Positions 1 through 56,729 of a stretch of 56,729 bases of DNA are shown here, one piece after another. Source of the stretch: a virus. Within the stretch, counting starts at the first letter, position 1. Every line of letters starts with the position of its first letter. The position numbers were made by a program, and so were the translations under genes. Below the pieces are notes generated by a model. That model saw nothing but the letters and a program-made list of their open reading frames with translations, was not told where the DNA came from and made no database searches. The DNA is taken from positions 1 through 56,729 of the IMG/VR virus record IMGVR_UViG_3300021197_000610; one strand, written 5' to 3'.

Positions 1-1281
1 GGTCTATTTTTAGGTGTAGCAAAAAACATAGAAAGATTTTCTAACTCTGCAGGTGGTGGTTTCTTAATCCCATTTGGTAGGTTTTTTAATACTGCAACTG
101 CAATGCTAGGTGACTACAGTGGGTTTAATGCACTTAAACACGTAACAACTTCTGTCGGTAAAATGAAAAACCCTTTTGATGATGAAGGTCAGTATCTTCT
201 TTCAAAAGGTATAGTTGGATGGGGTGCTCTTTTAATGCCTCGTCAAGAATTTGGACTAGGAAAATCAGAGTATGAAGCAGCTAAAGAAAGAGTTGAGTCT
301 GGTCAAACTTGGAACTATGAAGAATTGACTGATGGATCTCGTAGAGATTATACTTATGATGCTCCTCAAAACTACATGAGAATACTAGCCCAGGCTCTTG
401 CACATAGACAAATAGATGGTAGGGTTCCTACAGATTTAAAAGAAGAGATGGCAGAAATACTTGTTGGTCAAACTTTTAGACAAACTGGTGAAGTCTACGA
501 TACTTTTAAAGATTATTTTTCTTTTGTTATTGACGGAAATATAGAAGATAATTTTATGGCAAGTGTAGAACTCCTTAGTGGAGGATTTTCTAGAATAGTT
601 TCTGGGGGTACAAGGTTTATGGACCCCTTAAATACAATGGCTGCTTTTGCTACTCAAGATTTTACTCAACCAGATCGTAGACAGGGAAATGAGGTCTACA
701 ATAACTCTATAAGATATATAGATAAGATACCTGAGATGATTGGGGTATCTATTAACAATAATCCAGAACGTAATATATCTACAAGACAACAAAGTAATTT
801 TGATTTCGGTAGGATGTCAGGTGCAAGAGGAGACAGAGGACCATCACCTGCAGAACGTCTTGCAGGATCTGTAGGTAAATCTGCTTGGAAAGCAATACGT
901 TTTGATGGAGAGCCTGAGTTAAAAAATAGATTGGATGACTTTGTTCAGGAGGTATTTAATTTAGAAGCATCTATATTAATAGAGGATGGATTCTTACAGT
1001 TACCTTTACATAAAAGAGAAGAAAAGTATGCAAAACTAGTAAGACGAGTAAAGGATAGGGCAAAATCTATTTTAAGTTCTAGCTCAAAGAGTAGTGATAA
1101 ACTAATGTCTTTGGAGATGGAAGTATTAAAAGCACCTAAACGTACACTACGAGATGCTTTGGATGCAGCAGGTTATGATGGTGAGGTAACTGACTTAAAA
1201 AGTATGGAGGATGGTGAAGCAAAGCTGCAATACTTACTTTACCTAATTAAATATGCAGACGACATAATGTATGCAGATTAA
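1..1281 (+). CDS. C-terminal part of large virion protein (partial at left edge)
   Basis: The frame is open from base 1, so the gene begins outside the window; 426 residues are visible before TAA. I do not recognise a catalytic domain. The protein is mixed charged and hydrophobic, with an acidic, helical-looking C-terminus. The open frame at the right edge (starting at 55803) ends in the frame in which this one begins, so the two may be halves of one protein of about 735 residues if the molecule is circular. Position after the lysozyme-domain and other large virion genes suggests an internal or ejected virion protein. That role is inference. It ends at a strong hairpin where the leftward genes converge. 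Confidence 0.7.
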   Translation, partial: GLFLGVAKNIERFSNSAGGGFLIPFGRFFNTATAMLGDYSGFNALKHVTTSVGKMKNPFDDEGQYLLSKGIVGWGALLMPRQEFGLGKSEYEAAKERVESGQTWNYEELTDGSRRDYTYDAPQNYMRILAQALAHRQIDGRVPTDLKEEMAEILVGQTFRQTGEVYDTFKDYFSFVIDGNIEDNFMASVELLSGGFSRIVSGGTRFMDPLNTMAAFATQDFTQPDRRQGNEVYNNSIRYIDKIPEMIGVSINNNPERNISTRQQSNFDFGRMSGARGDRGPSPAERLAGSVGKSAWKAIRFDGEPELKNRLDDFVQEVFNLEASILIEDGFLQLPLHKREEKYAKLVRRVKDRAKSILSSSSKSSDKLMSLEMEVLKAPKRTLRDALDAAGYDGEVTDLKSMEDGEAKLQYLLYLIKYADDIMYAD

Positions 1282-1287
1282 GTAAAA

Positions 1288-1313
1288 GGGGGCGTTAAGC
1301 CCCCTCTTTTTTT
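1288..1313. terminator. Bidirectional intrinsic terminator between converging arms
   Basis: A perfect 6-bp GGGGGC/GCCCCC stem (1288-1293 with 1299-1304) has a 5-base loop and is followed by a T-rich run on the plus strand; an A run lies on the other side. It sits exactly where the rightward virion arm meets the end of the leftward arm. The leftward DUF3310 stop codon lies within the loop and stem. Confidence 0.85.
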
Positions 1314-1597
1314 GATTCATGCTCTATCAAAGCATTAAGATACCAACTGGCTTTCTTCAAATCTTCTACACCATTCTTATAACGCCATCGGTGTAGATAC
1401 TTTGCAACGTTACCTCTAAAGTAACCTGTAAGCTCTTCGTCATCTAAAAAGTCTTTGATATAGTCGATACATTCAATCAACCCTTTACCGTAGTGCTCAG
1501 GTCTTTTTACTGGATCATAATCATTACCCATAGTCAATGTTGTAGGGCTATCTGAATTTATAGTTAATGTAGCTAAAGCATCATCAATGTCTATCAT
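1295..1597 (-). CDS. DUF3310 protein (T7 gp1.7-like nucleotide kinase family)
   Basis: The 100-residue protein carries the family's hallmark run: DPVKRPEHYGKG, then ECIDYIKDFL, GYFRGNVAKYL and NGVEDLKKASWYL. DUF3310 is found in phage T7 gp1.7, a nucleotide kinase acting on dTMP and dGMP, so a role in deoxynucleotide supply is likely. The first 25 residues are unlike the domain and may be a variable leader. It is the last gene of the leftward replication arm, overlaps its upstream neighbour by four bases (ATGA type) and ends in the terminator. Confidence 0.85.
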   Translation of the reverse strand: MIDIDDALATLTINSDSPTTLTMGNDYDPVKRPEHYGKGLIECIDYIKDFLDDEELTGYFRGNVAKYLHRWRYKNGVEDLKKASWYLNALIEHESKKEGA

Positions 1598-2040
1598 AAA
1601 GTTATTAACTCCGCATCTGTATAGGGAATATGAAAGAAAGTTTCTCCACGCCAGATATTTCTACCCTTTGCTTCTTTAATAGTGCTGTCGGTCATTAAGG
1701 TATCTTTAATACGCCAAGCCTTAGTTAGGTCTTTGTTAAAGACATAAAAGTTAAGGACTCCGTTTTGATCTTTATATTTCTCAACTAGCCTACGTTTACG
1801 AGCAGGTATACGAATTTCATGCCAGTGTGTCGGCCAATCCCCATCCCAAGCTACCTTAACTTCAGCTTCATTGAAGTATGTAAAGGTATCTTTCTTAGAT
1901 ACAACATCTACATTATAGTCTTCCTTGTCACTTACGATTGAGTGACCTTTAGCTTGTAGGTAAACTGCAAGCTTTTCTTTTGCCTTTTGATCGTAAGCCT
2001 CATATAAAGATTTACTAAAGGGTCTGTTAGTTCTTTTCAT
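1594..2040 (-). CDS. Putative PD-(D/E)XK-fold nuclease
   Basis: This 148-residue protein shows DYNVDVV, then FNEAEVKVAW, matching the D...(D/E)XK spacing of PD-(D/E)XK nucleases, followed by a basic stretch (IPARKRRL). No zinc motif or second domain is visible. It sits among nucleotide and replication genes and overlaps the next gene by four bases. A role in DNA processing or in breaking down host DNA is plausible. The fold call comes only from the motif, so the specific function is unknown. Confidence 0.5.
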   Translation of the reverse strand: MKRTNRPFSKSLYEAYDQKAKEKLAVYLQAKGHSIVSDKEDYNVDVVSKKDTFTYFNEAEVKVAWDGDWPTHWHEIRIPARKRRLVEKYKDQNGVLNFYVFNKDLTKAWRIKDTLMTDSTIKEAKGRNIWRGETFFHIPYTDAELITL

Positions 2041-2192
2041 TTACCTTGTCCCCTGTAAGGTTTGGTGGATCTACGTTTGTGTTTGTTCATAGATCCAAGT
2101 TTCATTGTCGATACTCTCTTTGATTGAGAGGTCTTCTTCTTTAAAGGCTGATGTGAGTTAGCTGCTGCACCCACAATCTGAATTTTAGCCAT
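2037..2192 (-). CDS. Small basic protein, 51 residues
   Basis: A short gene read from ATG at 2192 with AAAGGAG seven bases upstream. Its TGA overlaps the ATG of the following nuclease gene (ATGA). The product is strongly basic (KKKTSQSKR, NKHKRRSTK), which suggests nucleic-acid or acidic-protein binding, but no known domain is evident. It fills the gap between the ribonucleotide reductase stop and the nuclease start. Confidence 0.65.
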   Translation of the reverse strand: MAKIQIVGAAANSHQPLKKKTSQSKRVSTMKLGSMNKHKRRSTKPYRGQGK

Positions 2193-2203
2193 GCTCCTTT
2201 CTC

Positions 2204-4102
2204 CTATACTAAATCAACCATTTCACAAACATCACCAGTACAAGCTAAAGTCTGAGTACCTGCAGTGTTATCCTCTTTCTCATACTCTGAAAGCTTTGCC
2301 CAGTCAATACTTTTTGGCATTACTCTAGATAATTTTTTATAGTCGTCTTTTGTGCACCACTGGTACGGAGCTTGCTGATAAGTATGTTCGTTATAAGGTA
2401 AGAAGCTTACCCCAGACATCTCATCAAAGTGCTCGTAAACAAATGCACCTACTTCAAACCATTCATCCTTTCTTACATTAATTGTTACACTTGGCTTATG
2501 CTCACACCAATGTCTTTGATACATCAACCATGTATTTAGTTGTTGAATAGCTGAGACATTGTCAGTGACTATTGCTCCTTGAGGAGCTTTAACTGGAAAT
2601 GAAAACACAGTTGTTTGATCTGGCTTCATGAAATCAGCTTCACTTGGAATACCCTGATCTTTCATAAACTGTGTTAGTGGATCTTTGTTATCACCTCTTA
2701 CAGTTCTTATGTAATGTGGTGAATGCCTTGGGTGTATACCTGATGCAGAGTCCACAAGTTGTGAGACTGTACCGCTAGGTTTCACGCAGGTAATTGCTGT
2801 TGAGTGTGGAATGCCAAGGCGGTCAGCCCAATCAGCGTTAGTATGAACAGCAGTTTCTCGTAAATGTTCAAGGGTCTTCTCCAATCCTTTGTTTTTAATT
2901 GTTAGTAGTTGATTGTCCATTATCCCTGTGAGAGACACACCGAGCAATCGTTCTTCTTCTGTATTTCGCTGCCACACCTTTCGCAGATATGGGAACTGGG
3001 TGTACGTGCTTTGTATCGTCCCAAGTATTGTGGCACATCTGATCTTTCTTTCCAAGTCTTCAATCGTGTCAGTGGCACGTACCACAACTTCTGTAAGATT
3101 GCAGAACTGGTATGGGCGTAAGATAATCTCACTACAAGGATTAGTTCCGAACTCAAAGTCAGGATCACGTCTACCATTCTTTGCAGCTTGTTTTTTAGAT
3201 GCTTCCCTGTTAAATACACCACGTTCTCCACTTCCTGATTCTACCAGTGCCATCCATTCTCTCATGAATGATACACTGTCTGGTTTCTCTGTATAAGAAA
3301 CAGAGTTGTTTGCTAAAGCTCTTTGTGGATTGTTGTCCCACCAGTTACCTGATTTAGCATGACGCATTCTGTCATCTGACAAGTTAGATAAACTTATCAT
3401 TGCAGATCTACGAACACCACCTACTACTACAACCTCACCAATCTTACACATCAGATCGTGACACTCAATTGATGATAGCCTACGTCCTTGTGCCTCCTTA
3501 AATATGCTCACTGAAAAGTTGAATAAGTCAACCAGTGGTGCAGGGCCAGATGCTCTACCGCCAAAGGTTTTAAGTCTTGCACCTGCAGGACGAACTTTAG
3601 AGACATCCCACTTAGGAATCTCACCTGCCCACAAGAGAGCTAACACTTGTCTGAACGCCTTAGCCCACCCTTCCTTGCTGTCCTTTACCACAATGGTAGT
3701 ATCACTATCGAACAGTTCAGGCACTTCGGGAAGCTTGCTAATGAACTGCCTCTCGACACTGAAGCCGACACCAGTACCACAGAGCAAGATAAACATAGCC
3801 TCATCGAAGGACTTAGGGTCGTCTACGGGTAAATAACTACAGTTATACCCTGCAGTATTATCTCTTTCTAAAGCTGGACCTGCAGTCATCATGGCTCGCA
3901 TAGAAGGCATAACTTCTAAGCTAAGTATAGCTTCTCTTATCTCATTGTATACCTTATGATCAATGTCATAGCCTACAACGTTACCCATGTAACGGTCTAC
4001 TGTCTCTGACCAAGACTCTCGTCTTCCCTCTTTTTCAAGCCAACGAGCATACCGTGAGGTATGTATAAAGGCTTGATAGTCAGTTGGTAAATAGTTATTC
4101 AT
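2204..4102 (-). CDS. nrdJ: Class II (B12-dependent) ribonucleoside-triphosphate reductase
   Basis: A 632-residue monomeric adenosylcobalamin-dependent reductase that makes deoxynucleotides from ribonucleotides. The active-site run NPCSE carries the thiyl Cys (residue 323) and Glu 325. Upstream motifs GTGVGFSVE, NCSYLPV and GGVRRSA fit the family. A C-terminal CTGDVC pair is in place to re-reduce the active site. Length is a little under the Lactobacillus-type enzyme (about 740). No intein is visible. It needs cobalamin from the host, a common choice in marine phages. It overlaps mazG by four bases and works with ThyX, MazG and DUF3310 in dNTP supply. Confidence 0.92.
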   Translation of the reverse strand: MNNYLPTDYQAFIHTSRYARWLEKEGRRESWSETVDRYMGNVVGYDIDHKVYNEIREAILSLEVMPSMRAMMTAGPALERDNTAGYNCSYLPVDDPKSFDEAMFILLCGTGVGFSVERQFISKLPEVPELFDSDTTIVVKDSKEGWAKAFRQVLALLWAGEIPKWDVSKVRPAGARLKTFGGRASGPAPLVDLFNFSVSIFKEAQGRRLSSIECHDLMCKIGEVVVVGGVRRSAMISLSNLSDDRMRHAKSGNWWDNNPQRALANNSVSYTEKPDSVSFMREWMALVESGSGERGVFNREASKKQAAKNGRRDPDFEFGTNPCSEIILRPYQFCNLTEVVVRATDTIEDLERKIRCATILGTIQSTYTQFPYLRKVWQRNTEEERLLGVSLTGIMDNQLLTIKNKGLEKTLEHLRETAVHTNADWADRLGIPHSTAITCVKPSGTVSQLVDSASGIHPRHSPHYIRTVRGDNKDPLTQFMKDQGIPSEADFMKPDQTTVFSFPVKAPQGAIVTDNVSAIQQLNTWLMYQRHWCEHKPSVTINVRKDEWFEVGAFVYEHFDEMSGVSFLPYNEHTYQQAPYQWCTKDDYKKLSRVMPKSIDWAKLSEYEKEDNTAGTQTLACTGDVCEMVDLV

Positions 4103-4467
4103 CTTTTATCCCCCGATCCAGATATTACACCACGTTTTTGTCTGTCTTGTAGCTTAGTGAGATTGGCACGAGCTACATCATTCATATTAATATTTAGATC
4201 CCTACATAACGCAGCAATGTACCACAAACAATCACCAACCTCATCGGCTATAGCTTTACGATCAAAGTCACCATCACGTAAGATCTTTTTTACTTTGTTT
4301 GCAACTTCACCTGCTTCTGCAGCTAGGCCAAGTGCAGGATAGATAACAGCATGTTTACCACTGTAAATAGCAGTCTCTGCAGCACTCTTTTGATAGTCAT
4401 CCATATCCATTGAATTATAAAATTTAAAAGCTTCTATATCAGTTTCGTTTATCATATTTAACTTCAC
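4099..4467 (-). CDS. mazG: MazG-like nucleotide pyrophosphohydrolase
   Basis: The single MazG domain shows the metal-binding signature ALGLAAEAGEVANKV followed by ADEVGDCLWYIAAL. The family hydrolyses (d)NTPs or alarmone-like nucleotides to monophosphates; in marine phages it is thought to tune host nucleotide signalling. Start choice is uncertain: GTG at 4467 lies one base after GAGGAG, while ATG at 4455 is 13 bases downstream of the same sequence. The 5' end overlaps the small gene at 4439-4612 and the 3' end overlaps nrdJ. Confidence 0.85.
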   Translation of the reverse strand: MKLNMINETDIEAFKFYNSMDMDDYQKSAAETAIYSGKHAVIYPALGLAAEAGEVANKVKKILRDGDFDRKAIADEVGDCLWYIAALCRDLNINMNDVARANLTKLQDRQKRGVISGSGDKR

Positions 4468-4612
4468 ACTCCTCTACAACTATGTCATCTATATCATACA
4501 GACTTGCTTGTACCAACTCTGCAATTACGTCAGAGTTATCTCCAAACGTTTCTAAAAAATTTGCATCGTGATCTACTCTTATTACTATTGTAAGTTCGTA
4601 CTTTGTATACAT
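4439..4612 (-). CDS. Small acidic protein, 57 residues
   Basis: Read from ATG at 4612, with AGAGG upstream, to TGA at 4439, overlapping the start of mazG by 29 bases. The product is acidic and alternates beta-like and helical segments (YELTIVIRV, then DDIVVEECEV). No domain is recognised. Tight packing between two genes on the same strand, plus a clean start and stop, support it as real. Confidence 0.6.
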   Translation of the reverse strand: MYTKYELTIVIRVDHDANFLETFGDNSDVIAELVQASLYDIDDIVVEECEVKYDKRN

Positions 4613-4623
4613 GCGAAAGACCT

Positions 4624-4872
4624 CTAGTTATACTTACCATCACTAGGCATGTCAACAACAATTGGTTCAATACTTTTTCTAAAATGCTTTTTCCATTCGT
4701 AAGCATCATCAAAATCTTCAAACCAAAAATTGTCATCACCTAACTCACCATCTACTTCTGTCTTACAGACCATAAAATATCTAGAACCTTCGGGGGCATA
4801 CTCAAGGTCGTCATCCTGAACCTCGTCAATACTTATTGGACCTTCTACTACGCCCCATATTTTTACTTCCAT
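4624..4872 (-). CDS. Acidic hypothetical protein, 82 residues
   Basis: An acidic protein rich in Asp, Glu and aromatic residues (FWFEDFDDAYEWKKHF) without a recognised family. It overlaps the end of the upstream nuclease gene by ten bases and lies in the replication operon. High acidity would suit a DNA-mimic or protein-binding role, but there is no direct evidence of that. Confidence 0.6.
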   Translation of the reverse strand: MEVKIWGVVEGPISIDEVQDDDLEYAPEGSRYFMVCKTEVDGELGDDNFWFEDFDDAYEWKKHFRKSIEPIVVDMPSDGKYN

Positions 4873-5204
4873 GTTTTTATTAACTCCATATAATGATCAA
4901 GACTAATCATAGTTATCCATTCTTTTCTGTCTGCTCTAAAGAATACAACTGGCTCTCCTTTGCCATGCTTACGAGCTTGTTCAATGTAATCGTAGGCGGT
5001 CTTCATTCCAGACTTTCTGCGTTTAACTTCTACAGTAATAGGAATCTTTTTTCTAGCTGCAGGAGATAGTTGAATATCTTCACCTGTATCTCCCATAGTT
5101 GTAGACTTAATGTCATCTTCTTCAAACTGTGGGAATGTTTCCAACAACCTGTCTCTAATTTCATTTTGCCCTGTTCGACCCTTGGCTTTAGCTGCCCGTG
5201 TCAT
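4863..5204 (-). CDS. Putative PD-(D/E)XK endonuclease (Holliday-resolvase-like)
   Basis: About 113 residues. N-terminal KGRTGQNEIRDRLL supplies the early Glu, GDTGEDIQLS the Asp and ITVEVKRRK the ExK of a PD-(D/E)XK nuclease, in the order seen in Hjc-type resolvases. ATG at 5204 is preferred over TTG at 5219 because AAGAGGTG lies a few bases before it. It overlaps the preceding exonuclease by 17 bases. Resolving branched replication or packaging intermediates is the likely job; the resolvase label is inference. Confidence 0.6.
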   Translation of the reverse strand: MTRAAKAKGRTGQNEIRDRLLETFPQFEEDDIKSTTMGDTGEDIQLSPAARKKIPITVEVKRRKSGMKTAYDYIEQARKHGKGEPVVFFRADRKEWITMISLDHYMELIKTWK

Positions 5205-6051
5205 TGAACACCTCTTCAACCTTTGGTGGTTTTTCTACATGCACTAAGTATTCGATACCATAAGAGTATTGAAACATACGTACTTTAGGCCAACAAATTC
5301 TTTTGTACTCACAAAAGTGACAGGTTTTGTCTAACTTAGTATTAGGACTACTCTTACCTGCAGGTACTGGTTGAATACGATCTTTTGGTATAGCACCTGC
5401 AACTAAATCTTTAGCAGCAAGCATCTCTTCTTTTTTAGTCTCAAGGTCTTTTGTAAAATCATGGACATCTAAACATATCTCACCACTAACCTTATCTACT
5501 GCAAGAAATGCACCATGTGTTTTATCTGTTACAAGTGGATCATCTTTACCTGCATAGACATAAGAACTCAGCTGACTGATGTAACCAAAAGCATCGTTAT
5601 CTCTAAGACTACCATCCTTAAATTTCTTAAAGGCATAAGGACTGCAAGACTTAACATCTACAGTCATACCATCAATAACTGCATCACGATGACCTCGGAT
5701 GCCGTGAACATTTAATCTGTCTTGAGACCCTTTCATACTGTGACCAGAGGCTACAACCATAGCCAGTACAAGCTCTTCAATCATATCTCCATAAAAGAAA
5801 CGTAGTAGTAAATTAGCACTGAGTCGTTCTCCAAACTCAGGTTTGTTTACCTTGTACCATAGCTTACGTTTACATGGCGTACCAATAGACGAAAGAGATA
5901 AATACCCACGAGGCTCTTGGGGTTTACTAAATCTTGAGTTGGCAGACAAGGATACACTCTTACCTAACTGAGCACCTATTGTGCTGTTCCAACCACCTAG
6001 CCCATATATTACAGACTCAATGTCTTCTACTAATGTATCAATCTTTTTCAT
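5188..6051 (-). CDS. Cas4/RecB-type exonuclease with probable 4Fe-4S cluster
   Basis: A 287-residue nuclease with GHRDAVIDGMTVDVKS (the D...DxK core of PD-(D/E)XK nucleases) mid-protein. Four Cys are placed as in Cas4 and AddB: one in GTPCKRKLWY and three in CHFCEYKRIC near the C-terminus. Such enzymes resect DNA ends for recombination. It follows the ssDNA-binding protein, with a GC-rich hairpin in the gap, and the two are likely partners. There is no CRISPR context, so this is a phage recombination exonuclease rather than an adaptation gene. Confidence 0.82.
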   Translation of the reverse strand: MKKIDTLVEDIESVIYGLGGWNSTIGAQLGKSVSLSANSRFSKPQEPRGYLSLSSIGTPCKRKLWYKVNKPEFGERLSANLLLRFFYGDMIEELVLAMVVASGHSMKGSQDRLNVHGIRGHRDAVIDGMTVDVKSCSPYAFKKFKDGSLRDNDAFGYISQLSSYVYAGKDDPLVTDKTHGAFLAVDKVSGEICLDVHDFTKDLETKKEEMLAAKDLVAGAIPKDRIQPVPAGKSSPNTKLDKTCHFCEYKRICWPKVRMFQYSYGIEYLVHVEKPPKVEEVFNDTGS

Positions 6052-6070
6052 ATTTTATCCTTAAAAGGTA

Positions 6071-6086
6071 GCCCCCCGAAGGGGGC
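6071..6086 (-). terminator. Hairpin between SSB and exonuclease genes, possible attenuator
   Basis: Read leftward, a GCCCCC-TTCG-GGGGGC stem-loop is followed by TACCTTTT. The UUCG-type loop makes it very stable, but the T run is short and interrupted, so partial termination that lowers exonuclease relative to SSB is more likely than a full stop. Confidence 0.6.
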
Positions 6087-6108
6087 CACTAGTTGTTTTT
6101 GGAGGAGG

Positions 6109-6609
6109 TTAAAACAACACTTCGCCTTCTTGTTTGACTGCAGTGGGTGGCGAAGCAGTTTCCCCTGCAGTATCTCTAACGTACTCAACATGATCAAGTA
6201 CGGTAACTTTATCAAGCCTTGTACCAACAATGTTTGGTCGGCTTGTATCGTAGACAGATAGCTCTACCTCTACAGTAGACCCATTGCCAATGGAACCATC
6301 AGTATTGAAATCCCAATCAGAACCATCAGACTTTTTAACAACAGGTGCACCACTATCCCAATCCCTTCCTGTATCAAACTTACGGATAAACTTTACTTTA
6401 GTTCCACGTCCTTCTGGATCTTCCGATCCTTTCTTCATAGATCGTGAAGCTTTAAGTGAAGTTAAGTTGTCATCATCCATAATGACATCAATAGTGCAAG
6501 CACCGTTGTGATCTTTATACACACCATCGAAACCTTCCATGTCACGATTTTGTGTAAATACTTTTGCCCATTCAGCAATGCCAGTTAATTTAACTTTACG
6601 TGTAGCCAT
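6109..6609 (-). CDS. Single-stranded DNA-binding protein (T7 gp2.5-like)
   Basis: A 166-residue protein with beta-rich central sequence and an acidic C-terminal end finishing EGEVLF, a layout shared with T7 gp2.5, whose acidic tail with terminal Phe docks to polymerase and helicase. It is directly upstream of the exonuclease and downstream of DNA polymerase in the leftward operon, as expected for a replisome SSB. The family call rests on layout and context more than on a strict motif. A GGAGG ribosome site precedes the ATG. Confidence 0.68.
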   Translation of the reverse strand: MATRKVKLTGIAEWAKVFTQNRDMEGFDGVYKDHNGACTIDVIMDDDNLTSLKASRSMKKGSEDPEGRGTKVKFIRKFDTGRDWDSGAPVVKKSDGSDWDFNTDGSIGNGSTVEVELSVYDTSRPNIVGTRLDKVTVLDHVEYVRDTAGETASPPTAVKQEGEVLF

Positions 6610-6623
6610 TTGGCCCTCCTTTG

Positions 6624-8471
6624 TTAATGCACGTCACTGTAACGTTGACCATATTGTATGTCAATACCCAAGTCAACACTTAATTTTAACTCTTCGTTAA
6701 GTTTTTCTACCGCCCAGTTTAGGGCATCTGTATGTTCGTTTTGTTCACCAATCTTAACTAGGTTTATTGATTCATCATGGAATTGACCAATAATGTTAGG
6801 TCTCCTAGTTCTATAGTAAGCAACCCATTTGTCAAAACAATAAACACCAGTAGATTGATTTAGTGTCGAAAATACATCTTTCTTGTAACGAAGTGAATGC
6901 CAGAATTTACTGACAGGATTTTGTACCCACATTTCACCGTTAATCTGTCTTACGTTCTGGTCCTTAGCAAATGCTTTGACTGACCAGTTACGTTCCCAAT
7001 ATGCATCTAGTATTGATTGAGCATGTGGGACAGACATACCAGTAGTACGAGACAACTTAGCTGCACCTACACCATAGGTTGCGGAGTAATTAACAACCTT
7101 GTAGTTTTTTCGGATCTTTTTAAGATCAGGTCGTAATCCTTTATTGTATTCATCTATACCAACCTGAGTAATTTCACCTGCATGTTTAGCTAAGTCTAAG
7201 TGTGGGTCAAAACCCTTTTGAGACATTTCATCTACATAATCTGGATCATATGTAAACATATAGTGTCTCTTAGTCGTATCTTCAAGGGATACCATATCAG
7301 CACCGCAAAGAACATAACCCTCTGGAGCAACCAGACAACTACGTATTTCTTTACCCCACGGCCTGTCTACCCCAGGTAGATTGACTAATGGTTTTCTGTG
7401 TTTAAAACGCAGAGTATTAGTAAATCCGTCAATCTCAGCCCTAACATAGCCATCCCTTTCTGTTTCTAAAAAACCATTGAATATACCTAATCTATGTTGC
7501 AGCATAGAAAAGTCAATTAAATTTTTTACTGCAGGATTATTTTCTGCAAGTCTTTTGACTGACTTTGTTAGACCATCGTCATCACGGACTTTTGGTATTT
7601 TACGTTCTGATCCATCATCCTCCTTTTTAAAAGTAAATGTACATGGTTCCCAACCAAGGGAAAATAACCACTCTTTAATCTGTGGGACAGACTTTGGATT
7701 AGGAGTTTCCCAACCTTTAATTACTTCTATTTCCCCATCATAATGAGCAGGTAACTTTTGCTCTGCTAACAAATCAAACCAACGTTGGCCATGAGCTGAA
7801 GCAGTACCATCTTTTTTAAAACAAACTTTTGGTTTTGTTTTCTTGCTTGTAACTTTGCGTTGAGGCATAACAGCAACTAGTTGTGTCTCCTCTTCAGACA
7901 GCAAGTTGGTAAGATCCTCTTGACACTTTTCTGCTAACTTCCTGTCTAGTTTCCAACCGACTGTTTCGGCTGTATATGCACACTCCATTTTGAATTGAAG
8001 GTATCTGAAAAACTTGTCGAGGTTTACCTTGTCTTTGTATATGAACATAAATCTTTTTAGAAGATTTTGCCACAAGCACCAATTTATCTTTACATCTTCC
8101 GTACATCGGTGAGCATACTCCTCTCTTGATAGGTTAGTCCAATCATTAATCTGTGGTTTAGGTATGCCAAAGTCTTCTCCAAAAGACTCTAGTCCGTGCT
8201 TCTTACCACGATCATGGTTAATAACCCAAGACATTGGTAATGTATCAAATAAACGTGACTCTACATTAATTCCAAGTATCTTTTTTATTAGTGGTACATC
8301 ATACCTAATAATGTTATGACCAATCAAACCAGATTGACTCAGTAACAGATCACGCATGTCAGAGTAATTAAACAAAGTTTTATAATCTTTGCCATCACTG
8401 GTATAAGACAGACAATGTATTTTTGTTGCTGTGTCTAACAAACCGTCAGCTTCTACATCAAATACGATCAT
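6624..8471 (-). CDS. polA: Family A DNA polymerase with 3'-5' exonuclease domain
   Basis: The 615-residue replicase has an N-terminal proofreading domain (FDVEADGL, then GHNIIRYDVPLI), and polymerase motifs GADMVSLEDTTKRH (motif A), RKNYKVVNYSATYG (motif B) and GQFHDESI (motif C with the catalytic HDE). The residue matching E. coli Phe762 is Tyr462, as in T7. Surveys of marine phages associate Tyr at this site with fast, lytic replication. There is no 5'-3' exonuclease domain. Start and stop overlap neighbours by ATGA, so it is translated along with the primase-helicase. Confidence 0.95.
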   Translation of the reverse strand: MIVFDVEADGLLDTATKIHCLSYTSDGKDYKTLFNYSDMRDLLLSQSGLIGHNIIRYDVPLIKKILGINVESRLFDTLPMSWVINHDRGKKHGLESFGEDFGIPKPQINDWTNLSREEYAHRCTEDVKINWCLWQNLLKRFMFIYKDKVNLDKFFRYLQFKMECAYTAETVGWKLDRKLAEKCQEDLTNLLSEEETQLVAVMPQRKVTSKKTKPKVCFKKDGTASAHGQRWFDLLAEQKLPAHYDGEIEVIKGWETPNPKSVPQIKEWLFSLGWEPCTFTFKKEDDGSERKIPKVRDDDGLTKSVKRLAENNPAVKNLIDFSMLQHRLGIFNGFLETERDGYVRAEIDGFTNTLRFKHRKPLVNLPGVDRPWGKEIRSCLVAPEGYVLCGADMVSLEDTTKRHYMFTYDPDYVDEMSQKGFDPHLDLAKHAGEITQVGIDEYNKGLRPDLKKIRKNYKVVNYSATYGVGAAKLSRTTGMSVPHAQSILDAYWERNWSVKAFAKDQNVRQINGEMWVQNPVSKFWHSLRYKKDVFSTLNQSTGVYCFDKWVAYYRTRRPNIIGQFHDESINLVKIGEQNEHTDALNWAVEKLNEELKLSVDLGIDIQYGQRYSDVH

Positions 8472-10081
8472 GCTGCCATATCACTCCTTTCATATGGAAT
8501 CTCTTCAGATAAGATGGTAGTCTCTGGATCGTAGTAGACTGAACCTGCTCTACCTAGTTTAGCAAAGGGTCTGTTTTTATCCACTATAAACTCAGTTGTA
8601 TTCTGAATTATCTCATCCTCTGATTCTACATCTCTTTCGATCTTTATACAGATGATTGCCTCTTCTTCAAGAGAAGCAGCATACTTTGTACGTCCATCAT
8701 CGTTAACCTGTGATATAAATACCACACCTATGTTTAGCTCCTTAGCAAGTTGAGCCATACGTGCTCCAAGTGTAGTCAAGGTACTGGTAGCCCCATCAAC
8801 TCCAGTGTTAGAGAGGTAAGCCAATCTTTGGACATGGTCTACAAAAATATAGTGAGCACCAAAAGAAGTTACAGCCATTCGGGTATAGTCAAGTAGTCTT
8901 AATGGGTCATCGTGAGATTTCATCTCAAATATAATGGTTCTATGATCGTCAGTGTCAGCAATCCTGTTTGCTGCTTCTTCTACTTGTTCTAAAGTGTACC
9001 CATTGTTAGCAGCATCTTCTGCTGTACGTACATTGACACCTAACTCATAGGTAGCCATAGCCCTTATAGTAGTAGCCTCAACTTCTTCCATGTGAAGTAG
9101 TGCTATCTTTACGCCCTCGTTTTGAAGCAGTCCAGTTTCAAAGTATCTAATCACCTCAGTCTTACCAGTTCCACGAGGTGCTTTGATAAACGTCAAGCCA
9201 CCTTTGACAAGTCCACGGATCTTTTCATCAAGTCCTGAGTGACCAATCGGAGTGTACTCGTAGGGATTTTGAGTACGTAGGGCTTTTCCAAACTCTTCAC
9301 GAGAACAAAAGAAGTTCTCAGGGCTGTACCGTTGAGGTTTCTTAGCTGCCCACATCAAGTCTTTACCATCACCGGCCTGTAAGAAGTCATTGGCATCTTT
9401 GTGCTTAGACATCGGTACATACCAGAACTTATCTGGAAAGGCTTGGTATAACTTATCTGCTGCTCTACGTCCTGCATCATCTAATTCACCTGCATAAATA
9501 ATCTCTTTAAAAGACGACAGATAGAGGTGGTTGTGGTGGATAAACTTCTCACCAATACTAGCAGATGGTAGAGACTTCACCGGAAATGTCTTACCAAGTA
9601 TTTGGTATAGTGATGCAGCATCGAACTCACCTTCAGTAAGATAGATGCGTTGGCTTGTCCCTGCATTGAACTCAGGACCAAACAGATGGTTCATACCCAT
9701 GCCACGATCTTTTGTCCAAGTCTTAGACTTGTCATTCACTAGTCGATACTTTACCGTGTGTGGGTATTTGTAGGCATAACGTACAGGAGTATCTTTCTCA
9801 CCTAGCTGAATGGCAATGCCATAAAACTCAGCTACGTCAGCATCTAAGCCTCGTATGCCTTCGTGTGTCTGAGACACAATTGGTATATCCATAGGGTTTC
9901 TCCTCTCCTTCAATGGATATTCGGCTCTTACCCAATCAAATATCTCTGGCATATTTTTTGTTGGGTAAGCTCTCGAACAGGAGTGACAGTGACCGAAGCC
10001 ATCGTCATTCCAATTAAATGCATCACTTGATCCACAGTCTACATACGGACATGCCAGATGTGGGTTGTCATTACTCGCCAT
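8468..10081 (-). CDS. Primase-helicase (T7 gp4-like)
   Basis: About 537 residues. The N-terminal zinc-binding domain is CPYVDCG...CHSC; the TOPRIM primase has YLTEGEFDA and GELDDAGRRA; the RecA-like helicase has APRGTGKTE (Walker A), IFVDHVQRL (Walker B-like) and VVFISQVN. ATG at 10081 is chosen because GAGGAGG lies six bases upstream, against an earlier in-frame start at 10114. In the TOPRIM DxD motif the first Asp is Glu (ELD), a conservative departure. It opens host-independent replication together with the polymerase next door. Confidence 0.93.
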   Translation of the reverse strand: MASNDNPHLACPYVDCGSSDAFNWNDDGFGHCHSCSRAYPTKNMPEIFDWVRAEYPLKERRNPMDIPIVSQTHEGIRGLDADVAEFYGIAIQLGEKDTPVRYAYKYPHTVKYRLVNDKSKTWTKDRGMGMNHLFGPEFNAGTSQRIYLTEGEFDAASLYQILGKTFPVKSLPSASIGEKFIHHNHLYLSSFKEIIYAGELDDAGRRAADKLYQAFPDKFWYVPMSKHKDANDFLQAGDGKDLMWAAKKPQRYSPENFFCSREEFGKALRTQNPYEYTPIGHSGLDEKIRGLVKGGLTFIKAPRGTGKTEVIRYFETGLLQNEGVKIALLHMEEVEATTIRAMATYELGVNVRTAEDAANNGYTLEQVEEAANRIADTDDHRTIIFEMKSHDDPLRLLDYTRMAVTSFGAHYIFVDHVQRLAYLSNTGVDGATSTLTTLGARMAQLAKELNIGVVFISQVNDDGRTKYAASLEEEAIICIKIERDVESEDEIIQNTTEFIVDKNRPFAKLGRAGSVYYDPETTILSEEIPYERSDMAA

Positions 10082-10199
10082 TATTAGCCTCCTCTCGTTC
10101 CTTGGCTCTTTCACGTTCTTCTTTAGTCATAGGGCGTATCTCTTTTGATATTCCCTTTCTACGATCAATGTGCCATTCTTGTGGCTCTTGCTTTACCAT
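10071..10199 (-). CDS. Small charged protein, 42 residues
   Basis: ATG at 10199 to TAA at 10071. It overlaps the stop of the membrane peptide upstream (ATGGTAA) and the start of the primase-helicase by 11 bases, so translation is probably coupled through all three. The product is highly charged with a helical Glu/Arg C-terminus (MTKEEREREAKEREEANNG is very nearly its tail). No known family. Confidence 0.55.
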   Translation of the reverse strand: MVKQEPQEWHIDRRKGISKEIRPMTKEERERAKEREEANNGE

Positions 10200-10342
10200 A
10201 GTGGATTCATCATGTCAAATCTTTCATACCAAGATGCCCCCTCTAATGCTAGCCACATTAGCACTGGTATACCAAGTAAGAAGAAGATACAAGTAATAAA
10301 TGCCCAACCTAATCCTTTAGTAGTACAATAATTTTCACTCAT
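10193..10342 (-). CDS. Small single-span membrane protein, 49 residues
   Basis: ATG at 10342 overlaps the thyX stop (ATGA) and the TAA overlaps the next start. One long hydrophobic segment (WAFITCIFFLLGIPVLMW) is followed by an amphipathic, charged tail. It is probably an inner-membrane peptide. Its position between thyX and primase would fit attaching the replication machinery to the membrane or affecting host physiology, but neither is shown. Confidence 0.6.
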   Translation of the reverse strand: MSENYCTTKGLGWAFITCIFFLLGIPVLMWLALEGASWYERFDMMNPLW

Positions 10343-10998
10343 TCTGCATACGCCCTCAATGCTGTCCATGACACGGGAAATAACTCTACCATATTATCTT
10401 CAATCTCTTCTGCAACATACCTTGTCTCAGCTTGTACATCAGGTTTTAATCGAAGTCCACACATTTTTGCAAAAGCATACAGTGAACCTGACCAATACCA
10501 CTCAGTCATCATAGACTGTGGCAACACCATACGTGCTTGCTCAGGTGCTACACCCATGTCAACTAACTTACTATAGTGTCTTACTAGATCAAGCATTCGT
10601 GACTTATAGCTTGACATATTAACATCAACTTCACCTTCACTACCTTGTTTCTTATCAGCACTACGTCCACGCCAAACATCTGGCTGATAAAACTCAGGCT
10701 CACTGTCAACGTAACGCCTACTGATTTCATTCCAAGGCATGTACTCATGTTTCTGTAGCTGACGTGCTACAAAGACCGGTGCTTTGACGTGAAAGGTGGC
10801 AAAGGCATGGTTAAATGGTGACTTGTGGTGATGTTTAGCCAAGTAAGATATTAGATTGGCATCTACAGCTTTTAACTCTTCTACACCAAAAATATGATCT
10901 GTAATCCTCATCTTAGACTCTTTACCAAAGCTAACTCTAGCTGCATTAACTACAGATAGATCATTACCCATGTGGTTAATGTACGTTACTTCAATCAT
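10339..10998 (-). CDS. thyX: Flavin-dependent thymidylate synthase
   Basis: A 219-residue ThyX that methylates dUMP using FAD/NADPH and methylene-tetrahydrofolate. The signature region reads QKHEYMPWNEISRRY, which aligns with the ThyX motif RHRxxSxNExSxRY but has Lys and Glu at its first two Arg positions. Other family marks are VNAARVSFGK near the N-terminus, AKHHHKSPFNHA and, near the C-terminus, LRLKPDVQAETR. It supplies dTMP next to the RNR pathway. Overlaps flanking small genes by 3-4 bases. Confidence 0.9.
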   Translation of the reverse strand: MIEVTYINHMGNDLSVVNAARVSFGKESKMRITDHIFGVEELKAVDANLISYLAKHHHKSPFNHAFATFHVKAPVFVARQLQKHEYMPWNEISRRYVDSEPEFYQPDVWRGRSADKKQGSEGEVDVNMSSYKSRMLDLVRHYSKLVDMGVAPEQARMVLPQSMMTEWYWSGSLYAFAKMCGLRLKPDVQAETRYVAEEIEDNMVELFPVSWTALRAYAE

Positions 10999-11079
10999 TT
11001 AAATACCCTCAACAAGCATATACAAAAATGGAGATAATGCTACGAACATTAAAAACAAAACAGTTAATGTTAATTTCAT
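10999..11079 (-). CDS. Tiny membrane peptide, 26 residues
   Basis: ATG at 11079 with AAAGGAG eight bases upstream; TAA directly abuts the thyX ATG. The product is almost entirely one hydrophobic helix (LTVLFLMFVALSPFLYMLV). A strong ribosome site and coupled stop/start argue that it is translated. Function unknown; a membrane miniprotein or a translational coupler for thyX are both possible. Confidence 0.55.
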   Translation of the reverse strand: MKLTLTVLFLMFVALSPFLYMLVEGI

Positions 11080-11237
11080 TGTAGTTTCTCCTTTCTGACT
11101 TCCTCTACACCTACTGCATGATACTGACCTGTCTCAAACATATCTAAGATAATTCTTTTGTCTTTTGCCCTTATGTAAAAACTTATATGACTATTGTCAT
11201 CTCTGTTCTTTTTTATTTTAACTAGGTATCTCTTCAT
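11076..11237 (-). CDS. Basic hypothetical protein, 53 residues
   Basis: ATG at 11237 is preferred over a start at 11261: AGAGG lies 7 bases upstream, and this start overlaps the upstream stop (ATGA). Contains alternating beta-like and charged segments (RYLVKIKKN, ISFYIRAKDKRII), reminiscent of small phage proteins with a compact alpha/beta fold, but no family is recognised. Confidence 0.55.
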   Translation of the reverse strand: MKRYLVKIKKNRDDNSHISFYIRAKDKRIILDMFETGQYHAVGVEEVRKEKLQ

Positions 11238-11407
11238 TGCTGTACCTCTACTTCCAGACAAGCCACTGTCTCTGACTTGTGCGTTACCATCTTAGCTGCT
11301 TTACTTAATTCAATCTGGCACTCTTCTATCGTGGCATAATTGCCCAACTGATAATGCTCTACTGTTTGTGTACTAAACAGCTGCATCCATACTAATACGT
11401 ACATCAT
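11234..11407 (-). CDS. Small protein with hydrophobic N-terminus and two Cys, 57 residues
   Basis: Starts at tandem ATGs (11407, 11404) behind AAAGGAG, and its stop overlaps the next start. The N-terminus (MMYVLVWMQLF) is hydrophobic and could act as an export or anchor segment; the rest has two Cys (EECQIE and VACLEVEV) that could pair in the periplasm. It resembles small secreted Cys proteins seen in other marine phages, from memory. Function unknown. Confidence 0.55.
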   Translation of the reverse strand: MMYVLVWMQLFSTQTVEHYQLGNYATIEECQIELSKAAKMVTHKSETVACLEVEVQQ

Positions 11408-11514
11408 TCTTCTGTCTCCTTTCCTTTATGTTTTTTCTTTCTAGGCACTACACCTTTCTTTCTGTCAGGTATAGCTTGTTGTTTATACTTAGGTTGCCGA
11501 AGGTCTTTTGCCAT
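11404..11514 (-). CDS. Very basic small protein, 36 residues
   Basis: ATG at 11514 to TGA at 11404, overlapping the next gene's ATG. About one third of residues are Lys or Arg (RKKGVVPRKKKHKGK), suggesting nucleic-acid binding. It lacks a recognisable domain and is too short for a confident call, but the overlapping stop/start chain continues through it. Confidence 0.45.
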   Translation of the reverse strand: MAKDLRQPKYKQQAIPDRKKGVVPRKKKHKGKETEE

Positions 11515-11521
11515 CGGATTT

Positions 11522-11713
11522 TTAATGTATCGGACCTTCATACCAATCATCCCAATCTTTTTCAAGCTCGTTGTGAAACCTGATGTCAGCCGCCATTAAG
11601 AAAAATAAGGCTGCAAGTTCCATCGAATACTCATCTTCTATCTTACCTTCTGCAAATAGCTTACCATATTTCTCAAAAGTTTCTATAGGTACTTTTCTAT
11701 CTTTTTTGCTCAT
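11522..11713 (-). CDS. Acidic hypothetical protein, 63 residues
   Basis: ATG at 11713 overlaps the recombinase stop by four bases. The product is acidic, mainly helical (ELAALFFLMAADIRFHNELE) and ends with a Trp-rich DWDDWYEG segment. No family recognised; being coupled to the recombinase gene could point to a small partner, but that is guesswork. Confidence 0.6.
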   Translation of the reverse strand: MSKKDRKVPIETFEKYGKLFAEGKIEDEYSMELAALFFLMAADIRFHNELEKDWDDWYEGPIH

Positions 11714-12594
11714 TCCCTTTGTCTCCTCTCCAATGCAGACTTTGCAGTCTTCAAACTAAATTTGTTGTACGGATTCAAACTCTGTACATTCTTGTGACCA
11801 GACACCGATTGTATTGCCAGATGGTCAACTCCACTCTCTATCATTTGTACGATTGCGGTCTTACGCAGATCACCTACTCTTAGATCATCAGGAAGGCAAG
11901 CAATAGCTTTTACCTTCGACAGTAGGTCTGTCATCTGATAAACCGTTAGTGGTCTGTAGGCATTGTCTTGTGGGCGGTGATGAGGAACTACATAAGGTTG
12001 AAAGTCCCAATCCTCTTTCTGCTGACGTAGCATGGCTATCAGGTTGTCTGGAATAGGTAGCTCAACTGTAGCACCACGTTTAGTTTGAGTAATTGTAACT
12101 ACACCCGAATCAAAATCAAGTTGATCCCAAGTCAGGTTGCGTATGTCTATGGGACGTTGTCCCCACTCATAACACATCATTACAACCAGTCCGATGTTAC
12201 GCCACTCAAATTTTAGGAATGCTGTGTCGAGAAATGATAGTACTTGGTCATGTGTCCATACTACAGAACGTGGCTCACTGGTACGTTTATGTACCCTAGC
12301 CATAGGGTTAGATGTAATTTTTTCCATGTTAATCATGTAGTTCATAACTACAGAAAAAATACGAGCATTGTGATTTGCATTAGCTGTCGATGTCTCTAGC
12401 TCCCAAGTATCATATACTTCGGTACACAAGGGTACATTTAGATTTTTGATACTGATGTTGCCTAGTATCCTACCGCCTATAGGCAGACGACAGAAGGCGT
12501 GTAAGGATGTCTCATAGCCTTTTTGAGTAGAGGCTGCGAGTGATGCAAATTGTCTAGTATGTAAGTACTCATCTACTGCTGTTCTAAATTTCAT
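11710..12594 (-). CDS. Tyrosine recombinase (integrase-like)
   Basis: About 294 residues from ATG at 12594 (AGGA eight bases upstream; a TTG start 24 bases earlier is less likely). An N-terminal SAM-like core-binding domain is followed by a catalytic domain with WGQRPIDI (Arg), QTKRGA (Lys), VGDLRKT (second Arg), SGHKN (His) and NPYNK (Tyr). The His usual in box II (HxLR) is Gly here (GDLR). No repressor, excisionase or att site was found, so the protein may integrate the genome, or instead resolve genome forms as in some lytic marine phages. Its expression is linked to an 18-codon leader. Confidence 0.85.
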   Translation of the reverse strand: MKFRTAVDEYLHTRQFASLAASTQKGYETSLHAFCRLPIGGRILGNISIKNLNVPLCTEVYDTWELETSTANANHNARIFSVVMNYMINMEKITSNPMARVHKRTSEPRSVVWTHDQVLSFLDTAFLKFEWRNIGLVVMMCYEWGQRPIDIRNLTWDQLDFDSGVVTITQTKRGATVELPIPDNLIAMLRQQKEDWDFQPYVVPHHRPQDNAYRPLTVYQMTDLLSKVKAIACLPDDLRVGDLRKTAIVQMIESGVDHLAIQSVSGHKNVQSLNPYNKFSLKTAKSALERRQRE

Positions 12595-12647
12595 ATCTTT
12601 CCTATCCAATGGGAACAATCGTCATGTGGATCATCTACTGGTTCCAT
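12591..12647 (-). CDS. 18-residue leader peptide before recombinase
   Basis: ATG at 12647 with GGAGGAG five bases upstream, the strongest ribosome site in this area. The stop TGA overlaps the recombinase ATG as ATATGA. The peptide is acidic with DDPHDD and CSHW. Its translation would load ribosomes onto the recombinase start, so it may act as a translational coupler or leader. Confidence 0.5.
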   Translation of the reverse strand: MEPVDDPHDDCSHWIGKI

Positions 12648-12679
12648 AGGCTCCTCCTACCTCAAGGAACCTATAGTTA

Positions 12680-12690
12680 TACTTAAAGTA
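12680..12690. promoter_or_regulatory. Operator-like palindrome TACTTAAAGTA, left copy 1
   Basis: An 11-bp palindrome with 5-bp arms around one central base. It lies in the untranslated stretch downstream of the leftward promoter at 12742-12769. The same sequence, allowing A or T at the centre, recurs at 12728, 18632 and 18716. Confidence 0.6.
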
Positions 12691-12727
12691 TTTATTATTA
12701 CTATAGTAAATAATAGATACCTAAAGT

Positions 12728-12738
12728 TACTTTAAGTA
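12728..12738. promoter_or_regulatory. Operator-like palindrome TACTTTAAGTA, left copy 2
   Basis: It lies just past the -10 box of the leftward promoter, over the expected transcription start near 12735. Protein bound here would block or alter initiation of the replication operon. Confidence 0.65.
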
Positions 12739-12741
12739 TAT

Positions 12742-12769
12742 AAAATAGATGCTTTGAGCATTATGTCAA
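12742..12769 (-). promoter_or_regulatory. Sigma-70-type leftward promoter for replication arm
   Basis: Read leftward: TTGACA at 12769-12764, a 16-base spacer, and TATTTT at 12747-12742. The -35 box is perfect and the -10 box is moderate. It would drive the leader, recombinase and the replication operon. The upstream gene ends at 12771, so the -35 box directly follows its stop codon. Confidence 0.6.
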
Positions 12770-12770
12770 G

Positions 12771-13739
12771 TTAGTATAGATATTTTTTACCTACTCGGTA
12801 CGCATAATTATCGTTATAGTTGTAATAATGTGACATATCATCTATTTGACACTCCTCCATAAGTTGCTGTGGAGTGAATCCGTACTGGTCTAGCATCTCG
12901 GCAACCCTCGTAGGGTAGTCAATAACAAGTCTCTCCAAGCTATCTATATTCTCATCGTCCTTGCCGTAGTTGTAGCCGTACTTGTCAGTACCTTTCCAGA
13001 TGTCATCTACTACCGATGGGTCACGTTCAAACACTAGACCAGACCAGTCAGCTTGACATAGTGCAATCAGTAAATCATCAGCATATTCAAGGTCTTGTAT
13101 CTCATTCTTAGTGTGCTGATTGTAGTAGCCAACACTGATATTAGTACACTCAGATACGATGTCAGCATACTCATTACTGTCGGTGTAAGACCCACCATCA
13201 TCAGGCTGTAGTAGTGGCATTTTTACAACACTAGCAAAAGATTTTGCAAAGGTGTCCGATGCGGTACGCATACCCATCTGGTGGGTAATCACAGACTTCT
13301 GACCATAACGATCAAACGAAATAACTGCATCTAGTTGATCAAGCCACTTAGGTTTGTAGGATACAAGACTTGTACTACCCTGACATCCAGACTCCTCTGC
13401 TGCATGAATAACATACACACCCTCAATGCCATGCTCAATCATACCTAGTATGAGCCAGATACCAGTAGTACAGTCAGCACCTAGACAATTAGAGTCAGCA
13501 TTATTAGATACGGACAGTACGTCATTGGTAACAATGAGCTTTTGTAAGCCACCCTGTCTGTGTACAGTGTCATGGTGTGCAGTAAAGCACAGATTAGGTT
13601 TGTCACCTATGATGTGGATATAGTTGCCAAAAGCATCAGGCTTACCGAATGTAGGTTCAAGAAACCTCCGACAAAATTTACGTTGTGTCTTACTGCCCTC
13701 AGGTCTTCTGTAAGTCATCATTTCTACTAGACTATACAT
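12771..13739 (-). CDS. M28/M42-like zinc metallopeptidase homologue
   Basis: 322 residues. The metal ligands of co-catalytic zinc peptidases appear in order: TAHHDTVHR (HxD), LGADCTTGIW (the GADD-type Asp), HAAEESGCQG (EE pair), ISFDRYG (Asp) and YNQHTKNE (last His). Such enzymes trim N-terminal residues or amidohydrolyse small molecules in the cytoplasm. The C-terminal 90 residues are acidic and Tyr/Asn-rich, unlike the peptidase, and may be a binding tail. It follows the zinc-binding-like gene directly (TAATG-type junction). Substrate unknown. Confidence 0.75.
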   Translation of the reverse strand: MYSLVEMMTYRRPEGSKTQRKFCRRFLEPTFGKPDAFGNYIHIIGDKPNLCFTAHHDTVHRQGGLQKLIVTNDVLSVSNNADSNCLGADCTTGIWLILGMIEHGIEGVYVIHAAEESGCQGSTSLVSYKPKWLDQLDAVISFDRYGQKSVITHQMGMRTASDTFAKSFASVVKMPLLQPDDGGSYTDSNEYADIVSECTNISVGYYNQHTKNEIQDLEYADDLLIALCQADWSGLVFERDPSVVDDIWKGTDKYGYNYGKDDENIDSLERLVIDYPTRVAEMLDQYGFTPQQLMEECQIDDMSHYYNYNDNYAYRVGKKYLY

Positions 13740-15349
13740 TAGTCATTCTCCTCTTTATTTTTCCATACATTATCATCTAGATCTTTTACAAGACCCTCTT
13801 CTTTTGCTTCTTCTATTGAGATAGAGTCACCATTGTCAGTAGTGGCTAGCTGATCTGAAGCATAACACTCACCATTACCATCAGATATGAAGTAGTCACC
13901 GTCAACTATACACTGTTGACCTACATAGACATCTTCATCTTCACAGTAGTAACATAAGTCAACGTGCCAAGTATTGTTATCAGGATCACAGAATATGAAC
14001 TCATCACCACACTCTACACAACCCTCATACACACGTTCTTTTTCATAGCCATGACTGCCGTAGTTACTAGGCACATACACAATCATAGTCTCATTGATGT
14101 GACAATCACGATCTGCCCACTCACAGTAGATGTGATCCTCATAGTAACAATCAGAACAATAACTCTCTTCATTGTACTCACTGAAGTATCTGTCATCCTC
14201 ATGGACACCCTCACCACAACGAGCACAGTGACAATCATGCCCATCAAGTATGCCCTGATAGCTATTGGCATCAATGTCACCATCATCACTGATGATAAGG
14301 TACTGATCATTGTCACACAATCTACGAGGTTCTAAGTCAAGGTATGGTGCATAGTACCCATCATTATCTTCAACTTTGTTACGAGCTAGCTTTGCACCAA
14401 CCCAGTCACCATCCGTACCATACTGACCGTCAGTGGCATGGATCTTATCTGCTAGCATATCTATTGCTTGTTCAGACACACCATAGATGGGAGCACCCAA
14501 GTATTTTCCATCGGGCATGACACGAACCACACAACGAGATGCAATCTTACCATCTTGGTCTTCTGTCCATAACATCTTGAAGTCACCACTTGCATATGCT
14601 GCAACTGGATGCTTAGGCAAGTTATCAAAGCTGTACCGCATACATGATGATGCACTAGACTTACGTCTATAACTGGTTTTGATGTTGTCAGTAGGAGCTT
14701 GCTCCCATGAGTATGCTTTGACAAAGTCTTTGGCATCTGTACCCTCCTTGAGGATTAGATCACGTTGAATAAACCTATCCATATAATTATCGGTAAGCTC
14801 AATAATTTGTTTGTGATCAAGCTCAGGACATATCATTTGAAACGCACGAGCTGGCTTCATTGCCACTTCTCGGTCACGATCAAACCTGTCTTGAGCATTT
14901 TGATACATGGCAATCTTAGGAGCAAACCTATGAGATCTGCGAGGACGGAACGCACGAAGTCGGATAGCCAACTTGAACTCGACTGCATAGAACGAGCCTA
15001 GTAATATAAGAATCTCTCTCTCAAGAAAATCTATCAAGGCTCTATCATCTATGTTGAACATCTCAACATCTTCATAGTCACCCCACTGTTTTAGTACAGG
15101 GTCAGTCTCATCTGGTACTGAGTAGTCACGAGTAACTACAAAGCCATGATCATGTGGGTAGGTGATACGAAAAGATATCCCATTGACCTCGACAGAACAA
15201 TGGGCAAGTTTTCTCCTACCATCTTGCATATAATACTGAGTATTATCTACATCGTAAAACTTGTGAGTCTCAAGATGCTTGGTAATATCTGGTAGATATT
15301 CATCTGCACGATCAGGTTGTGCTACCATTATTTGAAACTTATCAGACAT
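13739..15349 (-). CDS. 536-residue protein with Cys-rich zinc-binding region
   Basis: The N-terminal 350 residues have no family I recognise. The last third has repeated CxxC-type pairs: CHCARCG, CSDCYYEDHIYC, GCVECG, CYYCEDED, resembling several LIM- or RING-like zinc knuckles in a row, and is very acidic. This suggests a cytoplasmic zinc-binding scaffold that holds nucleic acid or protein partners. It is expressed early by position, between a glycosylase-like conserved gene and the metallopeptidase gene. No enzymatic motif was seen. Confidence 0.6.
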   Translation of the reverse strand: MSDKFQIMVAQPDRADEYLPDITKHLETHKFYDVDNTQYYMQDGRRKLAHCSVEVNGISFRITYPHDHGFVVTRDYSVPDETDPVLKQWGDYEDVEMFNIDDRALIDFLEREILILLGSFYAVEFKLAIRLRAFRPRRSHRFAPKIAMYQNAQDRFDRDREVAMKPARAFQMICPELDHKQIIELTDNYMDRFIQRDLILKEGTDAKDFVKAYSWEQAPTDNIKTSYRRKSSASSCMRYSFDNLPKHPVAAYASGDFKMLWTEDQDGKIASRCVVRVMPDGKYLGAPIYGVSEQAIDMLADKIHATDGQYGTDGDWVGAKLARNKVEDNDGYYAPYLDLEPRRLCDNDQYLIISDDGDIDANSYQGILDGHDCHCARCGEGVHEDDRYFSEYNEESYCSDCYYEDHIYCEWADRDCHINETMIVYVPSNYGSHGYEKERVYEGCVECGDEFIFCDPDNNTWHVDLCYYCEDEDVYVGQQCIVDGDYFISDGNGECYASDQLATTDNGDSISIEEAKEEGLVKDLDDNVWKNKEEND

Positions 15350-15350
15350 G

Positions 15351-15845
15351 TCATTTCCTCCATTCTGGTTCTCTACCCCAACGCCATGTCAAGGTAATGT
15401 TACGTTCTTTCCAACGATCATTCATATACATTTGATATGCTTTGTGCACATCACTAACATCTGAATAATCAACTCCACGTTCTAAATTTCTGGCACAATT
15501 AGCAAATGGTGTCAACTCCTCATTTGGAAAATTGCCTACATCACTATACTCATCTAAGTAAGGTATGAGATTACCTGACTTGTGTTTGTTGCCACCTTTC
15601 TGTAAATACAGATGAGACATATGAGACAGTAACCATTTGAAATTGCTACGAGATTTTCTTGCCCACTTGCTACATGGATGATTGATGTAAGCAAGTTTGT
15701 AGACAGGCAAGGTAGTGTCAGGATCTAGCCAACGCACTGCGGTAGACAACATCTGTGCAGACTCAAGAATCATCTTGTTCTTACGGATGTCATCTAGCCA
15801 CCATGCTGACTGCATCGGACACCGAGACAGTGCAAATATATTCAT
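15351..15845 (-). CDS. Conserved phage protein of unknown function, 164 residues
   Basis: The N-terminus (MNIFALSRCP, then KMILESAQMLSTAVRWL) recalls a protein found in many T4-like and marine phages, usually annotated only as hypothetical and sometimes likened to pyrimidine-dimer glycosylase. Later segments NHPCSKWAR and SNFKWLLSH are also typical. No catalytic residue can be pinned down. Located in the early leftward arm next to the helix-turn-helix gene. Confidence 0.65.
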   Translation of the reverse strand: MNIFALSRCPMQSAWWLDDIRKNKMILESAQMLSTAVRWLDPDTTLPVYKLAYINHPCSKWARKSRSNFKWLLSHMSHLYLQKGGNKHKSGNLIPYLDEYSDVGNFPNEELTPFANCARNLERGVDYSDVSDVHKAYQMYMNDRWKERNITLTWRWGREPEWRK

Positions 15846-15853
15846 TAGACCTC

Positions 15854-16201
15854 CTAATTAAATAGTTGACGAATGTTTGAGAGTATCTGATCATACCTCT
15901 CAACAGACATCTCAAGCTCTTTAATACGTTTGTTTTTCTTGAGAATTTCTAACGTCATCTCTCCATTCTTAACTCGAACACTCTTGAAGTGTAACACCTC
16001 ACGTTTTTGCAAAATTGGCTGCAAAAATTCAGTAGCCATGTTACGATTAAAGAACTTGTTACGATAGCCAAGGCTCTTACGCCACCTACAGATTTGACTT
16101 CGGTTTACACCGAACTCAGCTGAAGTGTGATCAATAGTGTGGTTCTCATAGAACTTGCACACCTTATGCTTGAACTCAGTTGTATGTATTGTCTTACCCA
16201 T
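15854..16201 (-). CDS. Helix-turn-helix protein, transposase-OrfA-like, candidate regulator
   Basis: 115 residues. The N-terminal half (TTEFKHKVCKFYEN, then SAEFGVNRSQICRWRKSLGY) is the helix-turn-helix of IS3-type OrfA or Psq-like proteins; the C-terminus (LKKNKRIKELEMSVERYDQI) looks like a coiled coil for dimerisation. No transposase partner or inverted repeats are nearby, so it is more likely a phage transcription factor. It is a candidate reader of the TACTTWAAGTA sites, which is untested. TTAGGAGG precedes its ATG. Confidence 0.7.
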   Translation of the reverse strand: MGKTIHTTEFKHKVCKFYENHTIDHTSAEFGVNRSQICRWRKSLGYRNKFFNRNMATEFLQPILQKREVLHFKSVRVKNGEMTLEILKKNKRIKELEMSVERYDQILSNIRQLFN

Positions 16202-16216
16202 TTTAACCTCCTAAGT

Positions 16217-16348
16217 TTACTGCTTGGGTTCTACTTTTACGTTTCTAACACCTTTTGATTTTAGAAACAATGCTGTTTTCTCACCACAAGCTCGTGGTGC
16301 AAAACAAATGCGTATACCATCTACGCATATCCAGACGTACTCAGACAA
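16217..16348 (-). CDS. Possible small protein, 43 residues, TTG start
   Basis: An open frame from TTG at 16348, overlapping the upstream stop (TTGTCTGA), to TAA at 16217. The product (starting SEYVWICVDGIRIC) looks protein-like, with three Cys and a basic C-terminus. There is no strong ribosome site, so translation would depend on coupling. Otherwise the gap holds nothing. Confidence 0.4.
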   Translation of the reverse strand: MSEYVWICVDGIRICFAPRACGEKTALFLKSKGVRNVKVEPKQ

Positions 16349-16661
16349 GAGAATAGACCTGTTTGGTCACGTCATAATCTGCACAGACCCACCCACCAGT
16401 GAATGACATTCTGTCCAGACCAAGAGTAGGATTAGCCAACTTCAGTCTACTTACGCAGTCCTCAAGGCTAGCCCCTGATATTTGAACAGGTATATCTTTA
16501 ACACCGTTATGATATACGCCATCCAAAAGATAATAAAAAGGCTCATCGACATTGCCGAAAGCCTCAGCTACCTGAGCATAAGCATACCGCAAATATCTCA
16601 GACGTTTATTGTGATGAAGCACTTTCTTTTCTTCGTCTTCGTCCACGTTATTATTCACCAT
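16341..16661 (-). CDS. Hypothetical protein, 106 residues
   Basis: No known family. A charged N-terminus (NVDEDEEKK) leads into a helical stretch (RLRYLRYAYAQVAEAF) and beta-like segments ending in GGWVCADYDV. It lies in an unbroken leftward run with the 71-residue gene directly upstream (stop and start adjacent). Its ribosome site GGAGG lies 8 bases before ATG. Confidence 0.6.
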   Translation of the reverse strand: MVNNNVDEDEEKKVLHHNKRLRYLRYAYAQVAEAFGNVDEPFYYLLDGVYHNGVKDIPVQISGASLEDCVSRLKLANPTLGLDRMSFTGGWVCADYDVTKQVYSLV

Positions 16662-16877
16662 TTATTCATATGCCTCCTCTATTATAGTCCATTGCAAGTT
16701 TAAATTTTCCACGTTGTGATACTCATTTATCGTACCTTTGTCACCGTGAAACTGTGGCGGTTCAGCACTGCAAACAACCACACGATAAACAGTATCGTAC
16801 AGGTTTACAGGAGGAGTACCGTGACAAGAATAGTCAAGTCTCCACACGTCACCGCAATCATTCGTTCGTATAATCAT
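16662..16877 (-). CDS. Hypothetical protein, 71 residues
   Basis: A short, Trp- and Cys-containing protein (NDCGDVWRLDYSCHG) with no recognised family. It begins a two- to three-gene cluster downstream of the hairpin terminator at 16993-17016, so it may have its own promoter in 16878-16990, where I could not identify convincing boxes. Confidence 0.55.
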   Translation of the reverse strand: MIIRTNDCGDVWRLDYSCHGTPPVNLYDTVYRVVVCSAEPPQFHGDKGTINEYHNVENLNLQWTIIEEAYE

Positions 16878-16992
16878 GTCTTACAGCCTTTCTACATTAC
16901 TTCATGAGGGTGCATCCATCCAAAGGGAGATCATTTGTGTTGAAAAAAAATTACGGATACACCCACAAAAAGTAATGCTGAACATTGGAAAA

Positions 16993-17016
16993 CACCCAAC
17001 ACACTAGCATTGGGTG
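16993..17016 (-). terminator. Leftward intrinsic terminator after the 164-residue early gene
   Basis: A perfect 7-bp stem CACCCAA/TTGGGTG with a 10-base loop lies 20 bases past the stop of the gene at 17036. Read leftward it is followed by TTTTCC. It would separate that gene from the cluster beginning at 16877. Confidence 0.65.
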
Positions 17017-17035
17017 CTTATCCGATGGTCAACCA

Positions 17036-17530
17036 CTAGGCAACTACAGCCTTGAGTTTCTTGACCATATCAGACGGCACACTGTCTCCATCCTTCAACC
17101 CATCTTGACGTCTTTTCTCAGCTCTAGCAATAAGAGCATGGATCATATCGTCAAGGTTCAGGGGCTTGTACTCAGGCTCAGGCTTGAACTCCCAGTAGGG
17201 AGTGTCGATAGCAGCTCGAGCATCACTCTTGCTGATCTTGGTACGGTTCTTGTGATATACAAAACAGCTTTCGTCTGTATCCCACACAAAGGTCAAGAAG
17301 CTCTCGACCCACGCCTTGACCGCATTAGAACGCCAACCACTAGGCAAGCTATCAAGCAGAGCATTAGTTTGACGAACAGCAACCGTAACATCATTAGTCT
17401 CATTCCAAAGCACAGCAATAGAAGCAAGCACACGATGCGTGTCGGCTTGCAGCTTAGAGCCACGAGAAGCAATAGACGCAATCATTTTGTCGATTGCAAC
17501 GTCAGTTTTGATAAGTGTAATTTTAGCCAT
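17036..17530 (-). CDS. Conserved-looking early phage protein, 164 residues
   Basis: First leftward gene after the central region, with AGGAGG seven bases before its ATG and a terminator behind it, so it is probably a separately and strongly expressed early gene. Helical, with KITLIKTDVAIDKMI at the start and a basic C-terminus (IARAEKRRQDGLKDGD). Base composition is GC-richer than the rest of the arm. I recall similar proteins in other marine phages but know no function. Confidence 0.7.
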   Translation of the reverse strand: MAKITLIKTDVAIDKMIASIASRGSKLQADTHRVLASIAVLWNETNDVTVAVRQTNALLDSLPSGWRSNAVKAWVESFLTFVWDTDESCFVYHKNRTKISKSDARAAIDTPYWEFKPEPEYKPLNLDDMIHALIARAEKRRQDGLKDGDSVPSDMVKKLKAVVA

Positions 17531-18222
17531 GTAAACCTCCTACGATCTAGCTATACAACCTACCCACCATGAGTAAGCTGTACAAGCTAGACCGAGAGCC
17601 ACACAAAAACCACAGCATGTGCAGCTCTAGGGTTCACTTGTGACGGCATGGGTGCATCTCAGCATATATCCCCAAGTACTAGCAAAGGTTGTCCGACCAT
17701 TCTAGCAATACCGCCAAATATAAAACTCAAAGCACCGACTACGAAAGAATTGACAAGTATCGCATAGCACAATTGAATTGCACACTAGCATTGATACAAA
17801 CGCATCTAACAAGTCGGAACTCGCAAACCCTACCGTCACCCCACCGCACGCAAGAATTAGTCGCACGTCTGGACTTACAGCACTATCTTATTGGACGGCA
17901 TCACACCGCCACCGATAGGGCATTGAGCCACGCCAAAGGCGTGTATGTAAACGCAAGGTTGATCCTACAGCACTCCCTAGACCCATCACGGGCTAGATGC
18001 GAGTAGTAGACCCTGCTAGTCGATAAAGGCCGACTGGCCGTTCCGAATAATTAGAGAATACAGCAATTGACCGAGATGTAAATAGGTGTAAGCTATTGAT
18101 TTTAAACGATAATACATATTTTATTTATTGAATATGTTATTGGTTTCTCTGTTTGTTCTCATTGTGTTCTATGTTAGTGATTCGTTCCTGATTCGTTCTC
18201 ATATGCCCAAAGTTTCTACGTT

Positions 18223-18290
18223 ATGTTATAACATTACATACTTGCAGAGTCCGAATGTGTGACATTTTGATATTTGTTATGTTATAACAT
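18223..18290. repeat. Two copies of 12-bp palindrome ATGTTATAACAT
   Basis: Perfect palindromes at 18223-18234 and 18279-18290, each preceded by GTT-like bases, 56 bp apart (about five helical turns). The spacing puts both on the same face of the helix, as for a pair of protein-binding sites. Confidence 0.6.
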
Positions 18291-18507
18291 AGCATTTGCC
18301 ACACACCACAATCACACATTGTATAGAAAAGCCTTTATATTCAAACATTTATATATTCAGATATGTGAATATGTTTTCTGATAGTTGTGACACATTCAAA
18401 TATTCGAATATGTAGGGGCATGGGACAGGGTAGGGGTCATGGTATGCGTTTATAGCCAATGACAGAGATGTGATTTTTTAGTTTTGGACAAAATGCCGCA
18501 CCTAAAC

Positions 18508-18544
18508 GTGATCACAGGCTGTTATCTACTTTAAATGTGATCAC
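18508..18544. promoter_or_regulatory. Two GTGATCAC palindromes, 29 bp apart
   Basis: Identical 8-bp palindromes at 18508-18515 and 18537-18544, nearly three helical turns apart and 44 bp upstream of the rightward promoter's -35 box. The second is embedded in TGTGATCACA. This layout fits a dimeric activator or repressor site pair; the binding protein is unknown. Confidence 0.5.
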
Positions 18545-18587
18545 AAATATAAAAATCAATAATAATAAAAATATTTTTGTTTACCCC

Positions 18588-18617
18588 TTGACCTCGGGGC
18601 ATAGAGTATTATATAAT
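18588..18617 (+). promoter_or_regulatory. Rightward sigma-70-type promoter P1
   Basis: TTGACC at 18588-18593, 18-base spacer, TATAAT at 18612-18617. The expected start near 18624 falls inside the palindromes at 18622-18642. It would give a leader of about 180 bases before the first rightward gene. Confidence 0.7.
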
Positions 18618-18621
18618 ACAT

Positions 18622-18642
18622 AAAGTAATATTACTTTAAGTA
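18622..18642. promoter_or_regulatory. Overlapping operators at P1 start point
   Basis: A perfect 16-bp palindrome AAAGTAATATTACTTT (18622-18637) overlaps TACTTTAAGTA (18632-18642). A near copy, AACTTAAAGTA, follows at 18652-18662. Placement over the transcription start mirrors the leftward promoter at 12.7 kb. Confidence 0.65.
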
Positions 18643-18715
18643 CCTCTATGTAACTTAAAGTAACCTTAAGTTTCTATTATCTCTTATATATTAATAGTTA
18701 TTATATACTTTAAGG

Positions 18716-18726
18716 TACTTAAAGTA
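18716..18726. promoter_or_regulatory. Operator-like palindrome TACTTAAAGTA, right copy
   Basis: Exact copy of the shared 11-bp palindrome, with a one-mismatch partner immediately before it (TACTTTAAGGT at 18706-18716). It lies 47 bp upstream of the second rightward promoter. Confidence 0.6.
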
Positions 18727-18773
18727 GTACATTATAGACGTAGAAAGTTTTTTCTGTCGTCCCATTTAATGTA

Positions 18774-18802
18774 TTGACTTTATTTCCCCTTCAAGGTATA
18801 AC
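18774..18802 (+). promoter_or_regulatory. Rightward sigma-70-type promoter P2, abutting first ATG
   Basis: TTGACT at 18774-18779, 17-base spacer, TATAAC at 18797-18802. The ATG of the first rightward gene is only four bases past the -10 box, so a transcript starting here would have no leader or would miss the ATG. It may serve genes further along. Confidence 0.6.
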
Positions 18803-18805
18803 TAG

Positions 18806-19063
18806 ATGAGAAAAAGACACACGTATTCTTCGGATAATGTTGTAGAAGAGTTCTACAAGGCTCTTGCAGACAAAAACGAAGGTAAGCTTCGCAGGGTACA
18901 CATACCAAGATCTGATGTATTCTATGTACGAGAGGCAATTTTTCAAAACACAGGTACTAAATACTCCCTAGACAGGGTAGAACGAGCTATGTATCTAGAA
19001 GGTATGCTCAATATTAGAGATGTTTTTGAGCCTGAACGTAAAAGAGAATGGGAAACTGACTGA
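18806..19063 (+). CDS. Basic hypothetical protein, 85 residues
   Basis: First gene of the rightward arm. Charged, mostly helical (VVEEFYKALADKNEGKLRRV, then SLDRVERAMYLEGML), with a possible winged-helix look but no clear family. Overlaps the next gene by one base (TGATG). As the first gene after the control region it could be a regulator, but this is only positional. The ribosome site is weak (AAGG nine bases upstream). Confidence 0.6.
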   Translation: MRKRHTYSSDNVVEEFYKALADKNEGKLRRVHIPRSDVFYVREAIFQNTGTKYSLDRVERAMYLEGMLNIRDVFEPERKREWETD

Positions 19064-19392
19064 TGACAGTGGATTTTGACATAGATGGTGATGGACAGAT
19101 CACAGTAGAAGAGATAGCTATGAAAGAACGTATGCTTGAAGTAGAGCTACGAGAAGAAAAAGCAGAATCCCAAAAGAAAATGGCTTGGGTAGCCATGATT
19201 ATGATGATTGTCTTTACTGTTGTGTTATTTACCCCACTAATAACAGATACAAGAGTATCAGCTCTTGCAGATTTGCTAGGATTGTTCTATATTGCACAGA
19301 CTGGTGTGGTAGCAGCTTATATGGGAGCTACAGCATACATGGCAGGTAAGCCAATGGGTAATAAAATAGCAATGAAAAAGGATACAAGATGA
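19063..19392 (+). CDS. EF-hand-containing membrane protein, candidate holin
   Basis: 109 residues. Residues 4-17 form a textbook EF-hand loop, DFDIDGDGQITVEE (D-x-D-x-D-G-x-I-x-x-x-E), followed by a charged helix. Then come two hydrophobic spans (MAWVAMIMMIVFTVVLF and ALADLLGLFYIAQTGVVAAY) and a basic tail. Directly upstream of the endolysin, it is the natural holin candidate; the loop could make it sense calcium. Similar proteins occur, from memory, in other marine phages. Overlaps both neighbours. Confidence 0.7.
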   Translation: MTVDFDIDGDGQITVEEIAMKERMLEVELREEKAESQKKMAWVAMIMMIVFTVVLFTPLITDTRVSALADLLGLFYIAQTGVVAAYMGATAYMAGKPMGNKIAMKKDTR

Positions 19393-19856
19393 GTTTTAGA
19401 CTAAGTCAGAGATCACTGGACAGATTAGAGGGTGTACATCCTGCAATGACTGGGGTGGTAGAAAGAGCCATACAAATTACTGGTGTCGATTTTGGAGTTA
19501 CGCAAGGTATACGTACCTTAGACGAACAGAAAGCTAATGTAGCTGCAGGAAGATCTCAAACTATGCGGTCAAAACACTTACTACAAGAGGATGGCTTTAG
19601 CCATGCAGTTGATGTAGTAGCCTATGTAGGTTCAAATGTATCTTGGGAACTTAATCTGTACGATGACATCTGTGATGCCTTTAAACAAGCTGCAGAAGAG
19701 ACTGAGGCATCCGTTAAGTGGGGAGCTGCTTGGTCTGAGGGAGATATTAGAACTTATCCTGGCACAGCTGAGGATGCTATGATGGCATACGTAGACTTAC
19801 GTAGGTCACAGGGACGTAGACCTTTTATTGATGCTCCGCATTTTGAACTGATGTAA
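19389..19856 (+). CDS. Endolysin, M15-family peptidase
   Basis: 155 residues, a single-domain VanY/T5-endolysin-like zinc peptidase that cuts peptidoglycan cross-links. Zinc-site motifs are SKHL...GFSHAVDVV (His and Asp) and DAPHFEL (last His) at the very C-terminus. There is no signal peptide, so release needs a holin, which fits the gene before it. Overlaps the upstream membrane gene by four bases and the downstream gene by one. Confidence 0.88.
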   Translation: MSFRLSQRSLDRLEGVHPAMTGVVERAIQITGVDFGVTQGIRTLDEQKANVAAGRSQTMRSKHLLQEDGFSHAVDVVAYVGSNVSWELNLYDDICDAFKQAAEETEASVKWGAAWSEGDIRTYPGTAEDAMMAYVDLRRSQGRRPFIDAPHFELM

Positions 19857-20083
19857 TGGAAATGTTAGAGTTCATAGCACAGTGGTTAGCTGCACCTCTA
19901 GCTTTTGTCGTCTGGTTTCTATTTATGAAATCAAGCAAGAACGAAAAGGATATTGCAGTGTTACAAGCTCAGTATGAATCTAACAGATTAGCTTACGATA
20001 GAGAAATGAAAGAATTAAAAGAAACTGTGAAAGCTATTTTTAATAAGTTGGACAGTATAGAACAGGCTTTGAGAGACAAATGA
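19856..20083 (+). CDS. Membrane-anchored coiled-coil protein of lysis cassette
   Basis: 75 residues: one N-terminal membrane span (APLAFVVWFLFM) then a coiled coil (DIAVLQAQYESNRLAYDREMK and on to the end). The layout resembles inner-membrane spanins or XhlA-type holin partners. Located between endolysin and the lipoprotein gene, overlapping both by one to four bases, so a lysis role is likely; which one is unclear. Confidence 0.65.
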   Translation: MEMLEFIAQWLAAPLAFVVWFLFMKSSKNEKDIAVLQAQYESNRLAYDREMKELKETVKAIFNKLDSIEQALRDK

Positions 20084-20448
20084 GGTGGCTACTACTTACT
20101 TTATTGCTTTCTGGGTGTGGTATTATGTCTTTGCTACCCTTTGGTGGCTCCAGTGGGCCAACAGTCAATAGTAATGCACAGATAGGTGCAGAGAATCGAC
20201 AGTCTGTAATGAGTGTAGAAAGTACTACATCTGCAGGCAGAGATATAGTTCAAACAACAAAAGAGGTTGAAACAGGGTCTGTGGAAAACTTAGATATTAT
20301 TAATACTAATATACCCCCTTGGGTAATGTTACTTCTGATACTTGGTTGGTTACTACCAACACCTACAGAAATTGCTAGAGGTTTTATAAATTTTGTTTTA
20401 AGATTATTTGGAAGGAAAGATAATCCTAAATACGAAAGATATAAGTAA
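20080..20448 (+). CDS. Lipoprotein with C-terminal membrane span, u-spanin-like
   Basis: 122 residues. The N-terminus is a lipoprotein signal with lipobox LSGC (Cys13), so the mature end should be fixed in the outer membrane. A Ser/Thr/Asn-rich periplasmic stretch follows, then a hydrophobic span (WVMLLLILGWLLP) and a basic tail (RLFGRKDNPKYERYK) that would sit in the cytoplasm. This is the architecture of unimolecular spanins such as T1 gp11, which fuse inner and outer membranes at lysis. Sequence match to u-spanins was not tested; the alternative is a host-exclusion lipoprotein. Confidence 0.65.
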   Translation: MRWLLLTLLLSGCGIMSLLPFGGSSGPTVNSNAQIGAENRQSVMSVESTTSAGRDIVQTTKEVETGSVENLDIINTNIPPWVMLLLILGWLLPTPTEIARGFINFVLRLFGRKDNPKYERYK

Positions 20449-20690
20449 TGCGTAATTATAAAAAAGAATATGCCAACTACCAAGGACAACCTGCACAGAA
20501 AAAGAGACGTGCTTCTAGAAATGCAGCACGTAATTCTTTAATGAAATCTGGTATAGTCAGGAAAGGTGATGGTAAAGATGTAAATCACCGTAATGGTAAT
20601 CCTATGGATAATCGAACAAAGAATCTGTCAATAACTACAAAACGTACTAATAGGTCTTTTCCTAGAAACAACAAAGCAGGAAAAAGATAA
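20448..20690 (+). CDS. Small HNH-like basic protein
   Basis: 80 residues. DVNHRNGNPMDNRTKNLSIT matches the HNH-nuclease core pattern (xxHxxGNxxDNxxxNL), preceded by a basic, helical N-terminus. It lacks the first Cys/His metal ligands of full HNH enzymes, so may be a minimal nicking-type or DNA-binding relic. Similar proteins with the same start (YKKEYANYQG) recur in marine phages, from memory. Phage HNH proteins near terminase genes often assist packaging. Confidence 0.6.
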   Translation: MRNYKKEYANYQGQPAQKKRRASRNAARNSLMKSGIVRKGDGKDVNHRNGNPMDNRTKNLSITTKRTNRSFPRNNKAGKR

Positions 20691-21007
20691 TGGCAATACC
20701 CGAACGAGTAAAAAATAAAATGAAAGAGGTTGGACTTAAAGAAGTCAATAAACCTCAACGTCTTAATGACAGCAGTGGTAAGTCTCATCATGTCATGGCT
20801 TCTGAAGGTGGTAAGTATAAGTATATCAAGTTTGGGCAAAAAGGTGTAAAGACAAATCAGACTGCAGGACAACGTGAAGCTTTTAAATCACGTCATGCAA
20901 AGAATATTAAAAAAGGTAAAATGTCTGCAGCATACTGGGCAGATAAGGTTAAGTGGAGTCCTTCAAAGACGAAGTCTCCCTCAAAGAAATGGAAAAAGGG
21001 ATCGTAA
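20690..21007 (+). CDS. Conserved phage protein with KYKYIKFG and AAYWADKVKW motifs
   Basis: 105 residues, very basic. It carries segments I recall from many cyanophage and marine-phage proteins: GGKYKYIKFGQKGV, then SRHAKNIKKGKMSAAYWADK. The family has no known function that I can name. The C-terminal tail is Lys/Ser-rich (SPSKTKSPSKKWKKG). It begins one base before the previous stop ends. Confidence 0.65.
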   Translation: MAIPERVKNKMKEVGLKEVNKPQRLNDSSGKSHHVMASEGGKYKYIKFGQKGVKTNQTAGQREAFKSRHAKNIKKGKMSAAYWADKVKWSPSKTKSPSKKWKKGS

Positions 21008-21008
21008 A

Positions 21009-21395
21009 ATGAAAACAACTACAATGGCTACTACTATAGCAGCAGTTATGGGCTTTCTTGCAGTAATGGCAACTAAGGCATCATCTATGGATTTTTCTGT
21101 CGCAGGACAGACACTGTCTATCGGTGCAGACTCTGACATCAACTATACTACTGGTGTAGAAGAGTGGGAGTGGGAACTAACTCCATCAGCAGGATTAACT
21201 GCTATGGGTATTGGACTAAGTGTAGCTACTGACATTGATATGTTAGAGCTAGAAGAAGGGGACATCTTTCAAGGTCTAGACTTTACTGCAAAGTACAAGA
21301 TACCTAGCACCTACATTAATTTATATACTGAAGTATCTACAGACTCAGACTTAAAGTTTGGTGATGTAACAGTAGGGGCTATGGCTAGTTTCTAA
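21009..21395 (+). CDS. Secreted beta-barrel-like protein ending in Phe
   Basis: 128 residues from ATG at 21009. A signal peptide (about residues 1-26, TIAAVMGFLAVMATKASS) precedes alternating beta strands with acidic turns (VEEWEWELTPSAGLTAMGIG, DFTAKYKIPSTYINLYTEV), and the chain ends GAMASF. A terminal Phe with alternating hydrophobics is the mark of outer-membrane beta-barrel proteins handled by BamA. It may change host permeability or exclude other phages; function is inferred. Confidence 0.65.
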   Translation: MKTTTMATTIAAVMGFLAVMATKASSMDFSVAGQTLSIGADSDINYTTGVEEWEWELTPSAGLTAMGIGLSVATDIDMLELEEGDIFQGLDFTAKYKIPSTYINLYTEVSTDSDLKFGDVTVGAMASF

Positions 21396-21586
21396 TGTGG
21401 TTAGCTATAGTCATGTTTTGCATGACACCTACAGATGCCAGTACGTGCACTCTTACAGTAAACAATGAAAATTTATATAGTAGTAAACAAAGTTGTCGTA
21501 AGGAAATGCGTAGTATGGTAGATAATTTTATTAGCAGAGGTATCTTTTCACAAGGTACTTGTATAGAGATAGGAGTCTCATTATGA
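21395..21586 (+). CDS. Small secreted protein with four Cys
   Basis: 63 residues beginning in the previous stop (TAATG). The hydrophobic N-terminus (MWLAIVMFCMTPTDAS) looks like a signal peptide; the mature part has Cys at STCTL, QSCRKE and GTCIEI, allowing disulfides in the periplasm. Follows the beta-barrel-like gene, so the pair may act together at the cell envelope. No known family. Confidence 0.55.
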   Translation: MWLAIVMFCMTPTDASTCTLTVNNENLYSSKQSCRKEMRSMVDNFISRGIFSQGTCIEIGVSL

Positions 21587-21678
21587 AAGTAATTAAATGG
21601 TTTGGAAGATATTTAAAAAGAATTGCATGTGCACTATTAAACATTAAATGCTGTGCAGATTGTAATTGTAAGGCGTAG
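21583..21678 (+). CDS. 31-residue amphipathic peptide with CCxxCxC tail
   Basis: ATG at 21583 overlaps the previous stop (ATGA) and is preceded by AGGAG. The N-terminus is a basic amphipathic helix (KVIKWFGRYLKRIACALLNI); the tail has four closely spaced Cys (CCADCNC), suited to metal binding or membrane-proximal disulfides. No known function; the strong ribosome site supports translation. Confidence 0.55.
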   Translation: MKVIKWFGRYLKRIACALLNIKCCADCNCKA

Positions 21679-21682
21679 CAAC

Positions 21683-21862
21683 ATGAAGAAGAAATCTAGT
21701 GTCAATAAAGCCGGTAATTATACCCAACCTGGGATGCGTAAAACTTTATTCAACTCAATCAAAGCTGGAGGTAAGGGCGGCAACCCAGGCCAATGGTCAG
21801 CCCGAAAAGCACAGATGTTGGCAAAACAATACAAAGCCAAGGGTGGAGGGTACAAGACATGA
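21683..21862 (+). CDS. Small basic phage protein with NPGQWSARKAQ motif
   Basis: 59 residues from ATG at 21683, four bases after the preceding stop; an earlier in-frame start at 21653 would overlap the preceding gene. The segment GGNPGQWSARKAQMLAKQYK followed by GGGYKT is one I recall from small proteins of marine phages and algal viruses. Function unknown. Overlaps the next gene by four bases. Confidence 0.65.
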   Translation: MKKKSSVNKAGNYTQPGMRKTLFNSIKAGGKGGNPGQWSARKAQMLAKQYKAKGGGYKT

Positions 21863-22032
21863 AAGTAAATGCACCAAAAGGATATCATTGGATGAAACAG
21901 CCTGATGGTGGTTATAAGCTAATGAAACATACAGGTAAATTTACACCCCATAAAGGTGCAAGTTTAGCTGCTAATTTTTCTGTACAAAAGGTTCACAAAG
22001 ATGGCCCTAAAAAGTCCACAAAAAAGTCTTAA
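21859..22032 (+). CDS. Small basic protein, 57 residues
   Basis: ATG at 21859 overlaps the previous stop (ATGA). Contains KGYHWMKQPDGGYKLMKH, a pattern that looks like a short beta hairpin, and a Lys-rich tail (GPKKSTKKS). It belongs to the run of small Lys-rich proteins before the terminase; these may coat DNA or enter the virion, but there is no direct evidence. Overlaps the following gene by 32 bases. Confidence 0.6.
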   Translation: MKVNAPKGYHWMKQPDGGYKLMKHTGKFTPHKGASLAANFSVQKVHKDGPKKSTKKS

Positions 22033-22450
22033 ATCTTGGGGTAAACAGAAGTGGAGAACTTCTGATGGATCTCCCTCAAAAGGCAAGAAAAGGTATTTAC
22101 CTGATAAAGCTTGGAATGCTTTAACAGCAGGTGAAAAAAGAGCCACTAATTCGGCAAAGTCAGAAGGCAATAAAAAAGGTAAACAGTTTGTAAAACAACC
22201 AGACAAAATTGCCAAAAAGGTTAAATCATATAGAGCAGTATCAGAAGGAGGCGTTATGAAAAAGCCAATGAATCCAGGAATGAAAGCACTTAAGAAAGAA
22301 GCACCAGATGTAGCCAAGAAGATGGGCTACAAGCATGGTGGTATGTCAAAAAACAAGTCAGGCTACATGGGTGGTGGTATGTCTAAAATGAGTGACATGC
22401 GTAAGACAGGAATGTTTTATGGCGGCATGGCAAAGAAAAAGAAAGGTTAG
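22001..22450 (+). CDS. Basic two-part protein with internal start at 22256
   Basis: 149 residues. The first half (KQKWRTSDGSPSKGKKRYLP, then WNALTAGEKRAT and KGKQFVKQP) resembles a domain of unknown function common in marine phages (DUF5872-like, from memory). The second half begins at an in-frame ATG (22256) with a perfect AAGGAGG four bases upstream and would make a separate 64-residue protein (MKKPMNPGMKALKKEAPDVA onward), ending in Gly/Met repeats GGMSK, GGGMSK, YGGMAKKKKG. So the locus probably makes both a long and a short product. Confidence 0.65.
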   Translation: MALKSPQKSLKSWGKQKWRTSDGSPSKGKKRYLPDKAWNALTAGEKRATNSAKSEGNKKGKQFVKQPDKIAKKVKSYRAVSEGGVMKKPMNPGMKALKKEAPDVAKKMGYKHGGMSKNKSGYMGGGMSKMSDMRKTGMFYGGMAKKKKG

Positions 22451-22456
22451 ATACCA

Positions 22457-22849
22457 ATGGCTGTAACATTACGTAAATATTTAAATGACAAACTAAAAGA
22501 AAAAGGTTTGTCTGTTAAAGAGGCTAAAAAGAATGCAGGTAAATACAAAAGTATTGCTGCAGCCAAGAAAGCAGGATCACTTTACTATACAAATAAAGAT
22601 GGTAAAGTAATGGCTGCTGTGTATGCAGAAGACCTTAAAAAATCAACTGTAAAACCTAAGCCAAGACCAAATTCAGGTAGTATAAAGAAAGAAGTATTAC
22701 TACCAGGTTCTAACCAAACAATTTCAGATGCTATAGATAAAGGAAAAAATCCTAAAGGGGGTTTAAGAGCTAGAGGACTTAGAAAATTAAAAGAAAAAGT
22801 AACTGGTAAGTCTAAAGGTGGTATGGCTAAAAGGAAATCTGTAAGATGA
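22457..22849 (+). CDS. Basic protein ending in GGMAKRKSVR
   Basis: 130 residues. The N-terminal part (LRKYLNDKLKEKGLSVKEAK, SIAAAKKAGSLYYTNKDGKV) looks like a small alpha/beta domain; the C-terminus is Lys/Arg-rich and ends with the GGMA-plus-basic tag also seen in the gene before it. This shared ending hints at a common fate such as virion packaging. No known family. Overlaps the next gene by four bases. Confidence 0.6.
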   Translation: MAVTLRKYLNDKLKEKGLSVKEAKKNAGKYKSIAAAKKAGSLYYTNKDGKVMAAVYAEDLKKSTVKPKPRPNSGSIKKEVLLPGSNQTISDAIDKGKNPKGGLRARGLRKLKEKVTGKSKGGMAKRKSVR

Positions 22850-23082
22850 AACTAGAAGGTGATAAAGTAGTAGACCAATACGGTGCTGTTCTCGCAGAGT
22901 ACATTCGAGGAGAGTGGCACACTAAAGATCCTTCTGTATTAGAGTTTGTAAAAGATACAGAAGAAGTAAAAGTTCGTGCCCGTAATGAAAAGGGGCAACT
23001 GGTTGGAGATGATCCATCTACCCCCGATGTAAATGAAGCTTGGACAACTAAGGTGGCTAAGAAGGTTAAGGCTAAGTCATAA
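22846..23082 (+). CDS. Hypothetical protein, 78 residues
   Basis: Starts within the stop of the previous gene. Beta-rich N-terminus (DKVVDQYGAVLAEYIRGEW) and a Lys/Ala-rich C-terminal helix (WTTKVAKKVKAKS). Not recognised. Last of the tightly overlapped small-gene run before a fresh promoter at 23088. Confidence 0.6.
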   Translation: MKLEGDKVVDQYGAVLAEYIRGEWHTKDPSVLEFVKDTEEVKVRARNEKGQLVGDDPSTPDVNEAWTTKVAKKVKAKS

Positions 23083-23087
23083 CGGCA

Positions 23088-23116
23088 TTGCATTTTTGTA
23101 TGTAGTATGATATAAC
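23088..23116 (+). promoter_or_regulatory. Sigma-70-type promoter before DUF1127 gene
   Basis: TTGCAT at 23088-23093, 17-base spacer, TATAAC at 23111-23116. It begins right after the preceding stop. The expected start near 23123 gives a leader of about 46 bases that contains the hairpin at 23131-23165. Confidence 0.6.
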
Positions 23117-23130
23117 TATTTGTAGTATAA

Positions 23131-23165
23131 CTACTCCTGTCCAGTTAGGACTAACATAGGAGTAG
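23131..23165 (+). promoter_or_regulatory. Leader hairpin hiding the DUF1127 ribosome site
   Basis: CTACTCCT (23131-23138) pairs perfectly with AGGAGTAG (23158-23165), which contains the Shine-Dalgarno sequence. An inner GTCC/GGAC stem (23139-23142 with 23148-23151) stacks on it. ATG is at 23169, so the closed form would block translation. This looks like a small RNA switch or thermosensor. Confidence 0.6.
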
Positions 23166-23168
23166 GAA

Positions 23169-23333
23169 ATGTTTAGAAAATTATTTAACAGAATTATAGA
23201 AGCAAGAACAGAATCAGCTAAACGTAAAATTGCAAGAATGCAACTTTACCAAATGACTGACAGAGAGCTACGAGACTTAGGTATTGGTAGATATGATATA
23301 GAAAGGGTTATACTAACAGGTAAAGCCCTTTGA
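23169..23333 (+). CDS. DUF1127 protein, 54 residues
   Basis: A short gene with ATG at 23169 and AGGAG six bases upstream. The C-terminal half (QMTDRELRDLGIGRYDIERV) is the DUF1127 signature; the N-terminus is basic and helical (FRKLFNRIIEAR). The family is abundant in Alphaproteobacteria, where small members such as Rhodobacter CcaF1 bind RNA and affect RNA turnover and stress responses. A phage copy with its own promoter and structured leader suggests timed control of host RNA. The host-derived origin is inference. Confidence 0.85.
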   Translation: MFRKLFNRIIEARTESAKRKIARMQLYQMTDRELRDLGIGRYDIERVILTGKAL

Positions 23334-23384
23334 AGAACACAATAAGTTCTTTAATGATACTAGGAGTACTTTGGGAGGAGGCTC

Positions 23385-23843
23385 GTGGACCCAGTAACAA
23401 TCATCGGTGGTGCAACCGTAGCTTTCAATGCGTTGAAGAAAGGCTTTCAAGTAGGTAAAGACTTGCAAGCTATGTCAGGACAGTTGACCCAATGGGCAGG
23501 TTGCATGAGTGATCTAGCCTATGCTGAACAGAAAAACAAGAACCCTCCTTGGTGGAAAGCACTGAGTGGGGGTTCTGTTGAAGCAGAAGCTCTAGAGATA
23601 TTTACAGCTAAAAGAAAAGCTGAGTCTATGAGAAAAGAGCTAAAAGATTGGATTAGTTTTAGTATGGGGCCATCTGCTTGGGATGAGCTTGTAGCTACTG
23701 AAGGTAGGATACGTAAACAAAAGAAAGAACAAGAATACCGTAAAGCTGAAATGCAAGAAGCTATTGTAACTTGGGGCGTAACAGGTTTGCTTTTAACTGC
23801 AGGTTTTGGTGTTTTTGGTTTTGTAATATATATGGTGGCATAA
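23385..23843 (+). CDS. Conserved membrane-anchored protein upstream of terminase
   Basis: 152 residues from GTG at 23385 behind GGGAGGAGG. The body is helical (FNALKKGFQVGKDLQAMSGQ, PPWWKALSGGSVEAEALEIF, charged coiled coil near residue 110) and ends in one membrane span (TWGVTGLLLTAGFGVFGFVI). I recall this gene beside terminase in many marine podovirus-like genomes, still without function. The stop overlaps the small-terminase ATG (TAATG). Confidence 0.65.
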   Translation: MDPVTIIGGATVAFNALKKGFQVGKDLQAMSGQLTQWAGCMSDLAYAEQKNKNPPWWKALSGGSVEAEALEIFTAKRKAESMRKELKDWISFSMGPSAWDELVATEGRIRKQKKEQEYRKAEMQEAIVTWGVTGLLLTAGFGVFGFVIYMVA

Positions 23844-24208
23844 TGGCTAAAAACTTAACAGAGAAACAACAAAAGTTTCTTGATGTACTGTTTGATGAAG
23901 CAGGGGGCAATCTTGTTAAAGCTAAAAAGCTTGCAGGATATGCAGATGCTGTAACTTCTAAGCAGGTAGCAGAACCGTTAGCAGAAGAAATTGCAGAGTT
24001 AACTAAAAGATTTATTGCATCATCTGCAACAAAAGCTGCATATTCTATGTTTGAGGTTATGAACAGTCCAACTGATTTAGGTAACAAAGAGAAGATGGCA
24101 GCAGCAAAAGATGTATTAGATCGTGGTGGTTTTGTAAAGACAGAGAAAGTAGAAGTCTCTGCAGCAAGTCCATTATTTATCTTGCCACAAAAAGATGATG
24201 CGAATTAA
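23843..24208 (+). CDS. terS: Terminase small subunit
   Basis: 121 residues from ATG at 23843. The N-terminal LTEKQQKFLDVLFDEAGGN followed by KAKKLAGYADA is the DNA-binding helix-turn-helix layout of phage small terminases, which recognise the packaging site and recruit the large subunit. A central helical oligomerisation stretch follows. Overlaps the previous stop by one base and the next gene by 14. Position just before the large subunit supports the call. Confidence 0.82.
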   Translation: MAKNLTEKQQKFLDVLFDEAGGNLVKAKKLAGYADAVTSKQVAEPLAEEIAELTKRFIASSATKAAYSMFEVMNSPTDLGNKEKMAAAKDVLDRGGFVKTEKVEVSAASPLFILPQKDDAN

Positions 24209-24611
24209 AAAAACTTGGACTTTACCCAAACCAGAAAAAGTTGGTGATGAGTATATTTGGAAACCTACAGTTAGGGTTGGGAGACATATCCCATTTGGCT
24301 ATAGACAAGACTTAAATGATTGTGATATACTGATACCAATTCCAGAAGAATTAGAATTGTTTGAAAAAGCTAAAGAGTTTTTAAGGCAGTATAGTTATAG
24401 AGAAGTGGCAGCTTGGCTCAGTACTCAATCTGGAAGATATATTTCCCATGTAGGATTATACAAGAGAGTTAAAATTGAGCAACAACGTAAGACAGAAGCT
24501 GCAACTCAACGTTACCTCGCCCAAAGGTACGAAGAAGCCCTCAAAAAAGCTCAAAGGCTTGAAGGCAGACTCCTTGGACAAAAAGACTACGTTGAACTCA
24601 GCTCAGGTTAA
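24195..24611 (+). CDS. Helix-turn-helix protein between terminase subunits
   Basis: 138 residues. The mid-part (EKAKEFLRQYSYREVAAWLS, then GRYISHVGLYKRVKIE) reads as a resolvase-type helix-turn-helix, and the C-terminus is a long charged helix (RYEEALKKAQRLEGRLLG). It may be a second DNA-recognition protein for packaging. ATG at 24195 or the adjacent ATG at 24198 could be the start. It overlaps the small terminase by 14 bases and the large terminase frame by up to 137. Confidence 0.6.
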   Translation: MMRIKKTWTLPKPEKVGDEYIWKPTVRVGRHIPFGYRQDLNDCDILIPIPEELELFEKAKEFLRQYSYREVAAWLSTQSGRYISHVGLYKRVKIEQQRKTEAATQRYLAQRYEEALKKAQRLEGRLLGQKDYVELSSG

Positions 24612-26040
24612 ACCTGAAGAGTTAGATGTAGAACAAGCACAACGTGAAGTTATCTTTGAGCCAAACATCGGTCCTCAGACATCTTTTCTAGCAGCAACAG
24701 AACAAGAGGTTTTATACGGAGGGGCAGCAGGTGGTGGCAAGTCTTATGCGATGGTTGCAGATCCAGTGCGGTACTTGGGGAATCCAAATGCACGAATGTT
24801 ACTTGTTCGTAGGTCTACAGAAGAGCTTAGAGAACTTATAGCAGTAAGTAAACAACTTTATCCTAAAGCTATTCCTGGGATAAAGTTTATGGAAAGAGAT
24901 AAAACTTGGGTAGCTCCATCAGGTGCTACATTGTGGATGTCATACCTCGACAGAGAAGATGACGTTATGAGATACCAAGGTCAAGCTTTTAACTGGATTG
25001 GCTTTGACGAACTTACACAGTGGTCTTCACCTTTTGCATGGAACTATATGAGATCACGTCTCCGTACTACTAGGGCATCAGGTTTGCCACTGTATATGAG
25101 AGCAACAAGCAACCCAGGTGGCCCTGGGCATCAGTGGGTAAAAAGAACTTTCATTGACCCTCAAATTCCAAACAATGCGTTCTCTGCCACCGATGAAAAC
25201 GGAAACGTGATTTGTTGGCCGAAAGGTCATAGTCGAGAGGGTGAGCCTCTGTTCAAACGAAAGTTTATACCTGCCACCCTTTTCGACAACCCTTATCTAG
25301 CAGAAGATGGTCTGTATGAAGCTAATCTTCTTTCGTTACCTGAGCATCAACGTAGACAACTACTTGAGGGTGACTGGGATATAAACGAGGGTGCAGCTTT
25401 TCCAGAGTTTAATAGACGTGAACATGTCATAGATCCTTACGATATACCTTCTAGTTGGATTAAGTTTAGAGCTTGTGATTATGGTTATGGTTCTTACACT
25501 GGTGTCGTTTGGTTTACTATAGTTCCTGGTTCTGAACAACTTGTGGTATATAGAGAGTTATATGTATCTAAAGTTACAGCTACTGATTTAGCTGATATGA
25601 TTCTAGGAATAGAAAACGAAGCTAACGAGAATATGCGTTACGGAGTTCTTGACTCTTCTCTTTGGCATAATCGTGGTGATACTGGACCTAGCCTAGCAGA
25701 ACAAATGATTATGAAAGGTTGCAGATGGAGACCTTCAGATAGATCTAAAGGCTCTCGTGTATCAGGTAAAAATGAATTACACAGACGATTGCAGGTAGAT
25801 GAGTTTACGGAGGAACCTAGACTTGTGTTTTTTTCTAATTGCACTAACCTTATATCTCAGCTACCCTCTATTCCGTTAGATAAGAAAAACCCAGAAGATG
25901 TAGATACTAATGCAGAGGATCATTTGTATGATGCTCTTAGATACGGTATAATGACAAGACCAAGAAGCAATGTCTTTGACTTTGATCCTGCATCTCAACG
26001 AACAGGCTTTCAAGCATCAGATCCCACATTTGGATACTAA
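24475..26040 (+). CDS. terL: Terminase large subunit
   Basis: Up to 521 residues. The ATPase shows Walker A GGAAGGGKS and Walker B NWIGFDELTQW; the nuclease domain has RACDYGYG, GVLDSSLWH and the late Asp in EDHLYDALRYG. It cuts concatemers and pumps DNA into the head. The start is uncertain: there is no ATG before Walker A, and TTG at 24475 gives a 137-base overlap; TTG at 24574 has GAAGG eight bases upstream and is an equal candidate. It fits headful-type terminases, in line with the apparent circular permutation. Confidence 0.92.
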   Translation: MSNNVRQKLQLNVTSPKGTKKPSKKLKGLKADSLDKKTTLNSAQVKPEELDVEQAQREVIFEPNIGPQTSFLAATEQEVLYGGAAGGGKSYAMVADPVRYLGNPNARMLLVRRSTEELRELIAVSKQLYPKAIPGIKFMERDKTWVAPSGATLWMSYLDREDDVMRYQGQAFNWIGFDELTQWSSPFAWNYMRSRLRTTRASGLPLYMRATSNPGGPGHQWVKRTFIDPQIPNNAFSATDENGNVICWPKGHSREGEPLFKRKFIPATLFDNPYLAEDGLYEANLLSLPEHQRRQLLEGDWDINEGAAFPEFNRREHVIDPYDIPSSWIKFRACDYGYGSYTGVVWFTIVPGSEQLVVYRELYVSKVTATDLADMILGIENEANENMRYGVLDSSLWHNRGDTGPSLAEQMIMKGCRWRPSDRSKGSRVSGKNELHRRLQVDEFTEEPRLVFFSNCTNLISQLPSIPLDKKNPEDVDTNAEDHLYDALRYGIMTRPRSNVFDFDPASQRTGFQASDPTFGY

Positions 26041-26049
26041 GGATAAAAA

Positions 26050-28152
26050 ATGGAAGAAGATTTTGAAGAGATGATCATGGACATGGAAGAAACTTCTGCT
26101 GTTGAAGATGTTGCAGAAGAAGACTACTCAGATCCAATTACAGGACATATCGTACAATTTATCAAAGATAAGCACAGTAAGGCATCAACAGCTCGTCAGC
26201 TAGATGAGGAACGTTGGATACAAGCTTACCGTAATTATCGTGGTATATACGGACCGGATGTACAGTTTACATCTACAGAAAAGTCTCGTGTATTTGTAAA
26301 GGTAACTAAAACTAAAACACTTGCTGCATATGGACAGATTGCAGAAGTATTGTTTGGTGGTAATAAGTTTCCTATTAGTATTGATCCCACTAAGCTTCCA
26401 GATGGTGTAGAAGAAACTGTAAATTTTGAAACTAACGAAAACATGAGAAAAGCCGTTAGTGAAGATATGGCTAAGTTACTTCCAGGAGAAACTCTACCAG
26501 AGTACAAAGAACGTTTAGGGGTGTTGTCTGGTAAGTTAGAACCTGTTGAGGATGACCTTCAGTCTGGAACAAACGGTAGTCCAACTGCTGTACAATTTCA
26601 TCCTGCTGAAGTTTCAGCTAAAAAGATGGAAAAGAAGATACATGATCAGTTAGAAGAATCTCATGCAAAGAAACATTTACGTGCTGCTGCTTTCGAGGCG
26701 GCACTTTTTGGTACGGGGGTTATGAAAGGCCCATTTGCTGTAGATAAAGAATATCCCTGTTGGGATGAAGATGGTGAGTACACACCAACATTTAAAACAA
26801 TTCCCCAAACTACATCAGTATCTATCTGGAACTTTTATCCAGACCCTGATGCAGCTACAATGGAAGAAGCAGAGTATATTGTAGAACGACACAAGATGTC
26901 ACGTTCTCAAGTACGTGCCTTAAAGAATCGACCATACTTCCGTCCTAATGCTATTGATAATGTTCTACGTCTTGGTGAAGACTACCGCAAAGAGTGGTGG
27001 GAACATATTATGGAAGATAACTCCGAAGAAGACAGAGCCGAACGTTTTGAGGTTCTAGAGTTTTGGGGTTTTGTCGATAAAGAACTTTTAGAAGATCAGG
27101 GAGTAGACATCCCTAAAGAGTTAAAAGATGCAGATCAGTTAAGTGTAAATGCTTGGATTGCTAATGGTCAGGTACTACGTCTAGTAATGAACCCATTTAC
27201 TCCTGCTTATATTCCTTACTTTGCTGCACCTTACGAGATGAATCCATACAGTATTTTTGGCGTAGGTATTGCTGAAAACATGGACGATACTCAAACACTT
27301 ATGAATGGCTTTATGCGAATGGCAGTAGATAACGCAGCATTGTCTGGTAATCTATTGATAGAGGTAGACGAGACTAATCTCGTCCCAGGGCAAGACCTCT
27401 CCGTGTATCCAGGAAAAGTGTTCAGGAGACAGGGAGGGGCGCCTGGTCAAGCTATCTTTGGCACTAAGTTTCCTAACGTATCTAACGAGAACATGCAGAT
27501 GTTCGATAAGGCAAGGGTATTGGCAGATGAATCAACTGGCTTTCCTTCTTTTGCTCATGGTCAAACAGGCGTACAAGGAGTGGGTCGTACTGCTTCTGGT
27601 ATTTCTATGCTTATGTCTGCTGCCAACGGTAGCATACGTAATGTTGTTAAGAATATAGATGACTATCTATTAGCACCACTAGGTAAAGCATTCTTTAATT
27701 TTAATATGCAGTTTGACTATGACTCAGGAATTAAGGGTGACTTAGAAGTTAAGGCTCGTGGTACAGAAAGTCTCATGGCTAATGAAGTACGTAGCCAACG
27801 CCTGATGCAATTTATGCAGGTTGTAGCTAATCCTGCACTTGCACCTTTTGCTAGAATGGATTATATTGTTCGTGAGATTGCTAAGTCTATGGATCTTGAT
27901 CCAGATAAGGTTGGTAACAGTATGGCAGAGGCTGCAGTGCAAGCTGAGATACTAAAACAATTCCAAGCTGAGAACCCACCACCTGCTCCACCACCAGGTG
28001 CTCCACAGCCAGGAGGCCCACAGCAAGCACCTGCAGGGGTACAGGTGCAGGATACTCAAGGTAGTGGGGGTGGAACTATAGGAACTGGAACAGCCCCTCA
28101 GCCAGGAGAACAGGGCTTCTCAGGTAACACTGGCCCACAACAGGTACAATGA
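26050..28152 (+). CDS. Portal protein (P22-like)
   Basis: 700 residues. The core has YMNPYSIFGVG-like text (PYEMNPYSIFGVGIAENMDD), a pattern shared by P22-type portals, then VGRTASGISMLMSAANGSIR and a long helical crown. It is the dodecameric ring through which DNA enters and leaves. The last 60 residues are Pro/Gln/Gly-rich and probably disordered. Codon use is like its neighbours. Overlaps the following small gene by four bases. Confidence 0.88.
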   Translation: MEEDFEEMIMDMEETSAVEDVAEEDYSDPITGHIVQFIKDKHSKASTARQLDEERWIQAYRNYRGIYGPDVQFTSTEKSRVFVKVTKTKTLAAYGQIAEVLFGGNKFPISIDPTKLPDGVEETVNFETNENMRKAVSEDMAKLLPGETLPEYKERLGVLSGKLEPVEDDLQSGTNGSPTAVQFHPAEVSAKKMEKKIHDQLEESHAKKHLRAAAFEAALFGTGVMKGPFAVDKEYPCWDEDGEYTPTFKTIPQTTSVSIWNFYPDPDAATMEEAEYIVERHKMSRSQVRALKNRPYFRPNAIDNVLRLGEDYRKEWWEHIMEDNSEEDRAERFEVLEFWGFVDKELLEDQGVDIPKELKDADQLSVNAWIANGQVLRLVMNPFTPAYIPYFAAPYEMNPYSIFGVGIAENMDDTQTLMNGFMRMAVDNAALSGNLLIEVDETNLVPGQDLSVYPGKVFRRQGGAPGQAIFGTKFPNVSNENMQMFDKARVLADESTGFPSFAHGQTGVQGVGRTASGISMLMSAANGSIRNVVKNIDDYLLAPLGKAFFNFNMQFDYDSGIKGDLEVKARGTESLMANEVRSQRLMQFMQVVANPALAPFARMDYIVREIAKSMDLDPDKVGNSMAEAAVQAEILKQFQAENPPPAPPPGAPQPGGPQQAPAGVQVQDTQGSGGGTIGTGTAPQPGEQGFSGNTGPQQVQ

Positions 28153-28355
28153 AACTCGTAGTGAATAATACTTTAAAACCTTTCGTAAACAATCCAGAGT
28201 TGTACAACCCATTTCTGGAAGAAATTACAGAACGAATTAATAAGGCACACAAACGTCTTGAGCAAATTAATGAGATAGAAGAACTCTATCGTGCTCAGGG
28301 TGAAATACGTGTGCTTAGATCTTTGTTATTGCTTAGGGAACATGTAAATGGCTGA
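28149..28355 (+). CDS. Small helical protein, 68 residues
   Basis: ATG overlaps the portal stop (ATGA). Highly helical and charged (FLEEITERINKAHKRLEQIN, EELYRAQGEIRVLRSLLLL), it looks like a coiled coil. Similar small genes follow portals in related phages, from memory, and may be head-assembly factors. Overlaps the next gene by eight bases. Confidence 0.65.
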   Translation: MKLVVNNTLKPFVNNPELYNPFLEEITERINKAHKRLEQINEIEELYRAQGEIRVLRSLLLLREHVNG

Positions 28356-31300
28356 AGTCAAAAAACAGATGGAAATGTTTGGCTATACTGCCGAAGGAGC
28401 AAAACAAGAAGCTAATAGGCTTGCTTCCGATGTTAATACAGATTTAACTTTTAAAGAAGCTGCAATAAATGTTGGTAGTATGTTACCTGGAATTGGTACT
28501 GCTATGACTGTTGCAGAAATAGAGGAAGAATTAAAAAAAGAAAACCCTAGTTATGGTAAAATAGCTTTACTTGGTGGATCTGAAATAATTGGTCTTATTC
28601 CTGGTCTTGGAACTGCAGCAAAAAGTGCATTAAAAGCTGCTGCTAAAAAAATAGGTGCTAATAAGATTATAGATGCTTTAGATGCACCTAAACCTAAAAC
28701 AGAGTCTGAAATAATTGCAGGTCCAGGTGCTCCAGATTATAAAAACGAAGCATATTATAAAGCTTTACAATTAAAAAGAAGAGGCTACTCTGACAAACAA
28801 ATTGAGGAAATAACAGGTAGACTTAGAACATCAAGTTCTGGAGATTATATTCCTCAGGTAAATCAAAGATTAGAAGAGTTATATTATAACAAAGATTTTT
28901 TAAATAGTAGAACAAAAACTGTTGATAATAAAGATATAATTGAAAGAGAACTTAAAGAAGTAGAAGCAAAAATAGCACAGTTAGAAAAAAAATATCCAGG
29001 TGGATTAATAGATCCAAAAGAAGGGTCAATTTTTAAATTTGAGATACCTGATAATAATATTAAAATTAAAACAAATAATGGGGTTATAAATTATAAAGAA
29101 GCTACTGTTAATAGTCCAATATTAATTGGTGATTTAATACCAACCCACACAAAACTTTTTGAACAGTACCCCGATTTAAAAAATGTAGAATTTTATGTAG
29201 ATCCTGAACAGTCTGCTGTAGGTGTATTTGATCCTTTTGGGGGTAAACTGCTTGATGATGGAACAGGACGAAGAACAGGTTCAATTTCAATAAATCCTGA
29301 TCGGATGAACGAATTTGATAATATTAATAGCAAAGAGTTTAGAGATATTTTTTTCCACGAATTGCAACATGCAGTTCAACAGCAAGATTACCTTATAGCA
29401 GATCTAGAACAACTCGCAGGTAGCCCTACTGCTTTTGCTCAAACTCTTGCTAAAGAAAGTATAGTACCCCCAGCATTTCGACAAGCAACTATATTAAAAA
29501 ATCCTAAAGCTTTAAAAATTAAAGAAGAAATAGTAGCTCTTTTTAAAAAAGAATACCCTAGTAAATTTAAATGGGTAGAGGAAGATTTTTCTGTAACCGA
29601 TGAAGGTTTAAAAAACATAAATCCTAAAGTAGCTAAAAAATTAGCAAACTTAATGAGGGATCTTGAATTAGAAAGTCATAGAACATATCTTCAAACAGCC
29701 TCTGAGGTAGAAGCATCAGTAGTAGGTCTTAGAGCAAGTAAACTTGATTTTGATGCGGCAGGCCCAGTAACACCAGAAATATCTAAAAGAAAAAACATAA
29801 CAACATTAGAAGAATATAAAGCATCTAAAGATGCTTTTAAGGTTGATAATCAAGTTACAAAAATTATTAATAATATTAAATCTAAATTTAAACCTATGGA
29901 TGAGTTTGAACAGATGAGATATCATGGAGCTGCTGTCTATTTTGCCAGATATGCTCTTGGAATGGATGATGCTTTACAACAATTTGATTTGATCGGAGTA
30001 AAGGGCAGTTTTGCCGAAGGAGGCACAGTAATGAATAAACAAATGCAAATGGCTTTTATGAATGAAGGTGGACTAAGAGACGATAACATGGAAAAAGATC
30101 CAGTATCGGGTAATGAGGTTCCCTCAGGTTCTATGGCTAAAGAAGTACGAGACGATATTCCTGCCCAGTTGTCCGAAGGTGAATATGTAGTTCCTGCTGA
30201 TGTTGTTCGTTACTACGGTGTAAAGTTTTTTGAAGATTTACGAGATAGAGCAAAAATAGGCTTGCAAGATATGGAAGCTAATGGTAGAATAGGTGGTGAG
30301 CCTGTTCCTGCAGGTGGTCCAACAAATACCGATGAACTATCCCCACAAGAGATGCAAGCCATACAAGAAATGATGGGTATGGCTGAAGGCGGTACAGTAA
30401 ACATGTACAAACGTCAGCAAGACCTTTACTCAGCTCCACAACAAGCTGTAGGTAATAACATGATGAATGAAGGTGGTCAAGTAAGGGGTTATTCTCCTGG
30501 TGGTATGGGAACTGCAGATATGGGCCAAAATATGGAGCAACAAATTTTAACTGCAGGACAGCAGGTACAGCCGTTTGTAGCACAGCCTTTAGGTTCTTCT
30601 TTATTTCAACCTGCAGGTAGTCAAATGGCTGAGGTAACAACTCCAACTGCTTTTGTACCTGTAGACATGATTAATCTACAAACTAACCATAGGGTAAAAG
30701 CAAACACCCAACAAGAGTTTGATAACTATTCATCTCAAGGTTATATTGTAGATGACGGTACTCTAAAGCCTAACTCAGGTGACTCTGGTGGCGGAGGAGG
30801 AGGTGGTAACAAACCACCTAAACCTGAAGGATGGAAAAAGTGGCTAGAAAGTGCAGATTTTAATAGTAGAGGAGGTTTGGAAAAATTTGTTGAAAGTTTA
30901 GACTATGACCCTACTAAAGATCAAACAACTTTAAAAACACTTGGTGCAACTGCTTTAGCAGGTCCATTTGCAGGAGCAGCTACTGCATTAGGATCATCTA
31001 AAGAGGGTTTAACTAAAATTTCTAATTTACGAGCTGCGGCTCTTATTGCTAAAGCACAAGGTTTTGATGACTTATCTGAAAAATATAATAAACAGGTTGC
31101 AAGTATAATTGAAAAAGCACCAAAAATTTTAGATTATTTAGATGACGTTTTTGCACCAGGCACATCTAAAGCAAATGCTTGGGCTAAAACAAAAGGATTC
31201 GATACTATTGAGCAAGCTACAGAAGCAGGAGTTACACCTACTGTTGCACCTACTCCTACCCCTACTCCAAGTAGTAACGATGATAATGACCCACCAAATT

Positions 31301-31596
31301 GGAGTTCAGCAACTGACGCAGCTTCTGCTGCAAGTTTGGCTGCTGCTAATGTGTCTGAAGGTGTTAATTCAAATCAAGCTGCTGAAGCTGCTGCTGCAGG
31401 TGTAAATGCAGGTGTTTCTGCAGCAAGTTCTTCTGAGGCTGCTGCTGCAGGTGCAACATCTATCGGATCAGGAGAAGGCTCTACTGAAGAAGAAGGTGCA
31501 GAAACAAGTTCAGGAACTATCTTTAACAAAGGTGGACTAGCAACTAAAAAGAAGAAGAGTCAATCTAAGAAGGGCGGACTCGCAGGTAAAAAATAA
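28348..31596 (+). CDS. Large polyvalent virion protein with HExxH metallopeptidase-like domain
   Basis: 1082 residues. The N-terminus has Gly/Ala-rich hydrophobic helices (GSMLPGIGTAMTV). A mid domain includes GSISINPDR and DIFFHELQHAVQQ, an HExxH zinc-peptidase motif as in some large polyvalent protein domains. Next come repeated MNEGG/AEGG segments around EGEYVVPADVVRYYGVKF, a Pro/Thr and Ala-rich tail, and a basic end (GGLATKKKKSQSKKGGLAGK). Located between portal and scaffold; it may be packaged and injected. The protease activity is inferred from one motif. Confidence 0.68.
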   Translation: MAEVKKQMEMFGYTAEGAKQEANRLASDVNTDLTFKEAAINVGSMLPGIGTAMTVAEIEEELKKENPSYGKIALLGGSEIIGLIPGLGTAAKSALKAAAKKIGANKIIDALDAPKPKTESEIIAGPGAPDYKNEAYYKALQLKRRGYSDKQIEEITGRLRTSSSGDYIPQVNQRLEELYYNKDFLNSRTKTVDNKDIIERELKEVEAKIAQLEKKYPGGLIDPKEGSIFKFEIPDNNIKIKTNNGVINYKEATVNSPILIGDLIPTHTKLFEQYPDLKNVEFYVDPEQSAVGVFDPFGGKLLDDGTGRRTGSISINPDRMNEFDNINSKEFRDIFFHELQHAVQQQDYLIADLEQLAGSPTAFAQTLAKESIVPPAFRQATILKNPKALKIKEEIVALFKKEYPSKFKWVEEDFSVTDEGLKNINPKVAKKLANLMRDLELESHRTYLQTASEVEASVVGLRASKLDFDAAGPVTPEISKRKNITTLEEYKASKDAFKVDNQVTKIINNIKSKFKPMDEFEQMRYHGAAVYFARYALGMDDALQQFDLIGVKGSFAEGGTVMNKQMQMAFMNEGGLRDDNMEKDPVSGNEVPSGSMAKEVRDDIPAQLSEGEYVVPADVVRYYGVKFFEDLRDRAKIGLQDMEANGRIGGEPVPAGGPTNTDELSPQEMQAIQEMMGMAEGGTVNMYKRQQDLYSAPQQAVGNNMMNEGGQVRGYSPGGMGTADMGQNMEQQILTAGQQVQPFVAQPLGSSLFQPAGSQMAEVTTPTAFVPVDMINLQTNHRVKANTQQEFDNYSSQGYIVDDGTLKPNSGDSGGGGGGGNKPPKPEGWKKWLESADFNSRGGLEKFVESLDYDPTKDQTTLKTLGATALAGPFAGAATALGSSKEGLTKISNLRAAALIAKAQGFDDLSEKYNKQVASIIEKAPKILDYLDDVFAPGTSKANAWAKTKGFDTIEQATEAGVTPTVAPTPTPTPSSNDDNDPPNWSSATDAASAASLAAANVSEGVNSNQAAEAAAAGVNAGVSAASSSEAAAAGATSIGSGEGSTEEEGAETSSGTIFNKGGLATKKKKSQSKKGGLAGKK

Positions 31597-31602
31597 GGCT
31601 AC

Positions 31603-31616
31603 TCAGCTTCGGCTGA
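31603..31616 (+). promoter_or_regulatory. UUCG-capped hairpin before scaffold gene
   Basis: A TCAGC-TTCG-GCTGA stem-loop seven bases after the preceding stop. It lacks a T run, so it is not a standard terminator; it may protect the 3' end or shape processing of the transcript between the polyvalent and scaffold genes. Confidence 0.45.
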
Positions 31617-31638
31617 CCCCAACAAAAAAGGAAAAAAT

Positions 31639-32538
31639 ATGCCTGAATTAGCAGAAGTAGAAACACAAAAGACAGCAGGATTTGTAGACAGAGGTTACAA
31701 TCACGAAAAGAAACGTAGCCGAATGGAGGCTGAAGAAGAGGAGATTCGTAAACTTGAAGCTAAACAACGTGGAGAAGAAGACGAAGACCAACCCTCAGAA
31801 GAAGAAGCTTCCGAAGAAAAAGAGGCCGATACAGAGGTTAAAGAAGAAACGTTATCTGCTGAAGAAAAATCTTTTAAAAAACGATATGGTGATCTAAGAC
31901 GCCATATGCAAGAAAAAGAAAAGGAATGGGACGAAAAGTTTAAGACCTTTGAAGAACGTTTAAAGAAAGATTCTATAATACCACCTAAGTCTGACGAAGA
32001 CATAGAGAAGTGGGCAAAAGAATATCCAGACGTAGCAGGTGTAGTAGAAACTATTGCTGCTAAAAAAGCTCAAGAAATGTTTAGTAAAGCTGAAGCTCGT
32101 ATGCAAGAGTTTGATAAAATCCAAACAGAAGCTGAAAGAACTAAAGCTGAAACTATTATACGTAAGTCACATGAAGACTTTGATGAACTTAGAGCTTCTG
32201 ATGAATTTCATAATTGGGCTAACGAACAACCTAAGTGGGTTCAAGATGCACTGTATGAAAATTCAGACGATCCTGCATCAGTAGTTCGTGTTATTGATTT
32301 ATATAAAGTAGATAAAGGCCTTACAAAAACTGCTAAGAAAGCAAAGGCCAAAGACGCAGCTTCCACAGTCACTCGTAAAACAAAAACACAAGTAGATGTA
32401 GAAGATGCTAATGACGCAATTCGTGAGTCAGAAGTTGCAAGAATGTCTGATAAGGAATTTGAGCAAAGAGCTGACGAAATTAACAAAGCTATCCGTTCGG
32501 GTAAATTTGTTTACGATGTATCTGGCAAAGCTAGATAA
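31639..32538 (+). CDS. Capsid scaffold protein
   Basis: 299 residues, extremely rich in Glu and Lys with long predicted coiled coils (EEEIRKLEAKQRGEEDE, KAEARMQEFDKIQ), low in aromatics, and placed directly before the capsid gene; this is the usual profile of a phage scaffold. The central part (KWAKEYPDVAGVVETI, WANEQPKWVQDALYEN) matches scaffold-like proteins of marine podoviruses I recall. No protease motif is seen in it. Confidence 0.78.
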   Translation: MPELAEVETQKTAGFVDRGYNHEKKRSRMEAEEEEIRKLEAKQRGEEDEDQPSEEEASEEKEADTEVKEETLSAEEKSFKKRYGDLRRHMQEKEKEWDEKFKTFEERLKKDSIIPPKSDEDIEKWAKEYPDVAGVVETIAAKKAQEMFSKAEARMQEFDKIQTEAERTKAETIIRKSHEDFDELRASDEFHNWANEQPKWVQDALYENSDDPASVVRVIDLYKVDKGLTKTAKKAKAKDAASTVTRKTKTQVDVEDANDAIRESEVARMSDKEFEQRADEINKAIRSGKFVYDVSGKAR

Positions 32539-32542
32539 CCTG

Positions 32543-32570
32543 TTGACAACTACTAAATCAACAGTATAAC
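32543..32570 (+). promoter_or_regulatory. Strong sigma-70-type promoter before capsid gene
   Basis: TTGACA at 32543-32548, 16-base spacer, TATAAC at 32565-32570, immediately after the scaffold stop. It would give the capsid gene its own high-level transcript with a leader of about 200 bases. Confidence 0.68.
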
Positions 32571-32582
32571 TATAGGCACAGA

Positions 32583-32612
32583 GACAAAAGCCTCTTTTGA
32601 CTACCTTTTGTC
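32583..32612 (+). promoter_or_regulatory. Capsid leader hairpin with alternate pairings
   Basis: GACAAAAG (32583-32590) can pair with CTTTTGTC (32605-32612) in an 8-bp stem, or CAAAAG can pair with the nearer CTTTTG (32594-32599) across a 3-base loop. The two folds exclude each other. It lies about seven bases past the expected start and could stabilise the abundant capsid mRNA. The rest of the leader to 32778 holds only the AGGAGG ribosome site. Confidence 0.5.
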
Positions 32613-32778
32613 TTGCCTAATTTCACAAAAGTCTAAACTACAAAGAACTACCTGGACAAGTACAGGCCCAGTAGTATTTGGTGGCGCAACCTAAATACTC
32701 TCTGCACCCTAGAAAACGTACAGCCTCTTTTAGATGTTTAAGCTTTCTTCATAAGCCAAATATCAGGAGGATTTTATC

Positions 32779-33852
32779 ATGGCTTTTACAACAGCAGGAG
32801 GATACGGTAACTTACCTAACGGTAATTTTTCCAGTATCATATACTCCAAAAAGGTTCAGCTCGCCTTTAGAAAGAGCACAGTAGTAGGTGACATCACCAA
32901 CTCTGATTATTTTGGGGAGATAGCTGCCCAAGGTGATACGGTGAAAATCATCAAAGAACCTGAAATCTCAGTCAGTGCATATGCTCGTGGGACTCAGGTA
33001 AATGCACAAGATCTAGACGATGAAGACTTTTCTCTAGTCGTTGATAAAGCTAACTACTATGCTTTTAAGATTGACGATATTGAGGAAGCTCATTCACATG
33101 TCAATTTTATGGATCTTGCTACCAACCGTGCAGCATACCGTTTAGCTGATCAGCATGACCAAGAAGTTCTTGGCTATCTATCAGGTTTTAAACAGTCTGC
33201 ATTACACACCGATGCTGATACAGTCAATGACCAAGTAAATGGTTCAAAAGCTGTAACAACAGCAGGCTCAGACGAGTTGTTATCTTCAATGAAACTTATT
33301 AAGTCTTCATTTGGTAACATCACAACGACTTCTGCAGGAGATCATTCGATCCCAGTAGCAGCACGTCTACCAGGTGCAACAGCACTACCAACAGCAACTG
33401 TTTCTCCTGCGATGATCGTATCACGCATGAAACGTTTGTTGGATCAACAACAAGTTGATTCACAAGGTAGGTGGCTCGTAGTTGACCCCGTGTTCATGGA
33501 AATCATGGCTGATGAGGACTCAAGGTTCTTGAACGCAGATTACGGTGAAGCAGGTGCTCTACGTAACGGTCTAGTGCTGAACAACCTACATGGTTTTAGA
33601 GTTTACACTTCCTCAAACCTTCCTCACGTAGGTACAGGTTCAGGAACTGCAGGTTCTGCAAACCAGAATGCCAACTTTGGTGTGATCGTTGCAGGTCATG
33701 ACTCAGCAGTAGCAACTGCAGAGCAGATCAGTAAGACTGAAACTTACCGTGATCCTGACAGCTTTGCTGACATCGTTCGTGGTATGCATCTATACGGTAG
33801 GAAGATTCTTCGTCCAGAAGCAATCGTTACTGCTAAATATAACGCAGCTTAA
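32779..33852 (+). CDS. Major capsid protein
   Basis: 357 residues, HK97-fold type by profile: an N-arm (NFSSIIYSKKVQLAFRKSTV), an extended loop (GDTVKIIKEPEISVSAYARG), then the spine helix region (DLATNRAAYRLADQHDQEVL) and late PVFMEIMADEDSRFL. It forms the head shell. Follows scaffold, has its own strong promoter, and its AGGAGG lies eight bases before ATG, all fitting the most abundant virion protein. It is not a close match to the T7 coat by eye. Confidence 0.85.
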   Translation: MAFTTAGGYGNLPNGNFSSIIYSKKVQLAFRKSTVVGDITNSDYFGEIAAQGDTVKIIKEPEISVSAYARGTQVNAQDLDDEDFSLVVDKANYYAFKIDDIEEAHSHVNFMDLATNRAAYRLADQHDQEVLGYLSGFKQSALHTDADTVNDQVNGSKAVTTAGSDELLSSMKLIKSSFGNITTTSAGDHSIPVAARLPGATALPTATVSPAMIVSRMKRLLDQQQVDSQGRWLVVDPVFMEIMADEDSRFLNADYGEAGALRNGLVLNNLHGFRVYTSSNLPHVGTGSGTAGSANQNANFGVIVAGHDSAVATAEQISKTETYRDPDSFADIVRGMHLYGRKILRPEAIVTAKYNAA

Positions 33853-33865
33853 GGGAGATTGAATT

Positions 33866-34357
33866 ATGGCTTTAGGTGATAATACACTTCAATCTGCTCG
33901 GGGAGCCAATGCTAACCCAGGTAGAAAACCCTACATGGTTCAAACTGTTTTGAATCTAGCAACTGCTTTGTCTGACAAAGGATCTGCACTAGCTGCTTCT
34001 GATGTCGTTCCAGTGATTGCTGTCAAAAAAGGAACTATGATCCTTAATGCAGGTATGGAAGTTGATACAGCTTCTGACGGTTCTACATTAACTCTAGATC
34101 TAGGAACAGGGGCCGATGCCGATTGTTTTGTAGATGGGTTTGATGGAACATCTGCAGCAGGAGTTGTTACTCAAAACCCTGCGGCATTCCAACCATTAAT
34201 GGCTGTAGCTGATGATAACATCGACATGACAATTGCAACATTGTCTGGTGGTGCTGTTACTACAGGCAAGATCCGAATTTGGGCATGGATGATGGATTGC
34301 ACAGATATAGGTAATGACGGTACTGCTAATGAAGTAGATCGTGATGCACTTGCATAA
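33866..34357 (+). CDS. Probable head decoration or stabilisation protein
   Basis: 163 residues, beta-rich and low in charged residues (LTLDLGTGADADCFVDG, KIRIWAWMMDCTD). It begins 13 bases after the capsid stop and is followed by a terminator, so it shares the capsid transcript and is probably made in large amounts. That context, with its size, fits a decoration or trimeric clamp protein; no family signature was recognised. Confidence 0.65.
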   Translation: MALGDNTLQSARGANANPGRKPYMVQTVLNLATALSDKGSALAASDVVPVIAVKKGTMILNAGMEVDTASDGSTLTLDLGTGADADCFVDGFDGTSAAGVVTQNPAAFQPLMAVADDNIDMTIATLSGGAVTTGKIRIWAWMMDCTDIGNDGTANEVDRDALA

Positions 34358-34364
34358 CTAACTT

Positions 34365-34389
34365 AAGGGGCAGGGCAACTTGCCCCTTT
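34365..34389 (+). terminator. Hairpin terminator after capsid operon
   Basis: An 8-bp perfect stem AAGGGGCA/TGCCCCTT (34365-34372 with 34381-34388) with an 8-base loop, then TTTAGCTT. The weak T run suggests partial read-through into the tail genes, which have no obvious promoter of their own. Confidence 0.65.
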
Positions 34390-34412
34390 AGCTTACCTGA
34401 GGGATTTTTGTA

Positions 34413-35144
34413 ATGGCTACTTATGTCACACTTGTAAATCAACTATTACGTAGACTGAACGAAGTTACACTTGATTCGGCAGGTGATGGCTTTGATGCAG
34501 TACGGAATGTACAAGCTTTGGCTAAAGATGCGATAAATAACTCCATTAGAAATATCATTCAGACAGGACAAGAGTTTCCGTTTTTAAAAACTACAACTAC
34601 ACAAACACTAACTGCAGGAACTAGGCAATATGCTTTTCCTGCTGATTTTGCTTCTGTAGACTGGGATACTTTTTATTTAAAAAAGCTAGGGTCTGCAGGT
34701 AATACTCCTAGCTTTCTCCCTACAATATCTTTTGAAGAGTATACTCAAAGGTTTCGTGGCTTAGATGATGAAGGTGATTCTGGATCTGGTATATCTGCAC
34801 CAGAACGTGTGTATCAAACATTAGAAGCAAAGTTTGGTGTAACACCTGTTCCAAATAATAGTTATATAGTAGAGTATGTGTACTTTTCATTCCCTTCTGA
34901 CCTAACTGCTTTTAATGATACGTCTATAATACCTGACAGATTTAACCATGTACTTATTGATGGTGCTATGATGTATATGATGAGATTTAGGTCTAATGAT
35001 CAAAGTGCTGCTATACATCAACAAAACTTTACTGATGGCATTAGGTCTATGAGACGTATACTTATGGACGATCCACTTGATGTTAGGTCAACAGTAATAC
35101 AAAGAAACAAATCATTTAGTAACACTATTAGCAGTATTGTATAA
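34413..35144 (+). CDS. Head-tail adaptor / tail tubular protein A-like
   Basis: 243 residues. The early helical region (LVNQLLRRLNEVTLDSAGDG, DAINNSIRNIIQTGQEFPFL) followed by beta strands is the layout of gp4/gp11-type adaptors that dock to the portal. The text QEFPFLKTTTTQTLTAGTRQ and FNHVLIDGAMMYMMRFR recall marine podovirus adaptors. Next to the nozzle-like gene, overlapping its start by one base. Assignment is by layout and order. Confidence 0.72.
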   Translation: MATYVTLVNQLLRRLNEVTLDSAGDGFDAVRNVQALAKDAINNSIRNIIQTGQEFPFLKTTTTQTLTAGTRQYAFPADFASVDWDTFYLKKLGSAGNTPSFLPTISFEEYTQRFRGLDDEGDSGSGISAPERVYQTLEAKFGVTPVPNNSYIVEYVYFSFPSDLTAFNDTSIIPDRFNHVLIDGAMMYMMRFRSNDQSAAIHQQNFTDGIRSMRRILMDDPLDVRSTVIQRNKSFSNTISSIV

Positions 35145-36682
35145 TGCCCGAAAATTTAGCCTCCTTTAAAGTTTTTGCACAGGGCGGTTTAAACACAAGC
35201 CGTGATGTGCTCTCTCAAGGTGAGGTTGCACCAGGTTCTGCTGTTGCACTTATTAATTATGAACCTGCTGTTACAGGTGGTTATAGAAAGATAAGTGGCT
35301 TTGCTAATAACTATGGCACAGTTACAGGAACAGGAAGTGTTCTTGGTGTAGCAGTAGCAGATGGTATTAAAGATGGTATCTTTGCTGCTCGTAAACCTTC
35401 TTCAGGAACTAATTATTTACACTATTGGAATAACTCTACATCAGCTTGGGTTGCTGTAAGTAGTGCAGGTTCTCCAACAATGACAGGTGTATCAAAGGTT
35501 AGATTTTCTAGGCTTAATTTTGGTACTCCAAAGCTTGTTTTGACTGATGGTATAAACCCTGCAGCTACATATGATGGTACAACCTATACTCAGATTACTC
35601 ACTCTGATGCACCTACAGATCCAAAATATTCTGCAATATTTCAAAACCATTTATTTCTAGCAGGTGATCCTGCACATCCAACAAAACTATTTTTTAGTGC
35701 ACCACTAGCAGAAACAGACTTTGCATCAGGTAATGGAGCAGGAGTTATAAATGTAGGTTTTCCTATTGTTGCTATAAAGTCTTTTAGAAACGAACTATAT
35801 ATTTTTGGTTCAACCCATATTAAAAAGTTATCGGGTACTGCATCAGCTAACTTTGTGTTACAAACTGTAACAGATGATCTCGGATGTTTAGCTACAGATA
35901 GTGTTATAGAAATTGGTGGTGACTTGCTATTCTTATCACAGGATGGTCTACGTCCTATCTCAGGTACAGCAAAAATTGGTGACGTTAATCTCGAAACTGT
36001 ATCAAAAGATATTCAATCTATCTTTACAGATATTGTATTTGATATTGATTTAGATACTCTAAATGCTGTTACCATAAAACAAAAAACACAATTTAGATAC
36101 TTCTTTGGCGCAGCAGATTCACAGGGTGTTATAGGTGGCTTTAGACAAACTCCAAATGGATTGCAGTTTGAATATAGTCAGATGTTAGGTATAGCTGCTA
36201 CTGCTGCTGACAGTGGTTATATAGGACAAAACGAATTTGTTATTCACGGAGATAGCACTGGTAAGGTGCACAGACAAGAACAGGGTAATAGTTTTGCAGG
36301 AACTAATATCTTTAGTGTTTTCCAAACTCCTTTTCTTCATATGCAAGACCCAGAGCAAAGAAAGATATTTTATACAGTAGCAACTTATCTACGTTCTGAG
36401 GGTGATAATGAAATTGTCATGTCTGTTGTATATGATTACGAAGACCCAGACTCTTTAAATCCAACAAACTTTACACTGAGTACTGAGGGTGCAGCAGCCT
36501 ATTATAACGAAGCTGCGTATAATAGCACAGCTATTTTTGATGGGAATCCTTCACCAGTGCAACGTACAAACATATCAGGTTCAGGTAAATCGGTTTCTTT
36601 AAAATATGTTACAAATGATTCAAATGCTTCACACAGTATTCAAGGCTTAGTTGTGACGTTTGGCGTGGGGGATAGACTTTAA
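35144..36682 (+). CDS. Tail nozzle / tubular protein B-like
   Basis: 512 residues, almost all beta, with repeating blades (ELYIFGSTHIKKLSGT, GGDLLFLSQDGLRPISG, YFFGAADSQGVIGGF) that suggest a beta-propeller, as in T7 gp12 and P22 gp10. The N-terminus (SFKVFAQGGLNTSRD) resembles others I recall. It should form the tail tube end. Starts within the previous stop (TAATG) and is followed immediately by the fibre gene. Confidence 0.75.
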   Translation: MPENLASFKVFAQGGLNTSRDVLSQGEVAPGSAVALINYEPAVTGGYRKISGFANNYGTVTGTGSVLGVAVADGIKDGIFAARKPSSGTNYLHYWNNSTSAWVAVSSAGSPTMTGVSKVRFSRLNFGTPKLVLTDGINPAATYDGTTYTQITHSDAPTDPKYSAIFQNHLFLAGDPAHPTKLFFSAPLAETDFASGNGAGVINVGFPIVAIKSFRNELYIFGSTHIKKLSGTASANFVLQTVTDDLGCLATDSVIEIGGDLLFLSQDGLRPISGTAKIGDVNLETVSKDIQSIFTDIVFDIDLDTLNAVTIKQKTQFRYFFGAADSQGVIGGFRQTPNGLQFEYSQMLGIAATAADSGYIGQNEFVIHGDSTGKVHRQEQGNSFAGTNIFSVFQTPFLHMQDPEQRKIFYTVATYLRSEGDNEIVMSVVYDYEDPDSLNPTNFTLSTEGAAAYYNEAAYNSTAIFDGNPSPVQRTNISGSGKSVSLKYVTNDSNASHSIQGLVVTFGVGDRL

Positions 36683-39211
36683 ATGGCAGGTTATACAAGA
36701 CAATCAGTAGCTGACATTATTGCTAATGCAGTCATTAAAGCTGCACCAGTAAACGCAGAGTACAATGCTATTCGTGATGCCTTTGCTGCAGCAAGTGGGC
36801 ACAAACATGATGGTAGCACAGGAGAGGGAGCTAATGTCCCTCGTATAGCTGATACTGATGCCCTAAACAAAGTTGTTGTAGATACATCAAATAACAGAAT
36901 TAGTTTTTTTACTGAGGTATCTTCTTCTGCTGTAGAACAAATTAGACTAGAGGATGGTGTCCTCAAACCTGTATCTGATGATGATATAGATCTTGGTGCT
37001 ACAGGAGCAGAGTTCAAAGATCTGTACATTGATGGTATAGGTTACATTGATTCTGTTGTTATTACAGGTGGTACAATTGATGGTGCAGTAATAGGTGGGA
37101 CTACAGCAGCAGCAGGTAGTTTTACTACACTAGCTGCTTCTAGTAACGCCACTGTAGGTGGTACTTTTGCTGTTACAGGTACATCTGCTCTTACAGGCAC
37201 AGCAACTATTACATCTGCTGACATTAACTCAGGTGCAGTAGACAACACTACTATTGGTAATACAACTGCTGCTGCAGGTAGTTTTACTACTCTTAGTGCA
37301 TCAGGTACTTCTACTTTAACTACAGTAGACATTAATGGAGGAGCAATAGATGGTGTCACCATTGGTGGATCTTCTGCAGGTGCAGGTACATTTACAGACT
37401 TAACAAGCACAGGGACATCAACACATGCTACGGTGGATATTAATGGCGGTGCTATGGATGGCACAACAATTGGGGCTAATAGTGCTGCGGCAGCTAGCTT
37501 TACAACTGTTGCTACATCTGGTCAGGCGACATTGGCGACTGTTGATATTAATGGTGGTGCTATTGATGGTACTACTATTGGGGGTAGTACACCTGCAGCC
37601 ATAACAGGTACAACAGTTACAGCAAATTCAAACTTTGTTGGAAACATTACAGGTAACGTTACAGGTAATGTATCAGGTGATGTTACTGGTGACGTAGCAG
37701 GAGATTTAACAGGTAACGTAACTGCAGGTTCAGGAACATCATCATTTACTAACGTGACCATTAATGGCACTCTAAACATGAACGCAGGTACATCTGCAAC
37801 GATTACTAATCTTACAGCACCTAGTTCTGATTTAGACGCAGCAACAAAATTATATGTTGATACAGAGGTAGCAGGTCTTGTAGACTCAGCACCTGGAACA
37901 TTAAATACTTTGAACGAATTGGCTGCAGCATTGGGGGACGATGCAGATTTTGCCAACACAATCACAACAAGTATAGCAACCAAGCTACCACTAGCAGGTG
38001 GTACAATGTCTGGTGCTATAGCTATGGGTACAGCTAAGATTACAGGCTTGGGTGATCCAACAGCAGATCAAGATGCAGCAACTAAGAAATATACTACAGA
38101 TACATTCTTACCATTAGCAGGTGGAACTCTAACAGGTGCATTAGCAGTAGGTAGTAACAAGATTACTGCTAGTTATACACCAAGTGCTAGTGCTGATCTC
38201 ACAACAAAAACATATGTAGATGGCATACTTGGTTCAGCTACTGCAGCTTCTACTTCAGCATCTGCTGCTGCTAGTTCTGCCACTGCTGCTGCCTCAAGTG
38301 CTACTGCTAGTGCTTCCTCTGCAACAGCAGCAGCTTCTAGTGCAACCTCTGCAGCATCTTCCTATGATTCATTTGATGATAGATACCTTGGTGCTAAGTC
38401 TTCAGCACCCTCAGTTGACAACGATGGTGATGCCCTAGTTACTGGTGCTCTCTATTTTAATAGCTCTACAAATATTATGAATGTTAGGACTAGTGGTGGT
38501 TCTTGGACTGCAGCAGGTTCATCTGTAAATGGAACTTCAAGTCGTAATGTCTACACTGCTACAGCAGGTCAAACTACGTTTGCTTCTACATACGATTCTG
38601 GTTTTGTAGACGTTTGGCTTAATGGTTTAAAATTAAAAAGTGGAACAGACTTTACAGCTACATCAGGAACTAGTATAGTTCTTGCAAGTGGTGCTACTGT
38701 TGGGGACATCGTAGATATTGTCGCCTATGGCACATTTAATTTAGCTAATCATATAACAGAAGCACAGTCTGATGCTAAGTATCTTTTAGAAGCTAACAAC
38801 CTTTCTGATTTAGTCAGTGCACCAACAGCAAGAACAAATCTTGGTGTAGCTATTGGATCTGATGTACAGGCTTACGATGCAGGTCTAGCTTCAATTGCAG
38901 GACTAACAACTGCAGCAGATAAAATAATTTATACGAGTGGTTCTGATACATATGCTGTAACAGACTTCTCTTCATTTGCTAGAACACTTGTTGACGATGC
39001 TGACGCATCAACAGCTAGAACAACTCTAGGTGTAGTCATAGGAACAAACGTTTTAGCATACGATGCAAACTTACAGAGTTTTGTTTCTGTATTTACTCTC
39101 CCAACTTCTGATGGATCAGCAGATCAGTTTCTAAAAACGAATGGGTCAGGGACACTTAGCTTTGCAACAGTAGACGTTCAGGCTGATCTTAGAAAATCTT
39201 TTGTATTATAG
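36683..39211 (+). CDS. Large repetitive tail fibre protein
   Basis: 842 residues. The first 70 residues (QSVADIIANAVIKAAPVNAE, HKHDGSTGEGANVPRI) look like a virion-attachment domain. Next are five imperfect 35-40-residue repeats built on DINGGAIDGTTIG...AAGSFTTL, then GNVTGNVSGDVTGD repeats, LPLAGGTLTGAL units, a Ser/Ala coiled segment, and TAGQTTFASTYDSGFVDVWL typical of fibre knobs. It is the main trimeric fibre candidate. No intramolecular chaperone was seen at its end. Confidence 0.8.
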   Translation: MAGYTRQSVADIIANAVIKAAPVNAEYNAIRDAFAAASGHKHDGSTGEGANVPRIADTDALNKVVVDTSNNRISFFTEVSSSAVEQIRLEDGVLKPVSDDDIDLGATGAEFKDLYIDGIGYIDSVVITGGTIDGAVIGGTTAAAGSFTTLAASSNATVGGTFAVTGTSALTGTATITSADINSGAVDNTTIGNTTAAAGSFTTLSASGTSTLTTVDINGGAIDGVTIGGSSAGAGTFTDLTSTGTSTHATVDINGGAMDGTTIGANSAAAASFTTVATSGQATLATVDINGGAIDGTTIGGSTPAAITGTTVTANSNFVGNITGNVTGNVSGDVTGDVAGDLTGNVTAGSGTSSFTNVTINGTLNMNAGTSATITNLTAPSSDLDAATKLYVDTEVAGLVDSAPGTLNTLNELAAALGDDADFANTITTSIATKLPLAGGTMSGAIAMGTAKITGLGDPTADQDAATKKYTTDTFLPLAGGTLTGALAVGSNKITASYTPSASADLTTKTYVDGILGSATAASTSASAAASSATAAASSATASASSATAAASSATSAASSYDSFDDRYLGAKSSAPSVDNDGDALVTGALYFNSSTNIMNVRTSGGSWTAAGSSVNGTSSRNVYTATAGQTTFASTYDSGFVDVWLNGLKLKSGTDFTATSGTSIVLASGATVGDIVDIVAYGTFNLANHITEAQSDAKYLLEANNLSDLVSAPTARTNLGVAIGSDVQAYDAGLASIAGLTTAADKIIYTSGSDTYAVTDFSSFARTLVDDADASTARTTLGVVIGTNVLAYDANLQSFVSVFTLPTSDGSADQFLKTNGSGTLSFATVDVQADLRKSFVL
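37060..37620 (+). repeat. Coding repeats in tail fibre gene
   Basis: Five degenerate units of roughly 110-120 bases, each encoding a GGxIDGxxIG...FTTL block. The nucleotide copies differ at many third positions, so they are old, and they could change number by recombination. Confidence 0.6.
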
Positions 39212-39221
39212 GTAGGAAAAA

Positions 39222-39572
39222 ATGGCTTTTACATATGCACAACTAACACCAATTACAACAATAGCAAGTAGTGCAGGAGCAGTGTACACAAACCCTAGCT
39301 CTAAAACATCTTACATTCGTGGTATTGTAATACATAATACAAACACTACTGCTGAAACTGTAGTGTTGTACAATGTTCCTGATAACAGTGGTTCAGTAGG
39401 AACTGCTGCTGCAACAAACCAATTTTATAAGACGAGTGTTGCTGCAGACACAACAATTATAATTGAGTTTCCTGTTCCAGGCTTAGTTCTTTCAGATACC
39501 AACGATACCATACAGGCAACTACTACAACTGCTAGTAAAGTAACAATTCAAATATCAGGAGCTACAGAATAA
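39222..39572 (+). CDS. Small beta-rich tail protein
   Basis: 116 residues, Thr/Ala/Val-rich with alternating strands (SYIRGIVIHNTNTTAETVVL, KVTIQISGATE) and no Cys. Similar proteins occur in fibre clusters of marine phages, from memory, and probably form a small structural disc or fibre part. It overlaps the start of the Cys-rich protein gene by one base, so the two may be made in a fixed ratio. Confidence 0.62.
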   Translation: MAFTYAQLTPITTIASSAGAVYTNPSSKTSYIRGIVIHNTNTTAETVVLYNVPDNSGSVGTAAATNQFYKTSVAADTTIIIEFPVPGLVLSDTNDTIQATTTTASKVTIQISGATE

Positions 39573-41161
39573 TGGGTATTACAGTCTTTCCTACTCCCTC
39601 TAGTTCTGGTGGAACTACAGCAGTAGCAGATCCAAATAGAACTGCTTGGGGTGTACTAGCCCCTTATCCTTGGACAAATTTACAGTATAATCTTTGTAAC
39701 ACTCTTTGTGATAACATAGGTAATATTTATAATAACAACAATGAAATGGGTGAATCTCACATAGTTGATATGGGCAATAATAAATTTGCTCTTGTACACG
39801 ATTGGGAAGATGCAAATCTTTGTTGTGTTCACGTAGGAGTTTACTGTGTTGATACAACTAATAATACAGTACACAGGCTTAGTTGTTGTCACCACAACAT
39901 TTGGAATTGTGCAAGTTGTACTGGTAACTACATGAGCATTTCTGCTATTACAAGTGATGAGTGTGATAATATTCTTATTACAGGAAGAGGTGGTAGCACC
40001 AATTGTGCTCATGCCTTTAAATATCGTTCAGACACAGGTTGTTTCTGTACTAACAGGGTTGAAATGAGTCAAGATAGTTCTCTTAAATGTTTGACAAGTG
40101 CAGGAGAATGTAGACATCATTTATTGTATACAGGAACTCCAGGTCATGCTTGGTACTTTCATCAACGATGTTGTGGGTGCATGGCTTACACAAAAATAAA
40201 AGAAAGATGTTGTCAGTGTGGTACTGCTTTTCAAGCTCTTAGTCCTTCAGGGTCTGTAGCTACAAAAGGGTTTTGGTATATGCCTCAAGTAACAGCCTGT
40301 ACTGTCCAAATGCTAGGCGAGGGTGGCTCTAATGCAGGGCAGTGTGGAAGAGTCTTTGGCTTGAGGGCAGACATCCATAATGTACTAACTGCAGAATGTA
40401 ATGAACCAAATTTAGTTATTCATTGTGGTAATACTAGTGCTCAATGTTGTCATAATCTTGGACCAGATACTTCTGTTTGGACTGACTATAATCAATGTTT
40501 TTTAGACTGCTGTGGTTTTCAATACTTTGCAGAGTTACCACCTAAAGGTCAAGCTACTGCTCCTATGGGATTTAGTGGTTATGCACAACAAATGGCTTGC
40601 CATTGTAGTAGCACTAGTAATGCGTGTAGTTCTCACAGACAAGTAGAAATACATGGATATTACCTTGGCACTGGTTTTGGCTACTGTTCTGTAGGTTTGG
40701 GTAGAAACGAACTAGTTTGTGCAACAACCTCTGGTGGAACTTTTAACTCTGGGGTTACATGTGACGTTGATCAAGATTCAAACATGGGTTCAAATGAATA
40801 TGGATCTTACAGTTTACAAGTTAATGGTATTTATAGAGTAAATTCAAATCAGGCTCATAAGAATAACTGGTTTAACAACAGGGGTGAAGTACACGTTGCT
40901 CTTGGACCTAAATCAACTTGTTCTAAAGCAGACATAGAAAGAGGTGGAGCAAAGTATATCTACCCTTATTATTATACTCGACAAATGAGGGGTGGTCTAT
41001 TTACTTGTAAGAACAAATACAGAGCAAGTGCTGTAGTTGGGACAGACTACTATGTTGAAGTAGGTGTAAAATCTTTTACAGTAGGTGTTTCTGCTCAGTG
41101 TGTAATAGTTGATTTGTACAAGCTAGAACCATTTGCTTGTCACAACTGTTGTTTTATTTAG
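39572..41161 (+). CDS. Cys-rich putative tail fibre/tip protein 1
   Basis: 529 residues with about 42 Cys (8%) and many His, found as CC, CxC and CxxC groups (DLCC-like NLCCVHV, LSCCHHN, HQRCCGC, ERCCQCG, LDCCGF, HNCCF) from residue 42 to the end. The first 40 residues (TVFPTPSSSGGTTAV) are Cys-free. No signal peptide, so Cys would be reduced in the cell and could bind metal or form disulfides after release. It sits in the fibre cluster between small fibre-like genes, hence the structural guess. No family recognised. Codon use and AT content resemble the neighbours. Confidence 0.6.
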   Translation: MGITVFPTPSSSGGTTAVADPNRTAWGVLAPYPWTNLQYNLCNTLCDNIGNIYNNNNEMGESHIVDMGNNKFALVHDWEDANLCCVHVGVYCVDTTNNTVHRLSCCHHNIWNCASCTGNYMSISAITSDECDNILITGRGGSTNCAHAFKYRSDTGCFCTNRVEMSQDSSLKCLTSAGECRHHLLYTGTPGHAWYFHQRCCGCMAYTKIKERCCQCGTAFQALSPSGSVATKGFWYMPQVTACTVQMLGEGGSNAGQCGRVFGLRADIHNVLTAECNEPNLVIHCGNTSAQCCHNLGPDTSVWTDYNQCFLDCCGFQYFAELPPKGQATAPMGFSGYAQQMACHCSSTSNACSSHRQVEIHGYYLGTGFGYCSVGLGRNELVCATTSGGTFNSGVTCDVDQDSNMGSNEYGSYSLQVNGIYRVNSNQAHKNNWFNNRGEVHVALGPKSTCSKADIERGGAKYIYPYYYTRQMRGGLFTCKNKYRASAVVGTDYYVEVGVKSFTVGVSAQCVIVDLYKLEPFACHNCCFI

Positions 41162-41172
41162 GGGAGAATTAG

Positions 41173-41739
41173 ATGACTCAGGCTAGAGTATTAGCAGACT
41201 TAGTTGCTACAGGTGGTGAGCTTGCAGATGGTGCAATAGCAGTCGCAGAGGTTACTGGTGCAGCCCCAACAGCAAGCCCTACATTTACAGGAACAGTAGG
41301 TGCTGCTGCAATTACAGCTACAGGTACAGTAGCTGCTCCTACAGTAAATGCTTCTACTACACTACAGATAGGTGGAACAGGAGTTACTGCTTCTGCTGCT
41401 GAGTTAAATTTTGTAGGGGGTGTGACTTCTGCGATTCAGACACAAATGAATACAAAACAAAAAGAATTTACGCCTACTGTAGTTACTTCAAATGCGACAG
41501 CTACTAAAGATACTAGAGTTATCTTAAATGGTTCTGCAGTAACACTTACGTTACCTGCTAGTCCAAGTGCAGGGGATACAGTAGCTATCACAGAAATAGG
41601 TGGTAACAATAATTGTATCATTGGACGCAATGGATCTAATATTATGAGCCTTGGTGAGGATATGACTGTTGATGCAGCTTATGCAGCTTTCCAGTTACAG
41701 TTTGTTAACTCAACTATTGGTTGGGCAATAGCACAATAA
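41173..41739 (+). CDS. Short tail fibre protein
   Basis: 188 residues with the repeat style of the large fibre (APTASPTFTGTVGAAAITAT, STTLQIGGTGVTASAAELNF, QTQMNTKQ) and a beta-rich C-terminus (DTVAITEIGGNNNCIIGRNG). Only one Cys. It lies between the two Cys-rich genes and may link or cap them. Phage tail-fibre repeats of this kind occur in many marine phages. Confidence 0.72.
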   Translation: MTQARVLADLVATGGELADGAIAVAEVTGAAPTASPTFTGTVGAAAITATGTVAAPTVNASTTLQIGGTGVTASAAELNFVGGVTSAIQTQMNTKQKEFTPTVVTSNATATKDTRVILNGSAVTLTLPASPSAGDTVAITEIGGNNNCIIGRNGSNIMSLGEDMTVDAAYAAFQLQFVNSTIGWAIAQ

Positions 41740-41751
41740 AGAGGGAATAGA

Positions 41752-44229
41752 ATGAGTACATATTCAACATTTGCAGCAAGTGGTGGTTCTGATGGCCCTG
41801 CAGGGGGTGGTGGTGGTTTAGTTACTGGCACTACTTCTTACACAGTTTGTGCAGACAGCAATAGATCTTTAGCTATTTGTTTAACCTGTGAGTGTCCTAG
41901 TGGGAATATTACTCTTCCCAACGCAACTTCTCTATCCCCAGGATCTCCTACTTATATAATAAAAAATGAAAACACCACTACTACTTATCTTTTACGAGAT
42001 AACACAAGTTGTGTTTTAACTTCAATACCACCTGGAGGAGCAGTGGATGCTTCACTGTATGACAACAGTGCTCAACAAGGTGAGTGGGTAATAGGTCAGT
42101 TTGCAAAACCTACACCATTTAATCCTGTTTCAGACCTTTCTTATTTTAGTGGTGGCGAGTTAATAGGTGATGACGTTACTACTGAGTGTGCTCACCATGA
42201 TAATGGTTTAGGCTATTCTGTATTACACTATAGGAGATCAACTTGTTGCTACAAAGCTGTGACGTTTAAAGCAGTTGGTGGAGAAATGGTTAAAGCAGGG
42301 GAAATTGATGGAACAGTCTGCAAGTGTAAATTTAATGCTTGTCGAAGTCAAAATGGATTTGTACTATTTAGCTGCCAGTTTTGTCAGTGTGGTAGTGCAT
42401 TAGTAGACTACGCAAAGTTTATTACAGCTATAAACTGTGATTCAACCTGTGCTGTTACCTTTATAAATTGTTGTCCTGTAGGCTGTTGCCACAACACTGG
42501 AAATGATGGTGTTGGTGATCGTACTGGTAAATGGGATGGAACTCACCTAGTAAGAGGGACAGGAATCCTTTATTCTATGGGAATAATGAACTGTGATAAT
42601 AGATGTGCTGTCATGCAAATAGCTAAGATAAACACAACTAGCACAGGTGCTCCCACCTGTACTGCAGTTCTAGAGTGTGTTCAAGACTTATGTTCTTGCT
42701 CTGCTCACCATTGTCAAAAACATATAACTTTTTGTGAAACAAATACTGATGAATATGACAGACCTAATTGTTGTATGTCAGCAGTTACTGCTTTTTATTT
42801 TGGAGCTACCAATTGTATATGTGGAGAAGTGGGGTTTCTTGTCTCTGTAAAAAATACCCAGTGTTATTATTTTGCACGTAAAGGATGCTCTTGCATTGGC
42901 AAACATGGTGGAGCTAATTCTAGTGGGTATGCATACTTTATAAATGATATACCTTTACTTGGTGTGTGCCAATCTGCTCCTAGTTGTACCACGCAAATAG
43001 TTAAAATAAAACATTGTGATAATGCTGAATGTAATTGTATACTTCATTCACATACAAGTGGGCAATGTGGTTTTGTGCCTATAGGAAAATGTTTCGTTAT
43101 GTTACTAGGCTGTAACAGATGTATGATGGATGTAATGCGAATAAGGTGTTACTGTCAAAATTGTCTATGCAAACATAATCTTTCACAAGGAAGTGAACCT
43201 TTAGGCTGCATGAATACGTGTATGAATCTGTGTCATGATGCAGCATGTTACTTTGTAGGAATGGGTTGTGTAAGTAAACTGAGTGGTAATGCTTGGCATT
43301 ACAGAAATAAGAATGATGGAACTAGTTTTAGAAATGATAACAGTGAAACTGATTACTTAAAATTGAATGATAGAGATCAGTCAAACCCTGTATCATTTTG
43401 TACTAATGCTAATTTGGCTCCTCAACCTAGAGGGTATACTAGTATGTTCTTCTTAACGTGTGATACTGCTGATTGCGTAGCAGGTTTTCATCCATTAAGA
43501 AGTCAAACAAATCATTTTTTAAAATTTTCTAAATTTCACTTAAATGCAACACACCACTGTCATTGCTGTAATTTTTGTATAGCTATACCTGCAGCTTTTC
43601 AGCAAGCAAGTTACAATGATCAATGCATCTGTGGTGAGTGTATGGGTTTTAGATATTGGGACTGTGCAAACTGTTTGTTATGTTCTTATAATATTACAAA
43701 GGGTTATTCTACTAAGTGGTGTATTAATGGGGCGTGTAATGACGCAATTGTGTGTTACACTGCCACAACTGCAGGTAATTCATTTCCAGGAGCTACAAGG
43801 AATAATTGTCTTACATCTGTAAATGCAACGTATAGCCATAGTCCTACTAGATTTATTACCACTAATCATTCTCAATGTAATCGCAGAGAGATGGATATTA
43901 ACATGTACAATTTTGATACTTTTCCAGGTGCAGTTTTCTGTTGCATAATTTCAAAAGAAGAAGGCCATAGACCTTGGAAGGGTGGTTACAGTGGTGATAA
44001 ATGTAAATTCCTTTTAGGAAGCCAACAGTGGATTTGTTGTGGAGCAGTACACACTAATACTGGTATTATAGCAGCAATATATAACCCATCAACAAATTGT
44101 TTTTCTAGTTACGATCAAGGAGTTGCAACTGCGATAACAAGTCAAATTTGTGGAACTGATCCTACAATAGATACTATAACTATTTGTGCTCCATTTAAAC
44201 TACATTCATACATAAAAGGTAAAAGTTAG
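41752..44229 (+). CDS. Cys-rich putative tail fibre/tip protein 2
   Basis: 825 residues with about 79 Cys (nearly 10%), a level more usual in metallothionein-like or disulfide-knot proteins than in phages. Groups include LTCECPS, RSTCCYK, FCQCG, NCCPVGCCHN, DLCSCSAHHC, RCYCQNCLC and HHCHCCNFC. The N-terminus is Gly-rich and contains a beta segment (SGNITLPNATSLSPGSPTYI) like fibre connector domains. No signal peptide or known domain. Ends at the tail-assembly chaperone gene, which supports a fibre or spike role. Confidence 0.6.
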   Translation: MSTYSTFAASGGSDGPAGGGGGLVTGTTSYTVCADSNRSLAICLTCECPSGNITLPNATSLSPGSPTYIIKNENTTTTYLLRDNTSCVLTSIPPGGAVDASLYDNSAQQGEWVIGQFAKPTPFNPVSDLSYFSGGELIGDDVTTECAHHDNGLGYSVLHYRRSTCCYKAVTFKAVGGEMVKAGEIDGTVCKCKFNACRSQNGFVLFSCQFCQCGSALVDYAKFITAINCDSTCAVTFINCCPVGCCHNTGNDGVGDRTGKWDGTHLVRGTGILYSMGIMNCDNRCAVMQIAKINTTSTGAPTCTAVLECVQDLCSCSAHHCQKHITFCETNTDEYDRPNCCMSAVTAFYFGATNCICGEVGFLVSVKNTQCYYFARKGCSCIGKHGGANSSGYAYFINDIPLLGVCQSAPSCTTQIVKIKHCDNAECNCILHSHTSGQCGFVPIGKCFVMLLGCNRCMMDVMRIRCYCQNCLCKHNLSQGSEPLGCMNTCMNLCHDAACYFVGMGCVSKLSGNAWHYRNKNDGTSFRNDNSETDYLKLNDRDQSNPVSFCTNANLAPQPRGYTSMFFLTCDTADCVAGFHPLRSQTNHFLKFSKFHLNATHHCHCCNFCIAIPAAFQQASYNDQCICGECMGFRYWDCANCLLCSYNITKGYSTKWCINGACNDAIVCYTATTAGNSFPGATRNNCLTSVNATYSHSPTRFITTNHSQCNRREMDINMYNFDTFPGAVFCCIISKEEGHRPWKGGYSGDKCKFLLGSQQWICCGAVHTNTGIIAAIYNPSTNCFSSYDQGVATAITSQICGTDPTIDTITICAPFKLHSYIKGKS

Positions 44230-44703
44230 ATGGTTTATTATTTTGTTTTTGATTCAAACACAGAAATACTAGACAGTATTTTATATTCGTATCCAGAAGG
44301 TACAACTAACAAACGTGTTTTAATTTGGGATACTGACATAGAACCAAGATCTTGGACTGCAGTCTCTCCAGAAGAGGATGTTGCTGATCTTGTAGTAGAT
44401 AACTTTGAGTGTGCTTTTCCAGGCCTTGCAACGTACAGTGAAAGTGAAGCAGGAATGGGTATATTTCAACTGTTAGAAAAATTTGATGAAGAAGATATAA
44501 CTACTGCTAAAAATAATCAAATGGATATATTCAGGTTAGCTAGAAATAAAAAACTTAGTGACAGTGACTGGACTCAATCTTCTGACTCTCCTTTAACAGA
44601 CGAAAATAAAGCTGCGTGGGCTACTTACAGAGGTTTATTACGTAACCTTCCTACGTCTGTGACTAACCCTTGGATAATAGACTGGCCTACACAACCCTCT
44701 TGA
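44230..44703 (+). CDS. Tail fibre assembly chaperone-like protein
   Basis: 157 residues beginning right after the fibre stop. The C-terminal part, DSDWTQSSDSPLTDENKAAW then YRGLLRNLP, is the signature of phage tail-assembly chaperones (the DWTQ...P...AWxxYRxxLR pattern). It likely folds or trimerises the fibre or Cys-rich proteins before it. N-terminal half is beta-rich and less conserved. The gene ends where a new promoter starts. Confidence 0.72.
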   Translation: MVYYFVFDSNTEILDSILYSYPEGTTNKRVLIWDTDIEPRSWTAVSPEEDVADLVVDNFECAFPGLATYSESEAGMGIFQLLEKFDEEDITTAKNNQMDIFRLARNKKLSDSDWTQSSDSPLTDENKAAWATYRGLLRNLPTSVTNPWIIDWPTQPS

Positions 44704-44728
44704 ACTAATTAAAAAATTATTGTATAAT
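44700..44728 (+). promoter_or_regulatory. Sigma-70-type promoter for sugar cassette
   Basis: TTGAAC at 44700-44705, exact 17-base AT-rich spacer, perfect TATAAT at 44723-44728. It starts at the final base before the chaperone stop codon's end and would drive the glycan genes on a separate transcript, about 40 bases before the GTG start. A short CCC-GTAA-GGG hairpin lies in the leader. Confidence 0.75.
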
Positions 44729-44773
44729 AACGAGTGCCCGTAAGGGTGATATAAATAAGAAGAAAGAAGACTC

Positions 44774-45700
44774 GTGAAAAAACTATTTTTTATTGATGGG
44801 GGCGCAGGTCGTGCTGTAGCATCTATACCTGCTTTCCTAAAGTATGCAAAGAAACATGATGACTTTGCTATACTAGTACATGGATGGGATACTTTATATT
44901 GGGGTATCCCTGAACTACAAGACAAAGTATTTAACCCTGAACAAAAAGGTATCTTTGACCACGTAATAAAAGATGCTGAAGAGCTTGTATCTCCTGAACC
45001 ATATCGAGTGCCAGGATACTTTAAACAAGAATTATCTTTAGCTGAAGCCTTTGATGTTCTAATTAATGATACGAATGATCATTCTGATCTAGGTCTACCT
45101 GTTCTTAAAACTTCTAAGATGGAAGAGATTAATGCAGCAGGTATGTTCTTGGATGCAAAGAATCAGCAGAAAAAACAAAAGAACATTGTGTTGCAACCCT
45201 TTGGGCGTTCTGCACAAAAACATCCTACTGGTACTATTATTGATGAATCATCTCGTTCTCTTGATCCTCAGTCGTATCTAAAACTAGTTAAGAAGTTAAG
45301 TGTAAAGTACAACCTAGTTCTTATGGCTGAACCAGATTTTCATATGGCAGAGGATACCTACACTGTAAAACCACAGGCAGACCTACGAATGTGGACTGCA
45401 TTTATTGGTTCAGCAGACTACTTTATTGGTGTAGACTCAGTTGGTCAACACATGGCTAGAGCATTAGGAACTCCTGGAACAGTAATTGTTGGTTCTACAT
45501 TTGCTATCAACACAACTTATCCAGACTACTTTAACATTGTAGAAAAAAAGGATGCTAAGAAATACTCACCTATTCGTATCTCAGGTCTTGAGAGTCACCT
45601 AGCTGACAGAGCTAACGATACTCTGATGGATTTTAGTGACGAAGAAATAAATGCAATGTATACTAACATTGTCAAAGATATTGAAAAGAAGGTGAAGTAA
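44774..45700 (+). CDS. Heptosyltransferase-like (GT9/GT-B) glycosyltransferase
   Basis: 308 residues from GTG at 44774. The C-terminal half has the family pattern DYFIGVDSVGQHMARALGTP followed by GTVIVGST, as in ADP-heptose:LPS heptosyltransferases; NIVLQPFGRSAQKH begins the nucleotide-binding domain. The N-terminus (FFIDGGAGRAVASI) takes the place of the usual GDxV start. It probably moves a sugar from a nucleotide donor to an acceptor in the cytoplasm. With the heptose genes downstream the donor could be ADP-heptose. Overlaps the next gene by one base. Confidence 0.75.
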   Translation: MKKLFFIDGGAGRAVASIPAFLKYAKKHDDFAILVHGWDTLYWGIPELQDKVFNPEQKGIFDHVIKDAEELVSPEPYRVPGYFKQELSLAEAFDVLINDTNDHSDLGLPVLKTSKMEEINAAGMFLDAKNQQKKQKNIVLQPFGRSAQKHPTGTIIDESSRSLDPQSYLKLVKKLSVKYNLVLMAEPDFHMAEDTYTVKPQADLRMWTAFIGSADYFIGVDSVGQHMARALGTPGTVIVGSTFAINTTYPDYFNIVEKKDAKKYSPIRISGLESHLADRANDTLMDFSDEEINAMYTNIVKDIEKKVK

Positions 45701-47412
45701 TGAATATTTTAGCAATCAATCCAGGACATAATGGTTCTGCTGCTCTAGTAGTAGATGGTGAATTAAAATTTTATATAGAGGAAGAAAGACTTTCTCGTAG
45801 TAAATATGATGGAAATCCTTTTGCAGGAATGATGGAAGCACTAAAGTATGGTGTAGACATCCTAGTTCTTGGTGGTACTTCAGAACAATTTCCACAGTTA
45901 CCTTGGACAGGAGAAGATCCTTACTCTGGTTTTTTAAGAAAATTTAATCCTAACTTACAAATAATAAGTGTTGGTGGTGCTCACCATCTAGGTCATGCAG
46001 CAAATGCTTTCTACAACTCAGGGTTTAAACAGGCTGCTGCAGTTATTGTAGATGGATCTGGTTCTCATAGACAGATAGAAATTAATGAAGAGTTTAAGAA
46101 CCCAGGTTTTGAAACAGAATCTATTTTTAACTGTGACTATGAAGAGGGAATAAAACCTGTATTTACTTCTTATGGTGGAAACTACGATACCCAACGTATA
46201 GTAAATGAAGAGTTAGAGATGGATAGTGCTATAACACTAGTTAAAGCATACGAAGCTGTTTCACACTATCTTGGGTTTGGTTACATTGAAGCAGGTAAGA
46301 CAATGGGTCTTGCACCATATGGTAAAAGAAACGAGTTTATTCCTAGTTTGTTTTATAATGGCAGAGGTAACAAGAACGTATTTATTCCTAACTACCCTGC
46401 AGGTGCTTACGTAGATCACTTACGCCACCCTTTACTAGAACTAAAAGAAGACCCTAAAGCTTGGCATAGTGACTACACAAAGGTAACAGATGCAGCAAAA
46501 GACTTAGCTTGGGCTGTGCAGGATGAGACACAAACTCTTGTAGGAGACTTAATCGAAAAGGCTGTAGATAAAACAGGACACAAAAACATTGTTATATCAG
46601 GTGGTTATGGTCTTAACTGTGTAGCCAATTACTACTACAAGGAAAGGTTTCCTGATCTTAATATCTTTGTTGACCCTATCTCTCACGATGGTGGTACAGC
46701 AATAGGGTTAGCCAAACTAATTCACTACGATAAGAACAAAGAGGATAAGACTATACGTCCTATGACTACTCTTTATCTTGGCCCTGAACGTAAAGAAGAC
46801 TATGACCTTGGTGATATAGAAACTAAAGATGTTAAAGCTGCTGATGTAGCAAAGCTAATAGCAGACAAAAACATTGTAGCTCTATTCCAAGGACGTTCTG
46901 AAGCAGGACCACGAGCACTAGGTAATCGTTCTATACTATACGATCCCACAGATACTAATGGTAAAGACTTTGTAAACGCAGTCAAAGGAAGAGAGTGGTT
47001 CAGACCTTTTGCAGGTTCAATGCTACAGGAAAACTTTGAAGAGTGGTTTGAAACTCGTGGGTTAGAAGAGTCACCATACATGATGTATGCTATGGACTTT
47101 AAGACTGAGAAGCATGGTGAAGTTCCTGCGATTACACACGTAGATGGTACATGTCGTATTCAGACTGTAACCAAGAAACAGAACCCTAGCTATTATTCCC
47201 TGATAAAAGAGTTTGATAAAATCACCGGTGTTCCTATTTTGTTCAACACAAGTTTTAATCTAGCAGGTCAGCCTTTAGTTGAAACTTTACAGGATGCTAT
47301 AGATACTGTAAAGAACTCAGACATAAATTACTTATATCTGCCAGACATAGGTAAGCTAGTACACTATCCTTATAATGACAGCATTGTTGAGGATATGGGA
47401 GAAGCTGCTTAA
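45700..47412 (+). CDS. Carbamoyltransferase (NodU/CmcH/TobZ family)
   Basis: 570 residues. Family marks: NPGHNGSAALV at the start, HHLGHAANAFYNSGF, RSEAGPRALGNRSIL and FRPFAGSM. These enzymes make carbamoyl-AMP from carbamoyl phosphate and ATP in the C-terminal YrdC-like part, then transfer the carbamoyl group to a hydroxyl through the Kae1-like part. The acceptor may be a sugar made by this cassette; phage members are also proposed in DNA base modification. Overlaps the convergent phosphatase by four bases. Confidence 0.9.
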   Translation: MNILAINPGHNGSAALVVDGELKFYIEEERLSRSKYDGNPFAGMMEALKYGVDILVLGGTSEQFPQLPWTGEDPYSGFLRKFNPNLQIISVGGAHHLGHAANAFYNSGFKQAAAVIVDGSGSHRQIEINEEFKNPGFETESIFNCDYEEGIKPVFTSYGGNYDTQRIVNEELEMDSAITLVKAYEAVSHYLGFGYIEAGKTMGLAPYGKRNEFIPSLFYNGRGNKNVFIPNYPAGAYVDHLRHPLLELKEDPKAWHSDYTKVTDAAKDLAWAVQDETQTLVGDLIEKAVDKTGHKNIVISGGYGLNCVANYYYKERFPDLNIFVDPISHDGGTAIGLAKLIHYDKNKEDKTIRPMTTLYLGPERKEDYDLGDIETKDVKAADVAKLIADKNIVALFQGRSEAGPRALGNRSILYDPTDTNGKDFVNAVKGREWFRPFAGSMLQENFEEWFETRGLEESPYMMYAMDFKTEKHGEVPAITHVDGTCRIQTVTKKQNPSYYSLIKEFDKITGVPILFNTSFNLAGQPLVETLQDAIDTVKNSDINYLYLPDIGKLVHYPYNDSIVEDMGEAA

Positions 47413-48053
47413 GGTAGCTTTTTAGCAAACTGAAGAAGATCATCAAACACTTTGGTCTTCTTTCTAAGTTTCTCTTTTGAGAATTTCTTGAGGTCTTCTT
47501 CAGTTTCTAATCCATGACCAGTACGTACTAAAATAGGAGTAGCACCGATACGTTCTGCAGCTTTAATATCTGTTAGCTTGTCGCCCACATAAAAACCATT
47601 TTGTTTAAACCTATACTTACTTTGAAAAATTTCTTTTTCTGCTCTGTGAAACATACCAAGATTAGGTTTAGCAAAGCAATCACATTTCAGAGAGGTTTCA
47701 GAATAAAACAAACCATCAATGGAGTAGATACCTGCATTGCCAAACACTTCCATCATACGTTGATGAATGGCTTCAACTTGCTCGTGTGTCTGCTCTTTTT
47801 TTATAATACCACCTTGGTTAGTTAAAATTACTAGTTTATAACCTTTAGTTCTAATTAGTCGTATGGCTTCAAGAGAACCAGAAATAGGTTCCCAATCATT
47901 AGGATCAGTAAGATAACCTTTATCTATATTGATAACACCATCTCTATCTAAACCAACTATAGGTTTAGGAAACACTTTAGGCCAGTCATTAGGTATATTT
48001 TGTTGTTGAATTTGTTGAGGGTCTTGTTCTATAATATGTTTAAATCTAGACAT
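47409..48053 (-). CDS. HAD phosphatase, GmhB-like (heptose 1,7-bisphosphate)
   Basis: 214 residues on the strand opposite to the rest of the cassette. Motif I GLDRDGVIN, motif II LTNQGG, and GDKLTDIKAAERIGA (motif IV) match HAD class IIIA GmhB; a reduced zinc loop KCDCFAKPNLGM replaces the usual four-ligand loop. GmhB removes the 7-phosphate (or 1,7-bisphosphate's 7-phosphate) in ADP-heptose synthesis. A 30-residue Gln-rich N-terminal extension is unusual. It is divergent from the cytidylyltransferase gene with 29 bases between. Confidence 0.82.
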   Translation of the reverse strand: MSRFKHIIEQDPQQIQQQNIPNDWPKVFPKPIVGLDRDGVINIDKGYLTDPNDWEPISGSLEAIRLIRTKGYKLVILTNQGGIIKKEQTHEQVEAIHQRMMEVFGNAGIYSIDGLFYSETSLKCDCFAKPNLGMFHRAEKEIFQSKYRFKQNGFYVGDKLTDIKAAERIGATPILVRTGHGLETEEDLKKFSKEKLRKKTKVFDDLLQFAKKLP

Positions 48054-48082
48054 AGCAACTCCTTTTGACAGGATAATAACAC

Positions 48083-48493
48083 ATGAAAAAAGTATTTGTC
48101 AATGGAGCCTTTGATGTAATACACTCAGGACACCTTGATCTAATTGATTTTGCTAGCATGTTAGGGGGTAGATTACTCGTAGCCCTTGACACAGATGAAA
48201 AAATAAGGTATAACAAGGGGGCAGATAGACCTTTAAACAATCTTAAAACTCGGAAGCATCTGATGTCAATGTTAAAGCCTGTAGATAGTGTTGTGTCATT
48301 TAACTCTAATAAAGAGTTAAGTAATATTATTAAAAGGTATAAGCCTGACGTTATGGTAAAAGGTTCCGATTGGAGGGGGAAGAAGATTGTTGGTGAGGAA
48401 TACTGTAAGGAAATAGTATTCTTTGAGAGGACCAACAATGAATCAACAACAAATACCCTCCAAGATTTTGTTGATAGGAGACGGATGTTATGA
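48083..48493 (+). CDS. HldE C-domain-like nucleotidyltransferase
   Basis: 136 residues, a stand-alone cytidylyltransferase-fold enzyme. Motifs: NGAFDVIHSGHLDLI (GxFDxxHxGH), NKGADRPLNN, and VKGSDWRGKKIVGEE. These are close to the second domain of HldE, which adds AMP to heptose 1-phosphate. The AGGATAA ribosome site precedes its ATG. The last 56 bases overlap the kinase gene, which would couple the two halves of what is usually one bifunctional protein. Confidence 0.85.
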   Translation: MKKVFVNGAFDVIHSGHLDLIDFASMLGGRLLVALDTDEKIRYNKGADRPLNNLKTRKHLMSMLKPVDSVVSFNSNKELSNIIKRYKPDVMVKGSDWRGKKIVGEEYCKEIVFFERTNNESTTNTLQDFVDRRRML

Positions 48494-49193
48494 CGAGTAC
48501 TGTTACGGTACAGTCAAAAGATTAAACCCAGAAGCACCTGTACCAGTACTAGATTGGGACACCACTGTTCGTAAATTAGGGATGGCAGGTAATGTACTTC
48601 AAAATTTACAAGCATTAGGTTTAAATTGTCATTATGACATTTTATATAAAGAAACAAAGAAAAGATATATTGATAACAAGACTGGTCAACAAATTGTAAG
48701 GGTTGACATACCTCTTATAGAGGGAGACCATGAAGAACATAGACTACATAAGTTTAATGATTATGATGCTATTGTTATATCTGATTACAATAAAGGTTAC
48801 GTTAGCACCTTTACCATAGAAAGTATCTTAGAAAGTTTTACTGGCCCTGTATTTATTGATACTAAAAAACAAGATTTAAAGTTGTTTGGAAAAGCTTTTG
48901 TAAAAATAAATCAATACGAATACGAGAACAGAATATCTGATGCAGATAACATGATTGTTACATTTGGATCGGAAAAGGTAGTCTACAAAGACAAGCTATA
49001 CTTACCCCCCAAAGTAGATGCACATGATGTTTGTGGTGCAGGGGATACATTCTTAGCAGCTTTAGTATATAGTTGGTTACAAACGCCTGATATACCAAAA
49101 GCCATTAAGTTTGCTATGAAGGCTGCTGCCATAACTGTCAAACATGTCGGTGTGTATGCACCTCGTTTAGAGGAGATACATGATGCGGCTTGA
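48438..49193 (+). CDS. PfkB-type kinase, HldE N-domain-like
   Basis: 251 residues from ATG at 48438 (AGAGGA six bases upstream; TTG at 48423 is an earlier option). LLIGDGCYDEYCYGTVKRL and NPEAPVPVLD are typical of HldE/RfaE kinases, and DAHDVCGAGDTFLAAL is the PfkB ATP/anion-hole signature with the catalytic Asp. Expected reaction: heptose 7-phosphate to 1,7-bisphosphate. The gene order (transferase then kinase) reverses that in the fused bacterial enzyme. Slightly shorter than the usual domain (about 315). Confidence 0.82.
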   Translation: MNQQQIPSKILLIGDGCYDEYCYGTVKRLNPEAPVPVLDWDTTVRKLGMAGNVLQNLQALGLNCHYDILYKETKKRYIDNKTGQQIVRVDIPLIEGDHEEHRLHKFNDYDAIVISDYNKGYVSTFTIESILESFTGPVFIDTKKQDLKLFGKAFVKINQYEYENRISDADNMIVTFGSEKVVYKDKLYLPPKVDAHDVCGAGDTFLAALVYSWLQTPDIPKAIKFAMKAAAITVKHVGVYAPRLEEIHDAA

Positions 49194-49539
49194 GGGGCAT
49201 ATTAAAAAAGGTTGGGGTTCAGAACTAATATGGGCAACCAACGACAAGTACTGTGGTAAGTTTTTACATTTTAACGAGGGTGCTAAATTTTCTATGCACT
49301 TTCATAGGGAAAAAGATGAGACTTGGTACATACTTAAAGGTAGATTTAAAGTTATCTACATAGACACAAAGGATGCAAGTACTCATGAAAAGATTCTCAC
49401 AGATGGTGATACATGGCGTAACGAACCTTTAGCCCCTCATCAAATTATCTGTGAAAAAGAAGGGACAGTAATAGAAGTTTCTACCCCTGACTCTGTAGAG
49501 GATAACTACCGTGTTGGTGGGGGAGACAGCCAGAAATGA
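49180..49539 (+). CDS. Cupin-domain protein (sugar isomerase-like)
   Basis: 119 residues; ATGs at 49180 and 49183 with AGGAG close by. A single cupin barrel: KFSMHFHREKDETWYILKG holds the H-x-H...E metal ligands, and PLAPHQIICEKEGT the last His. It resembles the mannose-6-phosphate isomerase type II cupin. In this cassette it could be a sugar-phosphate isomerase or epimerase standing in for the absent GmhA, which is speculative. Overlaps both neighbours. Confidence 0.75.
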   Translation: MMRLEGHIKKGWGSELIWATNDKYCGKFLHFNEGAKFSMHFHREKDETWYILKGRFKVIYIDTKDASTHEKILTDGDTWRNEPLAPHQIICEKEGTVIEVSTPDSVEDNYRVGGGDSQK

Positions 49540-50309
49540 AAATACTGGTTACTGGTCACAAAGGTTTCATTGGTCAGAATATGGTCAATGCTTTGAAAGA
49601 TAAACATGAAATTTCTACTTACGAGTTTGGTAATCAATACCCAATAATAGACGGACTTGATTGGGTAGTACACTTAGGAGCAGTAAGCTCTACTACAGAG
49701 CAAGACATACGTAAGATAACAGTACAGAACATTGAGTCCTCTATTTATTTGTACGAAGACTGTATAGAAAAAGGTGTAAATTTTCAGTTTGCTAGTAGTG
49801 CTTCTGTATATGGTTTAGAGTCTGGATTTAAAGAAAGCTGTCCTCTTAATCCTCAAAACCACTATGCTAGAAGCAAAGCTTTATTTGAAAAGTATGTCGA
49901 GTATCGTAAAGCTCCTATAATAACTCAAATATTTAGATACTTTAATGTGTATGGTGATCATGAAGATCACAAAAAAGATCAAGCCAGTCCCTACACAAAG
50001 TTTAAAACACAGGCAAAAGAAACAGGTAGCATAAAACTATTTAAAAACTCCGAGTACTACTACAGAGATTTTATACACGTAGATAAAATAGTAGAATACC
50101 ATCAGAAATTTTTTGACGTAAAAGAGTCTGGTATTTGGAACATGGGAACAAGTAGAGAAAAAAGTTTTTACGAAGTTGCTATGGATATATGTAAAGAAAC
50201 AAAGGCAACTATTGAGTGGGTAGACATGCCAAAAAAATTAAAGAGCAGCTATCAAGATTTTACTAGGGCAAACACAGTTAAGCTCTGGCAAACTCTATCG
50301 TTGAGATAA
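49536..50309 (+). CDS. HldD-like NAD(P)-dependent sugar epimerase
   Basis: 257 residues. Rossmann start VTGHKGFIGQNM; LGAVSSTTEQD, FASSASVYG and YARSKALFEKY carry the Ser/Thr-Tyr-Lys catalytic set; FRYFNVYGDHEDHKKDQASP is nearly the HldD landmark (FNVYGxxExHK..MAS). HldD interconverts the two ADP-glycero-manno-heptose epimers. It is about 50 residues shorter than E. coli HldD (310), mostly at the C-terminus. Final gene of the cassette. Confidence 0.83.
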   Translation: MKILVTGHKGFIGQNMVNALKDKHEISTYEFGNQYPIIDGLDWVVHLGAVSSTTEQDIRKITVQNIESSIYLYEDCIEKGVNFQFASSASVYGLESGFKESCPLNPQNHYARSKALFEKYVEYRKAPIITQIFRYFNVYGDHEDHKKDQASPYTKFKTQAKETGSIKLFKNSEYYYRDFIHVDKIVEYHQKFFDVKESGIWNMGTSREKSFYEVAMDICKETKATIEWVDMPKKLKSSYQDFTRANTVKLWQTLSLR

Positions 50310-50319
50310 GGAATAAAAT

Positions 50320-53300
50320 ATGGCGGAAAATCCAGACGATCAAAACTATGATGCTTTTGAAGCTATTAGTGGTGGACCTAACACTATTACTGGCTCTTCA
50401 AACAGTGCTTTAGCTCAGAGGTCTCAAGCTCAGTCTAATATGGACAAGCATAATGCAGGTGTTAGTAGGCGTAAAAAAAGACGTAAGAAAAGAAGGGCTA
50501 GAGAAGCAGCAGCCGCCGCAGCCGCAGCCGCAGCAGAAGCTGCAGCAACAGATACTACTAACGATATAGCAGAAGAAACTGCTGAAGCTGTAGCTACTTG
50601 GACTATGCCAGAGGAAATAGAGTACCAAGCTACTATTGATGGTATTGGTGTACCTACTTGGGTAAATGAAGGGTATATAGATTCGTATGTAGCCTCAGCA
50701 AAACAAGGTCAGCCAAGAAAACCTAATATGCGGGAAATGATGGAGGCTCTTGCAGGTCAAAGTGTTGAGTCTTTGTATGCGTCTGGACAAGACTGGTCTG
50801 GTATTTCAACTATGGCCAGTAACCTTTTATATGGTACTGTAGGTTCTACTCAAGAAACTCGTAATTGGGATGTTATTATGGAGGCTGCAAAGACTCCTGG
50901 AACTAGCACTATTGATCCAGGAAGACTTGAAGCTGCTGCGTCATTAGCTACTGAACAAATGTATGGTGGTTATAATGTTCAATATGAACAGAGTGAAGGT
51001 ACAGATATATTAAAACTTTACTCTAACGCAAATGGTAATTTAATTACAACAATACAACCTAACAACAATGACTGGAATTTAAGAAATGGTAATGGTTTTG
51101 GTCGTATAAGAAGCTTTGGTATTAGGGGTGATATACTAGAGGTTGGATTACCTGAAAATATACAAGATAAATATAAAGTTTATTTTGATGCTTATGACGA
51201 TGTTTATGATCCTTGGTGGGATGACTACCAAGATTTAATGGGTGTAAATTTTCTTTCTGCATTTAAAGAAAAAGATCTACAGGTTGTAGATCAGACAATC
51301 AATACTAATACAAATAATCAAAATACAAATACAGCTAGCACAAATACAGGTGTTGTAGATACTGGAGCTATTCAAGATACTAGTGGTCAAACTACACAAG
51401 CTGTAAACGAAACCACATATACTCCTGATACTACTACAACTACGTTACCAGGTGTTAGCACAGGAAGTCAAAATTTAGGGAGTGCATCAACTGGCACTTA
51501 TCCACAAGCTAACCTTACTGGCACAATGCAGGTAGGTACACAGACAGGTAACTTATCGTCTACACCTGATTCTGTAACTACTATGAATAATTACACAGGC
51601 ACACCTGCATCTAATCTTACAGCACAATCACAACAAGGATTTGGTGGACAAGCTACTTATGCAAACCAGTTTGGTCAAGAAGTTACAGTAACAGAAGATG
51701 CTTCAGGGAATGCTCTAACTTATGTTCCTCCAGGATTTGATAAGGTGGGTGCTGCACAAGGTGGTGTTATGGCTATGAATGAGGGTGGGGATGTACAACT
51801 TGCTAGAAAATTTTTAGGCTTTGATGGACCTCCAAACCAACTTACTAATTTTTTGTCTGCAAATCCTGCAGCTGCGGCTCGTATGGGTAAATACCAACAG
51901 GCTATGTCTGGAATGGCACAAAACAGAGTTGGTGCACAAGAGGGTACTACTGGAACAAGTCTTGAAGATTTTCAAAGAATGCAGCAAAATCTTGTTACAC
52001 AAACCATGCAACCTATTCAGGGTGCTGTAAATTACTTACAGCCAAATCAAGCAGACTTTATAGGTCAAGATGCAGGTAAAGTTTATGATGTAGCAAACAT
52101 GGCAGATGCTGCAACTGCAGGAACTGTTTCTCAAGTTGGTGTACCAAAACTTCCTGACAATGTAGCAACAATGACTCCTGACAAATCTTATACCGAGGTA
52201 AAAAAACAAACTGACGATCTTACCGCCCAGACTGGTGATCCTACTAGGACAGTTACAGGACAGACATCAACTAGCTCTATGGTAGGAAATTTAGATCCTA
52301 AAACAAGTCAGTCTGTAGATGTAACTGGTGCTCCTACTCGTACTCTTCAAACAGGACCACAAGGAGAAGTGATAAGTGGCTCTGCTGTAGACCAAGGTCA
52401 GGTAGCAGGTGCATTTGGAACTGGTGAAGTACAAGCTGCTTCTATGCAAGACGAGTTAGCAACTCTAATGCAGCAGTTTGAAGGTGGTAACACACCTGCA
52501 TGGGCTGCAGGATCTATGCGTAAAGCTACTGCAATAATGGCAGAACGTGGTATCGGTGCATCTAGCATGGCAGGTCAAGCTATCGTACAAGCTGCTATGG
52601 AAGCTGCTCTACCTATTGCTCAAATTGATACTGCTAATAAACAACAAACAGCTTTGTTTAAAGCAGAACAGAGAGCTAAGTTCTTAGGTCAAGAGTTTGA
52701 TCAAGAGTTTCAAACTAGGGTAATGAATGCTGCTAAAGTTTCTGAGATTGCTAACCTGCAATTTAGTGCGGATCAGCAGATTGCCTTAGAAAACTCTCGT
52801 GCTGCAAACACCATGAACCTTCAAAACTTAAACAATAGGCAAGCTCTTGTTCTAGCCGAAGCTGCTTCGTTATCTCAACTAGATGTAACTAACTTAAACA
52901 ACCGTCAGCAAGCTCAAGTAGCCAATGCACAAAGTTTTTTACAGATGGATATGGCTAGCTTATCCAATGAACAGCAGACTGAAATGTTTAAGACCCAATC
53001 AAATATACAGGCAATACTTTCAGACCAAGCTGCTGTTAATGCTTCAGAACAATTTAATGCCACTAGTGAAAATCAAACAGATCAATTCTTTGCAAACTTA
53101 ACTTCAAATGTAGGACAGTTTAATGCATCTCAATCAAATGCAATGGATCAGTTTAACATAAACACAGTAAATGCTTTAAGACAGTTTAATGCTGAAACAC
53201 AAAATCAACGAGACATGTTTAATGCTCAGAATGGTCTTGTCGTAGCACAGGCAAATGCTCAGTGGAGACAGAATTTAGCTACACTAAACAATGCTGCACA

Positions 53301-53574
53301 GAACGAAAGTAACATGGACTTTGCAAAAACTATTAATGCTTTAACTTCTAAGAATTTAGATGAGATTTGGCAACGTGAACGTGACAATATGAGCTTTGCA
53401 TTTACTTCTAGTGAGACAGCTATGGATAGAGCTTTAAGAATTGTACTTGCTGATAAGGAACTAGAGTCGGTTAGAACACAGCTTGCAGCACAAGAAGATG
53501 CGGCTCAGACTTCACTGATGTTTAGATTTTTATTTGGTACAGCTACCAAAGGTTTGCTAGGCGGTATAATATAG
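50320..53574 (+). CDS. Large virion protein with Arg/Lys-polyAla N-terminus and Gln/Asn coiled coil
   Basis: 1084 residues. Near residue 50 a basic cluster RRKKRRKKRRAR is followed by ten Ala, Glu, three Ala. A mid region is Thr/Gln-rich and disordered (NTNTNNQNTNTAS). MAMNEGGDVQLARKFLGF resembles the MNEGG motif of the 28348 protein. Residues from about 790 form long Gln/Asn coiled repeats (NLNNRQALVLAEAASL, NLNNRQQAQVANAQ; DQFNINTVNALRQFNAET). Likely an internal or tail-associated structural protein. No enzyme motif was seen. Confidence 0.68.
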   Translation: MAENPDDQNYDAFEAISGGPNTITGSSNSALAQRSQAQSNMDKHNAGVSRRKKRRKKRRAREAAAAAAAAAAEAAATDTTNDIAEETAEAVATWTMPEEIEYQATIDGIGVPTWVNEGYIDSYVASAKQGQPRKPNMREMMEALAGQSVESLYASGQDWSGISTMASNLLYGTVGSTQETRNWDVIMEAAKTPGTSTIDPGRLEAAASLATEQMYGGYNVQYEQSEGTDILKLYSNANGNLITTIQPNNNDWNLRNGNGFGRIRSFGIRGDILEVGLPENIQDKYKVYFDAYDDVYDPWWDDYQDLMGVNFLSAFKEKDLQVVDQTINTNTNNQNTNTASTNTGVVDTGAIQDTSGQTTQAVNETTYTPDTTTTTLPGVSTGSQNLGSASTGTYPQANLTGTMQVGTQTGNLSSTPDSVTTMNNYTGTPASNLTAQSQQGFGGQATYANQFGQEVTVTEDASGNALTYVPPGFDKVGAAQGGVMAMNEGGDVQLARKFLGFDGPPNQLTNFLSANPAAAARMGKYQQAMSGMAQNRVGAQEGTTGTSLEDFQRMQQNLVTQTMQPIQGAVNYLQPNQADFIGQDAGKVYDVANMADAATAGTVSQVGVPKLPDNVATMTPDKSYTEVKKQTDDLTAQTGDPTRTVTGQTSTSSMVGNLDPKTSQSVDVTGAPTRTLQTGPQGEVISGSAVDQGQVAGAFGTGEVQAASMQDELATLMQQFEGGNTPAWAAGSMRKATAIMAERGIGASSMAGQAIVQAAMEAALPIAQIDTANKQQTALFKAEQRAKFLGQEFDQEFQTRVMNAAKVSEIANLQFSADQQIALENSRAANTMNLQNLNNRQALVLAEAASLSQLDVTNLNNRQQAQVANAQSFLQMDMASLSNEQQTEMFKTQSNIQAILSDQAAVNASEQFNATSENQTDQFFANLTSNVGQFNASQSNAMDQFNINTVNALRQFNAETQNQRDMFNAQNGLVVAQANAQWRQNLATLNNAAQNESNMDFAKTINALTSKNLDEIWQRERDNMSFAFTSSETAMDRALRIVLADKELESVRTQLAAQEDAAQTSLMFRFLFGTATKGLLGGII

Positions 53575-53583
53575 GATAATAAG

Positions 53584-54333
53584 ATGAGTATATATAAAAA
53601 AGAAGTCCTCGATATGTATAGGAAAGCTTTAGATGCAGGGGGCACAGCATTATATGATGTAAGAAAAGCAGAGATGGCATCTCTTGGTTCTCAAACAGGT
53701 AAAATAGGTAAGATGCTTGATTCTACTATTGCTGAAACCCCTGCTAAAATGTTTAAGGCTATGGAAGATATTAATAAAATAGCTTCCGAACGTAAATTAC
53801 GTTTAGCTTCTATGAAAACAGAAGATGATGGTCTTATCGACATATCTCCAAGAGCAGAGGCAGGTGATCAAGTTCACATAGGTAAAGGCTTAGGGGCTAA
53901 GTTACCAGAATATCCTGAAGGTTTAACAAAAAAGAAAATAGAAGCTATCATTACAAAAGAGTCTAAGCTACGTAAAATAGATCCAACAATTGCTATAAAA
54001 TTATTTAGAGCTGAAGGTGCTACTTCTTACCAATCCCTAGTTAAAAAGGGTGATCAAAAGAAAGAGGGTGGTCGTGAGGCATCTTATGGACCGTTTCAAC
54101 TATACACAGGTGCAGGTCTAGGTAAAGAGTATCAAGATCAAACTGGAAGGATTCTTTCTGAGGACAACACTGTAGACGGTATTACCACTCAAATTCAGTT
54201 TGCTTTAGATATGGCAGTTGATAAGGGTTGGTCTCCTTGGTATGGAAGTCAGGCTGCAGGTATTGGTGCTAGAGATGGTCTAGATAGTGCCATAGCAATA
54301 TATAATTGGAGAGATACAAATGATGACATTTGA
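53584..54333 (+). CDS. Virion lysozyme/transglycosylase-domain protein
   Basis: 249 residues. The N-terminal 110 are helical; the C-terminal half has AIKLFRAEGATSYQS (probable catalytic Glu) and REASYGPFQLYTGAGLG, a pattern of virion-associated lysozyme-like domains, then QIQFALDMAVDKGWSPWYGS. It probably opens a local hole in peptidoglycan during DNA entry rather than causing final lysis, since the M15 endolysin does that. Overlaps the next gene by 14 bases. Confidence 0.75.
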   Translation: MSIYKKEVLDMYRKALDAGGTALYDVRKAEMASLGSQTGKIGKMLDSTIAETPAKMFKAMEDINKIASERKLRLASMKTEDDGLIDISPRAEAGDQVHIGKGLGAKLPEYPEGLTKKKIEAIITKESKLRKIDPTIAIKLFRAEGATSYQSLVKKGDQKKEGGREASYGPFQLYTGAGLGKEYQDQTGRILSEDNTVDGITTQIQFALDMAVDKGWSPWYGSQAAGIGARDGLDSAIAIYNWRDTNDDI

Positions 54334-54826
54334 GAGACCAATTCCCGGTCAATCACTAACAGCTGAACCCAAGAGCCAAGCTTTTGAAAGACCTCCAGAA
54401 ATATCTGATCCTGATGAGGCACTTGATTTACACCTAAGTAATCTTGCAGAGCCAGGTGCTATGGAAGATGCAGTATACTTTTTAGAATATGGACTTGATT
54501 TAGTTACTCTTGTCGAAGGTATACTTCGCAGTGCCGTAATGGAAGGTGTACATAATATTGACACTAGTCTTATTATAGCTCCTGCAATACATGAGACTAT
54601 TAAAAACTTTGCTGATGAGGCAGGTATAAGTTATGAAGAGGGCTTTACAAATGAACGTGAAGAAAAAGCTTTATCTTATAGACGTGATGTAGATGCAGCA
54701 GCAAAAATGCTTGAACGAGCTAAGAATGAAGGTAAACCAGAACCAGAACCTTTACCTGTCATGATGGCTGAAGAAGAGCCAATACAGGAAGAGCCAACTA
54801 AATCTGGCTTAATGGCGAGGGTGTAA
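54320..54826 (+). CDS. Acidic virion-cluster protein, 168 residues
   Basis: Starts at tandem ATGs (54320, 54323) inside the preceding gene. Acidic and helical (DEALDLHLSNLAEPGAMEDA, AVYFLEYGLDLVTLVEGIL) with a Glu/Pro-rich end (PEPEPLPVMMAEEEPIQEEP). No family recognised. Position between the lysozyme-domain and large virion genes suggests an internal virion or ejection protein. Confidence 0.6.
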   Translation: MMTFERPIPGQSLTAEPKSQAFERPPEISDPDEALDLHLSNLAEPGAMEDAVYFLEYGLDLVTLVEGILRSAVMEGVHNIDTSLIIAPAIHETIKNFADEAGISYEEGFTNEREEKALSYRRDVDAAAKMLERAKNEGKPEPEPLPVMMAEEEPIQEEPTKSGLMARV

Positions 54827-54828
54827 TT

Positions 54829-55800
54829 ATGGGTATTAGTTTTGTAGGGATGAAAGATTGGGTTGATCAAGCAGATGCGGCAGAGGCTCGAAGACAAGAA
54901 AATGCTGTTAAACTAATTGAATTAGATATGCGTTATGGTGGTGGGTCCAGTGGTTATGGACGTAGTGGCACTACTGCTACTGACACAGCAACTAGAAATG
55001 CTTTACTAAAACAAATTAATGACAGACTTCCAGACGATAGTAAGGTAGCTCCTCAACTTGTAGGTGCTGATTTAAAAACTATACAAGATTTTGATGCTGC
55101 TCAACAAAAACTTGCTGCGTTTTATGAAGAACAGGGTATGATTTACAGTCCAGAACAAGCTGAAAGTGATGTAGTAAGTCTTCACAGAGAGGTTATAGAG
55201 ACTGGAGGAAAACTTGATGTAGAGCAGATATATGCAATTCTAGGCATTGATGAAAGTATGGCAAAGGATGTAGTTTACGGTGGTAAGACTTATGAGGACA
55301 TTGCAAAAAGTCTTGCTACAAGTTCAGAAAGTGTTGGACTAGCTTTTCAAATGTCAGAGCCAGTAAAACCTGCCTCACTTGGAGAGCAAAGTCAGTTGAA
55401 AGAATTGTACATAGAGCAGCTAAGTCCTACTATAGAAACTGAGATAGCTCAGATTAATGGTAGAGCTTCTGAAGGTACTGCTAAAGAGGGTGACGAAGCA
55501 AGGGCTATAAAGTTAAATAGGGCTTTAGATGCTATAAGTGGTACAGCAAAAGATTATAGTTTAGCAGCTAGAATAGTTGGTCCTATGGCTGCAATTAGGT
55601 TAATGGAAACCAACCCAAGAATGAAAGCTTATAGTTATTTAATAAATAAAAATCTTAATTTTACAGCAGATGTAGAAGGGAGTGCAATGTTAAAAAGAGC
55701 TATAACTTCAGGACTACTTAGTGAAGGTGACACTTACTTTAGTAACGGTGCTCCAGGAATAATTACTGCTGAGATCATAGAAAAAGCACTTAAGGAATAA
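54829..55800 (+). CDS. Virion-cluster protein, 323 residues
   Basis: Helical with a Gly/Ser-rich flexible stretch near residue 40 (YGGGSSGYGRSGTTATDT). The N-terminus (VDQADAAEARRQENAVKLIE) looks like a coiled coil. No domain recognised. Two bases separate its upstream and three its downstream neighbour, so it belongs to the ejection-protein-like operon at the right end. Confidence 0.62.
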   Translation: MGISFVGMKDWVDQADAAEARRQENAVKLIELDMRYGGGSSGYGRSGTTATDTATRNALLKQINDRLPDDSKVAPQLVGADLKTIQDFDAAQQKLAAFYEEQGMIYSPEQAESDVVSLHREVIETGGKLDVEQIYAILGIDESMAKDVVYGGKTYEDIAKSLATSSESVGLAFQMSEPVKPASLGEQSQLKELYIEQLSPTIETEIAQINGRASEGTAKEGDEARAIKLNRALDAISGTAKDYSLAARIVGPMAAIRLMETNPRMKAYSYLINKNLNFTADVEGSAMLKRAITSGLLSEGDTYFSNGAPGIITAEIIEKALKE

Positions 55801-55802
55801 AA

Positions 55803-56729
55803 ATGGATGACAATCTTGTAAGCATGGGTCTAAAGGCAGCAGAAAAAACTGACAGTGGTTCTGATAATTTAGTACAAATGGGTTTAAATTCTAAAAGTTC
55901 TATGATGCCAAAGCCTCAAGAAAACTTTGAGGCTTATTCTATTATGAGTGAGCTAGAAAACATAGAACAAGACTCTTTAACAGAGAGAGCTATTTTAGAA
56001 AATAAAAATCTTGTACAGGGCATTCGTAATATTATGAAAGCTCGTTACAGTCCAGAGACTCGTAACAAGTTTAGCTTTGATGAAAAATACGACAGGACTA
56101 TGTCGGATTCAGACGTTATACAAGAATGGCAAAACTGGATGAGGTCACTTGCAGGTGGGCAGACAGTTACGACAGGTAATGACGTTGCGTGGTTTGCTAT
56201 GGCTGATGATGATCAAAGAGCTTTGATGGGAGCTTCTTTTGAGATTATGGACAAGATGCCAGGTATTTTTAATGATAACGTTACTTGGGGTGAAACTCTT
56301 GATGGTGTTCGAGACTATGCATGGGCAGGTATTTGGGACCCAAGTACCGTATTAGGTTTAGGTGTGGGTAGGTTGTTTGCCAAGAAAGTTTCAAAAGACC
56401 TAGTAGGAAAAAAAGTACGTGACACAGCTAGACAGGCATTTGAAGCTGCTATTAAAAGAGGCATGACAAAAGCTGAAGCAAGAGAAGTTAAACGTAAGGT
56501 TATTAAACAGGGCTTTCGTAAAGCTGCAATTAAACAAAACTTACCACCAGTAATTGCAGGTATGACTACTGACGCAGCCATTGCTGTAGGCACAGATCAA
56601 CTATATCAAGGACTTCGTATTGGTAGTGGTGTACAAGATCACAGAAGCTTACCTCAGTCTGCAGGTGCTGCGTTAGGTGTGATAGTAATGCCAGGACTAT
56701 TTGCAGGAACAAAGATGCTTGCAAAAGGA
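55803..56729 (+). CDS. N-terminal part of large virion protein (partial at right edge)
   Basis: Open from ATG at 55803 to the last base (309 codons), with no stop. The start contains a short repeat (NLVSMGLKAA, NLVQMGLNSK), then acidic and Trp-containing helices (EWQNWMRSLAGG), Gly-rich hydrophobic segments (DPSTVLGLGVGRLFAKKV and AGAALGVIVMPGLFAG) and strongly basic helices (KAEAREVKRKVIKQGFRK). Probable internal or ejected virion protein. It reads in the same frame into base 1, where another 426 residues follow. Confidence 0.72.
   Translation, partial: MDDNLVSMGLKAAEKTDSGSDNLVQMGLNSKSSMMPKPQENFEAYSIMSELENIEQDSLTERAILENKNLVQGIRNIMKARYSPETRNKFSFDEKYDRTMSDSDVIQEWQNWMRSLAGGQTVTTGNDVAWFAMADDDQRALMGASFEIMDKMPGIFNDNVTWGETLDGVRDYAWAGIWDPSTVLGLGVGRLFAKKVSKDLVGKKVRDTARQAFEAAIKRGMTKAEAREVKRKVIKQGFRKAAIKQNLPPVIAGMTTDAAIAVGTDQLYQGLRIGSGVQDHRSLPQSAGAALGVIVMPGLFAGTKMLAKG

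Follow-up and report, generated by a model that had tools for sequence, protein, structure and literature searches.

The palindrome TACTTWAAGTA marks, by sequence comparison, a probable conserved two-arm operator system in a 56,729-nucleotide viral DNA (hereafter the window, meaning the whole stretch analysed). That the system represses, that its reader binds as a dimer and which protein this reader is are our inferences. A literature search for the motif returned nothing relevant, and no earlier report of the system was found. Exact copies number four (12680–12690, 12728–12738, 18632–18642 and 18716–18726) and lie, as originally predicted, only in the two control regions, two in each. Whole-window shuffles gave a mean of 0.13 copies and never four. 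When the two AT-rich regions were shuffled alone, 0.001 and 0.006 copies were expected versus two and two seen, and these numbers were never matched. One-mismatch copies number three: two in the right control region (18617–18627 and 18652–18662), which bears out the two near copies of the original prediction, and a further one at 37312 inside a structural gene, which departs from it. Frequent copies inside genes had been named as evidence against the proposal; no exact copy and this single one-mismatch copy were found there. The two-mismatch count in the window is at chance level. The features are listed below, with palindromic sites given without a strand.

11710–12594, minus strand: tyrosine integrase, first large leftward gene; start re-read as ATG 12594, not TTG 12618.
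12680–12690: left operator 2, TACTTAAAGTA, inverted with respect to left operator 1.
12718–12728: degenerate left site, TACCTAAAGTT, two mismatches, weak.
12728–12738: left operator 1, TACTTTAAGTA, directly downstream of the −10 element.
12742–12769, minus strand: leftward sigma70-like promoter (TTGACA 12769–12764, TATTTT 12747–12742, spacer 16), a consensus match only.
18588–18617, plus strand: putative rightward distal promoter P1, TTGACC-18-TATAAT; a similar P1 is present in most lineages.
18617–18627: right near copy, TACATAAAGTA, one mismatch, spanning the predicted start site.
18632–18642: right operator, TACTTTAAGTA, exact.
18652–18662: right near copy, AACTTAAAGTA, one mismatch.
18706–18716: degenerate right site, TACTTTAAGGT; the centre of the next site is 10 bp away, a spacing pattern found in relatives.
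18716–18726: right operator, TACTTAAAGTA, exact.
18774–18802, plus strand: proximal promoter-like element P2, TTGACT-17-TATAAC, right before the start codon.
18806–19063, plus strand: conserved 85-aa protein, first right-arm gene, adjoining the right array; leading candidate reader.

The promoters are consensus predictions. Since a whole promoter scan gave no more matches than were obtained in shuffles, the leftward promoter and P1 rest on conservation in relatives and not on the scan. A site overlaps the predicted start at both promoters, as had been proposed: the TATAAT of P1 ends at 18617, the first base of the right near copy, and the leftward −10 ends at 12742, with the left site at 12738–12728 directly downstream. 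Counted from the base after the P1 −10, the first site starts at −1 to +3 in the majority of loci in clusters 2, 3 and 7 and mostly at +16 to +17 in the HMO cluster. First-site placement varied in cluster 4, and cluster 6 had no P1 under the pattern used. Adjacent site centres in the T-type clusters are commonly 10–13 bp apart. A P2-like element (TTGAC-16/17-TAnAAC) is kept in most lineages. In the CRP-2-like (L108–L187) and HMO-like (L188–L267) loci, the −35 TTGACA of the proximal element abuts the annotated ATG (59/59 and 58/63 unique regions, respectively), and its −10 therefore falls inside the gene.

Hundreds of relatives of the 85-aa gene were found in IMG/VR. The best 80 loci hold 145 exact copies of the word. 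Of these, 116 fall in the 700 bp that precede the 85-aa gene and the remaining 29 are all found 5.7–7.8 kb upstream of it, in the leftward control region; none was found outside the two control regions (~0.96 Mb). The lineages were sampled via the 85-aa gene, so that the co-occurrence of gene and operator is partly circular. A protein-independent scan of 2.9 million IMG/VR viral contigs was made for two words 25–55 bp apart; it is not a census. Among the matches listed (80 loci), the word was mostly in the two known places: 33 loci hold the 85-aa gene, 35 have no 85-aa gene in the stretch covered and code for two or more proteins of the window, most of them from the left arm, and the remaining 12 match fewer than two window proteins and are unrelated. 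Six loci (L464–L469) lie on MAG contigs in a bacterial genome collection, with the same contig names and lengths under NHFY01 and NZIV01. They were considered as prophages in bacterial genomes and rejected, as they are probably misbinned phage.

The window shows 66–84% terminase and 65–76% portal identity to six isolates, which by the group criterion places it among the HMO-2011-type phages (Puniceispirillum phage HMO-2011 and Roseobacter phages CRP-1, -2, -3, -9, -13, -207 and -603). Phages of this type have been described as dominant in the ocean and as having a wide distribution there (PMC9038755). The main texts of the HMO-2011-type phage literature searched contain neither 'promoter' nor 'repressor'. 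The isolates checked have the 85-aa gene first in the right arm and share right-arm genes with the window, but their operator versions differ from that of the window. A family A polymerase was found in the window; it matched none of five isolates and matched CRP-9 weakly, and on these comparisons the window is a possible recombinant of the CRP-9 kind. The gene at 45700–47412 was assigned as a carbamoyltransferase by Pfam.

CRP-9, CRP-13, CRP-207, CRP-2, CRP-603 and HMO-2011 all carry the 85-aa gene, but their control regions lack the exact word; HMO-2011 has one exact copy, outside its control regions. Absence in related phages had also been named as evidence against the proposal. It is found in the literal sense, yet lineage variants replace the word, and in substance the motif persists. 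The control-region palindromes are TACTnnnAGTA in CRP-9 and CRP-13, ACATTAATGT in CRP-2, CACTTAAGTG in HMO-2011 and CACTTTAAGTG in CRP-1. Most clusters show enrichment of a core, ACTnnnAGT, upstream of the 85-aa gene, with T, C or A as the outer base and varying middle bases; no such enrichment was found in some small clusters or in CRP-207. Across seven lineages, left arrays fit the right arrays of their own lineage better than expected, ranking second of 5040 pairings, a rank that is no independent probability because the lineages are related. The left array was not found within the searched stretch of CRP-2-, CRP-207- and HMO-type phages. Conservation, promoter-locked position and joint left/right divergence make one regulator common to both arms well supported at the sequence level. 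The original prediction of a single regulator for the replication and late arms is thereby supported as to the shared regulator; the first leftward gene is a tyrosine integrase and not a replication gene.

The palindromes are likely to be operators of one phage-encoded repressor, acting on two opposite sigma70-type promoters. At the leftward promoter it would control the integrase and then the replication genes, and at the rightward promoter the 85-aa gene followed by the lysis, packaging and structural genes. The 11-bp dyad, with its core ACTnnnAGT, would be recognised by a dimer. With sites about one helical turn apart, the bound units would line up downstream from the start site, and the filled array would block initiation or escape of host RNA polymerase. 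Repression is suggested because the sites are positioned at and downstream of the start. The accompanying claim that the genome has no phage RNA polymerase gene agrees with the scan of the large ORFs, none of which matched a Pfam RNA polymerase; a dedicated PF00940 search was run without a working control.

The reader of these operators might instead be a host protein, a regulator that several phage groups infecting the same hosts have borrowed. Cobavirinae-like contigs, which are fragments with CRP-4 as the nearest isolate, carry the same word at two leftward promoters, and no small regulator common to them and the HMO-2011-type phages was recognised among the matches listed. Against this, CRP-1, CRP-2, CRP-9 and CRP-13 have one recorded host strain, FZCC0023, and different operator versions, from which the reader is probably phage-encoded; left and right arrays also vary together within lineages. 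A host reader is accordingly judged unlikely. The Cobavirinae-like contigs and CRP-4 (L470–L479 and L482), which belong to another phage group, have the same or a similar word at their leftward early promoters. A DNA-binding protein common to these contigs and the window group was sought, and none was recognised among the matches listed.

The paired sites are inverted repeats, and the arrays could therefore act as leader RNA (or cruciforms), with long hairpins at the 5' end through which the stability or translation of the mRNA is controlled. The left leader of the window folds with a z of −5.25, and left arrays fold better as the transcript than as the opposite strand in 22/31 cases (mean z −4.5 vs −3.4). 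Right arrays show no strand preference in folding, however, and the single sites are palindromic, spaced by about a helical turn and locked to the −10, none of which a hairpin needs. As the explanation of the arrays, RNA structure is rather improbable, although it may contribute on the left. An 18-aa leader ORF (12591–12647, minus strand; region 12591–12676) has a stop overlapping the integrase ATG at 12594, and its Shine–Dalgarno sequence and start lie within a 13-bp hairpin.

That the bound protein activates early or late transcription is quite improbable: with no phage RNA polymerase seen among the ORFs scanned some switch of the host polymerase would presumably be needed, but the promoters have good hexamers and the sites lie at their start and downstream of it. 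Activators usually bind upstream. Replication-origin iterons or integrase arm sites would suit an AT-rich, non-coding right region and a left array bordering the integrase gene, but are highly improbable given one word in two distant regions at a fixed promoter offset, and a left array kept in CRP-9 and CRP-13, neither of which yielded a homologue of the window integrase.

For the repressor itself, the 85-aa protein is the best candidate. Its gene is present in all six isolates, it adjoins the right array, and the window ORFs at 12771–17530 occur in none of the six. We tentatively regard it as the reader, autoregulating from the first right-arm gene like Cro in lambda. Its candidacy, put forward in the original prediction, is weakened by the Cobavirinae-like contigs, fragments that bear operators and in which no 85-aa homologue was detected. 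The other protein proposed, at 15854–16201, was found in 16/38 T-type loci and 0/6 isolates and was rejected as a universal reader because many motif bearers lack it. A first IMG/VR scan confirmed no relative of this ORF and tblastn later found some, the first scan having probably failed because exact peptide seeds missed them. Pfam and PHROGs gave no DNA-binding signature in the 85-aa protein, including no recognisable ribbon–helix–helix domain. Its AlphaFold monomer model (pLDDT 88.5) is mostly helical and had no confident fold match in the PDB. BFVD returned two rows of probability 1.00, S4T7R2 (71 residues, 38% identity, E 0.0036) and A0A6J5NMS2 (82 residues, 40%, E 0.01), both above E 0.001 and with names that carry no function; from the level of identity they look like relatives. 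Residues 32–34 are invariant although the operators differ, and a simple residue-to-base code was sought across lineages and rejected.

The arrangement resembles lambda oL/oR in that one operator word is clustered at two oppositely directed promoters, the first right-arm gene is small and the lineage versions recall immunity specificities. It differs in its 11-bp dyads with centres 10–13 bp apart (lambda operators are 17 bp), in a right arm of lysis and structure genes, and in that no CI or Cro homologue was recognised among the ORFs scanned, the reader being a candidate. Dyads this short, spaced by one turn, suggest a reader of the ribbon–helix–helix type, as in Arc, MetJ and CopG, which use short palindromic boxes about one turn apart. 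The 85-aa protein is likewise small, with a short strand-like stretch and then two helices in the model, but unlike these repressors it has no Pfam or PHROGs match to the class; its monomer model gave no confident PDB match.

With a concrete regulon, a candidate reader and an operator code that differs among phages infecting one host, a lysis–lysogeny switch and superinfection immunity become testable. A wider reading, somewhat unlikely at present, is that the 85-aa protein is the first member of a new class of phage repressor, and that a single fast-diverging operator code controls the two arms of HMO-2011-type phages and sorts those of one host into immunity-like groups. Given the same operators in Cobavirinae-like phages, one phage could then silence another.

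Further repeats were seen near the right control region. Palindromes of the form TGTGATCACA lie upstream of P1 (window ~18507–18545) and are enriched there in relatives, with 33 upstream in 20 loci vs 12 elsewhere. Repeated ATGTTATAACAT-like palindromes occupy the non-coding stretch 18222–18290. In four loci (L088, L089, L090 and L334) an apparent hairpin, identified by eye only, lies between P1 and P2, with a CUCC-rich loop and phage-specific arms.

Follow-up and report, generated by a model that had tools for sequence, protein, structure and literature searches.

Cysteine-rich tail fibre proteins of marine phages and their association with a heptosyltransferase-like enzyme family: candidate anchors for S-linked sugars

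What role could be played by tail fibre proteins as rich in cysteine as the two encoded by a marine phage of the HMO-2011 type, whose 56,729-nucleotide sequence (IMG/VR record IMGVR_UViG_3300021197_000610) constitutes the window analysed here? A first-pass annotation had proposed either metal binding or disulfide hardening. In the present work, we examine the two proteins, their gene neighbourhood and comparable loci of other phages, and discuss which of several explanations best accounts for the excess.

Two cysteine-rich fibre proteins and their relatives

The genes concerned belong to a fibre cluster organized as follows:

36683..39211, + strand: main tail fibre, 842 aa, 0 Cys (PHROG tail fiber)
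39222..39572, + strand: small protein preceding fibre protein 1, 116 aa, 0 Cys (PHROG_20100)
39572..41161, + strand: Cys-rich fibre protein 1, 529 aa, 42 Cys (relatives in loci L003 and L112)
41173..41739, + strand: Cys-poor fibre-type protein, 188 aa, between the Cys-rich genes
41752..44229, + strand: Cys-rich fibre protein 2, 825 aa, 79 Cys
44230..44703, + strand: tail-fibre assembly chaperone (Pfam Phage_tail_APC)

Direct counting reproduces the cysteine numbers of the first-pass annotation, corresponding to 7.9% in fibre protein 1 (with 20 His) and 9.6% in fibre protein 2 (with 26 His), against 0.72% elsewhere in the window and 0.20% elsewhere in the structural region; the binomial tails for the excess are about 1e-29 and 1e-60, respectively. 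The reported fibre-cluster context also holds, with a tail fibre upstream and the chaperone gene downstream, and the assignment to virion fibre-type proteins is sustained by gene position, by the chaperone gene and by relatives carrying recognised tail domains. Recoding of TGY codons or a compositional artefact has almost no probability. The alternative frames of both genes contain 29-98 stops, and the excess is therefore no frame artefact; the 104 TGT and 17 TGC codons of the two genes follow the bias of the remainder of the genome, whose other genes use cysteine sparingly; no tRNA gene was found in the window. The residues are moreover retained in homologues, in 39 of 46 Cys columns at 75% identity and in 64 of 98-100 columns at 53-56% identity.

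Searches of Pfam, PHROG and INPHARED returned no match for either protein, in agreement with the earlier statement that no described family fits them. Neither reached the gathering cut-off of Gly_rich_2 (PF21722), a search with a four-member alignment of fibre protein 2 retrieved nothing beyond already known relatives, and the AlphaFold model of fibre protein 1, built from three sequences, has a pLDDT of 26. The N-terminal ~115 residues of fibre protein 2 are common to the otherwise unrelated Cys-rich proteins of L003 (903 aa) and L101 (814 aa), the body having been exchanged.

With a threshold of at least 6% Cys, the class comprises 139 ORFs in 37-50 sequence-unrelated groups. The scaffolds are those of ordinary fibres (Gly_rich_2, Phage_Tail_Tip, Peptidase_S74 with a 17-aa repeat), together with many that match no known type; one cyanophage Cys-rich protein (L091:15917-16699) scores 24.9 against Gly_rich_2, whose gathering cut-off is 24.3. 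Cysteine enrichment is thus independent of the fibre fold. When S-TIM4, S-CAM8 and CRP phages were searched by HMM for homologues of the cyanophage Cys-rich fibres with ordinary cysteine content, none turned up. The first-pass annotation had held that homologues of ordinary cysteine content would speak against a special role; such homologues do exist for the repeat-type fibres, in phages where the enzyme described below was not found, a distribution that fits a modification role. We found no description of Cys-rich or S-glycosylated phage fibres in the open-access PMC literature.

Association with a heptosyltransferase-like enzyme family

Cys-rich fibres sit just upstream of a single enzyme family, represented in the window by the gene at 44774-45700 (PHROG_8954), and are coupled to it in unrelated phages. 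Among 97 non-redundant enzyme loci, 80 carry Cys-rich fibres, 5 intermediate ones and 5 none, while 7 afford no view. The Cys-rich ORF and the enzyme gene share the same strand in 78/78 cases, with the former upstream in 76 and a median distance of 546 bases. When loci of at least 12 kb are considered, redundant contigs included, Cys-rich ORFs occur in 90 of the 108 with the enzyme and in 1 of the 27 lacking it, this single case being a short ORF on the opposite strand. Relatives of the enzyme adjoin Cys-rich or Cys-raised tail proteins in P-SSM2, S-SSM7, S-CAM1, S-CAM3, Sf-FS3, AG-345 viruses, Aeromonas HJ05 and Vibrio schitoviruses. An unplanned test was provided by pelagiphages HTVC112P and HTVC111P, chosen as ordinary low-Cys homologues: with 14/756 and 12/811 Cys, their fibres turned out to be cysteine-raised, most of these residues occupying repeat positions of the exposed type, and directly downstream both phages encode a distant member of the enzyme family (E 2e-12). 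The comparison fibres of Venkman, CRP-1 and CRP-7 contain 5/730, 1/607 and 1/803 Cys. A Cys-rich protein was absent despite the enzyme from L157 (whose 58-kb record was searched whole), L145, L183, L187 and L125; most enzyme-positive records devoid of such a protein fall in one subclade of 18, where the enzyme gene lies among other sugar genes.

The enzyme gene is followed in the window by a sugar cassette:

44774..45700, + strand: GT-B heptosyltransferase-like enzyme, proposed fibre Cys-glycosyltransferase (PHROG_8954; GTG start; 0 Cys)
45700..47412, + strand: NodU/Nol-type carbamoyltransferase (Carbam_trans_N 77.7 and Carbam_trans_C 212.2 bits, above cut-off)
47409..48053, - strand: GmhB-like heptose-bisphosphate phosphatase (NCBIfam 1e-39, below equivalog cut-off)
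48083..48493, + strand: HldE C-domain-like heptose-1-phosphate adenylyltransferase (NCBIfam 7e-31, below equivalog cut-off)
48423..49193, + strand: HldE N-domain-like heptose-7-phosphate kinase, PfkB (NCBIfam 3e-34, below equivalog cut-off)
49180..49539, + strand: small cupin encoded within the cassette (PHROG_7851, which bears the name 'cysteine dioxygenase'; similar also to WbuC/sugar-isomerase cupins)
49536..50309, + strand: HldD-like ADP-heptose 6-epimerase, 257 aa (NCBIfam 1e-60, below equivalog cut-off)

The first-pass annotation did not spot the heptosyltransferase-like gene that comes next to the fibre cluster, nor that, across unrelated phages, the presence of this family foretells Cys-rich proteins beside it. 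The window enzyme is a remote relative of heptosyltransferases, in the clan of ADP-heptose transferases. It scores 18.8 bits against PF01075 (GT9), under the gathering cut-off of 22, and 9e-6 against the NCBIfam heptosyltransferase III model, under all NCBIfam cut-offs. The top Foldseek matches of its predicted structure (pLDDT 63, moderate) are the heptosyltransferases WaaF, TibC and WaaC, with TM 0.4-0.47 and 1psw as the best match (E 1.1e-6), and we have moderate confidence in a GT-B heptosyltransferase fold on the basis of this model. The VDSxGQH heptose-site motif retains the sugar-binding Asp221 in 97/97 enzymes. At the N-terminal GDxGD motif, the Asp position is occupied by Arg in 97/97; this Asp (Asp13 in WaaC) is the catalytic base of WaaC. 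Its replacement by Arg conceivably fits a thiol acceptor and could instead mean a different reaction.

Among the ADP-heptose genes, the phosphatase, kinase, adenylyltransferase and epimerase steps are all represented in the window. No window gene matched the P-SSM2 'phosphoheptose isomerase' (GmhA), a step possibly ensured by a host enzyme or a diverged gene. Of 45 loci viewed in full, only roughly half have the complete ADP-heptose set, and in 41 the carbamoyltransferase adjoins the enzyme. Synechococcus WH8102, the host of Sf-FS3, has an LPS without heptose (PMC4515613), and a phage infecting it would therefore have to bring its own means of making ADP-heptose.

Other candidate partners were rejected. 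ORF_41 of S-TIM4, considered as a diverged version of the enzyme, shows no similarity to it. The carbamoyltransferase alone does not suffice, being carried by S-TIM4, S-CAM8 and Mosig without Cys-rich fibres; nor do ADP-heptose genes alone, which S-SM2, P-TIM68 and S-T4 carry in sugar clusters with neither this enzyme nor Cys-rich proteins in view.

Cysteine pattern and competing explanations

The distribution of cysteines was analysed in 31 representatives of the class. The CC, CxC and CxxC groups emphasized by the first-pass annotation lie only slightly above chance for a 10%-Cys protein, at 1.28x, 1.16x and 1.09x, respectively. Spacing is near random, 15 of the 31 proteins have an odd cysteine count, so that no even-number rule applies, and a search for an acceptor sequon found none. 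The residues next to Cys include slightly more His than expected (1.1-1.4x). Cysteine is the best conserved residue of these fibres; where lost, it gives way to N, E, K or D rather than to hydrophobics, with an exchange profile that most resembles the Asp, Asn and Glu rows of BLOSUM62 and in which His is not favoured overall. Such replacements indicate a surface-polar role. In ~428 units of the 17-aa repeat, cysteine reaches 10-25% at variable positions 4, 5, 8, 9, 14 and 15, whose exposure is deduced from repeat variability, and 0-3.8% elsewhere. Cysteines do not stack in consecutive repeat turns, with 42 cases seen and 54 expected.

Exchange, spacing, stacking, parity and placement at variable positions together argue against the two roles initially proposed. 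A dense web of disulfides within or between chains, formed by oxidation after lysis and stiffening the fibres, is quite unlikely: it has precedents in phage Milano, with a network in structural proteins whose 2.1% Cys was deemed unusually high (PMC10811340), and in phage 7-7-1, and it would suit the strong conservation of cysteine, but it sits poorly with the pattern just described and leaves the coupling to a glycosyltransferase family unexplained. The same coupling is left unaccounted for if Cys/His clusters hold iron, zinc or copper in the tail, as in the Ferrojan-horse idea. The histidines of the window proteins and their slight preference for the vicinity of cysteine would agree with such sites; in the sequences, however, neither CxxC nor another site geometry rises above chance, and the sequence groups share no common site; we regard metal binding as highly improbable. 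Coupling to the enzyme family across unrelated phages makes it probable that the cysteines are sugar anchors and not metal ligands or disulfide partners.

Two further explanations grant the enzyme a role. The enzyme and carbamoyltransferase pair might glycosylate another target, such as fibre Ser/Thr or host surface sugars, with cysteine selected otherwise, for instance as receptor-binding free thiols. TibC, an enzyme of the BAHT family, modifies Ser, not Thr (PMC4358343), such cyanophage genes were previously interpreted as LPS genes that change the surface of the host (PMC2984593), and a few members of the enzyme family have no Cys-rich neighbour. This explanation is nevertheless unlikely, as it requires a second factor, the enzyme and fibre genes are consistently adjacent on one strand, and the residue that becomes commoner at exposed-type repeat positions when the enzyme is present is Cys (15.8 with versus 2.7% without), not Ser (12.0 versus 14.5%) or Thr (4.3 versus 6.2%). 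Alternatively, the cassette could modify cysteine differently, with another sugar or by direct thiocarbamate formation through the carbamoyltransferase. The loss of the usual catalytic Asp and the frequent adjacency of the carbamoyltransferase are compatible with this, but the fibres of S-TIM4, S-CAM8 and Mosig, which have the carbamoyltransferase without the enzyme, are ordinary and the Cys-raised phages HJ05, SBP1 and K479 have no carbamoyltransferase, making such chemistry very unlikely.

We therefore favour S-heptosylation and consider it fairly probable, judging from gene content and residue patterns, that the fibre cysteines are sugar-attachment sites. The enzyme would take heptose from ADP-heptose and attach it to cysteine thiols exposed on the surface of both fibre proteins, the neighbouring carbamoyltransferase would carbamoylate the fibre heptose, and the GmhB-, HldE- and HldD-like genes would supply ADP-heptose where the host lacks or limits it. 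Receptor-binding fibres would thereby bear dozens of small S-linked sugars, a coat that may protect them or determine what they bind. Action of the enzyme on the fibre, the Cys thiol as acceptor, heptose as the sugar, carbamoylation and the benefit to the phage are the parts that we infer.

Known systems and implications

A close parallel is offered by the bacterial autotransporter heptosyltransferases (BAHT) TibC/AAH and their adhesins TibA/AIDA-I, where a dedicated heptosyltransferase modifies an adhesin at many sites from ADP-heptose, as proposed here. These enzymes belong to the same clan as the phage enzyme and are among its best structural matches. TibC, however, is a dodecameric enzyme with a four-Cys iron finger and a Ser acceptor, whereas the phage enzyme has no Cys and an Arg in place of the GDxGD Asp; its substrate would be a Cys-rich fibre instead of an adhesin, its gene adjoining fibre-type proteins. 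The LPS heptosyltransferases of GT9 (WaaC, WaaF, WaaQ) share with it the GT-B fold match and VDSxGQH with its invariant Asp, and differ by the GDxGD substitution, by the sub-threshold Pfam score of the window enzyme and by an acceptor that gene context places outside LPS. S-glycosylated bacteriocins (sublancin, glycocin F, pallidocin) provide a precedent for sugar S-linked to cysteine, but at single sites of small peptides, with hexoses and SunS-type transferases of a different family. Milano and 7-7-1 likewise have unusually high cysteine in structural proteins; theirs amounts to about 2% with mapped disulfides, whereas the fibres described here reach 8-12%, with randomly spaced, surface-type cysteines coupled to an enzyme.

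The cassette genes (T4-GC 303-308) are in part those that make up the 'LPS gene clusters' described in the cyanophages P-SSM2 and S-SSM7. The heptose genes beside their fibres have been interpreted either as LPS genes or as 'stuffer DNA', Sullivan et al. (2010; PMC3037559) having stated that it was not known whether they are functional. Here they adjoin Cys-rich fibres, which suggests that the target of the heptose cassette is the phage's own fibres. We lean, a little less firmly, towards a widespread phage system for S-heptosylating, through a dedicated enzyme, the surface cysteines of receptor-binding fibres with many unrelated folds, a partner enzyme adding carbamoyl groups; it would explain the ADP-heptose genes of marine phages such as these two. 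The question becomes testable on the isolates P-SSM2, S-CAM1 and HTVC111P/112P.

Even if the chemistry proposed here were wrong, the coupling between one enzyme family and Cys-rich fibres in unrelated phages would demand an explanation. If it is right, it would constitute a new protein modification system, with dense S-glycosylation of a structural protein in marine phages of several lineages, and provide both a role for the heptose genes beside the P-SSM2 and S-SSM7 fibres and a candidate thiol glycosyltransferase for glycoengineering. Models of host range and adsorption would then change, since structure prediction from the bare sequence would miss the surface that the host meets.

Cysteines of the fibre proteins

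The genes on which the argument turns are the following.

39572-41161: fibre 1, putative tail protein
41752-44229: fibre 2, putative tail protein
44230-44703: tail-assembly chaperone
44774-45700 (+): heptosyltransferase-like protein, here called the enzyme

The first-pass annotation had credited fibre 1 with 42 Cys among 529 residues and fibre 2 with 79 among 825, and a direct count returned exactly these figures. The structural region otherwise contains 0.20% Cys and the window 0.72%; at the latter background the two counts have probabilities of about 1e-29 and 1e-60. Stops are abundant in the alternative frames of both genes, Cys codon choice is that of other genes, and most of the Cys are kept in aligned relatives. 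Neither protein has a match in Pfam or PHROG or a relative in INPHARED; close relatives occupy the same genomic place in other IMG/VR contigs. There, locus L003 encodes a 903-aa protein with 82 Cys and L001 a 1043-aa protein with 110 Cys, both dissimilar in sequence except at the N-terminus. About 115 N-terminal residues of fibre 2 are shared with the L003 protein, after which the two diverge, while a protein of L110 fuses a fibre-1-type start to a different body. Judged from these comparisons, Cys-rich fibres look like swapped receptor-binding modules having Cys as their sole common trait.

Among 31 representatives, the Cys are spaced close to randomly, no sequon surrounds them and their number is odd in 15. 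Cys is the best-conserved residue in aligned relatives, and a lost Cys gives way to N, E, K or D, with F, V, M, L and A avoided; among the rows of BLOSUM62, its exchange profile most resembles those of Asp (correlation 0.75), Asn (0.67) and Glu (0.62). Since the genetic code allows no Cys codon to become N, K, D or E by a single base change, these replacements reflect selection on the residue and not mutation. Eleven fibres of enzyme-bearing loci are built from a 17-aa unit, AIGxxALxxNTTGxxNT (about 428 units), in which Cys makes up 17, 15, 13, 25, 17 and 10% of residues at positions 4, 5, 8, 9, 14 and 15, and 0-3.8% elsewhere (zero at 6, 7, 10 and 17). These variable positions are presumably exposed. 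Consecutive units show no stacking of Cys (42 cases against 54 expected).

Association of the enzyme with Cys-rich fibres

Eighty relatives of the upstream tail gene were compared, their neighbours being judged by ORF size and later tested with an HMM. Every Cys-rich-fibre locus with enough downstream sequence has an adjoining 308-aa gene and, wherever in view, a gene of 567-571 aa; the ordinary-fibre loci have neither. The 308-aa protein is the enzyme, PHROG_8954, of unknown function in PHROGs. Its relatives occur in T4-like cyanophages (P-SSM2, P-SSM5, S-SSM7, S-CAM1, S-CAM3, Sf-FS3), AG-345 single-cell viruses, Aeromonas phage HJ05 and Vibrio schitoviruses, and every one examined in named phages adjoins Cys-rich or Cys-raised tail proteins. 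Conversely, INPHARED phages with a cyanophage-type Cys-rich fibre recur among the enzyme matches, or viruses of the same single cell do.

Tail proteins beside the enzyme in named phages (Cys/aa)
P-SSM2: 36/356, 36/355
S-SSM7: 29/261, 28/264, 30/262
S-CAM1: 36/311, 31/310, 25/299
AG-345-O18: 73/758, 31/290
HJ05: 23/559
SBP1: 41/925
Vibrio D505 and K479 (weakest cases): 41/1756, 39/1643

A Cys-rich ORF lies near the 308-aa protein in all but two of 31 IMG/VR matches, L124 and L125, where 136 bases and 3.5 kb are visible upstream. A deeper, alignment-based search added 67 enzyme loci, at 44 of which an ORF with 5% Cys or more lies no further than 10 kb away. In GTDB genome contigs, 10/10 true enzyme members and 0/5 remote LPS-type heptosyltransferases adjoin Cys-rich ORFs. 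With near-copies removed, 97 enzymes comprise 80 with rich, 5 with intermediate and 5 without Cys-rich neighbours; for the other 7, the sequence upstream is too short to judge. The Cys-rich ORF closest to the enzyme shares its strand in 78/78 cases and lies upstream in 76/78, at a median distance of 546 bases. Loci of at least 12 kb are rich in 90/108 enzyme-positive versus 1/27 enzyme-negative cases (some contigs being counted more than once), the latter owing to a 157-aa ORF on the opposite strand. By Cys content, ORFs of at least 200 aa form two modes separated by a gap near 3-4.5%. The phage-type cassette also occurs together with Cys-rich fibres at four loci from archaeal bins (L214, L216, L220 and L221; Woesearchaeota, Euryarchaeota), which are probably phage contigs in MAG bins.

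Enzyme loci with no Cys-rich protein in view are L157 (a 58-kb record, viewed whole), L145, L183, L187 and L125; L148, L149, L161 and Vibrio phages SBP1 and K479 are intermediate. These exceptions, L183, L187 and the Vibrio phages excluded, all belong to one subclade of 18 in which further sugar genes surround that of the enzyme. Two accounts are conceivable there: another target of the enzyme, or a fibre encoded beyond the bounds of the record. L157, L145, L173 and L161, of the subclade set amid other sugar genes, have proteins with no or moderate Cys richness, and the acceptor there may be different.

An unplanned test came from five INPHARED homologues of the repeat fibre, fetched as presumed ordinary versions. 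Venkman (5/730 Cys/aa), CRP-1 (1/607) and CRP-7 (1/803) are Cys-poor; HTVC112P (14/756) and HTVC111P (12/811) have more, mostly at the same position types. Directly 3' of the fibre, both of the latter have a 'glycosyl transferase' gene that belongs, as a remote member, to the enzyme family (E about 2e-12 in a profile comparison covering most of the length; GGxGK, EPY and DSxxxH present).

L233 4920-5801: HTVC112P remote enzyme, immediately preceded by the gene of an S74-type fibre in which surface Cys are raised
L234 5091-5972: HTVC111P remote enzyme, immediately preceded by a fibre gene of the same kind

Both are isolated Pelagibacter phages and suited to testing. At exposed-type repeat positions, enzyme-bearing fibres have 15.8% Cys versus 2.7% in the five homologues, and 2.2% Asp+Glu versus 9.1%. 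This fall in Asp+Glu, which accompanies the Cys rise in the repeat fibres of L126, L141, L156, L164, L172 and L175, possibly reflects enzyme preference.

The enzyme and its sugar cassette

In NCBIfam the enzyme comes closest to heptosyltransferases III, Q and I, at scores far under cut-off; a PDB-sequence profile search matched WaaC and WaaF weakly, and the structural matches to an AlphaFold model (pLDDT 63) were led by WaaF, TibC and WaaC (E 1e-6 to 1e-4). The Asp of VDSxGQH is invariant in 97/97 enzymes, and in 97/97 Arg replaces the GDxGD Asp, which serves WaaC as catalytic base. Because a thiol requires less base help than a hydroxyl, this Arg fits a Cys acceptor, although it does not prove one. 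The iron finger, a defining feature of BAHT, is absent, as are the score and the catalytic Asp that define GT9, so the enzyme was assigned to neither.

The carbamoyltransferase that follows has both Pfam domains, and further on come GmhB-, HldE-C-, HldE-N- and HldD-like proteins and a cupin. Among 45 fully viewed enzyme loci, 41 have the carbamoyltransferase, 22 HldE-type genes and 24 the epimerase; the same block adjoins Cys-rich fibres in cyanophages. Aeromonas and Vibrio phages have the enzyme without the rest of the cassette, which would be understandable if ADP-heptose came from their hosts. Synechococcus WH8102, the host of Sf-FS3, has heptose-free LPS (PMC4515613). Sullivan et al. (2010) found T4-GC 304, 305, 307 and 308 to co-occur in P-SSM2, S-SM2 and S-SSM7, without deciding between functional genes and stuffer DNA (PMC3037559). 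No Cys-rich fibre is in view in phages with the carbamoyltransferase (S-TIM4, S-CAM8, Mosig) or ADP-heptose genes (S-SM2, P-TIM68, S-T4) but no enzyme; the constant partner is therefore the enzyme and not the sugar genes. S-TIM4 (L196 21588-25416) and S-CAM8 have, beside the carbamoyltransferase, a trio of Cys-poor ORFs of about 290-370 aa laid out like the Cys-rich trio of S-CAM1, without detectable homology to it. PHROGs lists the cupin (49180-49539) as 'cysteine dioxygenase'; its invariable position next to heptose genes suggests a role related to sugars, or to thiols.

After the cassette, at 50320-55800, lie four adjoining Cys-free proteins (1084, 249, 168 and 323 aa) with no match in Pfam or PHROG. 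The window, a virus record of 56.7 kb, is that of an HMO-2011-type phage and also encodes the following.

10339-10998 (-): ThyX
11710-12618 (-): tyrosine-recombinase integrase (PF00589, 1e-19)
12771-13739 (-): M28 peptidase, weak match

Given the integrase, the phage may be able to integrate.

Proposed modification of fibre cysteines

Disulfides and metal binding, both put forward in the first-pass annotation, fit less well than S-heptosylation of the fibres, as do another Cys modification and modification elsewhere by the enzyme: none of these covers the enzyme coupling together with the surface-polar character of the Cys equally well. We found no description of a Cys-rich fibre class of this kind in the open-access literature. 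The proposed system would work like adhesin heptosylation by TibC/TibA (PMC4358343). The chaperone would help to keep the fibre polypeptides soluble, their exposed Cys would be S-heptosylated in the cytoplasm and the heptose then carbamoylated, and the modified fibres would mount on the virion, to which they may bring stability, shielding or receptor specificity.
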